Shown piece after piece: positions 1 to 64,000 of a DNA stretch of 64,000 nucleotides. Both the position numbers and the translations under genes were made by a program. Each line of letters starts with the position of its first letter. Within the stretch, counting starts at the first letter, position 1. The DNA lies in NCBI GenBank assembly GCA_014871385.1, contig CM026421.1:24521752-24585751 (forward strand). Direction: 5' to 3'. A model generated the notes under the pieces. The model was not told the DNA's origin. It did no database searches and saw only the letters and a program-made list of their open reading frames with translations. This DNA is from Ceratodon purpureus. Its lineage: Eukaryota > Streptophyta > Bryopsida > Pseudoditrichales > Ditrichaceae.

Positions 1-60
1 GGAGTAGCGGAGTGGTATTCAGTCGGTCTGTTCGCCGGTCGCCGATGGTGCGCTGCAACG

Positions 61-121
61 ATGGCTCCGCCGATGTTGGCGACGATTGCGATCTCGTTCC
101 GGCACCTTGTTGTGGGTTTAG
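61..121 (+). CDS. possible first coding exon of an unidentified gene
   Basis: GC-rich stretch at the left edge. An ATG at 61 opens 20 codons that end at a strong GT donor (GTAAGG) at 122. The short peptide is hydrophobic with scattered Arg and His, which could suit an organelle-targeting N-terminus. No continuing exon was identified in the next kilobase, and the gene may begin upstream of the window. The family is not recognised. The call rests only on start context, composition and donor. Confidence 0.22.
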
Positions 122-1059
122 GTAAGGTGAAGATTTCGCGGTGGGGATGAAGGGCATTTGTACATTTTGGTGGGCTTGGGGGTGTCAGAGTTAGGTGGTG
201 TCGTGTTTGACGGCGCGCTGGGATGCGGAGGGCATACCAAAGCTTCAAGGCGGCCAACACCCGTCCTGTAACCGGCAGCAGCCCTTTCGAGCTAACGTGT
301 CGGGACTTGAGTGGCTGAGAGCAGCCCTGCTACACGCGGTAACCTGCTGCTGTGGGCCCCGAGCAGAATCCTGTAATGATGACGTAAAAGATGCAATGAT
401 TATCTTTTTTTTCAACCGTTGGATCCTTTTGCTTGTGGGCCCCGAGCGGAATCCGAGGGTCGGCCTGCTACCGGTTACTTAATACGTAAACGACCTCTTG
501 TTTTTGTTGAGCTTGTCTCTTTATGCACTCATTACGGCAAGAGTAGCCGGAAGCAATTGTACTTCTATGCATTTAGCCGGCTTAGAGCATCCCAAGTGTC
601 TTGTACTGTAAACCTGAAAGCGGAAAGAAGTGGAAAGATGTGAATTGCGATTCATGCCAGCAGGGGAAAAGCCTGTATTCAAGCTTCATTTACAGGTTGA
701 AACCTCGTTATCGAAGATTTTTTAGGGGCCTTGTAAATGGTATTGGAATGAATTGCTTCGGAAAGACACTCAGGTTTGGGAGAACGACGTTCTCATGATT
801 ACAGGCTTTCAGGCTTACAAGACTACTGGGGATGCTCTTAGGCAGCAAGAACATTTGTTTTTGGCATATTTTTGAGTATGTTTCAAGATTAGTTAGGTAG
901 CTAACTATGATAAATAATTCCAAAATGAGAAATCAATAATTTCAAGGATAAATATGAGAAATTATTTAAAGTGATATTTGTCTATTTTTGGAGCAATATA
1001 TATACATATATAGTAAATAAAAAAATCAAAAAATCATAAATTGTCACATGAATCTAATT

Positions 1060-1108
<49 letters not shown>

Positions 1109-2812
1109 TGTGAACAAATCCACTACCCAACTATAATAAGGATAAAAATGCAGTATAGACTCAACCATAGGAAGCTAGAGCTATTGGTTCAATGTCCCCC
1201 ATGTAAGATGTCTTTAAGTCTTCTATGGACATTTGATATATCAATGTTATTACTAAATGCCTAGTGATTTAATTAAATCAAAATCGTCATAGATTTTTAT
1301 AACAAATGATATATTATTAGCACGGTTAATTGCAAAGGAAATCTTTAAATGTTTTATAGTTGCATGGATTGTTAAAAGAATGATTGAAAGAATTAATTGA
1401 ATTGTACCTGGACATTATCTTTACATTTGTTGAAAATGTTCCGTGAAGATTTTGAGTGGATTTAAATACAATGAATGAATTTTAACTCTAAAACTTATAA
1501 GTATTAGCTTTGTCTTAGCCAATTGGCCATTGCAAACCATTCAAATTACATTCATAGATTCCATCATAAATTTTAATCTAAAATCATCTACAAATAAGTA
1601 TTAATATACCAAATGCATACATCCCATAATCTAAATCTTCAAAATGATCAAAATTGAAGTAGCAATAATTGAACAAGTATGTGTTTTAAACCTATCATTA
1701 TCACTTCAAATCGACACCAATTTCCCATACTTCATTGTTGTTGGCAATGGCTCCTCATCAACTTATCTTAAATTGAACTCTTATTGCTTTTTGTAGCGGA
1801 CTAGTAACAATTCTCACAAGCACCTATTGTGGATTTTTGAAACTTTAATTTTTGGACCTTCGAAAATTCAGAAAAAATTACATACAACTTCAAAAAAATT
1901 AAGTTCTTTTTGGTTCACATTCTCTATGTTTACCCGACCTTTGTGTATTTTTATCACACCTACTATGTCATTTAGCCAGTTTCAGGGCCTGATTTTGTCG
2001 GCTATCCTACACTTGAAAATTTAGAACCTACACCTTACGCACCGAGAAGCACGGTCACAAGCACCGAACCCGTCGTCAACAATCCCATAACCGCGCTTCA
2101 CAACGCTCCACGCACCTGTAACCGTGTGCACATCTCAGAAGCTCAATGTTCGTTGTTTCGCAAGCAACTATGGCCATGGAAGCTCGACGTCGTCGACGAC
2201 GACGCTGCGGGAGCTTCTCGGCTTGACTGCGCACACTCCACCGATCACCAGCCGAGGCCGCAACCACCACCACCGCATCCCGTCCACAATTGAGTATGCA
2301 ATCACCTTCGCCATTTTATTATTTTGGCTCTTTGCCGGGGTGTTTGTCCCTCTGTATGTTCAATGTAGGGTTGTGTCGAAGTTGCTGGTGGAACGTTCCT
2401 CTGGGGATGGAAGAGTGTTTAACGGTTTATTTTCGGTTCAAGGTTTTGAGGGTTGCATTAGGATCGTGCTAATTTTTTCATCTGGTGCGAGTTCGGTCTG
2501 CAGGAAAATATTAGGGTTAGAAGGGGTTTTTGCAATTTCTGGGTTATGTGAATAGTTGGCTTCTATGGCGGTGCTGTTTGGTGTTTTTTTGGAGTTTTTT
2601 TTGTGTTTTAGAGGAGGTTTATGGAAATTTTTGGTGAGAATTATGTGTATTTTAGACTTTGGATGTGAGTTTTAGGGTTTTGTGAGGGTTTCGGTTGTTT
2701 TTCGGAGTTTTGAAATGATATGAGAGGGTTTTGTGGAGGGTTTTTCGGGGTGTTGAGAGTGGTATGAAGTTGTGATCGATTTGGGATAATTGAGTCGTTT
2801 GTGCTGTGGCAG
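122..2812. other. gap with no assignable gene
   Basis: 122-900 is moderately GC-rich with no convincing exon. It holds two near-identical 21-bp direct copies of TGTGGGCCCCGAGCRGAATCC at 351-371 and 434-454. 900-2040 is AT-rich, with a TA microsatellite. 2040-2812 is GC-richer and leads directly into SNRNP27, so it probably contains that gene's promoter and 5'-UTR exon(s). Short ORFs here have no recognisable product. Confidence 0.4.
1065..1105. repeat. (TA)n microsatellite
   Basis: About 20 uninterrupted TA dinucleotides in AT-rich intergenic DNA. Confidence 0.95.
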
Positions 2813-4114
2813 TGGATCGAAGACGGGAGCGAGACCGGGGTGGTGACCGTGACAGGGAGCGGGACAGAGTGAGGGAGAGGGACAGAGATCGCGACAGGGG
2901 AAGAGATAAAGACCGGGAATGGGAGCGGGAGAGGGATCGGGAGAGAGAGGGCGACAGGAAAGTGGATTACAGGGATAGGGAGAAAGGGCGGCTTAGATCG
3001 CGTTCGAGATCCAGGTCTCCTGTTGACAGGCATCATCGCTCCCAGTCCTATGATCGGGCACATAGAGGTGATGATAGACGAGATAGCAGGCGGGACCGAG
3101 AAAGAAGCAATGACAGAGAGAGGAGCAGAGATAGGGACAGGAGTAGGGATAGAGAAAGGAGCAGAGATATCGGACATGATGGAGATGGTGAGAAGGGTAG
3201 ACACAGGACCGATAAGAAGAGTTCCGAACGGAGAGACAGAAGGGACGGTAGTCATGGATTGGACGGGCAACGGGCCGCTGCTGTGGCTGAATTTGTAGAC
3301 GGGATTGCCAGTGAAACCCAAACTGACTATTCGGCTGCGCCTGCAGTGGATGACGATGAGGACCTTATGAAGAAATTTGGAATACCTACTGGGTTTACAA
3401 CGACGAAGGTTAGTCCGAGTTTTTATTCTTTTCTAATCTGCATAGGCGTGTGGAGCCAGAGTTGACATGAGTTGATGTTGTTAAAGTTAGCCTTGCAGTC
3501 GAGATCGTTGGGACTTATTAAGTCATTCTGAACTATTATGAGGAACATCTTTGACGTGGTTTTTAATTGAGTTTGGAAATGTTGATGAGGCAGGTTAGAG
3601 AAAGTCTCAACAGTTTAATAGTCATGGAGGATTTTGTTTTTTATAAATGTTAGCTGTGTCCTGGCTATGGTGTTTAACTAGAATACCTCGGTTCTCACAT
3701 TCTAGTTCTTGGCACAGGGGAGGTATGTTGCGGATGCCAACCACAGTGCAGTTAAGCTCACGACAAAGCGTACTCCACGACAGTACATGAACCGAAGAGG
3801 TAATTTACCTTTACAAGCCACTGTCTTCCCGCACCGCATACTGTGCACAGGACCCTTGTGATTTGATTAAGCTCGTGCTGTATTTTGTTCTTACTTGAAG
3901 CTGTTTCAGAGACTTCGCCCTCTGTTGTTCTTTCTTTCATTGAAACTGATCGATGTGAGACATTTAGCATTGGACCTAAATTCGTTCAAACCGCTCTTTC
4001 ATTAGTGTTATGAACATTGTAGTCTCTTTGCAGACGTTTTCCTGTCTTGACTTTATTTACCCTTGGCTTTCAGGTGGATTCAATAGGCCGTTGCCTGCTG
4101 AGTCTAATAGATGA
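2813..4114 (+). CDS. SNRNP27: U4/U6.U5 tri-snRNP-associated 27 kDa protein (SNRNP27-like), three exons
   Basis: Predicted nuclear splicing factor of the tri-snRNP. Exons are 2813-3408, 3718-3799 and 4074-4114, all with GT-AG borders and consistent phases (about 239 aa). Residues 1 to ~150 are a low-complexity Arg/Asp/Glu/Ser region (RD and RS repeats). An acidic stretch and D-L-M-K-K-F-G follow. The C-terminus carries the family signature RQYMNRRGGFNRPLPAE, built across the exon 2/3 junction. No in-frame ATG precedes the RD repeats: the frame is open only from just after a TGA at 2791. The acceptor CAG at 2810-2812 leaves TG as the first bases, so an upstream exon ending in A would create a split ATG. 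That exon was not located. Identity is firm from the C-terminal signature; the start is inferred. Confidence 0.88.
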
Positions 4115-5047
4115 GAGAACGTTCTCGTCTGCAGCTCAACGGTGGCACCTGCTATTGGTTTATGATACGACCAGGGTCTCAACCTCTTTTTGATGTTATT
4201 TGGCGACGGCACCACTACGAAGTCTTTGAGCATCTGTTTATCGGCCGAAGGCATGGAAGTTCGATCATATTGGAGGTTCTCAATGCCGGGATTACGTGTT
4301 TAATGGCGATTCTCACAGTATATTCTTGTCCGATTTCATTTGTAGCAGGGTCACTTTCGCTTTGTCAGAGAACTACATTTTTTTGTTCATTACTGTAACA
4401 TCCTTCCTGTTCTTTGTATTTCTGGGGTCTTTACACCACTTTTAGTGTACAGCCCTTCTACAGTGCAATTATTAGTCCACATTTTTGAGGTGATATGAGT
4501 GGCTGTGCAGATCGTTTGTTGAGGATTTTTCCTAAGTGAGTGTGAACCCTCCCTTCAGAGTGGATATAGTATCGTATCCCAGTTGACAGTGTTCGAATTT
4601 TCCTAGTCCCGTGTTTGAGCAGGGATCTGGAATGTAAATGGAGTGAGCATGAATGTTTGTGTCCTCATTTCGTTCCGATTCGTACACATGTATTCTTGGA
4701 ACCTGCAGAAATGGCCTGTTGGAAAAGCTCATGACCAGTCTACTTGTGCTGCTGATACTGTATCTATGTCCATATGCACGAGTGTTTCTCCTAAATTCTA
4801 TTTGACGGGTGTTGGATGGCAAGAGGAATGGCCCGATTTCTTGAAACATGTGAAGTCTCTCTTATTCGAGGACAGAATACTTGCCTTCTAAGATGTAGAT
4901 CAACTCTCACCTAGAAGTCGAAAGCTTCACCTGTTCTGTTCCAGAATCTGGGAGTTGTTTGTGGTTCAGTTGGGTTAAGTGCTTCTTTTTCTTTTTCTTT
5001 TCATTTCTGTGCAGAAGCCAGATTTGTGACAAATGCTTTTTTTTATT
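4115..5047 (+). other. probable 3'-UTR and downstream flank of SNRNP27
   Basis: Moderate GC content directly after the stop codon, falling into AT-rich DNA near 5 kb. Small ORFs on both strands (around 4111-4398 and 4532-4891) overlap one another and have no recognisable domain. No clear polyadenylation signal was identified. Confidence 0.4.
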
Positions 5048-5161
5048 GCAGCTACGGGGTGACCACGAATATCTATGTTTCTTGTTGTGTGTAATTTCTT
5101 TGCCGAAATTAGCAGCTACGGGGTGACCACCGAAATTTGCAGCTACGGGGTGACCACGAAA
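5048..5161 (+). repeat. three direct copies of a ~22-bp GC-rich motif
   Basis: The motif GCAGCTACGGGGTGACCAC followed by (C)GAA occurs at about 5048, 5112 and 5139, all in the same orientation, in otherwise AT-rich DNA. The second and third copies are nearly adjacent. No function is evident. Confidence 0.85.
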
Positions 5162-5493
5162 TTACTCGAAAGAGGAAAGAAATATTTGTTGACACAAATA
5201 AGAACTAGGCTTGTACAATCAATTATTTAAAAATCCAAAGCTTCTGTAGCCACTTTGGCTACATTTTACCTAAAAAGAGTATTGCTCAAATTATTTTGAT
5301 GTGGGTTGCCCTGAACACGGTACATCACATGGATTGAAACTCAAAAACGTGAATACAGTATTCCAATTAATTGCTACTGTAGTTTTGGGTGGATCAGATC
5401 GAATTCTTCAGTGCTCGTCAACATGATTTGGCTCTTCAAAATACATCTCTCTCAAGCCATTCCTTCAAAACAATATCTTCATGTGAAAAGAAT

Positions 5494-5761
5494 TACCGTA
5501 ACACCATAGCTGGTTCGTTCTTAAATAATTCCAGAAATAGAAAACGAAAAAATTTGAAAATTATGAAGACCAAAAAACGAAAATAGAATAAATTGTTTTT
5601 TCTGATTGTTTGTCATATCTAAGCCAAATGAGGTTATTTTTAGTAAATTTTTAGTAAAAAACGAAAATCAAGAAAATCAATTTTGGAGAGACGAACCTTA
5701 TTTTTCCAAAAAAAATAATTATTCGTTTCACAAGGAACGAACCAGCTATGGTGTTACGGTA
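5494..5761. mobile_element. 268-bp MITE with long terminal inverted repeats and TA target duplication (copy 1)
   Basis: A 264-bp core starts CCGTAACACCATAGCTGG and ends with its exact inverted complement, then continues inward with matching TTCGTTC/GAACGAA. It is flanked by TA on both sides (5494-5495, 5760-5761). It has no coding capacity. A near-identical element of the same length lies at 28606-28873. The TA duplication suggests mobilisation by a Tc1/mariner-type or other TA-targeting transposase; the superfamily is inferred. Confidence 0.88.
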
Positions 5762-8700
5762 CATCATTGCCCTGTTCAAGGCCAGCACCATCCATGCATA
5801 AATAGTTTTGAATTCATATGCATAATTTTAACATGAGTTATGTATTTCATTTCTATATTCTTGGATTGACAACTTGGATTCGAATGAGGGCTTCAAGTGA
5901 AGGCATGAAATTCAAGAGTCTTTCGAAATGAAACTCATAGGATTTTAAGCTAAAACACTAATAGCTCATTAGTAGCTTAATGATTATTTCTTTAGAAAGG
6001 ATAGTTAGGTAATTCAAGTATTGTAGTTAAAAATTAATTATTTCGTAACTACATTTGTAAAAATTTAGGAATCCATCCAAGTATATGTTGAAGGTTCAAA
6101 AAATAATATTATTCATATCATGCAGAATGATTGGTTTTTCTTATTATCATTGTATTGTAATATATGATTTTTCCCTTATAAATTTTAATTTAAAATTTAA
6201 AACTAGGTTTTAATTTGATTTTCTTTCATTTAATTTTTTTCTTCATATGGTAATGGATATTGAACTTGACTCAAAGAAGTAAATACGTGTGCTTGATAAC
6301 AGATGTACATGTGAAGATCAATTGTGCCATGAAACCAAATGCACGATTGGATTAGACAGTTATAAGGATTATTAATAGAGCCTATCTTCACACAATTTCA
6401 TTATAAGATGTATGAAGTCGATGATTGAAAACACTAGAAAAGCAGAATGGATATCAATTATTAGACTGAAATATAATTGGGACCAATCTACATGGTAAAG
6501 AATTGTAAAAAAAAATGATGTGTTATACGGCAATATTGATGTGTTTGTTAAATATGTGAATTAAGTTTTGTATTGAAATCAAAACTATAAACTATTGTAT
6601 TTGAATATGTAATTTGGAAGATATTTGACAAACAATGTGTTATATGAAAGTACTTTCTTAACATTCTAGATGTTATTTTAAAACTAATTTTAGAAGGGAC
6701 ATGGTATCAACTTGGTTTGTATGTGTAACAAAATTGCTTAGTAGCTATGCGTGCTCTACTAAACAACAAGTGTAGTCATCAAATTCATACACGAGATTAC
6801 ACGATTCACGTGTAGAAGTTCAATTTAGCAATAAAGTGGAATTGTTTGCGAAGTAGTTATGGTGTATATGAATCCTTCTCTAAGCAAGCAAACTCATGAG
6901 TTTAATGTCGTTCACGAGCAATGATTTTGCTCAATAGAAATGTTATTATGAATTAATGGTTTTCTGTTCATGACATTTGTGATTACAAGGTGCACTATAT
7001 TGTAGGCACCTCATGTACAAAAACTAAACTTTTAATATTGAATTTACATAGTTATACATATAAGGTAGTGTTGTCATTGATACGGAAGCACAACACCAAC
7101 AAGTTATCACATATCTATGAACCTATATTGATTGTTTTACCACCGCTTTATATACATCAAATTGATGTTGAATTGTTGATGTATAATGCTTAGTTGAATC
7201 ACATATACATAGTTAAATCATCAATTGCTCACAGTTAGTAGGGACAAAATTAATTTATTATAACTCAATAATTGTAGAATGTTTAGGTACGTTCCAATGA
7301 TTTTTTTTTTTCAGGGATTGAGGATTCAGCAAAAGTATCAAAGTATTCAAGAAAAGAATCCTGAAGTACTTCTGAGCCAAGAAACTTCTAATTTGAAATG
7401 AAAATATCCTTATCTTAAAGGATCATGAATAATTATTTATTCCATAAATAAATAATGTACTTTTTTTAGCATGGTGAGCCAAGAAATGGGCAAAATTTAA
7501 AAATTTATAATTGCGCAAAATCACCTCAATCGTGAAATTTTCTTTTACAAAAATAATCTTGTTTTGTAAGGTGTTTTGTTCTGGTAAAATTAAAGTGACA
7601 AGGAAAATGACTTCATAACTTTTATCAAGTTTATGAATTTTGAAAACATTGAGGCATCTAGTTAATGACTTTTTTCTTTGAACAACCTGGTAAATAGCTG
7701 TAGTAGCATAATTACTATGAATAAATTATTGTATTTTTTCTGAAATCCTATCTTTAAGAAAAATATCAGTCTTGTATATTTTGAAACATAGTTTTTTTTT
7801 ATATGGACACCATCTTAAAAATGAGGCTACAAATCTACTAATGAAGATTTAAAACCTCATTACTAATTTTTTTTACAGAATCAAGACCTTGATACTATGA
7901 TTAAGAATGTCTGCAAATTTCAAATTAGAATATGGATTGAAATTTAAAATCTCTAAATGATATGAAGAAATAGACTTTATTCATATAAATATTAATTCTA
8001 TATCTTATCATTATATTATATGAAGAATGTATATTTTAGAAACCAAAGTTGAATACATATAGTTTAAAATGCCAAAAGTAAACATGTACATCTAAAAGAT
8101 TAGATTTAAACAATGCTTCAGGAGATCAAAAAATTTAACCAGTTTAATGTAGCCTTACCTTGCTTAAATGTTATTCAAGGAGTATAAAACATTAATAAAA
8201 CCGTTTTTTCAAATACAATTCTTTTTTAAAGAATTAATAGGCTCGAGGTTTTCAGTTATTTGAGTGAATAATAGATTAATATAATTGATTATACATCTTT
8301 AACTTCACAATTTATTTATTTTATTTTATTCTTTTGGCAAGCGAATTGTGTATGCAAAAACATTGAGCACATTTATCCTCAACAAAAAGCTGAAGATACA
8401 AAGAAGACATATGAGTGATGTGTAAAGGACTTGATGCAGATCATAGAGGTGATACATTCATAAAGATATCAAATTGATCATCACAAATTCATTTGGAAAG
8501 TCATCTGTTTTTCATCATATATGCCACCTTTGATATTACCTATGGTTTGCAACATATTTATGAATAAAATATGCTCTAAAAAAATATAAGTCTTTAATAT
8601 CTCAAAGAAAGTTGTTCAGCTTGAATTTACGATTATGACCTTCTGTTAAAAAAATTAAATTATATTCAAACAAAATAGTTATAAAATAGTGAGGGAACAA

Positions 8701-10070
8701 AGAAAAGTAATTTTGTATATTGTTTTCATCAAATTATTCCTTCTCATATTGCCTAAATTTAGCAAGTCATGAAATACACTTGAAAGAGAGAGAGAGAGAG
8801 AGTTGTGGTAACAGCTCATTTTATTTATTTTTTAATTCTAGATGTTCCTTAAAAGCATTGGAAGACATTTCTTTGATTATTGAAAATAATTATGAAGAAA
8901 ATACCAAGTTTATTGCATTATCAATACCTTACATGGAAGAAAAAATCAAAAACTTAATGTCAAAATTATCACTTTTTAGGTATCTAAACATTTTGCACAT
9001 TTCTTTCACATTTCTACAACTCATGAATATGGCCAGATTGGAAGGTTTTTAAATTTTGAACAAACTGCAAATTTTACTTAATTTACCAAATTGCAACCCC
9101 ACGTGGGACAAGATATGAGCATTAATAATTGTGTTGGATCAACCACTAGTTTAGGTGCATAATTAAGAAGATAGATATCAAGAAAGACTAATTCATATTA
9201 TATATCAAGAAGACTAATTCATAGTTTTTTGTGCACTTGCGCATAGTTTTGATAGTATTTTAACATAAAGTTACTAAAACACTATCATTCAGACCTTCGG
9301 AAGTTTACATTGCAACCTAAATTTTTTTGGATTTTTTGAATCTATATTATCCATGATAACCGGATTTTTATATATTCTTTTACACTTTCTCTGTCATTTA
9401 ATCTTTTGAAGAATAAATATTTTTTTGAGATTTTTTTTATAATGTTGGACTTGAGGCTCATTGGTGGCATACATAAGAATAGGTCCATACAATTTGGAAT
9501 CTAATCATGTAGAACTTTGGCTAATATAGTTAGAGGAGGTATAGACAAAACATGGCCTTGATTCAATGGATGGAACTTCAATAACATAAGTTCTACCTGG
9601 ATCGTATCCAATAGTATTTTTAGCAAGTTTTTAAGGGACGGTGTTCATTTTGAACCAAATAAAACCTTCTACAAATTCCTAAAACTATCAAATTAGAGTC
9701 ATATATTATTCATGTTACTTTATCTAAGATGAATAGAAAACCTATATGTGATGGCTTGCAAAGATATTTTGAGAATTTTCAAGGACGAGCCATGAAAATG
9801 GTATACGGGTTGCATTATTGTTTGTATATTGGGCTCTACATAAATGATTCAAAAATTGATGCAATTGATGACAAGAGAAGAGCTTAGGCAGAGGCAACAA
9901 TGGAGACAATTTCAAAAAAATAATTGAATTTTGTATTACACTTCAGTACGGTATATATGCTTAAGATATAACATTGTATTTACAGCTATGGTGTTGTATT
10001 CATTGCCAATTTGAAGCCTTACCAAGTTCAGATTTTTGATTGGGTTGCATAAGCAATAAAATTTGCGTCC
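5762..10070. other. AT-rich gene-free DNA, mostly left arm of duplication copy A
   Basis: No exon-like coding sequence was seen. From about 6.15 kb onward the DNA aligns colinearly, with many substitutions and indels, to the start of copy B at about 28.17 kb. For example, 8.8-9.05 kb matches 32.04-32.3 kb. It contains a short GA run at ~8786-8803. Short ORFs are AT-rich and not conserved between copies. Confidence 0.6.
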
Positions 10071-10300
10071 GCCGTCTACGCTCCCTTTTTAGTATTTTTG
10101 ATACTTTTAATGGAACTATAAACTTCAAGTTTATTTAGAGGGACCCACTTAGTTAATTCTAGATAGTTTATTTACTTATTAATTTTTTATAATTTGGTTT
10201 TTATCAACAAAATATTTATAGGGAGCTTTTTGCCTCCTCCAATCGGAAACTTGTCATCAAGATGAAGGCGAGGTTTATTGGTAGGGATAACAACCACTAT
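10070..10300. mobile_element. old degenerate MITE-like sequence shared by both copies
   Basis: It resembles the interior and right end of the younger element at 33035-33365: a GGGACCCACT-like block, then ATCAACA(AAATAT), then a GGGAGCTTTTTGCC block, then a decayed GACGAGGGTGAGGTTTATCG-type terminus. The colinear counterpart in copy B is at about 32690-32905. Because both copies carry it in the same place, it was probably present before the duplication. Confidence 0.55.
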
Positions 10301-10564
10301 CATAAGCATCCATTGTTTTCAAATTGGGATCTCTTTATTTTCCTCAACCGAAGCTACCATTTTCAATGAGTTCCATTTTTCTACCCTTCCCCATTTTGAG
10401 GTCTTAGTATTTTTTTATGGTTTTTTTTTTTTTTTGCAAGCCTCAAAATACACTATGGAGATCTACTTGAGATGAAGAGGGCCCCACTCAAACATAATAA
10501 TAGGGGCACAGATTTGCCCCACCGCTATCGAAACTGGGACCCGAGCCACGCTCAATGGCGGTAT

Positions 10565-10944
10565 TTAAGGTAGTGCGCCCAAAAACCGTCCCGGCCCAAA
10601 AACCGTCCCATAGGCTTGACATAGGCTGTTCCTGAAACTGTGCAAAATCATTCTAATTCCGTCTATGGCTGCAGAAATTGAGTGCTTGTGATTGGTGCAG
10701 AAACGTCCTATTCTCAGAATCCAAGTGGTCATATTAACCATGACTCTAGGGACGGTTAGTGGAGCACTTAGGGCTGAACATTCAAAAATTCATAGGAAAT
10801 TGTAGACTTACTCAAAAAATGATTTTTTTTTTGGGATGGCTTTGCACTAGCTTTGCACTTCATCCAAAAATTATAAAAAAATTCCACCACTATTCCAAAT
10901 GAGCAAAACTGAAATTCGGACGGTTTCTGGGCGCACTACCTTAA
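10565..10944. mobile_element. 380-bp non-autonomous element with TTAA flanks (piggyBac-like MITE)
   Basis: Terminal inverted repeats of about 24 bp begin GGTAGTGCGCCCAAAAACCG and end CGGTTTCTGGGCGCACTACC, with a single mismatch. TTAA lies directly outside each end (10565-10568, 10941-10944). The 372-bp interior has no ORF. A TTAA target duplication is the hallmark of the piggyBac superfamily. No counterpart is present at the colinear site in copy B. Confidence 0.8.
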
Positions 10945-13200
10945 ACAGCTCCTTCAAATTGCTGCAATGCCATGAATAGCCTGCGTTATTGAGGGCAGAT
11001 GTTTGGGAATCGCTTGCATGGACTCGGTCACTGTTCTCTACAGTACAGCACAGTGGTACACGTTCTGAACAGTGATAAATCTGTCCAAATCGGCAAATGA
11101 CTCAAACGAGGTAAGACATTTTGATGAACAAATAAGAACTTTGGATTCTGCATTTGATTATTTGAAAGTCAAACTTTTAGTAGCCACCTTGTCTTCATTT
11201 CAACTAAAAAAGTATTGAATATGGTGATTTGATATGGATTGTCCTGAATATGGTATGTTTCACATTCTGAAATGCATTTCCATTTTCATGGCGTATTTTT
11301 GCCTGTGTCAAAGAAAATGTGAATATTAAATGTGCATAACTGCTGCTGTTTTTGCTTGATAGTACGTTTACATAACTTGAGCACATTTTTGCTTAATAGA
11401 ACGTTTGCAAGTCTTCGGTTGGAGATAAACATATACATTCAATGGATCTAGTTGAAATAATGCTTTTGGAAGTTGAAATTTTAATCCAACTTATCATAGT
11501 TAAATGTAGTTCAGAGCTTATATTTAGAAATAAAATCTTTTTCAAAACATAAAATTCTAAAAAATGAAGAAGTACGAGGTTTATATATAAATATTTCTGA
11601 AAAATGTTAGGTGGATATAACAAGTTAAGCATCTGTCAATGCACTAGCTTTGCTATTCAAATTTAAAAGTATTTAAACTTTTTAAGTATTTTGAACCTAA
11701 TATGTACATCTAAAGAAGTAATACATTTTAAATATGATATAATGACATTTGCAACATAAGTATTGAAATTAGATATCTAATACATTTGAGTACAATTGTC
11801 TCCAACGAAGAGCTAAAGACGCAAGTACCACTTTGGAATTGAGTATAAAGGATTTGATGTGGTCAATAAATGTGACATATTCATAAGGGTGTCATAAATA
11901 TAATTACTAGTTTTTTAGTAATTTCATTTACCTTAAATTTTAAATTTTATTTTGGAAGATAAATTGTTAAAGTAAATACCTTTAGAATGAACAATTTCAA
12001 CTGGAGATCCATACGATTTACATTAATAATATGGAAATTAAAAAGAATAGCTGACAATTTTGTAGTGTCAGGAAATTTATTGTTTTAGAGAATTATTGAT
12101 GCTTCAAATATCATGATGCAAATTTTTTAGTGGATGGAAGTTATGATTTCAACCATTCACCAAAAATTTCAAATCCTAAAAAAGAATAAAAAGACAAGCT
12201 TTATAATAATTTAATACTCTTTAAAGCCAACTCTATTATCAATTTCATTACTTTGAGAATTTTCGATAAAGAACAATGTATACAATTGAATTCCTTAAAC
12301 TCATAATATATTTATACATTTGATAATACTAAGATAGGTATTAAAGTTTTGCATGCAAACATGACTTTGATTAGAAGGTTTATCTAGTTATAAATCAAAT
12401 AGATGAAACAAATAGTGAAAGAACAAACGATATAAAAAAGGAACAACTGAAACAATATGGTATTTCAATTCAATCACGCCTTCGACTTTTGTTTAGTACG
12501 TTTATAGTAGAGCGTCCAATAATGGCGCAAATTTCAGCCTGGGGAATCTACTGCGAAACTAGCAGTGCAAATATTTTTCATGCATGGGAAAACTAATTAA
12601 AAAGTTGGAGCAAGTCGAATCATCATTTTTGGATTCTTCTACAATTAGTTATGAATTTTGGAGATGGATTCATAGGTGTTTCTAAAATGGCGCACACCCT
12701 ATAATGTTTTCCATCAGTACATGGTACTGTTGGGTGGGGAAGCTATTATGTACCTCTGATAGAAGATGACTAGAGCTCCATTTTTGGCACTGCGCCATTT
12801 TTGGACGCTCTACCATAGCAATGAAAAGCACAATAGAAATCGAACTATTAGCCCAACTCATCACAGTACTTTCATATCCGGATGCCCCTTCATAAGTATG
12901 GCGGAAGATTATCTGCTCGTGGATTGCATACACAACCCAATTCATAACAATAAACAGAATTGAACATAGAATTAGGCAAACTCAAACAGTTGATGTCGAA
13001 ACAGTTCTAGCTTGATTGGAACCAAGACATTGTAGTCACCTCCTTCAAAATATCCCAACTTGGGAATATTTGTCATTTTGGGAGGCTTCCGAACTTTGAG
13101 GAAAACGTACAGTACTCCTGATCACTCAACTGCAAAACTTCTACAGTACTTTTATAAACAATGAAGTAAACCTTCATCAAAATCTGGACAAACTCCAACT
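10945..13200. other. AT-rich gene-free DNA of copy A
   Basis: No gene was recognised. 10,990-11,080 resembles a fragment of the ROCO 5' module (a GGTCACTGT...CAGTAC...GTACAC pattern). 11.1-12.0 kb matches 32.96-33.02 kb plus 33.87-34.7 kb in copy B. Short ORFs lack conserved frames. Confidence 0.5.
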
Positions 13201-13760
13201 TTTCCTGAGTTAATCCACCTACCTAAGACTTACAGTACCTTCCACGCCGAGTACATAAAAAGCTTGACCCATCATAAAGCAAGGTGAGCAACAGTGTCGA
13301 AGGACAATTGAAGACAGACGACATTGTCACCGCAGATGCCAGTAAATTAAAACCACCCATCTACCACCCATTGCCTCTGGATTGGTGCAAAAGCCAGGAC
13401 ATATACTCTAAATTATTGAGTGGAGATGCTCGGTCACATGGCCTCCGTCACTATTGTGCACAGTACTACGCGGGACCTATACAGTGGCAACACGCTCTGC
13501 ACAGTAGTACACGGTGCAGACCAAGTTGAACGGCACTTTGCGAAGCGAAGGCAATGCGAGAGTTTTTCAGCGGGAGTTTCATTAGGTGGTGGACTGTGTC
13601 TGGCTCAGTTCCGCACTTCATGCTCGGATCTCTCTTGGGCGTCGCTCTCAGCTTCAGCAACGCCGGATCGATTCTGCAGGTATCGACATCGTACTCGACT
13701 TCAGGAAACGTCTGTAGCAGCTTGTTTAGGATCTAGTCGATGCCACAGCTAAACATTTGG
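13200..13760 (+). promoter_or_regulatory. ROCO 5' module (putative promoter and first exon), copy A
   Basis: A GC-richer block preceding the ROCO leader, nearly identical to 35.14-35.70 kb. It also resembles 27.60-27.80 kb and 49.61-49.79 kb. A TATA-like ACATAAAAAGC precedes the sequence GCAAGGTGAGCAACAG. The corresponding site in the 27.6 and 49.6 kb modules reads ATGAGC, so an ancestral ATG may have become GTG here, or the reverse. No long ORF links this module to the LRR exon, so promoter/5'-UTR is an inference. Confidence 0.4.
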
Positions 13761-15445
13761 TTGGCACATCCAGCTTAGTATGCTTCCCAGTCTAATTATG
13801 TATTCTAAATATAGAATGGGTTGAAGCGTTCTCGTCTGCACTCTTCCTCTCTTGCTTAGATTTTTGTCTACCTTTTCGAGATTCAGGCTGGATTGATTTC
13901 TTCAGGTTAGGCTTTGCATCTGATTCGGAGATACAAGGGTTGTCAATCTTGAAAGTTCATTGGCAGTTCATTGTTAGACGTCTTATGCTGATTGCAGTTC
14001 ATTGTTAGACGTCTTATACTGATTGCTCTTGTATTGTCTTCAACGTGCGAAGACGTCTTTTAAGATTTTTGAGCTCTCTGATGTGAAGGTCAGAGCAGCG
14101 CCGCTGAGAAGATTCCTTCTACTCACAGGGATCCTTGTCCCATTTACATGAGAGTAAGATAGCATCTGCTCATAGTTGTATGTTTGGTGCAATGTAGTAA
14201 GTACTGAGCAATATAGATTCAGCTGTCAACCATGTTATTTGAACCTCTTACTAAAGCATGTAAGTAGATAAAGCTTCCTGTGTCCTGCAAAACTGTTGTT
14301 TGAGGATGACTTGATCAGTCAGAATACTATTGCACAAGCCGGTTGTTGTGAGCTTGAGCCGAGGGTGCCGAAGTGTGGTTAAAGTGTTAAATTGTGGTCT
14401 TAAAATGCGAAATTATGGGCTGAATGTTGCTTGCACCTAGGAGTCATAAGGATAATTGTGTGTTGGCTTCGTTTCAGATCTCACCTACTAACACGTAACT
14501 CTGAACATGAGGTTGGTGTGGCCTCACACATGTGCACCTATTTTGGAATCAGGACTTGGATCTCGGATGAGATGAGTGAGGTTTTGGAAATAGAGCACGA
14601 AGAAGGTGGTCCCCGAATATTGATTTTCAGTATTATTCTTGCATATGCGTCTTGGTGAATGAGACCATGTGTACTGCTGGTGTGCAGTAATACGGCGAAA
14701 CTGTCAGTCTGTTCGGTGCAAGGGTTTATCGTGTACTTCGCAGGTGACTCCATACTCTGATCCCTTATGTGAAGCTCATGAATTCTCTTCGTATACAGTT
14801 CGAAGTGTATACCTGTGTCAACATAATGGTTATAATCACTCATTTTTTTATGCGAACACTTATTTTCCGTTTTAGTTTATAACGTCGGGGATTTTCACCA
14901 GGGTCGGTTATGAGAGCGGCGATTGGATGCTTCTGAAACCTCTAACTATTCATGCCACTTTATTAATTGCAGCTTCTTCGTAGGATGCAATCGGGCGGAA
15001 AAATTTCTGTCGAAGAGCTAAAGTAAAGTGCAGCTGCAGCCTACCGTAGCCACATTCTTGAGAAACTAGGTCAAAGAGGAAGTCATATATCGCAGGACTG
15101 CTGGAAAAATACATCGAAGATCAGGATCAGGTAAGCAGGTGCAAATCAAAGCTAGGTGATGAGGCATTGACGTGGACGTTGAGGAGGTGATTGTGAGAAA
15201 CATTTCAGTCAAAGAGCCAACTTTTAGTGCTGCGGCAGTCTACCGTGGCCACATAATTGAGGAACTAGATCTAAGAGGAAGTCTTATCTCGCAGGGCTGG
15301 TGGAAAATACATCGGAGATCGGCATCAGGAAAGGAGGTGCAGATCAAAGCTAGGTGATGAGGCATCGACGTGGACGTTGAGGGGGTGATTGTAATTCGTT
15401 TCCAGCAGTATTCCTGACAAACTACTTCAGTAGGGCTGCGACGCC
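13761..15445 (+). promoter_or_regulatory. putative spliced 5' leader of ROCO gene A
   Basis: ~1.7 kb with several splice-site-like sequences (acceptors such as TTTCTTCAG near 13.91 kb, CTTCGCAG near 14.74 kb and TTAATTGCAG near 14.97 kb). DNA identity to 35.7-37.156 kb is very high. A 75-aa ORF at 14431-14658 is identical in the two copies, but this may only reflect near-identical DNA. The leader contains a 199-bp tandem duplication that copy B lacks. Confidence 0.4.
15001..15394 (+). repeat. two-unit ~199-bp tandem duplication in the leader of gene A
   Basis: Units at about 15001-15199 and 15200-15394 share CTACCG(T)RGCCACAT, TCGCAGG(G)CTG and AAAGCTAGGTGATGAGGC in the same order. Copy B has a single unit at about 36912-37105. 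Copy B's unit is an open uORF-like frame (57 aa from an ATG at 36895). In copy A the equivalent frame is cut by TAA after E-E-L-K. Confidence 0.85.
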
Positions 15446-18400
15446 ATGGCGGGGTCATCTCCAGGCACCTCCGTAAAGCCCCCCTCGCTGGGTGGGGAGA
15501 GGAGCGGTGCACGTGAAGCATGTCCTTCTCCGTGCAACCGGGGATGTGCACCGCTCGAGTGCACTTTCGAGTTGCCCAAATCAATTCGTATTTCCGTAAC
15601 GCGGCGCTGGTTGGAGGAAATGAAGATCGGAAGGACTGACGAGGTGGGGAATAAGAAGGAGAACAGTACCCTTTCAAATTATAATGAGGGTAATAAGAAA
15701 ATTGAGTATCTAGAGGTGATACCTATTAAAGACGGGGATGGCGATTGGGGGGAGGGTTTTAAGCTCTCCTTGAGTAATTTTGTGCGCACGATTTCGTCCA
15801 GTACACAGGTGGAGGAAGTTTCGATAATTCTAGACTATGCCTCTCAAGAAATTTCGAGGGCCTTGGTCGAGTGTATGAAGACCATCCCCTCTCTCAAGTC
15901 TTTGCACCTTGAGGATATCCACTCACCTGGACTCTCGGTCTCGGATGCAGAAGCCATATTCAGTGCGTTTGGACCACACAGTACTTTCCAGACGGGCGGC
16001 GTTAAATTTGAATATGGTGTGGCTACAAAGGCAGCAACTGTAAAAGTGTTGGTGGATGCTTTGCTCCAAAATCAAGTCCTCCGTCAATTCTCGCTCTTTT
16101 ATCGCGGAGGCGACGATACATTGGACAGGGAGAAGGGGGTGGGCCACGAGGGAAGTGTGATGAGGGAGTTGAATAGGTATTTGCAGAGTCCCACCAATGT
16201 CCTCACAAAGTTAGATATCGTTGCAGTTGAGGATGATGAAGTTATACAGCTGGCAGACACACTTGGTCTCAACAAGAAACTCCAAGTATTGGTGATTAAG
16301 AGAGGAGATGATTTTTCGAACGACAGAGATATAGGTGTAGGCAGGATTGGTGAAGCATTGCTCACCAACACCGTCCTTGAAGAGCTTGGTTACGGTGGGT
16401 ATGCAAGGGTGGGGGTGGAGGAGATGGAAGCGTTGGTGGGGGCGTTGGTTCCGGATGCTGCCTCTCGACTCCAACCCAACACCCACCTCCACACCCTACG
16501 CATTTACAATAATGCTCTTCGAGGGAGGGAAGGGATGGAGCAGTTGGCCACTTTGCTACGATCCAACACCTCCTTGCTCCACTTGGACTTATCCAACTTA
16601 TACACTTTGAGAAGCAAAAGGGAGAATGTTTTCGAGTATGCTGAAATGCTCTTCACCGCATTACGGTGCAATACATCCTTGAAATCCTTGGATTTAACAG
16701 GTTGTTATGGAATTGGAGGGAAAGATGTGTTGGGGATGATTATGGACATGCTCTTGCACAATCGATCCTTGAAGGAGATTGAATTGAGAAGAACTCGTTT
16801 GGAAGAAGATGGGGATGCAGAGGTTGTATATGCGGAGTTGCGTGGACGAGACAAAACAATTGATGAAGAGGTGGAGAAGGTGATTCAAAAGATGGTTCGT
16901 GTGCCTCCAAATTCAGCACGGGTCTTTCTTTGTGGGAACCCCAAAGGAGGTATTTTAAGTTTTATTGATCTTAATGTTAATAGTCTATGAAGAGAATGTT
17001 GGATATTATTTCACATATGATTTTCATCAAGTACTTAAGTAGAAAAAATATCTAGTAATTGATCAATAATTTTGAAAATCTCTATGGAGAAATTATAATG
17101 TTGAATAGTTTTAATTGAAGTTGTTATTTGATAAGATCTAATAAGATTTTTAGTATTGAAATTAATTGATGTACATATTGTGAGTTAGAATTGGTCATCT
17201 CATCAATTATTTGCAAATGTGATGTACAATTTAATAAATCCATATGTGAGAATTTGATGAATGAAATTTTGAAAGTTTTAGTTTAGATGGTTTGACTTAT
17301 GTGTATTTGATTGGTGTAGGTAAAACAACTCTTTGCCAAAGATGGATAAATATTCAACCATTGGGGACTAGTGGATCCAAGGGTGTAGTGATTGATGGTC
17401 AATCTAAACTTTCAAGTCATGGAAGGAATAAGAATCGATTTAGTTCCTTCAGTCCCAAAAGGTTGATAAATAAGTTCACAAAATCCGCCAAGGCTACAGT
17501 ACTAGTACCATCATCAAGTGACCAAGAGCGAACACGAGGAATTGAAGTTCACAAAATGGTGTGGGCGGATAATATGAGCATTAACCTATGGGATATGGCA
17601 GGCCAAGAGGAATATCACACTTTTCATGATATGATGCTTCCAAATCGATCTCCAAATGGAGATTGTTGCTTCTACTTCATTGTTTGCAATCCTACAGAAG
17701 TTGTTCAAAATCTTAAAGAGGAAGTGCGAATGGAACACTTGGTGCAGGAGATCTCTTACTGGCTTGTTTTCATAGCTTCCAACACAAGAAGGTCCAAATC
17801 TTACTTGCCCCATGTGACCATCCTCATGACTCATCATGATTTGTGGGGAGGTGACAAAGATAAAGAGAAAATCTTTAGACACAAGTTGAAGGAAATCATC
17901 AAAGGGTTGAGGAAAAAGTTTGAGCTTTTCCTTGAATTTGACAAAGATAAGGAGTTTTTTGAGATGGATAATACAAGAGTACCTTATGATGATGCCACTG
18001 AGCTAAAACAACATGTACTTCAATATTTGAAGAAGATGTCATCAGACTTGCCTAAAATCTTGAAGGCCTCCGTGGATTTTCAATCCACCATTATGAAATG
18101 GAGTGGAGATTCTCATAAAGAACCGTTTGTGAAATGGGATGATTTCTCCAACTCTCTCTCTCAAGAGGTCATGGAGTTTAGATCTTTGAAGGATGTTGGC
18201 ATTGAATTATTGGAAAAGATCAAGAGGCATGTAGCGGAGTCCTTACACAATGGTGGCCATATCATGTATTTTGAGGAGATTGATGTGGTGATTCTCAATC
18301 CCCATTGGTTTTGCCAAAATATCATAGGCCACATTTTATACAACTGCTCTGAGTTGAATGACCAAGGAGCCATTGCAGCAAATGGTATCATATCTCGACA

Positions 18401-20252
18401 AGACTTCAAGGAACTAGTTGTAGATGGAGACACAATGTGTGGAGGTCATTTTGAGGAGATATTGAAGATCATGACAAAGCTTCAGATTTGTTACGAAGAC
18501 AAATCAGGTGATGAGAAATCTGGTAATGATAACATCATGATACCATCATTGTTGGATGGTAATCCAATTCCAACAAATTGGGAGGACGTTTTTGGCTCAT
18601 TACCAAAAGCAAACACTTATGTGGGCTTAAGATTGAAAACAGCGGATGAGAGCATCACCAAACTAACACAAGGATTCTTTCCACGCCTACAGGTACATGG
18701 ATTTTATAAATTAATGATATCAATGTTTGATTGTGTCTTTGCATGATCATGATGGGTTTCTTCGAAAGTTAACAGGGATCGGCAAAGCTTCGATATCAGT
18801 GGATTGTTTGTATCCTTCCATTGTTAAGCATAAATAATTAGTTATGAACTCTTCAATATCCATGTGCCTGTGCAGGTGTTCTTGCGCAACAAGTTCCCAA
18901 CCGAAACATACAGGCTTTATTCAAATATGAAAGCGTTCAAACTCTTTTCCAAGGGTATATCATTTATTGATGAAGGCGCTGAAATTTTCATTTTACTGGA
19001 CAGGGAAGATTCGATCAACATAATCTCACGATGTTGTGGAGGTGGAGATTCTGAGAATCGTCGTGTGCATAAGAAAATAATGGGGTATGTGAATGATCTT
19101 CGACAGACACCAACATTAGGTTGTCCTGGAGTGGTTTTTGAAGAACATATCATATTCCCCTCTTCTCTGGCAAATGCATTGGACGCCAACAACTTACGAT
19201 ATGTATCAAAGAAGGGACTCCTGGAGAAAGTATTGCGTGATGGTAACTTGAAATATGCACCATCTTGGGTTGATGAACAGAAGAAATGCAGATTTGTCTC
19301 TGCTAAAGAGCTATTGGGAGATGAAGAGTGGCATGATATTCTCCAAAGGCGAGAACAAAAGGTGATGACCATTGATAGGTTTTTGGATTCAATACTTCCA
19401 GCAGAGAATTCTACTGCACTAGCAGCAAGCATACCCTCCAACAGTGACCAGCTTGTTCGCATAGACTCCACGAAGAGTCTCATAATCGATAAAGTTCACT
19501 CATTGAAGCGGTTGATGCAACACAATCACAAGGAAGTGATGAAAAGATTGGATGAGTTGGAAAACAACATCATGGGTTTCCAGGAGAAATTAACTTCACG
19601 AGTGTGTTCCAACATTGACAACTTGATGGAGTGTTTGCTGGAACTGAACAAATCCAACATTCCCAAGTTGCCATATCTCATGGAATCTGCTAAGAGTGGT
19701 GGGAAACGCATCCTTCTCAAGATGGTACCAGGCCTCAAGTCTTACCAGCTTCAGTTCATGTGCGAGCACAGGGATGGTTTTCACTATGTCGAGAATCAAC
19801 CTGGCTGTGTAGTTGAGATTGGCGATGACCAAACGAGGAAATTTGGAATTGTGATGTATTGGGGGCTTACCATATCGGTAATGCTGCTGAAGGTGGGAGC
19901 TCATGTAACTGCTGGAATGGGGAGTATGGTGCCCGATTTGACAGCGCGGTTTGCATCCGTTCTCGATTCTCCCGGGCTACTCGATCTGGGCCAACCAAGT
20001 CGTGACATACTTGCGTGTCTTCCAGAGGAACTGAAGAAGGAGCCACGTATCAGCGTTAAGGATAATGAAGAAGCTAAAGCTCTGCTGGTTCAGATTTTGA
20101 AGAAGAAATGCCCATCTGGTGACATGCAGAAATTGTTCAAATTGACTCAGATGGTGTACACAAGTAAGTCCGACAACAAAGGCGGGCTCGCATGGCTTTG
20201 TGACGAGCACAGAGACAAGGGTGAACAAGATGGCTCACTCAGGAAGAGGTAG
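15446..20252 (+). CDS. LRR-Roc-COR (ROCO) GTPase, TORNADO1-like, gene A
   Basis: Exons 15446-16949, 17320-18692 and 18876-20252 give 1417 aa with consistent phases; plant TRN1 proteins are about 1380 aa. The start ATG has a strong context (GACGCCATGGCG). Residues ~75-480 are RNase-inhibitor-like leucine-rich repeats. The Roc GTPase follows: Walker A GNPKGGKT (497-504), switch-II DMAGQ (593-597) and G4 THHD (672-675). COR begins near residue ~765, with the typical MYFEEIDVVILNPHWF block. The C-terminal third has a predicted coiled coil (~1160-1215) and a conserved tail. ROCO proteins are GTP-regulated dimeric scaffolds; TRN1 acts in leaf and cell patterning. Compared with gene B, LRR and early exon 3 are strongly diverged while Roc is conserved. 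No kinase domain is present. Family is firm; biological role is unknown. Confidence 0.9.
16950..17319 (+). other. phase-1 intron inside the Walker A motif of gene A
   Basis: 370-bp AT-rich intron bounded by GTATTT and TGTAG. It splits a glycine codon (G|GT) between GNPKG and GKT. If retained, translation continues 13 codons (after G-G) and stops at 16990. This would give a 514-aa LRR-only protein. Gene B has a 370-bp intron at the same place. Confidence 0.85.
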
Positions 20253-21516
20253 AGCGTAATGATGGAGTAATTCATCAGTTATTCCTTCTCGAAGGCACTT
20301 TTAGAAAGAAGGAGCTTGATCATAATTGATGATTTGTACTTGTGTTGGATTGAGGTTTGTAATACAATATCCATGCAGGTTTATCATATCACATGTGTTG
20401 GTGAAAGCGAAATCTACTCGATTTTTACATTCTGGTTTCTAAGTATTGCCAATGTCTGGGCCTGATTGTTGCTATCCTTTATTGACCAAATACTCAACTC
20501 GTGAAGGCCGAATATGAGTCTCCATTCCTGTGAACGTAAGGTGGTTATGAGCGGGGGCAATGATCGGAATCTTTCAAGTATGATCGGCCATTGCTGCAAC
20601 ATTCTACCTTCCAACACGCTCCTGTACTGAATTCTTTGCTGTTTGATGGGTAGGATAGATGATATGGATCTGTGTTGGTTCTGGAGATGTTGATTTCGGT
20701 TAGGTAAATTTTGAGCGTTTGTGCGCTGAGGGCTGTTCAATTTTGCGGATTCGGAGTTGGGTTTTGGCAGTTGGTGTTGGGGTTGATTTACCGACGTAGC
20801 TGGTGGCGATCAGTTCATGATCACTTTGGTGTTTTCAGAGGGCTAGGTTTTGTGTTTGTCGGCTTTGACCTGTTGTCGTCGCGATCGCAGCTTCGGTTTA
20901 CTTGCAGTCTAATAAGAACTTTCTTTATTCGAGAGTCATGGTACGGACTATATTGCGTTCGTTTAAATTATTTGATGGTTCCGCTTACTGAACCTTGGAG
21001 CACTCTCATAGACTTCGTGAGATCTTGAAGCGCACTTCGGATGCTGCTACGGATGGTGAAGTTGAAATTAGACCGTGAAGTTTCTGTAGTACTCTCCCAT
21101 CGCTGCGTCTCCACTGCTCGCACTCCAGGTCGCACAAACAGCAAGACTACAACCCAAACCAAAAGTAAAATCAGCTTGAGTTGATCTACTCAAGCTGAAG
21201 ACGAAGTGTGTATCCTCAATCGTCCGGAACGAGAGGTTCACGAGCGCCACGTGGTTGTTGTAACAGCAGCACGAAGAAAGGATGTTTCCAAAATGAGTTC
21301 TAAATCTTCTCGATCGGCTCCTTCGCGAAGTGCAAAATTGAGGAGAGAGCTTCAAGCTCTGATCTGGTTCGATGGAGTTCCAAGCAAACAGCTGCGTGCG
21401 AGAATCAAATGCCAGAGTCCTACATGCATGCAGGATGTGTTCCGAACTTGCTTCAATCAGGAATTCAACGAGTTTGTGATGAGATCGGAAAGGTTCTCCT
21501 CATGCATCTTACGTTG
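20253..21516 (+). other. 3' flank of gene A, no gene assigned
   Basis: Moderately GC-rich, about 97% identical by eye to 41973-43190. A 103-aa ORF (21206-21517) is not conserved: copy B has 22-bp and 4-bp deletions that shift the frame. The stretch therefore probably holds 3'-UTR or regulatory DNA rather than a gene. Confidence 0.4.
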
Positions 21517-21655
21517 AAGGGCATATTCATTAAAATGGCCACTCCCGATTATATTGGCCGCCACACTATTCAAATAAGGAGAGAAAATGAACTGAATTCA
21601 CACTATTTGCGCGGCCAATATAATCAGGATTGGCCATTTTAATGAATATGACCTT
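21517..21655. mobile_element. 139-bp MITE present only in copy A
   Basis: Near-perfect terminal inverted repeats: the left end reads AAGGGCATATTCATTAAAAT and the right end is its complement with one mismatch, continuing into GGCCA. It sits between GTTG (left) and GTTG (right). Copy B has the uninterrupted empty site ACGTTGATTTCAT near 43187, which confirms insertion after the duplication. There is no coding capacity. Confidence 0.88.
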
Positions 21656-21813
21656 GTTGATTTCATATTCATGATTCAATGTATGTTAACAAATTTTAGC
21701 ATGATTCGTTGATTTCAAAGTTACTTCCATGTAATTTTTTATATTTTTGGACAAAAGGGAAAAGAAATTGGAGTTAAATTTTATAACAAGAAAAAAATTA
21801 AAATTTTTAAAAT

Positions 21814-22070
21814 CTCACCCTCCCTGAAAAAACCAAACTGGCTTGAAAATAGCAAAGTTGGATCCAACACTTTCTGATGGGCGCATTCAGTCATTTCTCT
21901 TAGGTGACCCACCACAAATCAAGGCGTTTGAATGTAATTGTGAAGAGACAAGGAGTAAAGTACAAGGAAAGGTCCTTTTGAGTTTCAACTGATATTGATT
22001 TCTCAAGGGTTTGCCAACACACCAGGCCAGATCTATTTTTAACCAGTTTTGTTTTTCCATGGAGGGCGAG
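21814..22070. mobile_element. 257-bp MITE-like element present only in copy A
   Basis: Imperfect ~28-bp inverted ends: the left starts CTCACCCTCCCTGAAAAAAC and the right ends in the complement of CTCGCCCTCCATGGAAAAAC. AAAT flanks both sides as a possible 4-bp duplication. Copy B has the empty site TTAAAATACTATTTGCC near 44075. There is no ORF. Confidence 0.8.
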
Positions 22071-25000
22071 AAATACTATGTGCCAGAAGAAACTTGATAA
22101 AGTTACATTAGTGAAAAAGCATGTTTATGCTAAGTTGTTTTTTACAAAATTTCTTGATATATAAGATATACTGTGGTTGTATATTGATTCCTTGTGCAGT
22201 CAAAAATCAATAACAAAAATTATCCTCGCAAGCCACTTCCACATCCAAGATTACAATTTTCCTAACAAAATAAAACACCAAATGTATAAAGAAAAATGAC
22301 AATTTAATCCAGAAACAACAAGTGACTCCTTTATTTGCATGTCAAACGCAAAGCAATATTTTAAAAACCAATCGCACAATAAAATTGTATATAAGAGAGA
22401 ATCTAAAGAATCAAATGATTTTCTTGGATTTGAGGATACCTTAAGGTTGTGGATTATTAACATTACTCTTGATAGCTTGGATGGAAAATGATGAGGTATT
22501 ATTCTTTGGAAGGGTGAAGAAACATGGCTTGTTATATGTTTTGAGAAAGTTTTTGTCCAAGAGCTTTCAACGATATATTACATCAAAGAATCAAAAAAAA
22601 TCTTCATGTGTAGTTCCAATATGAAGAATTCAAAAACAACATTGTTAGAATATCAGCACACTTAGAATACTTCTTACTTGAATAATTTGAAAAACTAAGA
22701 GATTAAGAACCCCTTTTGGATCGGAAGACCACATTCATCACCACTAACTTTTGATAATCTATACGTGTCTTAACTCGGATTCTAAGGTCACTTTGTATGT
22801 CCTTTGAATGTATCTATAATTGAAAACACATTTCCTTTTAAGGATCTTTGAGAGCCAAGAGCCTCATGGAGGGGATTGATTTCAAATTTTGTTTGATAAT
22901 TTTGATGGAGAATTACAAGATTATTGTTTTTGGAAAATGTGGCTTGTTATATGTTTTTGGAAAGTCTTCAAGGGTTTATCATTTACATATCAGAATAAAT
23001 ATTCGAAGAAAATCTTTATGTGTAGTCTCTACATAAAGAATAAAAACATCAGAGTCTAAATAGAAGCACATTTTTTAGAATTTTAGGGATGACATATTTG
23101 ATCACAATGTGTTATTTAATAAGTGGAAGACTTATGAACAAATGTTATGTGAAAAGTGTTAAATTCAAACCTCATTTATAGATGTGATATTTCCATAGAC
23201 AGTATGGAAAGGTGTATCTTATTACTATAACCAATTAACTACAATGTATCTATTTAAATTTCATAAAGATGATATTAGAGACCTTTGAAAAGATTGCAGA
23301 ATAATAGTATTGCAAAGATGTTTATTACATCTTTTCATATCTCTAGAAGATAATTACAAAGTGGATACTTTCATGCAAAAGACAAGATTTAATTTCAAAG
23401 AAGTTACATCTTGTAGAACTTGCTACACTTGATAGACCCCTTTAGGAGTTTCATTAGAAATCATTGTGCTTCCTAAATATCTTTACACTTTGTGACTCCC
23501 ATTTTCACCTCGCATAATTGATTTGAATTTACGTTACATTTGTATTTGAATTTGCATTATAAAAACAAAGATTATAATTGTTATGAAATTATTACCCAAC
23601 CCCTTGAATTACGCTATATTCCATGGTAAAGCTTACATAGATACATTTAAAAATAGAATTCAACCTTTTCATGCCAGATGTAATCTACTTTTGGATGTAA
23701 GAAAACTCACTTACCAATGTTGCATCAGTTTAGAATTTTATTTTTAACCCCTAAAGTTCTGAGGGTATTTTTCATCAAAACTGCCTCAAAACAGCCCCTC
23801 TTCAAAGCAAGGTGGATTTTGCAAACTTGGGGTCTTTTCTAGTACATCTAACCGTAAGATCTTGTAGCTTACTCCTATGTCTACATGTCCACCAAATCTC
23901 ACACACTCATTCCTCACCAGTTGCAAGATTGTAACGTTCAAATTTAAAAAACAAGTTTTTTTTCCCTGCGGAAAAAGGGGACAGCAGAGTTTTGAAGGCC
24001 CAAAAAACCATTTTTCAAAGTAGATATGGAATTAATTTCTCCTTATTATTGTTCCTAAGTGAGTTAGGTACATGTCCAAAAAATATAATATTCAAAAAAA
24101 TTGTGGAAGGTTTCCAAAAAATCATTTTCCACTAGGGGGTATGCTGAAAGTCACATACAAAGGCCGTTTTTTGACAAGAAAAATAGCATATGAAAAGTTC
24201 TTGGATTGAAAATCAGAACAGCGGAAACATGCTCTACTGCCTTCTCTATAAACAGAAATTTTTATTTTTGAAAAATATCAAAATCTCAATTTTTGGTGGA
24301 ATTTCAAAGTTTTGTCATTGGGCAGATTTCGGCAGTTTTGGGCAGTATTGGGCAGTTTTGGGCAGTTTTGGGCAGAATTTGCTGCATTCGTAGTGGCTTA
24401 GGAAATTTCAGCAGCTGCCCCAGGAGTAGCGTTTGACACTTAAACCTTCATAACTTTTGATCTCGATGTTGGAATTGGAAAATAAAAATATGCACACGGA
24501 GCTCTCGGAACGGCACACCCCCATTTAAAGTTTCAAAAAATCCCGATTTAAATTGAAGTCGTAGGTACATGCCCAAATTCTAAAAAAGCCTAAATGTGGA
24601 AGATTGTCCTTTAGGGGTTAAATGTAGATGTCAAAGAATACTCCGTCTTGGATTTGAAAGAGCCTTGGTTAGGAGTTTTTGTCACTTTTTTTGGTTTTTT
24701 TTTTCATTTCTGTTTTTCAAATAAACTTACTAATGTTTTTTCATCTTATTCATTTTCATCCTTTTTTTTAAATTTCTTTACTTCTTACAAAATATTTTTC
24801 CTTTTCTTTGTGTTAAAAAAATTGTCATATGTGTTAACCTTCTACATTAATAAGTGCCATTTATTATGTAGTCATATTTTCAAAGACATCGTTGTTACGT
24901 TCTGGTTTTTAATGGATTTAGGTAAAAAGGTCAATTTTTTGTAAAACAATTCAATTTTTTTAACAAAATGAATTTTTTTTGTTCCTTGCTCACTGCTTGC

Positions 25001-27420
25001 TGCTCATAAGATAGCATTGATGAAGTTATAAAGCAAATGAATGTATGAATTATAGCATATAATTTTATTTTTTAAATATTATTATCATAAGCATTATTTA
25101 AATGTAACTCATGTTCTTTTTTAATGTAGAGCTTCAAATTTGCATTATAGCCTGGGCATCTATATAATTCTCTTGTTTTTGCTTTTTGTGCTAAAAAGCT
25201 ATAGTAGTATGATTTTTATGAGTGAGTCAAATTTATTTTTAGTTTAGTGCTTTTCGCAAAAGAAAGATCATCCTTGTATATAGTTTGATACACATCTTTT
25301 CGACATTTTCTTACAGAAATCCTATGAATATTTGAATTAAGATTTAAGACCACAGTAGATTTTGTTAAAATATATGACCTCAATAACATGATCTTTAATA
25401 TCTACAAATTCCAAAATTGGATGATAGATTTAAGTTCAAGAATCTCTTCATTTTAAAAAGAAATTTATACATTATTTTATTTCATTATTATTTTTAATGC
25501 ATATTAGTAATGTATCATCTTGAAATCAAGATTGAATTGAAGGGCCACTTTAAATTGTGAACGCGTTGAAAGGGCAACCATTATTTTCAGACCAAATTAA
25601 GGCAAAAGTGTCAACTGTTAGGCTTAAAGTATACATTAAAATACTTCAATCAAGGCCTTCCGCTGGTCTTATTTTTAAATCTATAGGTGTAAATATTAAT
25701 TTGGAACATGCGAAAATTTCTCAACAATAAATTCATTGTTATGTCAAAGTTATGACTGATTGAAAGTCAACTTATGTTGGACCACCATGTGTATAGTGCC
25801 TATGGTTGTAAAAGGGTTAATTACAAGAGCGGAGCATGAGCTTGAGCATGACCAAGCCTTAGTAGCCCACGATCCTTTTCTTCTTTTGCATGTTTTATTA
25901 AAAAAATAGTCCATATCCTTTAATTTGGCTTGCTTAAAATTTAAGGACCAAGTCTTGGCTGAGAAGCCTCAGAAGTTTTGGAGAGTTTTCCACACTATAG
26001 TGCTAAAATCCCCAAAAAATGTTGCCATGTATGTTTAATAGGAGGAGGTGATGGTCTGGTTGGCGTATCCAAAAAAGTTGTCTCTTATGTAATTTCATTC
26101 TATATTAATATACTAAACAAATTTATTTTTTAATCATAATGAAGCAAGGCTTCACCAAATGTGGTTTTAGTTTTCTACACTTATAATGTATTAAAGAACA
26201 AAATTTGATTATAATCAAAGACATTTAAGTAATTTTATTTGTTCTTTTAGTTGAAAGGTAAGCAATGTCTCACTTAGCATCCGTAATAAAATCAAGCATT
26301 TGATATATGGAACAATTTGATTTCAATTTTTATTTTTTTTTAAATTTGACCTACATTTAGTTGTATAGAGTATTAAATATATTATATTATGAATATACTA
26401 TACTTAAAAACATGCATTATAATGCATGTAAATCCCTAAATTTTAGCATTTTTTTGACATCTATAAATGGATTAAGAAATAAATAAATTCAATCAAACAT
26501 TTTTATAGAAAAACATTTTAATTCCATTAAGGACTGCAATTTCTTTTTTCCCATTTTAGGATCATTTTACTTGATTAGAATGAACAAATTACATAAACTT
26601 TGGAGCTTATAGAAAAAAAATTCTAATTAGTGTATCAAAAGTGAAACCCTGAGGAAACCATTGTTTGAAGCAATGGCTTTGCTCAAGGCTTTTGTCTATA
26701 GTATAAAGGCCGGGAGGGCAAAATTTGAAAGTTTTTGTCAACTCATTAGTGGGATCCAAAGACTTTTAAACACTTTAAATGTGCCTTAAATAGTTGAGAA
26801 TGCCAAAAATTAACATTCATTCAAAAGATATAATTTAAAAATTGTTTTTGGAAACCATCATTTTAATCCAATTTCATGTAGGTTTACCTTGGCTATATGT
26901 AGTTCAATGGTTGTTTAATCAATCACATCCTTTATTTGAATCTCATATTCAATTTCTATTTTTTTAAATGGCCTTGAAATCTCCAATTATTTGAAATAAA
27001 TTTAGATATAAAGAACAAATCATAAATCACTTCACTGGTTTTGCCATCCAAATTTTCAGAATGATTGAAATATTTTAGATATTTTGGATTTATCTCTATG
27101 TCACATATATTGGAATTGTGTATGCATTACCTCCAAGCACAATCATATTTGAAGAAATGCTCAAAACACAAACACTACATGTGAATCATGTATAAATTCC
27201 AATCTTCAGAATTTATCTTAAATATAAACAAAATCACCACCCACAAAAAATAGCGCAATACCACTAGAAATAAGGCAAATCAATTGCTAAGACTAGACAT
27301 TGCACCAAAGATTGAGAGTAGCAAATATGTGGCAGTATGGAAGTAGATAAAACCAACAAAACTCTTTCCTACGTTTTGGAAGCACATAACTTTGATACCC
27401 TTTTCGTATCAGTTGCTAGA
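22071..27420. other. AT-rich right arm of copy A, no gene recognised
   Basis: ~5.3 kb, very AT-rich, about 95-97% identical by eye to 44.08-49.43 kb. ORFs such as 22848-23036, 24648-24944 and the relic near 25.78-26.04 kb are short, AT-driven, and in part frame-broken between copies. It may be decayed transposon sequence, but no reverse transcriptase, integrase or transposase motif could be read. Confidence 0.5.
24317..24376 (+). repeat. short 10-bp tandem repeat (GGCAGTTTTG), copy A
   Basis: About six imperfect units of GGCAGTTTTG. The copy B equivalent (46334-46382) has about one unit fewer, so the array length changed after duplication. Confidence 0.8.
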
Positions 27421-27599
27421 ACTTCATCATTTTGCGACCTTTAAAAATTCCAAAAATGGTTCAATCCAACTCCAAATGTACTTGATTTCTTGGGGTCCAT
27501 AATCTCTAGAATTGCTAGATTCTTGTGTGATTTTCCCACAGCAACTGTACGAAAAACTGGATCCGAATGCGACGGAATCTGATGCTGCTCGAATCATCG

Positions 27600-27900
27600 A
27601 AAACTCGACCCATGACAAAGTAAGATGAGCAACAGCGCCGAAGGACAGATGACAGAAGATATTGTCACCGCACGGCCCAGCAGATGCCACAAGCAACCAT
27701 TCACATCTCCATCCATTGCCTCTGGATCGCTGCAAAGCCATGACGAATACTCTAAATTATTGAGTGGAGATGCTCGGTCACATGGCCTCGGTCACAGTTC
27801 TGTAAAGTACTACGCCGTCTGGACAGATCAGTACACGGGTGCAGAATTTGAAGAGGTAGGAAGAATATTTTCCCACACTCAAGGAAAGAGTTCCACATAA
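27600..27900 (+). pseudogene. orphan ROCO 5' module (first-exon-like), right end of copy A
   Basis: An ATG at 27625 opens 91 codons whose first ~55 resemble the 13.28 and 35.22 kb modules: an S-N-S-x-E-G-Q start, a D/E-I-V-T motif, and Y-S-K-L-L-S-G-D-A-R-S-H-G. No LRR or Roc exon follows before copy B begins. It is probably the remnant 5' end of a further ROCO paralogue, or a dispersed promoter module. Similarity at this site marks the duplication junction. Confidence 0.45.
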
Positions 27901-28170
27901 ACAGTGGCAACAGCAAAGCCAAGGATCGACAAAACCGGTGGAGCTAAGACCAAACCTGCAACAGCAGCAAAGAATGGGGCATCGACACCTTGTTCAGATA
28001 GTTTTGGCGCCGGATGTTTCGTTTTCGAGAGATTGTGAGTTCGGGAAATGGTGTGTCTTTCTCCCCATCGGCCATCGAAACAACCACTTCTGGCGCTTCT
28101 AAGTGCTCAACCTGGCTAGCCCACCACGAATGGATCCTTTACTATGTCTCAAGGTGTTGTATTATGTTAT
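27786..28170. other. unshared spacer between the two duplicated copies
   Basis: ~0.4 kb, GC-richer than its surroundings, absent at the equivalent positions near 6.1 kb and 49.8 kb. Its first ~60 bp still match the ROCO 5' module (GGTCACATGGCCTCGGTCAC). It is therefore probably the true continuation of that module. Confidence 0.6.
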
Positions 28171-28558
28171 GGCTTTTTCTTTTTCTTTTTTCTTTTTTTT
28201 CCCTCTTATGATTTTTAATTAAAAATTTGGAAGTAGATTTTGGTTTAGTTTTTTCTTTCTTTTGAATTCTTTCTTAGTATTGCAATGGAGTTTGAACTTG
28301 ACTCAAATGAGGAGATATTAGATGTACATGTAATGATACATGTGAGGATCAATGACTCAAAAAGCTGAAATGGTGTTACACTGACTTGAAAGCAAATGCA
28401 CTATTGGGCTGAACAATTAGAAGAAATATTAAAAGGACCCATCTGCCCACCTTTTTCTAAAAAAGAAGTATGAAGCAGCTGAATGAAAATAACAGAAACG
28501 CTAGATGAATATCTACTATTATACTGAAATATAATTGGAACCAATCTATATGGTAAAG

Positions 28559-28936
28559 AATCGTCGTAATATATACTACAAGGGAATAAAAATGCATTAG
28601 TTAGATACCGTAACACCATAGCTGGTTCGTTCTTAAATAATTCCAAAAATAGAAAACGAAAAAATTTGAAAATTATGAAGACCAAAAAACGAAAATAAAA
28701 TAAATTGTTTTTTCTGATTGTTTGTCATATCTAAGCCAAATGAGGTTATTTTTAGTAAATTTTTAGTAAAAAACGAAAATCAAGAAAATCAATTTTGGAG
28801 AGACGAACCTTATTTTTCCAAAAAAAATAATTATTCGTTTCACAAGGAACGAACCAGCTATGGTCTTACGGTATGTGAATAATCGTCGTAATATATACTA
28901 CAAGGGAATAAAAATGCATTTGTTAGATATGTGAAT
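28559..28936 (+). repeat. 56-bp tandem duplication interrupted by a MITE
   Basis: A 56-bp unit beginning AATCGTCGTAATATATACTA occurs twice: once split by the 268-bp MITE (28559-28605 plus 28874-28880) and once intact (28881-28936). Removing the MITE restores two adjacent head-to-tail units. Confidence 0.85.
28606..28873. mobile_element. 268-bp MITE with TA target duplication (copy 2)
   Basis: Same length and nearly the same sequence as 5494-5761, with the same CCGTAACACC ends and TA on both sides (28606-28607, 28872-28873). It lies in copy B at a site whose copy A counterpart (near 6.5 kb) is empty, so it inserted independently after the duplication. Confidence 0.88.
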
Positions 28937-31900
28937 AAGATTTTTGTTGGATTCAGTTGAGTAAGTATTCAACTATAATATCTTGCAATGAAAGTATTTA
29001 TCTTTACAAAAAAAAAGAAATACAACATTACAACTATTGTATTTGTATATGTAATTTGGGAGAATATTTGGCAAACAATGTGTCATATGAAAGTACTTTC
29101 CCAACAACCTAGATGCCACTTTCAAACTAATTACACAAGGCACATGGTATTAACTTAGTTTGTAAGTGTAACAAAATTGCTTAGCAGCTCTTTCTGCTCT
29201 ACCAAACAATAAGTGTATACATCAAATTCATACACATTATACAATACACACATGCACGTTTAATTTGGCCATAAAGCCGAATTGTTTGTTGAGTAACTAT
29301 GATGTGTATGAATCCTTCTTTGAGACTTCATAAATTTCATGTGATTCAGAAGCAATGATTTTGCTGAATATGAAATGTGTTACTACAAATTGATGGTTTT
29401 CTATTTATGACATTGGCGATTGCAAGGTGCACTATTTTGTAGGCTGCTCATGTATAAAATCTAACCTTTTAATACTGAATTTACGTAGTTACACATGTGA
29501 GGTACTATTGACAATAAAATGTCGAAAAGTACAACACCAAGACATCGTTACATCTCTATGAGCCTATATTGATTGTTTTATTACCGCGTTATACATGTCA
29601 AATAGATATTGGATTGTTGATGTTTAATGCTTAGTTGAATGAAAGATAAATAGTTGAAGTACCAATTATTGTTCACATCCTGTTGGGCCTAAAGTAAATT
29701 TAGTGTAACTCAATATTTGTAGAATGCTTGTATACGTTCAAATGAAAATTGTTGGTGGATGTAAAATGGTCATGAATGAAGTCATGACCAATAAGCTAAA
29801 TGGGTAACTTGATAGATACATCGAATGGAAGGAATCTCATTAAAGTATTTTCAGGGATAGAAGAAGCAAAAGTATCAAAGTATTTAGGAAAAAAAACCTA
29901 AGTAATTCTAAGCCCAAGCAACTTCTTGTTCGAAACAAAAATATGCTGAATCATATTAAAGAATCCTGAATAATTATTCCGTAAACAATTAATGTACTTT
30001 TTTTAGCATGGAGAGCTAGAAATGGGCACACTTTCAAAAAATTAGAATGGTGCATAATCATCTCTACTGTGAAATTTTCTTCTATAGAATTATCTTGTTT
30101 TGTGAGGTGTTTTGTTGTGGTATGATAAGAGTGACGGCCCGACGGGGAAAATATAAAAAATTTAAAGAAAAAATGGGCACAAGGTTTTTTTGTTATTTGG
30201 TCAAATATTAGATGGATATAATTAATTATACATCTTTAACTTCACTATTTTTGCCAACAAATTCTTTTGAATTGAATTTTATATAAATAAAACTGCTGTA
30301 ATTTATTACTCTATAAATCTTAAATATTTAATAGATCATAACGTAATATTTTGGCATTTGCTGCACAAATATGGGAACTGTGTTTCCAAAGCTACTGAGC
30401 ACAATATTTCTCAAGGAAAAGTTGAAAATTCAAAGAAGACAATACTTATATAGATCATCACAAATTTATTTGTAAAATCATCCATTATCTTTTAATCACC
30501 TATGCTACCTTTGACATTATTTTAAGCTTTGCAATATTTATGTTTATGAATAAAATATGCTCTAGAAGAATATAAGTCTTCAATATAAGTTATAACAAAG
30601 AAAGTTGTTTGGCTTGTATTTATAATTATGATTTTTTTGTAAAAAAACAATTAATTTTCAAACATATAGAAATTTTTTATGAAATTTTAGACAAACTTTA
30701 AATATTACTTGATGAAATTGACTTCTACCTATGATAAGATAGGAGCACTTGTAATTATGTTGAATCAACTCTTGAGCTTTGGTGCATTATTAACTAGCAC
30801 TAGCAAGTGGCAATATATATCAAATTGTAAATGGCAATATATATATTAAGAAGACTAATTTGTAGTTTTATTTGCACTTGCACATGGTTTTGATAGCATC
30901 TTAATATATAAGTTACTAAAACACTATCATTTAGACCTTTGGAAATTCAAAAAAAATTCCATGCAATTCCAAAAAGTTTGAAGTTTTTAGATCTATATTC
31001 TTTATGATTGTCTTGTTTTAGAAATTGTTTTTACATTGTGACATTTATTCCTTTGAAGAACAAGAATTTTTATGGGAAATTTTGATCATGTTGGACTTAA
31101 CGCTCAGTGGTTGTACATATATGAGGATAAGTGTAAACAATTTAGAATATAATCATATAGAACTTTAGCTAATGTAGTTAGTGGAGGTGTAGGCCAAACG
31201 TGGCCTTGATTCAATGAAGGGAACTATAGTAACATAAGTCGCACTTGAATTGTCTCCAATAGTACTTTTAGCTACTATTTAGAGGGAGGTGCGTTCATTT
31301 AGAACCAAGTAAAATCTTCTACAAATTTCTAAAATTATTTAATTGAGAGTCATGTGTTTTTCATGTCACTATGTCTAATATGTTTTTAATAAGGTATATA
31401 TGATGGCTTACAAACATTTTTGAGAATTTTCAAGGAGGAGGCATGAAAATGGTATGCAATCTGTATTATTGTTTGTACATTGGACTATATAAAAATGACT
31501 CAAATTTGATGCAAATACTACAAGAGAAGAGTTTAGGCATGGGGCAACAAAGGGCACAATTTCAAAATAATCATTAAATTTTATATTACACTAGTAATAT
31601 AATCATATATATGCTAAAGGTATAACAATCTATTCACAACTATCATGTTGTATTCATTGCCAATCTAAAACCTTACTACTTTTGGCAATTTTATGATATT
31701 TAATGTTTCAAGGCCCACCCCTTCTCAATGTAGTCAAACTTCCATTGGTAACTCAATTTCTTGTTTTAAATTTGAAAATATATATATGAAAATATTTTTC
31801 ATAGTTGATCCTATACATTTACTATACATATTGGAAATTTTCATAATTTTCTTTCAGAGATTTACATTACTATGATTTTCTAAAATATTATTTCTTCATA

Positions 31901-32690
31901 AAATCACATTAATTACACTAAGTTTTCAAAATTAATGAAAATTTTACCACATATGAGAGTCAGAAGTAAAAAGGCTTTAGTATATTTCAATTTTATATAA
32001 ATGTTTTAATTCATTAAAATCAATAGAAATTCAGGGAGGAAGTTGTGGTAACAGCTCATTCATTTTTTTTAAAGTTCTAGATGTTCCTCAAAAGCATTGG
32101 AAGTCATTTCTTTGACTATTGAAAATAATAATGAAGAAACTACCTAATCTATTGCAACATCGATACCATACATGGAAGAAAAAATCAAAAACATAATGTC
32201 AAGATTATTTCTTTCTAGGTGTCTAAACATTTTGCACATTTCTTTCACATTTCTAGAACTCAGGAATATAGCCAGATCGGAAGGTTTTTTAATTTTGGAG
32301 CTTACAAAGTACTCATCTATAAAATACAAAATTAGTTTTTTTTTTAACATTTAAAAATTAGTTCTGAAATTTTGAACAAACTCCAAATTTTACTTAATTT
32401 ACAAAATTGCCTTCCACGTAGGATAAGATAGGATCATTAATAATTGTGTTGAATCAACCACTAGCTTAGATGCATAGTTAAGAAGATATAAATCAAGAAA
32501 GACTAATTCATGTTGTATATCAAGAAGACTAATTCGTGGTTTTCTTTTAAAAAATCATGGAACTTTATATTATACTTCAAAACGGTATATATGCTGAAGA
32601 TATAACATTGAATTTACAGCTATAGTGCTGTATTCATTGCCAATTTGAAGCCTTACCAAATTCAGATTTTTGATTGCGTTGCATAAGGTA
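28937..32690. other. AT-rich left arm of copy B, no gene recognised
   Basis: Colinear with about 6.55-10.07 kb but with many substitutions and indels. No coding sequence is conserved between the two arms. Confidence 0.5.
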
Positions 32691-32905
32691 TAAAATTTGC
32701 GTCTACGGTCCCTTTTTAATATTTTTAATGGAACTATGGATTCCAAATTTGTTTGGAGGAACCCACTCAGTTAGTTTTAGATATTTATTAATTTATTAAA
32801 TTTTATAATTTGGTTTCCATCAACAAAATATTTATAGGGAGATTTTTGCCCCTTCCAATGTGAAACTTGTCATTAAGACGAGGGCAAGGTTTATCGCCAG
32901 GGGTA
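32690..32905. mobile_element. old degenerate MITE-like sequence, copy B counterpart of 10.07-10.30 kb
   Basis: It shares with the younger 33035-33365 element a GGAACCCACT block, ATCAACA, GGGAGATTTTTGCC and a terminal GACGAGGGCAAGGTTTATCG. The left end is decayed. Confidence 0.55.
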
Positions 32906-33024
32906 ACAACCATTATCATAAGCACCCATTGCAACTCAAAAGGAAAAAAAGGCTTTGCTGGTGACACAAATAAGAACTCTGGATTCTGCCTTTGATGATT
33001 TGAAAGTCAAACTTTTAATAGCCA

Positions 33025-33375
33025 CCTTGTCTTCCCTCGCTCTAAACCTCGCCCTCGTCTTAATGACGAGGCGGGCCCTCCCCCTCCTCCTCCCCTTTCT
33101 GCTTTCCTCCCTGATCTATTTTTAGGGGCCCTGCGGCCCTTTTTTAGTAATTTTTTTATTTTTCATGAAACCGGGGACCCCGAATTAGCCTAGGGGGACC
33201 CACTAGATTAATTTTAGTTAGTTTATATATTTTTAAAATTTTTTTAAAATTTTAATTTTTTTTTTCATCAACATGCAAAATATAGGGGGCTTTTTGCCCC
33301 CTCCAATGACAGCCCTGGTTGGAGGGCCCTCATCATTAAGACGAGGGTGAGGTTTATCGCAAGGGCCTTGTCTTC
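33025..33375. mobile_element. 331-bp MITE with ~38-bp inverted ends and 10-bp target duplication (Mutator-like)
   Basis: The core 33035-33365 has GC-rich terminal inverted repeats: the left contains TAAACCTCGCCCTCGTCTTA and the right its near-complement. The direct repeat CCTTGTCTTC is at 33025-33034 and 33366-33375. Copy A has a single CCTTGTCTTC at the equivalent empty site near 11.19 kb. The 9-10 bp duplication and long inverted repeats suggest the Mutator (MULE) superfamily. There is no ORF. Confidence 0.85.
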
Positions 33376-35140
33376 AGTACTCACCGATAAGTATACGTTC
33401 ATTTCAGCTTTTCAAAGAATTGAATCAAATAATTAAAATTATAAAAAATATCAGTATTAATATTAAGATATATTAAGCCATCTGAATAGTGAAAATTTAC
33501 TTCTTTGAACAAATTTTGGATAAAATATCATAAAAATGTATAATTTATACTCAAATTGAACATTTCTAAACTAAAAACTTCAAACATTGATATTTCAGTA
33601 AATACGATCTCAAAATTCATGATTTTTTTTCCACATGATTCTACAAAGGATTTACATTCTTTTCATTGAAATCTTTATAAATCATAAGTAACAAAATCTG
33701 TATTCATAGTTGTTTGAATTAAGAGTAAAAAATAAAGGTTTTAGTTTAAATAAAAATAGATATAATAAACCTTTCATTATCAAAAAATTGATTGTATGTA
33801 TTGTTCATCTTGTGCTGCTGTGCACTACAATTTGTTCAAATTAGGCTAAAAACTAATCGGTTTTGTAATTTGTATTGGCAATTCTCTGAAAAGTTGGATG
33901 AACGTAAACTTGTTGTTCATTTCAACTAAAAAACTATTGGTTACAGTATCCTGATTGGATGTCGATTGTCCTGAATATGGTATATTCCATATACTGAAAT
34001 GCGTTTCCATTTACACCGCATATTTTTGCGTGTGTCAATGAAAATGTGAATATTAAATGTGCATAACTGCTGCTGTAGCTTTCTAGTAACTTGAGCACAT
34101 TTTTGCTTAATAGTACATTTGCAAGTCTTGGTTGGAGTTAAATATATACATTCAATGGATCTAGTTGAAATAATGCTTTTGGAAGTTGAAATTTTAATCC
34201 AACTTATCATAGTTAAATTTAGTTCAAAGGTTATATTTAGTAATCAAATCTTTTTCAAAACATAATATTCTTAAAAATGAAAAAGTATGAGGTTATAAAT
34301 ATTTGGGGAAAATGTTAGGTGGATACAAAAAGTAAAGCATCTCTAATGCACTAGCTTTGCTATCCAACTTTAAAAGTATTCAAATTTTTTAAAGTATTTT
34401 AAAACTAATATGTATATATAAAGAAATAATACATCTTAAATATGATATAATGACATCTGCAACTTAAGTATTGATATCTAATATTAGATATCTAATACAT
34501 TTGAGCACAATTGTCTCCAAGGAAGAGCTGAAGACGCAAATACCACCTTGGTATTGAGTATAAAGGATTTGATGTGGTCAATAAATCTGACATATTCATA
34601 AGGATATCATGAATATAATTACTAACTATTTTTTTAGTAATTTTATCTACTTTAAATTTTAAATTTAAATTTTGGAAAATGAATTGTGAAATTAAATACC
34701 TTTAGAGTGAACAATTTCAACTAGAGATCCATACGTGGTTAAACATTAATAATATGGAAATTAAAATGAAAAGCACAATAGAAATTGAACTAATAGACCA
34801 ACTCATCAGAGTACTTTCACATCCGGATGCCCCTTCATAAGTATGGCGGAAGATTATCTGCTCGTGGATTGCATACACAACCCAATTCATAACAATAAAC
34901 AGAATTGAACATAGAAGGCAAACTCAAACAATTGATGTCGAAACAGTTCCAGCTTGATTGGAACCAAGACATTGTAGTCACCTCCTTCAAAATATCCCAA
35001 CTTGGGAATATTTGTCATTTTGGAGGCTTCCGAATTTTGAGGACAACATACAGTACTCCTGATCATAAACTACAAAACTTCTACAGTACTTTAATAAACA
35101 ATGAAGTAAACCTTCATCAAAATCTGGACAAACTCCAACT
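33376..35140. other. AT-rich DNA upstream of ROCO B 5' module
   Basis: No gene was recognised. 33.87-34.76 kb matches 11.2-12.0 kb. 34.76-35.14 kb matches 12.81-13.2 kb. Confidence 0.5.
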
Positions 35141-35700
35141 TTTCCTGAGTTAATCCACCTACCTACCTTCCACGCCGAGTACAAATAAACCTTGACCCAT
35201 CATAAAGCAAGGTGAGCAACAGTGTCGAAGGACAATTGAAGACAGTCGACATTGTCACCGCAGATGCCAGTAAATTAAAACCACCCATCTACTACCCATT
35301 GCCTCTGGAATGCTGCAAAGCCATGACAAATAAGTTACTCTAAATTATTCAGTGGAGATGCTAGGTCACATGGCCTCGGTCACTGTTGTGCACAGTACTA
35401 CGCGGTCTGTACAGTGGCAACACGCTCTGCACAGTAGTACACGGTGCAGACCAAGTTGAACGGCACTCTGCGAAGGGAGGGCAATGCGAGAGTTTTTGTG
35501 TGGGAGTTTCATTTGGTGGTGGACTGTGTCTGGCTCAGTTCCGCACTGCATGCTCGGACCTCTCTTGGGCGTCGCTCTCAGCTTCAGCAACGCCGGATCG
35601 ATTCTGCAGGTATCCACATCGTACTCGACTTCAGGAGACGTCAGTAGCAGCTTGTTTGGGATCTAGTCGATGCCACAGCTAAACATTTGGTTGGCACATC
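35140..35700 (+). promoter_or_regulatory. ROCO 5' module, copy B
   Basis: Near-identical to 13.20-13.76 kb, including GCAAGGTGAGCAACAG where the orphan modules have ATG. It is the likely promoter or first untranslated exon of gene B. Confidence 0.4.
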
Positions 35701-37156
35701 CAGCTTAGTAGGTTTCATGCTTCCCAGAAGTCTGTATTCTAATAGAATGGTTTGAAGCGTTCTTGTCTGCAGTACTCTTCCTCTCTTGCTTAGATTTTTC
35801 TCTACCTTTTCGAGATTCAGGCTGGATTGATTTCTTCAGGTTATAAGGCTTTGCATCTGATTCGGAGATACAAGGGTTGTCAATCTTGAAAGTTCATTGG
35901 CAGTTCACTGTTAGACGTCTTGTGCTGATTGCTCTTGTATTGTCTTCAACGTGCGAAGCTGACATCTTTTAAGATTTTTGAGCTCTCTGATGTGAAGGTC
36001 AGAGCAGCGCCGCTGAGAAGATTCCTTCTACTCACAGGGATCCTTGTCCCATTTACATGAGAGTAAGATAGCATCTGCTCATAGTTGTATGTTTGGTGCA
36101 ATGTAGCAAGTACTGAGCAATATAGATTCAGCTGTCGACCATGTTATTTGAACCTCTTACTAAAGCATGTAAGTAGATAAAGCTTCCTGTGTCCTGCAGA
36201 ACTGTTGTTTTAGGATGACTTGATCAGTCAGAATACTATTGCACAAGCCGGTTGTTGTGAGCTTGAGCCGAGGGTGCCGAAGTGTGGTTAAAGTGTTTTT
36301 GTGGTCTTAAAATGCGAAAGTATGGGCTGAATGTTGCTTGCACCTAGGAGTCATAAGGATAATTGTGTGTTGGCTTCGTTTCAGATCGCACCTACTAACA
36401 CGTAACTCTGAACATGAGGTTGGTGTGGCCTCACACATGTGCACCTATTTTGGGATCAGGACTTGGATCTCGGATGAGATGAGTGAGGTTTTGGAAATAG
36501 AGCACGAAGAAGGTGGTCCCCGAATATTGATTTTCAGTATTATTCTTGCATATGCGTCTTGGTGAATTAGGCCATGTGTACTGCTGGTGTGCAGTAATAC
36601 GGCGAAACTGTCAGTCTGTTCGGTGCAAGGGTTTATCGTGTACTTCGCAGGTGACTGATCCATACTCTGATCCCTTATGTGGAGCTCATGAATTCTCTTC
36701 GTATACAGTTCGAAGTGTATACCTGTGTCAACATAATGGTTATAATCACTCATTTTTTTATGCGAACACTTATTTTCCGTTTTAGTTTATAACGTCGGGG
36801 ATTTTCACCAGGGTCGGTTATGAGAGCGGCGATTGGATGCATGTGAAACCTCTAACTATTCATGCCACTTTATTAATTGCAGCTTTTTCGTAGGATGCAA
36901 GCGGGCGGAAAAATTTCTGTCGAAGAGCTAAAGAAAAGTACAGCTGCAGCCTACCGTAGCCACATTCTTGAGGAACTAGATCTAAGAGGAAGTCTTATAT
37001 CGCAGGGCTGCTGGAAAATACATCGGAGATCGGCATCAGGAAAGGAGGTGCAGATCAAAGCTAGGTGATGAGGCATCGACGTGGACGCTGAGGAGGGGAT
37101 TGTAATTCGTTTCCAGCAGTATTCCTGACAAACTAGTTCAGCAGGGCTGCGACGCC
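35701..37156 (+). promoter_or_regulatory. putative spliced 5' leader of ROCO gene B
   Basis: Very similar to 13.76-15.445 kb but with a single copy of the 199-bp unit. An open 57-aa uORF-like frame starts at ATG 36895, just after a TTAATTGCAG acceptor, and ends at about 37068. The same frame is truncated in copy A. Confidence 0.4.
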
Positions 37157-40100
37157 ATGGCGGGGTCATCTCCAGGCACATCCGTAAAGCCCCCCTCGCT
37201 GGGTGGGGAGAGGAGCGGTGCACGTGAAGCATGTCCTTCTCCGTGCAACCGGGGATGTGCACCGTTCGAGTGCACTTTCCAGTTGCCCAAATCAATTCGT
37301 ATTTCCGAAACGCGGCACTGGTTGGTGGAATATATGAAGATCAGATGGACTGACGAGGTGGGGAATAAGAAGGAGAACAGTACCCTTTCAAATTCTGAAG
37401 AGGGTAAAAAGAAGAATGAGAATCTAGAGGTGATGGCTAAAGACTGGAATGGCGATTATGGGAAGGTGTTTGAGCTCTCCTTGAGTAATTTTGTGCGCAC
37501 GATTTCGTCCAGTACACAGGTGGAGGAAGTTTCGATAAATCTAGACATGGTCTCTCAAGAGACTTCGAGGGCCTTGGGTGAGTGTATGAAGACCATCCCA
37601 GCTCTCAAGTCTTTGCACCTTGAGAATATCTGGTCATCTAAACTCTCGGTCTCGGATGCAGAAGCCATATTCAGTGCGTTTGGACCACACAGTACTTTCC
37701 AGACGGGCCGCGTTGAATTTTATAATCATGAGCCTACAGAGGCAGCAATTGTAAAAGTGTTGGTGGATGCTTTGCTCCAAAATCAAGTCCTCCGTCAATT
37801 AACGCTCGAATATAGGGGAGGTGGTATATCAAGCAACGAGGGAAGTGTGATGCGGGAGTTGAATAGGTATTTGCAGAGTCCCACCAATGTCCTCACAGAG
37901 TTACATATGGTTGGAGTTGAGGATGGTGAAGTTATACAGCTGGCAGACACACTTGGTCTCAACAAGAAACTTCAACAATTGGTGATAGAGAGAGAAGGTG
38001 AATCCCTCTCCTGTGAAGGTATAGGCAGGATTGGTGAAGCACTGCGCACCAACTCCGTCCTTGAAGAGCTTAATATTGATGGGTACTATACAAGGGTGGG
38101 GGTGGAGGAGATGGAAGCGTTGGTGGGGGCGTTGGTTCCGGATGCTGCCTCTGGACTCCAACCCAACACCCACCTCCACACCCTAAGCTTTGGACAGGTT
38201 GCACTTGAAGGGAGGGAAGGGATGGAGCAGTTGGTCACTTTGCTACGATCCAACACCTCCTTGCTCCACTTGGATTTATTTTACTTGAGCACTTTGAGAA
38301 GAGGAAGTGAGAATGTTGTCGAGTATGCTGAAATGCTCTTCACTGCATTGCGGTTCAACACATCCTTGGAATCCTTGAATTTAAGAGGGTGTGATGAAGT
38401 TGGAGGGAAAGATGTGCTCGGGATGATTATGGACATGCTCTTGCACAATCGATCCTTGAAGGAGATTAAATTGGTATCAACTCGTTTGGAAAAAGATGGG
38501 GATGCGGAGGTTGTATATGCGGAGTTGCGTGGACGAGACAAAACAATTGATGAAGAGGTGGAGAAGGTGATTCAAAAGATGGTTCGTGTGCCTCCAAATT
38601 CAGCACGGGTCTTTCTTTGTGGGAACCCCAAAGGAGGTATTTTAAGTTTTTTTGATTTTAATGTTAATAGTCTATGAAGAGAATGTTGGATATTATTTCA
38701 AATATGTTTTTCATGAAGTAGAAAAAATATTTAGCAATTGATCAATAATTTTGAAAAATTCTATGGAGAAATTACAATGTTGAATAGATTTAATCGAAGT
38801 TGTTATTTGATAAGATTTAATAAGATTTTTAGTATTGAAATTAATTGATGTACATATTGTGAGTTAGAATTGGTCATCTCATCAATTATATGCAAATGTG
38901 ATGTACAATTTAATAAATCCATGTGTGAGAATTTGATGAATGAAATTTTGAAAGTTTTAGTTTAGGTGGTTTGACTTATCTGTGTTAGCACATTTGATTG
39001 TTGTAGGTAAAACAACTCTTTGCCAAAGGTGGATAAATATTCAACCATTGGGGACTACTGGATCCAAGGGTATAGTGATTGATGGTCAATCTAAACTTTC
39101 AAGTCATGGAAGGATTAAGAACCGAGTTAGTTCCTTCATTCCCAAAAGGTTGATAAATAAGTTCACAAAATCCACCAAGGCTACAATACTAGCACCATCA
39201 TCAAGTGACCAAGAGCGAACACAAGGAATTGAAGTTCACAAAATGGTGTGGGAGGATATGAACATTAACCTATGGGATATGGCAGGCCAAGAGGAATATC
39301 ACACTTTTCATGATATGATGCTTCCAAATCGATCTCCAAATGGAGATTGTTGCTTCTACTTCATTGTTTGCAATCCTACAGAAGTTGTTCAAAATCTTAT
39401 AGAGGAAGTGCGAATGGAACACTTGGTGAAGGAGATCTATTATTGGCTTGTTTTCATAGCTTCCAACACAAGAAGGTCCAAATCTTATTTGCCCCATGTG
39501 ACCATCCTCATGACTCATCATGATTTGTGGGGAGGTGACAAAGATAAAGAGAAAATCTTTAGATACAAGTTGAAGGAAATCATCAAAGGGTTGAGGAAGA
39601 AGTTTGAGCTTTTCCTTGAATTTGACAAAGATAAGGAGTTTTTTGAGATGGATAATACAAGAGTACCTTATGATGATGCCACTGAGCTAAAACAACATGT
39701 ACTTCAATATTTGAAGAAGATGTCATCAGACTTGCCTGAAATATTGAAGGCCTCCGTGGATTTTCAATCCACCATTATGAAATGGAGTGGAGATTCTCAT
39801 AAAGAACCGTTTGTGAAATGGGATGATTTCTCCAACTCTCTCTCTCAAGAGGTCATGGAGTTTGGATCCTTGAAGAATGTCGGCAATCAATTATTGGAGA
39901 AGATCAAGAAGAATGTAGCGGAGTCCTTACACAATGGTGGCCATATCATGTATTTTGACGAGATTGATGTGGTGATTCTCAATCCCCATTGGTTTTGCCA
40001 AAATATCATAGGCCACATTTTATACAACTGCTCTAAGTTGAATGACAAAGGTGCCATTGCTGAAGGTGGTATCATATCTCGACAAGACTTCAAGGAACTA

Positions 40101-41972
40101 GTCATAGATGGAGACACAATGTGTGGAGGTCATTTTGAGGAGATATTGAAGATCATGACAAAGCTTCAGATTTGTTACGAAGACAAATCTGGTGATGAGA
40201 AATCTGATGATGAGAAAGCTGGTGATGAGAAATCTGGTGAAGACAAATTAGGTGATGAGAAATCTGGTAATGAGAACATCATGATACCATCATTATTGGA
40301 TGGTAATCCAATTCCAACAAATTGGGAAAAAGTTTTTGGTTCATCACCAAAAGCATACACTTATGTGGGCTTAAGCTTGCAAACAGCAGATGAGAGCATC
40401 ACCAAACTAACACGGGGGTTCTTCCCACGCTTACAGGTTTATAACTCTTCTCTCTTTTGATTTCAATGTTTGCTTGTATCCTGTAATATCAAATTATCAA
40501 TCTCCATAAGATTATATGGCTAGCTGAAGTTTGTTGCTGGTTCCTACCTTGAATCCTCTAAACTTTTGTCCATTCGGTTGCTTATTCTCTGCAATGTCCA
40601 CGTGCAGGTGTATCTGCGCAACAAGTTCCGAAGTCCCAAAACTTACAGGCTTTATTCAAATGCAAAAACCTTGAGTCTGTTTACCAAGGGAATATCGTTA
40701 ATTGTGGATGGTGTTGAGCTTTTCATTTTACTGGACATGGAAGATTCCATCAACATTATCTCACGATGTTGTGGAGGTGGAGATTCTGAGAATCGTCGTG
40801 TGCTTAAGATGATGATAGACTGTGTGAACGATTTTCGACAAACACCAACATTTGGGTGTCCTGGAGTGGTTTTTGAAGAACATGTCATATTCCCTCATTC
40901 TGTGGAGAATGCATTGGGCGCCAAGAAATTACAATGTATATCAAAGAAACAACTCCGGGAGGAAGTGGTGGACAAAGTATTGCGGAGAGGTGATTTTACA
41001 TATGTACGAGATTGGGTCGATGAGAAGGGTGTTTCCAGATACGTAGATGGTAAAGAGCTCTTGGGAGAGAATGAGTGGCGAGCTATTTTGCTGGGGCGAA
41101 TCAAAAAGCTCACGGAAATGGACAAGGATGTGGAATCAGAACTTTCAGCAAAGAATTCAACTGCACCGACCGCAAGCGAACCCTCCAACAGTGACCTTGG
41201 TCGCAATGACTCCAATGTGAAGAGGTTCATAGATGAGAAATTTGGCTCAATGAAGCGGTTGATGCAACACAATCACAAGGAAGTGATGACAAGGTTGGAT
41301 GAGTTGGAAAAGAACATCATGGGTTTCCAAGCGAAATTAACTTCACGAGTGTGTTCCAACATTGACAACTTGATGGAGTGTTTGCTGCAACTGAACAATT
41401 CCGACATTCCCAAGTTGCCATATCTCATGGAGACTGCTAAGCGTGGTGGGAAAGGCATCCTTCTCAAGATGGTACCAGGCCTCAAGTCTTATCAGCTTCA
41501 GTTCATGTGCGAGCACAGGGATGGTTTTCACTATGTCGAGAATCAACCTGGCTGTGAAGTTCAGATTGGCAATGACCAAACGAGGAAATTTGGAATTGTG
41601 ATGTATTGGGGGCTTACCATATCAGTAATGCTGCTGAAGGTGGGAGCTCATGTAACTGCTGGAATGGGGAGTATGGTGCCCGATTGGTCGAGATATTTTG
41701 CATTGGCTCTCGATTCTCCCGGGCTACTCGACCTGGGCCAACCAAGAGGTGACATACTTGAGTGTCTTCCAGAGGAACTGAAGAAGGAGCCACGTATCAG
41801 CGTTAAGGATAATGAAGAAGCTAAAGCTCTGCTGGTTCAGATTTTGAAGAAGAAATGCCCATCTGGTGACATGCAGAAATTGTTCAAATTGACTAAGGTG
41901 GTGTACACAAGTAAGTCCGGCAACAGAGGGATCGCATGGCTTTGTGACAAACACAGAGACATGGGTGAATAA
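37157..41972 (+). CDS. LRR-Roc-COR (ROCO) GTPase, TORNADO1-like, gene B
   Basis: Exons 37157-38636, 39007-40436 and 40608-41972 give 1424 aa, with the same structure and phases as gene A. The order is LRRs (~75-470), Walker A GNPKGGKT (489-496), DMAGQ (584-588), THHD (663-666), COR with MYFDEIDVVILNPHWF, then a coiled coil and conserved tail from about residue 1170. It differs from gene A mainly at solvent-exposed LRR strand positions and in the first ~200 residues of exon 3. Exon 2 carries a 20-codon expansion of a D-E-K-S-G-type acidic repeat inside the COR-coding part. All GTPase signature residues are intact, so both copies look functional. Its specific role is unknown. Confidence 0.9.
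38637..39006 (+). other. phase-1 intron inside the Walker A motif of gene B
   Basis: 370 bp, ~95% identical by eye to the gene A intron, splitting the same glycine codon. Read-through ends at a stop at 38675-38677, giving a 506-aa LRR-only product. Confidence 0.85.
40180..40277 (+). repeat. coding minisatellite (15-bp unit, D-E-K-S-G type) in gene B
   Basis: About six imperfect units of GGTGATGAGAAATCT or GAAGACAAATCT type, encoding an acidic, lysine-rich insert. Gene A has about two units at 18495-18536. The 60-bp difference keeps the frame. Confidence 0.9.
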
Positions 41973-43215
41973 GATGGCTCACTGGCAGGAGGAAGTCGAA
42001 GTGATTAGTGATGAAGAAATCTTTCAGTTATTCCTTCTCGAAGGCACTTTTAGAGAGAAGGAGCTTGATCATAATTGATGATTTGTACTTGTGTTGGATT
42101 GAGGTTTGTAATACAATATCCATGCAGGTTTATCATATCACATGTGTTGGTGAGAGCGAAATCTACTCGATTTTTACATTCTGGTTTCTAAGTATTGCCA
42201 ATGTCTGGGCCTGATTGTTACTATCCTTTATTGACCAAATACTCAACTCGTGAAGGCCGAATATGAGTCTCCATTCCTGTGAACGTAAGGTGGTTATGAG
42301 TGGGGGTAATGATCGGAATCTTTCAAGTATGATCGGCCATTGCTGCAACATTCTACCTTCCAACACGCTCCTGTACTGAATTCTTTGCTGTTTGATGGGT
42401 AGGATAGATGATATGGATCTGTGTTGGTTCTGGAGATGTTGATTTCGGTTAGGTAAATTTTGAGTGTTTGTGCGCTGAGGGCTGTTCAAGGCTGCGGATT
42501 CTGAGTTGGGTTTTGGCAGTTGTTGGCGATCAGTTCATGATCACTTTGGTGTTTTCAGAGGGCTAGGTTTTGTGTTTGTCGCGATCGCAGCTTCGGTTTA
42601 CTTGCAGTCTAATGAGAACTTTCTTTATTCGAGAGTCATGGTACGGACTATGCGTTCGTTTAAATTATTTGATGGTTCCGCTTACTGAACCTTGGAGCAC
42701 TCTCATAGACTTCGTGAGATCTTGAAAGCGCACTTCGGATGCTGCTACCGATGGTGAAGTTGAAATTAGACCGTGAAGTTCTTTTAAAGTACTCTCCCAT
42801 CGCTGCGTCTCCACTGCTCGCGCTCCAGGTCGCACAAACAGCAAGACTACAACCCAAACCAAAAGTAAACTCAGCGTGAGTTGATCTACTCAAGCTGAAG
42901 ACGAAGTGCGTATCCTCAATCGTCCGGAACGAGAGGTTCACGAGCGCCACGAAGAAAGGATGTTTCCAAAATGAGTTCTAAATCTTCTCGGCTCCTTCGC
43001 GAAGTGCAAAATTGAGGAGAGAGCTTCAAGCTCTGATCTGGTTCGATGGAGTTCCAAGCAAACAGCTGCGTGCGAGAATCAAATGCCAGAGTCCTACATG
43101 CATGCAGGATGTGTTCCGAACTTGCTTCAATCAGGAATTCAACGAGTTTGTGATGAGATCGGAAAGGTTCTACTCATGCATCTTACGTTGATTTCATATT
43201 CATGATTCAAATGCT
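41973..43215 (+). other. 3' flank of gene B, no gene assigned
   Basis: Matches 20253-21516 and 21656-21685 of copy A with small indels that break all ORFs longer than ~70 codons shared between copies. Confidence 0.4.
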
Positions 43216-43950
43216 GCGTTCTAATGTTTGTTTGTGGTGCTTCAATTGTTTTCTTCCGGGCTTTTAGATTATAGAATAGCAAAGAAAGCTTTACCTCTTC
43301 CTAGAGGAGATGATGTGATTATCTATATCCATCGATACGTACCAGATTTTTTGTATGAATTCTGGTTATACATGTATGATAGGTGGGTATGGAGGGTTTT
43401 TTTCATAGTTGATTGTGGGTACAACGGCGTTGTTCCTTGTAATAGAATTTGTGAGATTTTTATATGATTCTGTAGATGTGTTGGTTGTTTATGTAATAAT
43501 ATTATATTAGATGTTTTTGAGGATTTCTTTTCTGCGTGAAGCAATCTAGATTTTGATGGTGATATGAGTGAAGGAGTATTTTGAAAATTGTAAAAGAACA
43601 ACATTAACAAGCCATTACATCTCTCTTGAAGCTATATTGATTGTACTAGATATATCAAGTAGATGGAAGATTAATGATACAATACAATACTTTGCAAAAT
43701 CAAGTAGAATTTGTTGAAGTGCGAATGTATTTGTGATAGAATACCAATTTAGTAGTGCCTAGCTGTAGTGGCTTCTACTTTGAAAAGAAAACATTCTTTT
43801 ATCTCTAATATGGAAGGATTAGGAAATTATGAAATTTAAAAGGGAAAGAAACATACTTCTTGTGAGCTGTTTTAAATGATGATTATCTTATTTTGATAAT
43901 TTTTTTTTCTCAATCATTGAATATGATTAGGCAAAATACATTTCAATGCA
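43216..43950. other. ~0.73 kb segment present only in copy B
   Basis: Copy A joins directly from TTCATGATTCA to ATGTATGTTAACAAATTT, with TTCAA(A)TG microhomology at the junction. No inverted repeats or target duplication bound the segment in copy B. A deletion in copy A is therefore likelier than an insertion. It contains no recognisable gene. Confidence 0.65.
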
Positions 43951-46900
43951 CGTTAACAAATTTTAGCATGATCCATTGATTTCAAAGTTACTTCCATGTA
44001 ATTTTTTATATCTTTGGACAAAAGGGAGAAGAAATTGTTGTTAACTTTAATAACAAATTTTTTTATTTTTTTTTTAAAATACTATTTGCCAGAAGAAACT
44101 TGATAAAGTTACATTACTGAAAAAGCATGTTTATGCTAAGTTGTTTTTTACAAAATTTCTTGATATATAAGATATATTGTGGTTGTATAATGATTCCTTG
44201 TGCAGTCAAAAATCAAAAACAAAAATTATCCTTGCAACCCGCTTCCACATCCAAGATTACAATTTTTCCAACAAAATAAAACACCAAATGTATAAAGAAA
44301 AATGATAATTTAATCCACGAACAACAAGTGACTCCTTTATTTGCATGACAACGCAAAGCAACAGTTAAAAACCCAATCTCACAATAAAATTGTACATAAG
44401 AGAGAATCTAAGGAAACAAATATTTGAAACAAAATGCTTTTCTTGGATTCGAGGATAGCTTAAGGTTGTGGATTATTGACATTACTCTTGACAACTTGGA
44501 TGGAAAATGATAAGGTATTATTTTTTGGAAGGGCGAGGAAACATGGCTTGTTATATTTTTGGGAAAGTTCTCGTCCTGGAGCTCCCAAAGATGTATTACA
44601 TCAAAGAATCGAAAAAAATCTCCATGTGTAGTTCCAATATGAAGAATTCAAAACAACATTGTTAGAATATCAGCACACTTAGAATACTTCTTACTTGAAT
44701 AATTTGAAAAACTAAGAGATTAAGAACCCCTTTTGGATCGGAAGACCACATTCATCACCACTAACTTTTGATAATCTATACGAGTCTTAACTCGGATTCT
44801 AAGGTCACTTTGTATGTCCTTTGAATGTATCTATAATTGAAAACACATTTCCTTTTAAGGATTTTTGAGAGCCAAGAGCCTCATGGAGGGGATTGATTTC
44901 AAATTTTGTTTGATAATTTTGATGGAGAATTACAAGATTATTGTTTTTGGAAAATGTGGCTTGTTGTATGTTTTTGGAAAGTCTTCAAGGGTTTATCATT
45001 TACATTTGAGAATAAATATTCGAAGAAAATCTTTATGTGTAGTCTCTACATAAAGAATAAAAACATCAGAGTCTAAATAGAAGCACATTTTTTAGAATTT
45101 TAGGGATGACATATTTGATCACAATGTGTTATTTAATAAGTAAAAGACTTATGAACCAATGTTATGTGAAAAGTGTTAAATTCAAACCTCATTTATAGAT
45201 GTGATATTTCCATAGACAGTATGGAAAGGTAATCCTATTAATATAACCAAGTAACTACAATGTATCTATTTAAATTTCATAAAGATGATATTAGAGACCT
45301 TTGAAAAGATTGCAGAATAATAGTAGTGCAAAGATTTTTATTACATCTTTTCATATCTCTAGAAGATAATTACAAAGTGGATACTTTCATGCAAAAGACA
45401 AGATTTAATTTCAAAGAAGTTACATCTTGTGGAACTTGCTACACTTGATAGACCCCTTTAGGAGTTTCATTGGAAATCATTGTGCTTCCTAAATATCTTT
45501 ACACTTTGTGAATCCCATTTTCACCTCGCGTAATTGATTTGAATTTACGTTACATTTGTATTTGAATTTGCATTATAAAAATAAAGATTATAACTGTTAT
45601 GAAATTATTACCCAACCCCTTGAATTATGCAATATTCCATGGTAAAGCTTACATAGATACACTTAAGAACAGAATTCAACCTTTTCATGCCAGATGTAAT
45701 CTACTTTTGGATGTAAGAAAACTCACTTATCAATGTTGCATCAGTTTAGAATTTTATTTTTAACCCCTAAAGTTCTAAGGGTATTTTTCATCAAAACTGC
45801 CTCAAAACAGCCCCTCTTCAAAGCAAGGTGGATTTTGCAAACTTGGGGTCTTTTCAAGTACATCTAACCGTAAGATCTTGTAGCTTACTTCTATGTCTAC
45901 ATGTCCACCAAATCTCACTCACTCATTCCTCACCAATTGCAAGATCGTAACGTTCAAAGTTAAAATACAAGTTTTTTTTCCCTGCAAAAAAAGGGGACAT
46001 CAGAGTTTTGAAGGCCCAAAAAACCATTTTTCAAAGTAGATATGGAATGAATCTCTCCTTATTATTGTTCCTTAGTGAGTTAGGTACATGTCCGAAAAAT
46101 ATCATATTCAAAAAAGTTGTGGAAGGTTTCCAAAAATTCATTTTCCACTAGGGGGTATGCTGTAAGTCACATACAAAGGCCGTTTTTTGACAAGAAAAAT
46201 AGCATATGAAAAATTCTTGGATTGAAAATTGGAATAGCGGAAACATGCTCTACTGCCTTCTCTATAAATAGAAATTTTTATTTTTGAAAAATATCAAAAT
46301 CTCAATTTTTGGTGGAATTTCAAAGTTTTGTCATTGGGCAGATTTATGCAGTTTTGGGCAGTTTTGGGCAGTTTTGGGCAGAATTTGCTGCATTTGTAGT
46401 GGCTTAGGAAATTTCAGCAGCTGCCCAACGAGTAGCGTTTGACACTTAAACCTTCATAACTTTTGATATCAATGTTGGAATTGGAAAATAAAAATATGCA
46501 CACGGAGCTCTCGGAACGGCACACCCCCATTTAAAATTTCAAAAAATCCCGATTTAAACTGAAGTCGTAGGTACATGCCCAAATTCTAAAAAATGCCTAA
46601 ATGTGGAAGATTGTCCTTTAGGGGTTAAATGTAGATGTCAAAGAATACTCAGTCTTGGATTTGAAAGAGCCTTGGTTAGGAGTTTTTCTCACTTTTTTTG
46701 GTTTTTTTTTTCATTTCTGTTTTTCAAATAAATCTACTAATGTTTTTTCATCTTTATCATTTTCATCCTTTTTTTTAAATTTCTTTACTTCTTACTATTT
46801 TTTTTCCTTTTCTTTGAGTTAAAAAATTTGTCATATGTGTTAACCTTCTACGGTAATAAGTGCCATTTATTATGTAGTCGTATTTTCAAAGACATCGTTC

Positions 46901-49430
46901 TTACGTTCTGGTTTTTAATGGAATTAGGTAAAAAGGTCAATTTTTTGTAAAAGAATTCAATTTTTTTTACAAAATGAATTTTTATTGTTCCTTGCTCACT
47001 GCTTGCTGCTCATAAGATAGCATTGATGAAGTTATAAAGCAAATGAATGTATGAATTATAGCATATAATTTTATTTTTTAAATATTATTATCATAAGCAT
47101 TATTTAAATGTAACTCATGTTCTTTTTTAATGTAGAGATTCAAATTTGCATTATAATCTGGGCATCTATATAATTCTCTTGTTTTTGCTTTTTGTGCTAA
47201 AACACTATAGTAGTATGATTTTTATGAGTTAGTCAAATTTATTTTTAGTTTAGTGCTTTTTGCAAAAGAAAGATCATCCTTGTATATAGTTTGATACACA
47301 TCTTTTCGACATTTTCTTACAGAAATCCTATGAATATTTGAATCAAGATTTAAGACCACAGTAGATTTTGTTAAAATATATGACCTCAGTAACATGATCT
47401 TTAATGTCTACAAATTCCAAAATTGGATGATAGATTTAAGTTCAAGAATCTCTTCATTTTAAAAAGAAATTTATGCATTATTTTATTTCATTATTATTTT
47501 TAATGCATATTAGTAATGTATCATCTTGAAATCAAGATTGAATTGAAGGACCACTTTAAATTGTGAACGCCTTGAAAGGGCAACCACCATTTTCAGACCA
47601 AATTAAGGCAAAAGTGTCAACTGTTAGGCTTAAAATATACATTAAAATACTTCAATCAAGGCCTTCAGCTGGTCATATTTTGAAATCTATAGGTGTAAAT
47701 ATTAATTTGGAACATGCAAAAATTTCTCAATAATAAATTCATTGTTATGTCAAAGTTATCACTGATTGAAAGTCAACTTATGTTGGACCACCACGTGTAT
47801 AGTGCCTATGTTTGTGAAAGGGTTAATTACGAGAGCGGAGCATGAGCATGAGCATGACCAAGCCTTAGTAGCCCATGATCCTTTTCTTCTTTTGCATGTT
47901 TTATTAGGAAAAAAGTCCACAACCTTTAATTTGGCTTGCTTAACATTTAAGGACCAAGTCTTGGTTGAGAAGCCTCAGAAGTTTTGGAGAGTTTTCCACA
48001 CTATAGTGCTAAAATCCCCAAAAAATGTTGCCATGTATGTTTAATAGGAGGAGGTGATGATCTGGTTGGCGTATCCAAAAAAGTTGTCTCTTATGTAATT
48101 TCATTCTATATTAATATACTAAACAAATTTATTTTTTAATTATAATAAAAAAAGGCTTCACCAAATGTGGTTTTAGTTTTCTACACTTATAATGTATTAA
48201 AGAACAAAATTTGATTATAATCAAAGACATTTAAGTAAATTTATTTGTTCTTTTAGTTCAAAAGGTAAGCAATGTCTCACTTAGCATCCGTAATAAAATC
48301 AAGCATTTGATATATGGAACAATTTGATTTCAATTTTTTATTTTTTAAAAATTTGACCTACATTTAGTTGTATAGAGAATTAAATATATAATATTATGAA
48401 TATACTATACTTAAAAACATGCATTATAATGCATGTAAATCCCTAAATTTTAGCATTTTTTTCTTCATCTATAAATGTATTAGAAAATAAATAAATTCAA
48501 TAAAACATTTTTATAGAAAAACATTTTAATTCCATTAAGGACTGCAATTTATTTTTTTTCCATTTTAGGATCATTTTACTTGATTAGAATTAACAAATGA
48601 GATAAACTTTGGAGCTTATAGAAAAAAAAATTCTAATTAGTGTATCAAAAGTGAAACCCTGAGGAAACCATTGTTTGAAGCAATGGCTTTGCTCAAGGCT
48701 TTTGTCTATAGTATAAAGGCCGAGAGGGCAAAATTTGAAAGTTTTTGTCAACTCATTAGTGGGATCCAAAGACTTTTAAACACTTTAAATCTGCCTTAAA
48801 TAGTTGAGAATGCCAAAAATTAACATTCATTCAAAAGATATAATTTAAAAATTGTTTTTGGAAACCATCATTTTAATCCAATTTCATGTAGGTTTACCTT
48901 GGCTATATGTAGTTCAATGGTTGTTTAATCAATCACATCCTTTATTTGAATCTCATATTCAATTTTTATTTTTTTAAATGGCCTTGGAATCTCCAATTAT
49001 TTGAAATAAATTTAGATATAAAGAACAAATCATAAATCACTTCACTGGTTTTGCCATCCAAATTTTCAGAATGATTGAAATATTTTAGATATTTTGGATT
49101 TATCTCTATGTCACATATATTGGAATTGTGTATGCATTACCTCCAAGCACAATCATATTTGAAGAAATGCTCAAAACACAAACACTACATGTGAATCATG
49201 TATAAATTCCAATCTTCAGAATTTATCTTAAATATAAACAAAATCACCACCCACAAAAAATAGCGCAATACCACTAGAAATAAGGCAAATCAATTGCTAA
49301 GACTAGACATTGCACCAAAGATTGAGAGTAGCAAATATGTGGCAGTATGGAAGTAGATAAAACCAACAAAACTCTTTCCTACGTTTTTGAAGCACATAGC
49401 TTTGATACCCTTTTCGTATCAGTTGCTAGA
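43951..49430. other. AT-rich right arm of copy B, no gene recognised
   Basis: Near-identical to 21.69-27.42 kb apart from the two copy A MITEs. It includes the GGCAGTTTTG micro-array at 46334-46382. A 92-aa ORF at 47766-48044 is interrupted in copy A. Confidence 0.5.
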
Positions 49431-49599
49431 ACTTCATCATTTTGCGACCTTTAAAAATTCCAAAAATGGTTCAATACAACTCCAAATGTACTTGATTTCT
49501 TGGGGTCCATAATCTCTAGAATTGCTAGATTCTTCTGTGATTTTCCCACAGCAACTGTACGAAAAAAAGGATCCGAGTGCGACGGAATCTGATGCTGCT

Positions 49600-49790
49600 T
49601 GAATCATCGAAAACTCGACCCATGACAAAGTAAGATGAGCAGCAGCGCCGAAGGACAGAAGACAGAAGAAATTGTCACCGCACGGCCCAGCAGATGCCAC
49701 AAGCAACCACTCACATCTCCATCCATTGCCTCTGGATCGCTGCAAAGCCATGACGACTACTCTAAATTATTGAGTGGAGATGCTCCACTA
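49600..49790 (+). pseudogene. orphan ROCO 5' module, truncated at the duplication edge
   Basis: An ATG at 49635 opens a frame closely matching the 27625 module for ~50 codons (S-S-S-A-E-G-Q start, Y-S-K-L-L-S-G-D-A). Homology then stops abruptly at 49.79 kb, where different GC-rich DNA begins. It is the right border of the duplication or of an insertion. Confidence 0.5.
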
Positions 49791-50845
49791 GTACAGATTG
49801 TGTCGTTCTCCATGACCAAATTTGGTATAAAGCGATGGACCAGCGCCATTTTCACTCCCGAGCACGATTTCTGAGTTCGTTGCGAGCTCAGGCGACTTCG
49901 TCACATGCGACAAATTGTGGGGCCTAGCGTGAGAGCGAGAAACTGGGTCGCAGGATTTGTATAGATGTGCGGCATCCCGTCCCTGGTGGAGTCCGACGTG
50001 GATGAGCTGCGAGGTTGTTACCGGGGTGACAAGGTGAATTTGCGAGGTCGCGGGACGCCACATTGAGGTCACCAGATCGTCTCATTCAGTGCACACCGTC
50101 AAGATACTGAGTCGTGATTGGTTCGTGAAGACATGGAATCTGAAACGCGGCGAGGTGGGGCTACTGTATTGGTTTTGGTTGCCGAATATGATATCGACAG
50201 GTTGCAATTGCAGCGCATCCTTTGGCGGAATATGCGGATGTCATGACTGTTTGAAATATTCGGCGATTGTTCGTAAGGGCGTCATCAGTTAGGGTTACGG
50301 TATACATACATGTTCAGGGCGCCGGTGGATTTAAAAATAAATTATTCTCGATGAGCCTTTCCAGGACTCATATGTGGAAACTGATGTCCAGTGCACTGCC
50401 GGGTTTTAGGGTTAGCACATCAGAGTTCCACGTTTAAAAGGCCGTGTTGATACAAGAGTTTCCGGCAACAACAGTGGTCTTGGATCTATGAAACGGGACA
50501 CGAGACAGTCCGCATTTGGAACGAGAAATTGCAAAAAGTAATTCCAAAAGAGTACCGAATTTGATTCAATGCACATCAATTACACTGGCTTAGAGAAGTA
50601 GTTCAGGTACTTCCTACACCTGCAACTAGAATTTCACTTACGTACTTTCTACGTCACGGTTCAATCTTCATCGTGATGGATAAAAACCACGTATGCTTAG
50701 CAGCTTTCGCTGGATACATGCCACCTATATTGCCTGCACCTGCGGAAAAATATTCATTATCAGGAACATACGTGGAATATGAGTAACATGAAACAGGGCG
50801 GTGGGTTAGGTGCAACTCTTGCCTGAAACCAGTAGATGGCGGGTC
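49791..50845. other. GC-richer DNA at the left edge of the island, no gene assigned
   Basis: Composition changes sharply from ~30% GC to roughly half GC at 49.79 kb. No exon with a recognisable product was found. It probably holds the 3' flank of the minus-strand gene ending at 50846. Confidence 0.4.
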
Positions 50846-53800
50846 TCACTTGACATTTCCCACTTCGACATACTTGAGGTAATTTGTCTTCCAAATGACG
50901 GTCGAGTCTTCATCAAATGCTCCTTCCTGTGTGTCCCCCAATGTTAGAATTCCTGGTCGTTGTTGGTCTGGATACATCACTCGCAGATGGCGCCACTGGG
51001 GATAGACATGTTCTATCGTGACCAGTTGCATGCCAGCCTCCCATGAAACAGCCTTGACGTCTGGAACAAGTTTCTTTTTCTGCGACCGCCAGTGTTGCCC
51101 TGTCCTGCCGATTGCAATTGTCTCCCCTATATGTTCAGGGTGCATAACCCAGACATATCTTTTCGGAGAGAGTGGTGTCTGAGAGGATGGTGCACAAATT
51201 AGAACTCTCTATCGAATCACGGATGACATTGTAGTCGGAAGACATAATGGAGCAAGTAAGAAAGTGGCCAGGGATGCACTACTCGAAAAGAGTGTGATAA
51301 AGTTCAGGAAGGATGACTAACCTTCTCGCCACGGGGCCTGTTATTTGCAGGAGGTGTGTTCTCCATATACTTCGCTGGTCGCTTTCGCTGTCGGCGACTT
51401 CTAGCTGGTGGAGAGATATTTCCTTCCTGCAGCCTCTATGCAGGTACTGCAGCGCTGGTATTTCCTTCTAATCTCTTCCCTACTTGTTTGCCTGAGTTTG
51501 GTTTCACTGTGGTATGATGTGAGTGTTCGCCCCGGGATTTTTTGCAGGGCAGGGTGGTTTCATCAAAGTCGTCGTCTGCATTATTGGCAACATGTTAGTA
51601 GTTTGGTTTATACATAAGATCATGCTTCATCATTAAGGACATGGTGGAAAAAGACGATTCTGCTTCATTTAAAAGCAGATGTATATCATAACTTTGAGGG
51701 GAGGGTACCTGACGTAGGGGCATTTCTCTTAATGCGATCAGCAAGGTCGGCATCTTCAAATGAACCGAAGGCTGTTTGAAGAGCGTTTGGGGATTCCAAG
51801 TTATCCTCCGTGGTGGTGACTGGGAGTTCCGTTGGTGCAGTGATATTGATGGGTGTTGGTAAAGCCGCCTCCTTGGCTTGCGGTGTAGAGCTCCGTCCCG
51901 TAAGAGGAACAGCAGGTATTGAGGCAGGGTCGACGCTGGGGGATGCCGACTCCACGACGTCCTCTGCAAATTGACCACATGCACACCAGAAGCCATCAGC
52001 ATTCAAAATCTAAGACGTCACGAAGCAGAGACGTAACTGCAAGGACATGGCCAGATGTCGTAGAAAACGTTGTCAGAATAGACCTAAGTCTTTCTTGAGA
52101 GTTATTCGTCAATCCTTAACAGAAATTTAGAGTACTCACTCGTGAAGTAATCGTATTTCGAACAAGAAGAGCAGAATAGCACCCCATTGTTAGGTGTTAT
52201 TCAAGACCTTCTTGCATACAAAAACATGACATCAATAATTGCAGGAAGGGAAATCAGCCATGATTTGTAAACCCGACCCCCATGTACCACAAACATTGCG
52301 CATATGAAAAACATTCTACTTTTTAAAACCAGTACGTGTCATATCTCTTTTAACTTTGCTTGTCGACAACGCCTTTATAGATGGTAAGGCCGTACCGGTC
52401 TATGATACATCCAGAGGCTCTCTTAATAAATTACTTGTTCTTAAAAGCGGAGAATACGCTCACAATTCATGTAGTTTCACGAAGAACCAAGTCTCTCTTC
52501 ATAGCACGTCATTATTCAGGGGGCGGATAATAAAGGCAACCTACACTGCGTGACCACGGTTCGAAAATATCATAACTTTTTCAAAGAATCAAACAGGGAA
52601 GAGGATGGCAATCGGAACTCAACTTTAACAGGCCAGGTGGTTTAGGTAATTCTCTCCCAAAGCAGCTCGTAGTCACGCCTGATTCCAAAAATTAGGGTCC
52701 ATCGCACACTACATCGAGGAGAACTATCGCTTGCACTGTCCACCTTACCGATCCAGTGCGATGTCAACCTATAGGAGGTAAGACTTGGCTAACCATGTAT
52801 TAACTCCGTGCCCCAGACGTCATATTAGAACCCCTTTATACCCTTAGGCTTCCCATCATCTACTGACTCTGCGCACCCGAGTCTCGAATTGCCTGTTCGT
52901 GGGACCTGCATGTTCTGCATCCCTAAAAGGTGGATATACTTGGGGAACTCTGAACTGTTTTACCGGTTGTAGGACTTCCCGGACTAGCTCATCGATCTAC
53001 AGGATTTGCGCTAAGCTAAATATTCTTCCAATATTTGGCCCGTGCCTGTCAAGGCACAACCACTTTAACGACGATGTGGCCTTCCTTCGCTGAACTGTAC
53101 TGACCTCTTGAAATCGCAGCTAGTAAATGCACGGGGTAAGTCAAAGCTTTCCTTCACTAATAGGGTCCCATCAATATAGCGACTGTAACTGCTCTGGTAT
53201 TCTGACATTGTCCTCAAGCATTTTATCTATATCCAGTACAGATTATGTCATGAAGCACGACAGAAGGTACCCAAATCGAAGCTGGAGTCCGTAATTTGAG
53301 AACAGGAGAAATTCAACCTGGGACATGGAGGGCGCATACAAGGTTCTTTCCCGAGAAGCCATTCCCCTTCACAATCAATTATAATTTCTATTGGAATGTA
53401 AAGACGGGGGGCTTAGTATGACAAAGAGGAGAGACTTGTGAGGAGCCCGGACATGGCCTTCCTAAGCAAGGGTTCTTAACAGCATGAACACAAAGTACAT
53501 AGCAGAGAACTTTTGCCTCAGCATGAAGACACATAATCCATAGAATAGAGGAACAGAAGCGCCACTGACACATTATTCGATGACTACGGGACGAGCGAAT
53601 TGAGCTTGACTGGAAATTATGATGCGTATTGCCTCAAGCATGTTCGGAATACCGTACGTGACTGAGACACTCAAAGCAGGTTTACGAAGATTGATATTGT
53701 ACTAATGTAGGGGTTAGTCGGGACTCACCTGTGGGCACCGCTCCATGCTCTCCTGGCCACATTTCGTGGGAGACAGCTGAAGCAGAGCCTGTTTTGGCCG

Positions 53801-54149
53801 ATCCTGGGACGTAGCCCATTTCTTCTGTGTTTCTCCTGTTCGCAGGACGTTGGCTCACGGTTGTGGGGAGACGGTCGGCCATGCCCGTGTCCCCTACATC
53901 TCGGATGCCATCGCGCTGCCTATCGTTACTGCCTAGTTGTAAGTTCAGTATGAGGTCCAGTTTAGTTTTAATGTCTGCCATGTCTTCGGATGTGCGACCC
54001 CGCCATTCGTCCATGCCTTTCTCCCATTCGGACCTGGTCAGCGCCGATGACTTCAACAGTTCCAGTTCACGGGACAACGCCCGCTGGCTCAACAGCTCAG
54101 AGGATCTCTGCACTTGACCACTCAACGCATGTGCTGGGCTTCCAGTCAT
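50846..54149 (-). CDS. unrecognised multi-exon protein with coiled coil and basic segment (island gene 3)
   Basis: Proposed exons in transcription order: 54149-53729, 51963-51709, one or two exons within ~51580-51320, and 51178-50846 (stop). Junction 1/2 is phase 1 and consistent. The last junction (GAGAAG|GTTAGT to CTCAG|ACACCA) is phase 0. The middle exon(s) are not fully resolved. The start may be ATG 54149 or lie in an earlier exon, since an acceptor-like GTAACAG lies just upstream. The N-terminal exon is helical and charged (coiled-coil-like, L-L-S-Q-R-A-L-S-R-E-L-E). The next is a Ser/Pro/Thr-rich linker. The third has a basic R-S-R-R-Q-R-K-R-P cluster, possibly nuclear. The last has a compact hydrophobic/aromatic domain (R-Y-V-W-V-M-H-P-E-H-I-G). 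No family is recognised. Confidence 0.5.
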
Positions 54150-54471
54150 ACTCCTTCGCGGCAGCTGTTACACGACCCACATAACGAGTGTCAGTTCGAT
54201 ACGTGCTCCGTTCACCTGAAATTTAGATTCAGAGCAATTACAGTCAATGCTTTCTACAAAATTGAAGGTGTACGTGAGAAAGCATGGGATGGGGATAACC
54301 GGGGGTGAAAGTTGCACGTCTACCGACGGCGGTGTGCTTGACGTGGCTACCTGCACTCACACAATACCATAGTGTCGTCAGTAGATCACAGGCACAAACT
54401 CATCGAAAATGCAATAGTTCATGGGCTGGCCAGTTGGAATATATGCGGGAATCTATGTGTCAATTACTGTC

Positions 54472-55050
54472 CTAGTCGGAGCTAGAGTAGTCTATCTCCC
54501 GCCATTCGGGATCGTTTTGCCATTGATCCTCTACCCATGACTCCCTGAAGTCTCTGTATTCTTGGGTGCTCTCGGTCCACCTCCTCCAACTACGACACAC
54601 CGATCTTATCGTTGCTAGTTGCTGCGTCCTCCCAGAGAATCGTGATGGGCCTGCATAAATCCTGGGCCATATGCCAAATCGAACAACGTCGTCACTTAGT
54701 GTAGGGAAGATGGCGGCCTCATGGTTCTCTATCTGTGCTGCCATTGCCGGGCCGTACTGTCCGTTCCGTGCTGAAGTGTGCTGGGACAAATCGTTCTCGG
54801 TGTGGACGTCAACAGGGACTGCCCATTGACACTCCGGTTCCCTTCCAACTTGCGATCGATTGACCAACCCTCCAGTGAAGTACATGTAGAACACATAGAC
54901 TGATACTCCCCCGACGTGTAACCATACAAACAAAGGAAATGCAGGTTGCCACTGCAGCGCCTCCATAAAGGGATCGGACCTTGCAGTGCGTACGAGACAT
55001 ACTGCAATAGCGACTACGGCATATAGCCATGCTATTCCCCGGTGAAACAT
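54472..55050 (-). CDS. small membrane protein with F-box-like C-terminal segment (island gene 2)
   Basis: Single-exon frame of 192 aa from ATG 55050. The N-terminus has two hydrophobic stretches that look like membrane spans (residues ~7-24 and ~37-62). The C-terminal part contains F-P-T-L-S-D-D-V-V-R-F-G-I-W-P-R-I, then T-I-R-S-V-C-R-S-W-R-R-W. That pattern recalls the start and the V-C-R-x-W end of an F-box. It lies 19 bp downstream of the stop of island gene 1 and on the same strand. If both readings are right, it would be a membrane-anchored F-box-like protein. It could instead be an exon of a larger neighbour. Confidence 0.4.
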   Translation of the reverse strand: MFHRGIAWLYAVVAIAVCLVRTARSDPFMEALQWQPAFPLFVWLHVGGVSVYVFYMYFTGGLVNRSQVGREPECQWAVPVDVHTENDLSQHTSARNGQYGPAMAAQIENHEAAIFPTLSDDVVRFGIWPRIYAGPSRFSGRTQQLATIRSVCRSWRRWTESTQEYRDFRESWVEDQWQNDPEWREIDYSSSD

Positions 55051-55068
55051 GGTATTAGATATGTTCAA

Positions 55069-56759
55069 TTAACGCGATGGCCTATCCAGGTGCGATAATA
55101 TGCACAATACTCGTTGGGAGTACGAATATGCAAGGGAGACAACTTGTATCTCTTGGAGCTGTTCGTACACTCCCTGTTCGGATTTTAGTATGGAGGTATG
55201 AAATGCGTACTGCAACGGGAAGGCCGCGGACCTCGGGTCGGATCCTCTAACGGTCATGCCTTACTTCCTGATTTCGGGGCTTTTGACAAAAGCTAAATTT
55301 GGGACTTACCTGTGTCTGTGGGTTTGAGTTGGCGACGCTGTTGCTTGGTGTGCCATGGCCCTCGGAGACCACCGTTTCTTCTGGATCGTCCCAGTTCATA
55401 TCTTCCGCTGATATTGACTCGCTCTGTACATGTGAAATCCACTGTGGTGTTACACTGACAGCGACTTATTCTTCGCATTTCAATAAGCACATTCGAAGTC
55501 TATGAACTTAGGGATTAGAGTGCAGGTGGGCTCACATCCCACTGAATCTTTGTCCCGGAAGGTGATGCGTCATCTTCGATGTCTTCGTCCAGTGGTGCCT
55601 GAGGATCCGCTCTTAAGCGTCGCTGCTCTGCCTTTCTATCCAGATCAACCCAGTGAGCCGCCAATGTTGGGAAATTCTCGGCAGGGCACTGAGGATGTTT
55701 CTGCCCCTTTCCGGTACGGATCCAGTGACGATGCCACTGGTACCTGGACGTTCGCATGGCATCAACAAGTGTGTCTATGACGTAGTCCGGTCGGAGTGCA
55801 GGGTGGAATGTGAAACGCATGTCAATCTCTTCTGACATGAGCTTCAGGTCCTTCATGGACTGGTCTCGGAATTTTATGAGGTTGAAGTCAAGCCACCTCT
55901 TCGCTACTATCCTGAGCACTCTGTTCACGAAGATCTTGTATGTATTGTTAGGTTCTCCTGCAGAATCGCATTCGATACGCATAGGCCACTCACTGGATTT
56001 TATATTGAATGCACTTTTTGTTAGTCGCTGCAGTTTTCTTTGTCTCGTTCTCTTCGATTCTTCCCATGCAGCTATTTGTCCGACACCAAAGTCTGGGTCT
56101 GTGTTTGCGATTGCACGTCCAGGTGCTGTTATTCCCGTCTCTTGAACTGCGTTACCGGGATGAGACACACCAGTGTAGGGGGTGCCTCCTGCTCCACCGA
56201 CCCATGGGGGCCACTGAGCCCCGCCTTGGAGCATAAATGGTATTTGATAGCTTACCCCTGGGTTATTTGGTGACGACGTTGTTCCCAGGCCATGGAAGGA
56301 GTTGGGAATCGCTGGTGGCTGGTTGGAGCCACCAGGAGAAGCGTACGGGCCCGCCATGGTGCTGGAACCACTATGCCGAGAACCGGTGCTGTCTACAGAG
56401 ATTGAGCCAGGTAAACTCGTGCTTGGTCCACCAGCTGAGCTTGGAAGTCCCGACCCACGCACTATTGGATTTGTTCGTGCAGATGGAGACACGGGTGCAC
56501 GTTGCTGATCGAGAGTGGGTTGTCCCTGAAATCCTGAAAACATCATCTGCATCGGGTTTCCCCCAGTCATAGACATAGACGGCCCCCCAGGGTACATCAT
56601 GTTGCCCCATGGGTGCATGTACATTGGTGCGTGGGGATATTGTTGTCCTGTCTGAAGAGGTCCGGGTCCATGTCCCTGAGGAATAGCACGCATGGGGTCT
56701 TTGTTAATTCTCGCCAGACTGGATGAACAAGACGACTCTATGGTACGCTGAAAGACCAT
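55069..56759 (-). CDS. unrecognised protein with Pro/Gly/Met/Ser-rich N-terminus and a conserved-looking C-terminal domain (island gene 1)
   Basis: Exons 56759-55536, 55423-55310 and 55209-55069 join in phase 0 at good GT-AG sites, giving 492 aa. Residues 1 to ~215 are low-complexity (Pro, Gly, Ser, Met, Gln). Residues ~225-400 are globular and rich in Arg, Trp and Asp, with K-R-W-L-D-F-N-L-I-K-F-R-D and H-W-I-R-T-G-K-G-Q. That layout resembles accessory proteins of plant DNA transposons (the transposase_24 kind of W/R-rich domain), but no diagnostic motif is visible. The tail is acidic, then helical. ATG 56759 overlaps a possible acceptor (TTTCAG), so an upstream exon is possible. Confidence 0.5.
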
Positions 56760-57032
56760 ATCAGAAGCAAGATCCCAACTAGAGGTGTCCGAAAGTCTTC
56801 ATAACAACCACAACCTGACATGGAATATAAAGTGGCAAGGGTTACTCGAAACGGTTCACATCTCTACGCTGACCGTATCAAACGATGGAACACAGAACGA
56901 TCCCACGTATTAATTCGCCATAAAGAGCGGGGTCCTAAATTCAGACATGTCAAATTTTCACACTGTAGCAAGTAGATACAACCAGCAGAATGATGCTGTT
57001 GGCCTAGGGATTCATTCAGAACAGCGGGATTA

Positions 57033-57359
57033 TCATTCTAAATGACGGGTAATAATTTGGGACTCACAATCACGTTTGATTACAGATATGAAGACATTTG
57101 TTGGGTCAATGTTCGGCCCCGAGTGGCGCCGATGCCAGAGCCTTTCGTAGAAGCGTTTTTCAGTACCAGAAGGTGGACCATCCCCAGTCATTCCCTTCGT
57201 CATCAAATGTCCGTGGAAAGCACGTACAAGGGGAGAGTTAGGCTTGCGTAAGGACCGTCCTATACTACGAGTGCAGCCCAGGGTAGAAGCATTTTGTGTC
57301 CCCGTAGTAGCCAACTGACTGTAGAGTCCATGGGGACATTGAACTGAGGCGGTACGCAT
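57033..57359 (-). CDS. possible exon upstream of island gene 1
   Basis: Open minus-strand frame of 108 codons ending at a GT donor (GTGAGT-like) near 57063. Its phase at that donor does not match the phase-0 start of the 56747 exon, so it is not joined here. It may be a separate gene, an untranslated exon, or chance. Confidence 0.2.
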   Translation of the reverse strand: MRTASVQCPHGLYSQLATTGTQNASTLGCTRSIGRSLRKPNSPLVRAFHGHLMTKGMTGDGPPSGTEKRFYERLWHRRHSGPNIDPTNVFISVIKRDCESQIITRHLE

Positions 57360-58190
57360 CCTTCAAGCTGAGTTCACCGTATTCACATCACTCACTAAGC
57401 GACTGTGAAGTTCGTTGACAGTCTCTATATACGACAACAGTGCTCACGACCGGGAAATGCTATTCTGCGAGCGGTGAGCGGAGAGCGGAGAGCGGTGAGC
57501 GGTAACTTTGCAGAAATTTTGATGTTTTTGGTGAAGTTTCTCACAGTCTACAACTGCAGCATGTTGGTTTTCTCATTATTTTTTTTTTGAAAAGTATGAC
57601 CTTAATAACACCTATGACCGTGCGTGCCTATCTCCGTGCCTACCTATATCCGTCTTTAGATGTGATTTACAGCCATCATTGAAGGCTACGGGTGTTAGTA
57701 TTTTGAATTTTCATCCTTCCACGTACTAAGTTCAGGAGAAGTGAATGGATTAAGTTTATCTTGGGCTGGATACGGTTCAGGGTAATGAAGACTACTAGAT
57801 TTCATAGAAACTTTCCAAGTACAAAATATTATTCTTTATTTAGTCCCTAAGTCTACTATCAAGATAAAGTATAGCCAAGTAAGAGAGAGAAAGGGTAAAT
57901 TGGCGTATAAAAAGACTGCGGAGCAACTGCAGATTTTTTCTTTTATTACATTTTTATTTCATCCGATTTGAATTTGTTTATGTCAGTTTGGGAATGGCCC
58001 AAGCGATTATCCTTTGCGAGGTACGACGTCCATTGCTTTCTCTCGAGAAGAATAACACACCGAAGCCACTGCCCAATTGACGTTAATTAGCTCACATGTA
58101 CAGGATTATATTCAAGTTAAATTCGATGCCACCAAAGATTATGGGATAAACCTCGTGAATTGCTGAAAGACTTATCTGATCGACCCTGAT
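57360..58190. other. AT-rich gap with a short GAGCGG-type repeat
   Basis: 57470-57502 is a run of AGCGGTGAGCGGAGAGCGG units. The remainder is AT-rich, with no gene recognised. Confidence 0.5.
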
Positions 58191-58620
58191 TAGTATGGGA
58201 TGTATGGGTGATGTGTATGGGATGTATGGGTGATGTGTATGGGATGTATGGGTGATGTGTATGGGATGTACGGGTGATGTGTATAGGATGTATGGGTGAT
58301 GTGTATGGGATGTACGGGTGATGTGTATGGGATGTATGGGTGATGTGTATGGGATGTACGGGTGATGTGTATAGGATGTATGGGTGATGTGTATGGGATG
58401 TATGGGTGATGTGTATGGGATGTATGGGTGATGTGTATGGGATGTATATGCGATGTGTACGTGATGTGTATGTGATCTGAATGTGATGTGTATGTGATCT
58501 AAATGTGATGTGTATGTGATCTGAATGTGATGTGTATGAGATGTGTATGCGATCCGAATGTGATGTGTATGCAATCTGAATGTGATGTGTATGCGATCTG
58601 AATGTGATGTGTACGTAATG
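58191..58620. repeat. 22-bp minisatellite
   Basis: About 11-12 units of TGATGTGTATGGGATGTATGGG from ~58194 to 58450, then a degenerate continuation (GATGTGTATGTGATCTGAAT) to ~58620. Variant units (TACGGG versus TATGGG, ATAGG versus ATGGG) recur in a partly regular order. The 273-codon minus-strand ORF here is a by-product of the repeat. Confidence 0.92.
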
Positions 58621-58969
58621 TGCATTCTGAGAGAATATATGATCTGTATGTGAAAGATAAAAACTATTAAAAAAACAATGAAATAAGTTTTATAACATTT
58701 ACGAAAAAAAGAATAGAGAAGTAGAAAAAAAGACTTAGCATGAAAGAAAGGAATGACAAGCATAAAGTAAAATTCCAATGCAAGGTTGTATAAGTTGAAA
58801 AGAGTGTAGAAGGAATGGATTCTGTGCTGAATGAGAGTGAATAGGCATGACCTGGAACTTATTGCAAGGCCCCGAGCAGACTTTACAGGCGCACCATGGA
58901 ATCTGGGAATCAATGCTCTGACACTAAGAAACTGGCTTTACTTTCTTTATAATAATCGAACTATTGGAT
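58621..58969. other. spacer between minisatellite and satellite
   Basis: A-rich DNA. It contains one copy of a GGCCCCGAGCAGA motif at ~58868. No gene is seen. Confidence 0.5.
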
Positions 58970-60275
58970 AAAGAGGGTGGAAAGCGGCAATGGATGGATA
59001 AATGAAAATATACGATGGATTGCAAAATCAAAAAAAGGGAATGGGAAAAGAAAAATAGAATGAATATGAGGATGGGAAAATGGGTGAGCTTGGGTGCGGA
59101 GGGGATAAATGAGAATATGAGATGGAATGAAACAAAAAGAAAAAAACAAAGGGGGTGTTAATAAAGAAGAAAGGTGCCAATGGAAGGGATGAATGAAAAA
59201 TAAAAAAGGGAAGTGGAAAACAATAACAAAAACATAACGGGGATGGGAATGAGGGTGAGTTTGGGTGTGGAAGGGATAAATGAGAATATGAGGTGGATAA
59301 AAGACTAAAACGATAAATAAAAAAATAACAAAGGCAATGATAATAAAGAACAAAGGTGCCGATGGAAGGGATAAATGGAAAAAAGGAAAAAGAAACCAAA
59401 AAATGAAAAAAAAATGAAAACGAGAATGGGAGTGAGGATGAACTTGGGAGTGGAAGAGATAAATGGGAATATAAGATGGAATGAATCCCAAAAAAAAAAA
59501 AAGAAAAAAAAAAAAAATAAAAAAAAAAAAAAAAAAAAACCAATGGAGGCGTTAATAAAAAAGAAAGGTGCCACTGGAAGGGATAAATGGAAAAAAGGAA
59601 AAGGAAATGGGAAAAAGAAAAAAAAAAGAAAACGAGGATGGGAGTGAGGATGAACATGGGAGTGGAAGAGATAAATGAGAATATAACATGGAATGAATCA
59701 AAAAGAATAAAAAATAAAAAAAATAAAAAAATAGAGGCTCTAATAAAGAAGAAAGGTGCCAATGGAAGGGATAAATGGAAAAAAGGAAAAGGAAATGGGA
59801 AAAACAGAAAAAAAAAGAAAACGAGGATGGGAGTGAGGATGAACATGGGAGTGGAAGAGATAAATGAGAATATAACATGGAATGAATCAAAAAGAATAAA
59901 AAATAAAAAAAATAAAAAAATAGAGGCTCTAATAAAGAAGAAAGGTGCCAATGGAAGGGATAAATGGAAAAAAGGAAAAGGAAATGGGAAAAACAAAAAG
60001 AAAATGAAAACGAGGATGGGAGTGAGGATGAACATGGGAGTGGAAGAGATAAATAAGAATATAATATGGAATGAATCAAAAAGAAAAAATGAAAAAAAAA
60101 AAAAAACCAATAGAGGCTCTAATAAAGAAGAAAGGTGCCAATGGAAGGGATAAATGGAATAAAGGAAAAGGAAATGGGAAAAACAAAAAGAAAATGAAAA
60201 CGAGGATGGGAGTGAGGATGAACATGGGAGTGGAAGAGATAAATGAGAATATAAGATGGAATGAATTAATAAAAA
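58970..60275. repeat. A-rich satellite of ~182-212-bp units (about 6.5 copies)
   Basis: The landmark AAGGTGCC(A/G/C)ATGGAAGGGAT recurs at ~59171, 59353, 59565, 59753, 59942 and 60132, a spacing mostly of 188-190 bp. Each unit is purine-rich on the plus strand, with GAGGATGGGAGTGAGGATGA and A-tract blocks. The last three units are nearly identical. Long poly-Lys (+) and poly-Phe/Ser (-) ORFs are by-products. Confidence 0.93.
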
Positions 60276-60683
60276 GAAAACCAACTAATCTTGGTCATCA
60301 GTCCATGTACATTTGGATCCTACTGTGCTCGGTCCTACACGGTCCTTTTCAGGATTTCAAAATTGCTTTGTTATGTAATTGCTGGAATGCATGCTATCAG
60401 ACATTTAATAAAGGCTGAGCATACTCGATGTTGAGTTCAATCAAGTAGAATGATTTACACACTAATTGCATCTCTTACTCTTACTGGGTGAGACATAAGG
60501 TTTAGAACATAGAGCTCATTATCATAACATTGACGAAGTTGCGTGACGAATGCTAAGAGATGCATGACATTCTGAAATTCAGAGACTTCTCTGCTACTAA
60601 AATGAACAACAAAAATGGGAGGAGATGTTAATAAAGTAGAAAGGTACATAAAAGTTCTCAATCTACTCGCTACCGCCTCTAAC
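60276..60683. other. probable 3' flank of the methyltransferase-like gene
   Basis: AT-rich, no ORF of note. A fragment resembling the satellite (GGAGGAGATGTTAATAAAGTAGAAAGG) lies near 60618-60645. Confidence 0.4.
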
Positions 60684-63600
60684 TCACATATCCAAAATAT
60701 CCTCCAATGTACTCAAAGACCGTACGATATGCCGCTCTTCTTCGCAGTCTTCTTCGTCTTCAGAGGACGATAAAGTTATAGTGGATGGCTCTTCTTCGTC
60801 TTCTGCCTCCTCTGACTCATCTGCTTCAATATCAACAAACTCCAATGATCTATTTGGTGCATTTTCAGATCTATAGTAACGATACGAACCACGAGCCAGC
60901 TCGATAGCAGCATTGTTCGCATAAGATGGAAGATGCCATGATGGTGGAGGGCTAGGGTAGAAATTAGGATCAGAAAAAAAAGGACGATGCACGGGATAGC
61001 TCATATTATCGCATCTGCAAATGTAAATGGCACATTGTTTATAAATCCACGCCTTATTCAATGCGAGTACATAAAAAGTAACACTAGAGAAAAAGTATCT
61101 AAACTCACTTCTTGAATCGAGATCTCTTAAGGATCTTAGCAACGGGAACTTCACCCTCAGGATCATCAACGCTGACATGCTCAATACTGGTGGCTTGAGG
61201 AACTGTGGAAGTCCGAATTAACGGCTGCAACAAAGCCTTGAAAATGTCCGCATCAGCCTCCAAGGCGACGATGTGGCGGTCAACGTTGCGGCAAGCGTGG
61301 ATTGACGGACCTAAAGTACAATCCACTTATTTTATTAGTGCTACTCAGAAACATTAAACAATAGGCAAACTTCAGAGGCACAAGGTAAAACATTAATTTC
61401 AGGCAAATCAAAAACATACCAGTTGCTGTCGTGCAGTCAAACACAATGTTCCCAGGATCGGAGCATGCTTCAATCAACATTTCCATCAGAACCACGGACT
61501 TCTCGCGGGGGCCTCTCCATGGCTTCAGACCATTGCACATCTGGTTCTCTGGCAGAACGATATTCTGCAAGCAATCGTCACGACCCACGTCTACACCGTG
61601 ACGGCTCAGCAGCTTAGGAACAAGCCGAAAACCAAACTTTGAAGCAGGAGGTCCGGTCTTCACCAGCAGTGTAATCCCAAACCGAAGTGTCTATAATCCA
61701 AAAACGACCACCAAGGAAGTTAGTACCACATTAGTTCCAGGCTGCAATCTTAGAACTCTGCTAGGGCCCGAGCAGAGCAGACATGACTACTCCACGAACC
61801 CAGGTTCTAATTCGCAGGCCGTACGAAGTCGCTGCAGATGCCATGCATGGGCCATGACTTGAAGGAGAAATGCAATAATAAATTCAGAGTCCATATCAAG
61901 CCTAGGCCGTGGGCACTCAACAAATGCAAGTTCTGAATACCAGGCCATACGTACACTTTCTGTATGGCAAGAAGGCGATTGCGATTTCAGAACTCAAGTA
62001 TTGGTAACAGAAGCCAAGTCATCAAATTCGAGGTAAATTGCCACTTAATTTTCAATGGATACCACAAGGTCATAAAGGCAAGTCGTGACAATGAATTAAT
62101 GGTCCACATGATAGTCTAGGCAAATAAGGGGGATTATACATTGCATTGAACTTACAGTTACTGACGGATCGAAGGGTGATGTCAGGTGGAGTCGGTTCAT
62201 TGCCCACCATTCCTTGCGAACTCTGAAATTGAATGCATCGCAGTAACCTAAGATATTTGATTTTGTTGCTGCATGGTACGGATGAAACAAAATCATAGCT
62301 CCGTCATCATGCAGGTGGTTCTCGGCAAAGTCGAAAGTGTTCTGCCAGAAATCAGTGGAGTCTTCATTCCAAGTAGGAATGGATGAAGGTGGGTCAGAAA
62401 CGCCGGGGACAAGAAGGCCCTCGGGTAGATCTGCAATAATAAGGTCGACAAAGTGATGTTTCACCTGTTTCCCACTCATGAAGAGCGTTCTCCCATCGGT
62501 GAGCTGTACAGGTATTCAATTTCATGAGAGGTCAGTAATATGGTCGACCAAGCAAATTAAGCTACTAAGGGGCAACACTTCAAGAGGCCACCTTCGGCTG
62601 CAGTGTCATTGCTCTACACTCTGCTCGGGCCGAGCTACAAGGTTACTATCATAAAAGTAGTAACAAAATCCAGCAGAAAAGGCGCAAAACCTCGCAAGGG
62701 CCTACTGTCTCAACAAGCACATCAAGAGCAAGCTGGTGGGCAATCCATATTGCTACTAGTTCAGTACTGCCTATACCCGACACGACCATGGCATGAAGGC
62801 ACATCATGGAATGCCCATGGCATCATGGCATGAGCAAATTCGAAATGCATGTGATCTGGATTACCTTAAGCAGGGTACGCTTGATGTCCAGGTACATGGG
62901 AGTGTATTCATTACCACTGCCTGCGAGGACATCTATGAGGGATGAGTTCAGGATTAACTCGGAATTCTGGCCACACTCCCCAGCATCATTGAATTCCAGG
63001 AGTTGATTGAGCTGATCATAAGAAGATCCTCTTTTTGTACCCCTGGAGTTATTTTTCTCCTTCTGGCCGGAATTGCCAGAAGGACTATTCTTATCATCCT
63101 GACCAGGGGTGTTGATTTTCTTCTTGCCCTTTCTGCCCGATTTTTCCTTTGCTTTGAGGTCCTTCTCCAGCTCCTTCAGCTCTGCCCTCTCCTCGGCTTC
63201 TCTTACTTTCTGGGCCTTCTTCCGGTCCTCCTCGATCCTTCTCTTAAGTGCCTTGGCTCGCTCAGTTTCATCCTCTATCCCTTGAAGATCCACCATTTCA
63301 ATACCAGACTCACCGATGGCATCTCTCGACTTCCGCAGCTCGATTTCGAAGGATGGAGTAAAACTTGGCACACAGTCCAAGTACCATGCTCCAGCAGTAA
63401 GATGAGAAGTTGTCCATGTCCGCTGTTGGGAAGCTGAGAACATGCATGCTTCACTCGATCTGTCGACCCATGCGGTAAGAAAAATTGGGAGATTCTCTTT
63501 TCTGATTGCCTGCTTGGCCAAGAGCTCGTACTTGAAATATCTGCATGAATTTCATCATCAGTTTCATGAGGACCCTAAAGCAATCCCTTTACAGCATGTT

Positions 63601-64000
63601 ATGCGTAGCATGGTAAACAAAATGAGCGTAGAAGGGTCATCGAAAGCATGGTAAACACAGGGTTCGCGGGCATGGCTGGGTGATTAGAATCAGCATGGTC
63701 AGAAAATTGCATAGCAAATAGAGCCTTTCTGGTAACAATGTATAAGAAAAAGTAAGATAAGCGCACTCGGATCCATTTGACTGGCAGAAATGAATACCAC
63801 AGATGTGGCGCAATTTTAGAGAGTGCCAGAAACGAACCGCTAACCAATGGAATTTAAAACCCTCACGACTGTGCAAACCAGTGGAACTTAAGAATACACC
63901 TGAATAGAAGTCGTCTGACTACAAGATCTGTTCCCTTGAACTCCCGGAATTCGTGTTGTTTCTGGAATCCTTCTGTTCCTCGGAAGTAAGAATTAAAAAC
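60684..64000 (-). CDS. class-beta-like DNA N4/N6 amino-methyltransferase-like protein, 5' end outside window
   Basis: Exons in transcription order: >64000-63900, 63540-62865, 62503-62156, ~61691-61420, 61310-61109, 61014-60684 (stop). Phases agree except between the third and fourth, where the acceptor is uncertain (61691, or an in-phase AG near 61658) or a small exon is missing. The first exons encode an unrecognised domain, then a Lys/Glu-rich coiled linker. The methyltransferase fold follows: strand F-V-D-L-I-I-A with D-L-P-E where motif IV (D/N/S-P-P-Y/W/F) is expected. After that come D-D-G-A-M-I-L-F-H, then G-N-I-V-F-D-C-T-T-A-T-G (motif I, AdoMet site) and D-R-H-I-V-A-L-E-A-D (motif II-like). 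Motif IV before I is the class-beta order, as in CcrM-type and bryophyte N4CMT enzymes. The tail is acidic. Activity is doubtful given D-L-P-E. Confidence 0.72.

Follow-up and report, generated by a model that had tools for sequence, protein, structure and literature searches.

Two tandem genes of the moss Ceratodon purpureus, here called A and B, encode LRR-ROCO proteins in which the concave face of the LRR domain is under strong diversifying selection, with the helical backs of the repeats and the GTPase motifs conserved. We consider it probable that A and B belong to a moss LRR-ROCO family whose members act as variable recognition receptors, shaped by diversifying selection and by recombination within the family. 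In land plants, variable intracellular immune recognition is ascribed to NLRs.

Both genes lie in the window, the 64,000-base stretch analysed here (bases 24521752-24585751 of contig C1), and their features are collected in Table 1. The spliced product of A agrees letter for letter with KC19_1G298400 (1417 residues), as does that of B, over its full length, with KC19_1G298500 (1424 residues); the coordinates proposed for exon 1 of each gene in the initial annotation were correct. A and B are carried by a tandem duplication of about 22 kb (5494-27775 and 28387-49785), whose outer parts are 77-99% identical and whose inner 5.7-kb block (22071-27775 / 44077-49785), 96% identical, contains no long open frame. 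Some 90 kb past B, and so no longer in the window, there is a third copy, 1G298900; further family copies were found on C1, C2 and C10. The paralogues are partly clustered, with segments exchanged among them, and include a pseudogene (L004; G000:C2:10876646-10881173), in which an early stop ends exon 1 and exon 2 is split between frames, as well as a fragment (L008). Exon 2 of B carries an in-frame acidic, GDEKS-like repeat at 40200-40275, adding 20 residues that are missing in A and in six other aligned paralogues. Elsewhere in the window, we observed an array of about 16-20 copies of a 22-base tandem repeat (58193-58622), a purine-rich array of tandem units about 190 bases long (59341-60280; 4 copies, 94% matches) and a 414-codon open frame on the minus strand (55515-56759) with no Pfam match at E 0.01.

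Table 1. Features of genes A and B in window coordinates
Feature	Positions	Strand	Basis
Gene A leader: 199-base tandem duplication, single in B	14998..15392	+	
Gene A exon 1: N-terminus, 11 LRRs and start of Walker A motif	15446..16949	+	Spliced product = KC19_1G298400
Gene A residues 48-107: second variable stretch, ahead of LRR	15587..15766	+	Entropy; selected sites 48, 101
Gene A LRR domain: residues 108-470, 11 repeats	15767..16855	+	Motif register coincides with AlphaFold2 strands
Repeat 1 variable strand and loop (+2 to +9)	15815..15838	+	
Repeat 2 variable strand and loop	15899..15922	+	
Repeat 3 variable strand and loop	15998..16021	+	
Repeat 4 variable strand and loop	16085..16108	+	
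Repeat 5 variable strand and loop	16208..16231	+	
Repeat 6 variable strand and loop	16286..16309	+	
Repeat 7 variable strand and loop	16382..16405	+	
Repeat 8 variable strand and loop	16493..16516	+	
Repeat 9 variable strand and loop	16580..16603	+	
Repeat 10 variable strand and loop, less variable	16685..16708	+	
Repeat 11 variable strand and loop	16775..16798	+	
Gene A intron 1: within Walker A codons; 95% identical to B intron 1	16950..17319	+	
Gene A exon 2: Roc GTPase and COR-A	17320..18692	+	Pfam Roc and COR-A above cut-off in whole protein
Gene A exon 3: remainder of COR, coiled coil and conserved C-terminal region; exchange with other paralogues in its first part	18876..20252	+	
Gene B exon 1: N-terminus and LRR	37157..38636	+	Spliced product = KC19_1G298500
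Gene B exon 2: Roc and COR-A	39007..40436	+	
Gene B exon 3	40608..41972	+	

A and B possess the N-terminal LRRs, the Roc GTPase and the COR region following Roc by which LRR-ROCO proteins are recognised. Their parts run from a poorly ordered N-terminus through 11 LRRs, Roc and COR-A to a predicted long helix followed by a C-terminal region that is conserved; the model of the exon 3 product is unreliable (mean pLDDT 63, pTM 0.37). Pfam searches with P0003 recovered Roc (32.0 bits; cut-off 27), followed by COR-A (39.7 bits; cut-off 35.3); COR-B was not found at E 0.1, and NB-ARC was absent from the Pfam matches. The Pfam LRR_6 match fell below its cut-off (15.7 against 23.4 bits), and the 11 repeats were recognised from their motif register and the structural model, with LRR folds identified by Foldseek. 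This register was placed by eye from the LxxLxL motif, and the strands of the AlphaFold2 model fall on it (mean pLDDT 74; LRR mostly above 80). The repeats are predicted to form a ribonuclease-inhibitor-like horseshoe: the 50 Foldseek matches listed include ribonuclease inhibitor and NLRP proteins as fold neighbours (E 2.5e-10 to 1e-7), and the ribonuclease inhibitor matches include complexes with ribonucleases. The G1, G3 and TH.D motifs are kept in all eight proteins of the clade to which A and B belong (hereafter the window clade).

Comparison of the two genes bore out the initial claim that about a fifth of the LRR residues differ, against about 8% in the Roc exon: we counted 72 replacements in 353 LRR residues (20%) and 35 in the 457 residues of exon 2, which encodes Roc and COR-A (8%). 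As had also been proposed, the replacements are concentrated at strand positions—peaking at repeat offsets +4 (6 of 11 repeats), +6 (9 of 11), +7 (6 of 11), +9 (7 of 11) and +11 (7 of 11)—and the helical backs are nearly unchanged, with zero replacements at offsets 16-18 and 23-25, one repeat being set one residue late in this count. The LRR is not the most divergent part of the pair: exon 3, overlooked in the initial annotation, differs at 114 of 449 residues (25%). The asserted conservation of introns and flanks held in part. Nucleotide divergence is 2.9% in the near flanks (102 of 3458 sites), 3.1% in the 5' flank, 2.7% in the 3' flank, 3.5% in the distant 3' flank and 5.0% in intron 1 (18 of 362), against 10.3% in exon 1 (152 of 1474), but intron 2 is 44% divergent and just 56% identical. 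Exon 2 diverges by 4.2% and exon 3 by 22% in its first part and 7.3% in its second. The conservation of intron 1 is, moreover, a property of the A-B pair only, since identity drops to 58-79% in the other 14 pairs of six paralogues.

We then compared eight Ceratodon proteins in 28 pairs, drawn as paralogues rather than as an allelic series from two assemblies with the tags KC19 and M758, which we take to be strains R40 and GG1. The concave set was defined as +4, +6, +7 and +9 of LxxLxLxx (44 residues) and was picked after the columns were seen. Pairs differ on average at 68% of this set (range 43-79%), at 13% of helix-side residues (8-19%) and at 25% of Roc-COR residues (2-31%). Mean entropy reaches 1.75 bits at +4 and 2.13 at +6, with 0.12 at +3 and 0.39 at +5, and stays below 0.5 from +16 to +26; at +4 and +6, repeat 10 shows little variation. 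None of 362 circular register shifts attains the entropy of the concave set, and two of 362 attain that of the textbook xxLxLxx set. Even in the near-allelic pair P0005/P0006, 19 of 44 concave residues differ, against 20 of 893 residues after the LRR. Positions of at least 1.5 bits in this paralogue alignment number 50 of 363 in the LRR, 42 of them at +4 to +12; as the N-terminal stretch (18 of 107) and Roc (39 of 245) vary too, the LRR is not set apart by the entropy count taken by itself. The corresponding LRR stretch of moss TORNADO1 (TRN1) has 16 such positions, merely 3 of which are on strands.

Codon models were fitted, with our own short likelihood implementation, to six intact paralogues from one genome; eight loci had been fetched, and the pseudogene and the fragment were excluded. 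Over the six genes, omega is 4.64 for the concave set and 0.62 for all other LRR positions (omega = 1 rejected for the concave set, p 7e-33), and the textbook xxLxLxx set gives 2.81 against 0.66 (p 1e-16). When the synonymous scale was left free, as a single factor multiplying the branch lengths of the remaining LRR codons, concave omega was 5.90 (p 5e-11) and the synonymous scale at concave codons was 0.88, not different from 1, so that no raised synonymous rate is seen. A and B alone gave 6.2 against 0.81 (omega 1 rejected, p 2.6e-10), or a concave omega of 4.4 when the concave set was given a branch length of its own (p 0.0095). Resolved by offset, omega is 0.00 at 0 and 0.16 at +3, runs through 4.41, 0.68, 9.94, 4.28, 3.43 and 3.94 from +4 to +9, lies at about 1 to 2 from +10 to +15, and falls to 0-0.4 from +16 to +26 except for 0.93 at +19. 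Concave omega stayed at 4.05-4.49 under four other topologies, one of them a star, and at 4.08-5.09 in six leave-one-out runs. With no positions set beforehand, M2a improved on M1a over exon 1 (2dlnL 224) and returned 31 sites whose posterior exceeds 0.95 by naive empirical Bayes; the LRR holds 29 of them, 26 at +4 to +12 and none from +16 on. The exon 2 control (first 372-377 codons; omega 0.40) showed no gain from M2a and no selected site. The conditions named in the initial annotation as refuting its reading did not hold: strand residues predicted to be exposed have an omega far exceeding 1, the Roc exon does not, and the changes are spread unevenly by offset. The original observation is confirmed, in a stronger form than was claimed, and its interpretation is supported.

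A search with P0011 returned 161 relatives, of which 120 were listed, including P. patens TORNADO1 (P0023), the Ceratodon TRN1-like proteins P0024 and P0025 and many Sphagnum proteins; at least 12 entries among the matches listed carry the KC19 tag. We compared the window clade (n = 8) with two other Ceratodon sets (n = 3 and 2), two Sphagnum sets (n = 10 and 6; several species, some proteins partial), moss TRN1 (n = 5) and 47 seed-plant TRN1 proteins hand-picked from the same 120 listed of 161 relatives, the additional Ceratodon and Sphagnum clades being compared as proteins only. Ceratodon P0015, P0021 and P0040 and the Sphagnum pairs P0041 and P0033, P0064 and P0067, and P0066 and P0082 fell outside this comparison. 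Mean pair differences at +4 and +6, on the helix side and after the LRR are 0.79, 0.13 and 0.23 in the window clade, 0.67, 0.06 and 0.13 in the Ceratodon 5G clade, 0.91, 0.14 and 0.19 in the Ceratodon 9G-11G pair, 0.72, 0.07 and 0.16 in Sphagnum I, and 0.70, 0.12 and 0.16 in Sphagnum II. On these protein alignments, the variable pattern is repeated in four further moss clades, two of them from Sphagnum. Moss TRN1 gave 0.02, 0.14 and 0.17 and seed-plant TRN1 0.29, 0.24 and 0.23. Moss TRN1 serves as a negative control: it shares the architecture and is similar in overall divergence, and yet conservation is strongest at its concave residues.

A tree of the Roc-COR region places 13 Ceratodon proteins in a single clade (100/99) next to moss TRN1 and the five variable Sphagnum proteins that it includes in a second clade (100/100), with seed-plant TRN1 standing apart; the deeper order is unsure because of long branches. 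The label "TORNADO1-type", which the initial annotation had given to the pair, fits the architecture and not the orthology: Ceratodon has separate TORNADO1-like genes whose concave face is conserved, an exclusive grouping of the window clade with moss TRN1 is rejected (p-AU 3e-49, with the long-branch warning applying elsewhere in the tree), and the window clade lacks the conserved concave face of moss TRN1. One TORNADO1-like gene, KC19_1G299500 (P0024), lies outside the window and, judging by its tag alone, is separated from the variable cluster by roughly a dozen gene numbers.

Patchy gene conversion had been raised as the alternative to selection; exchange among paralogues does occur, as a second process beside selection. 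Synonymous divergence between A and B is 0.114 in the LRR against 0.029 in the near flanks (p 1e-8), and therefore either the LRR was imported from another copy or its surroundings were homogenised with one. The nearest relative shifts from window to window inside the LRR and likewise along exon 3, where M758_1G291000 comes closest to the windows of B (residues 921-1100; 88-95%) and M758_1G290900 to those of A (1041-1220; 76-90%); such exchange would account for the excess of exon 3 differences over the LRR. The leader of A is 97% identical to that of 1G298900, but intron 1 only 59%, against 95% between A and B. That conversion acted alone, the A-B differences in the LRR being old paralogous ones with no excess of replacements, is nonetheless very unlikely: exchange moves stretches, whereas omega shifts codon by codon from +3 to +6, concave codons have the same synonymous rate as the remaining LRR codons, and the four other topologies leave the concave estimate above 4. 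Site tests can be inflated by recombination among paralogues, but codons next to each other have a common genealogy and are nonetheless divided between 4-10 (+4, +6) and 0.2-0.7 (+3, +5); because these codons are interdigitated within the strands, exchange does not explain the replacement excess. The synonymous-scale and offset results thus refute conversion as the sole cause and leave it as a contributor. Relaxed constraint, by which exposed strand residues would be free to vary in paralogues losing their function, is more improbable still. The family does include a pseudogene and a fragment, and exposed residues are generally freer than buried ones, but relaxation yields omega up to 1 rather than 4-10, and conservation persists on the helix side (omega mostly 0-0.4 at +16 to +26), in the GTPase motifs and, in moss TRN1, at the very same positions. 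We give the least credence to an artefact of alignment, assembly or annotation, even though assembly errors can arise in a tandem duplication as nearly identical as the one that holds A and B: the gene models match public ones, both exons are open throughout, the pattern recurs in the second Ceratodon assembly and in Sphagnum proteins, and misalignment is unlikely because invariant codons flank the strand codons.

A concave face with such an omega profile is best read as a putative contact surface for a changing partner. This partner might be a fast-changing moss self protein, tracked in mating, kin or developmental signalling or in genetic conflict. Such a reading seems to us unlikely, though the sequence pattern speaks of a changing partner and not of which, and TORNADO1, a related plant ROCO, is described as a developmental gene (introduction of PMC11378527). 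TRN1 itself keeps its concave face, and hypervariable LRR positions of plant NLRs coincide with effector contacts, as described for RPP1 (PMC8226289), which suggests immunity as the commoner cause. From these patterns we infer a recognition-receptor role for A and B; its most likely form would be innate immune sensing parallel to NLRs, a step further from the data than recognition as such. As recognition receptors, A and B would bind a changing intracellular partner—a pathogen effector, a microbial product or a variable self protein—on the concave face and relay this binding to the GTPase switch of Roc-COR and to the conserved C-terminal portion. The contact-surface reading, taken with GTPase motifs kept in eight of eight proteins, points to such a ligand-gated switch. 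Selection would favour replacements at contact residues, and duplication and segment exchange would spread and recombine the variants.

By a narrow balance, we favour the wider proposal that mosses have, beside NLRs and receptor kinases, a second intracellular hypervariable receptor repertoire based on LRR-Roc-COR GTPases. This repertoire would have expanded in two or more distant lineages (Ceratodon and Sphagnum) and would evolve in the manner of hypervariable NLRs (hvNLRs) and brown algal ROCOs, with the face of moss TORNADO1 near-invariant. If this is true, a non-NLR GTPase family with omega of 4-10 on its binding face would constitute a second class of variable recognition in mosses, and the brown algal case would become a recurrent solution. 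The result also names candidate contact residues, for which moss TORNADO1 supplies the negative control, in a moss species whose laboratory strains have been sequenced, and bears on the purpose of ROCO LRR domains. No account of hypervariable ROCO genes in mosses was found in the literature searched, a search with most subscription journals outside its scope.

The published precedent is the brown algal LRR-ROCOs, described as candidate immune receptors (Teng et al. 2024, PMC11378527; Zambounis et al. 2012, cited there), an expanded family with positive selection on four concave LRR residues. The moss family resembles them, as portrayed in that paper, in its LRR-Roc-COR order, its expansion and the positive selection on the concave face. 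The two differ in gene structure and in the source of variants: each 23-residue brown algal LRR occupies its own 72-base exon, which is shuffled and alternatively spliced (PMC11378527), whereas all 11 of the longer moss repeats share one exon and moss variants arise by duplication, replacement and segment exchange. With TORNADO1, the moss proteins share the LRR-Roc-COR architecture and about 35% identity over Roc-COR, but they form a separate clade, and the concave difference at +4 and +6 is 79% in the window clade against 2% in TRN1 (five moss proteins). With hvNLRs, as defined in PMC8226289, they share periodic entropy peaks on LRR strands and clustering with segment exchange. The hvNLR threshold of 10 or more positions of at least 1.5 bits is passed by the LRR count of the moss paralogues, but also by Roc and by the LRR stretch of moss TRN1, and so does not discriminate here; unlike hvNLRs, they have no NB-ARC domain that we could find, their switch is a Roc-COR GTPase, and the moss alignment is one of paralogues rather than an allelic series. 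Finally, the LRR domains of ribonuclease inhibitor and of NLRP proteins, among the 50 Foldseek matches listed, share the horseshoe fold, but sequence identity of 12-20% and a TM-score of 0.36-0.52 by query length give no sign of recent common origin.
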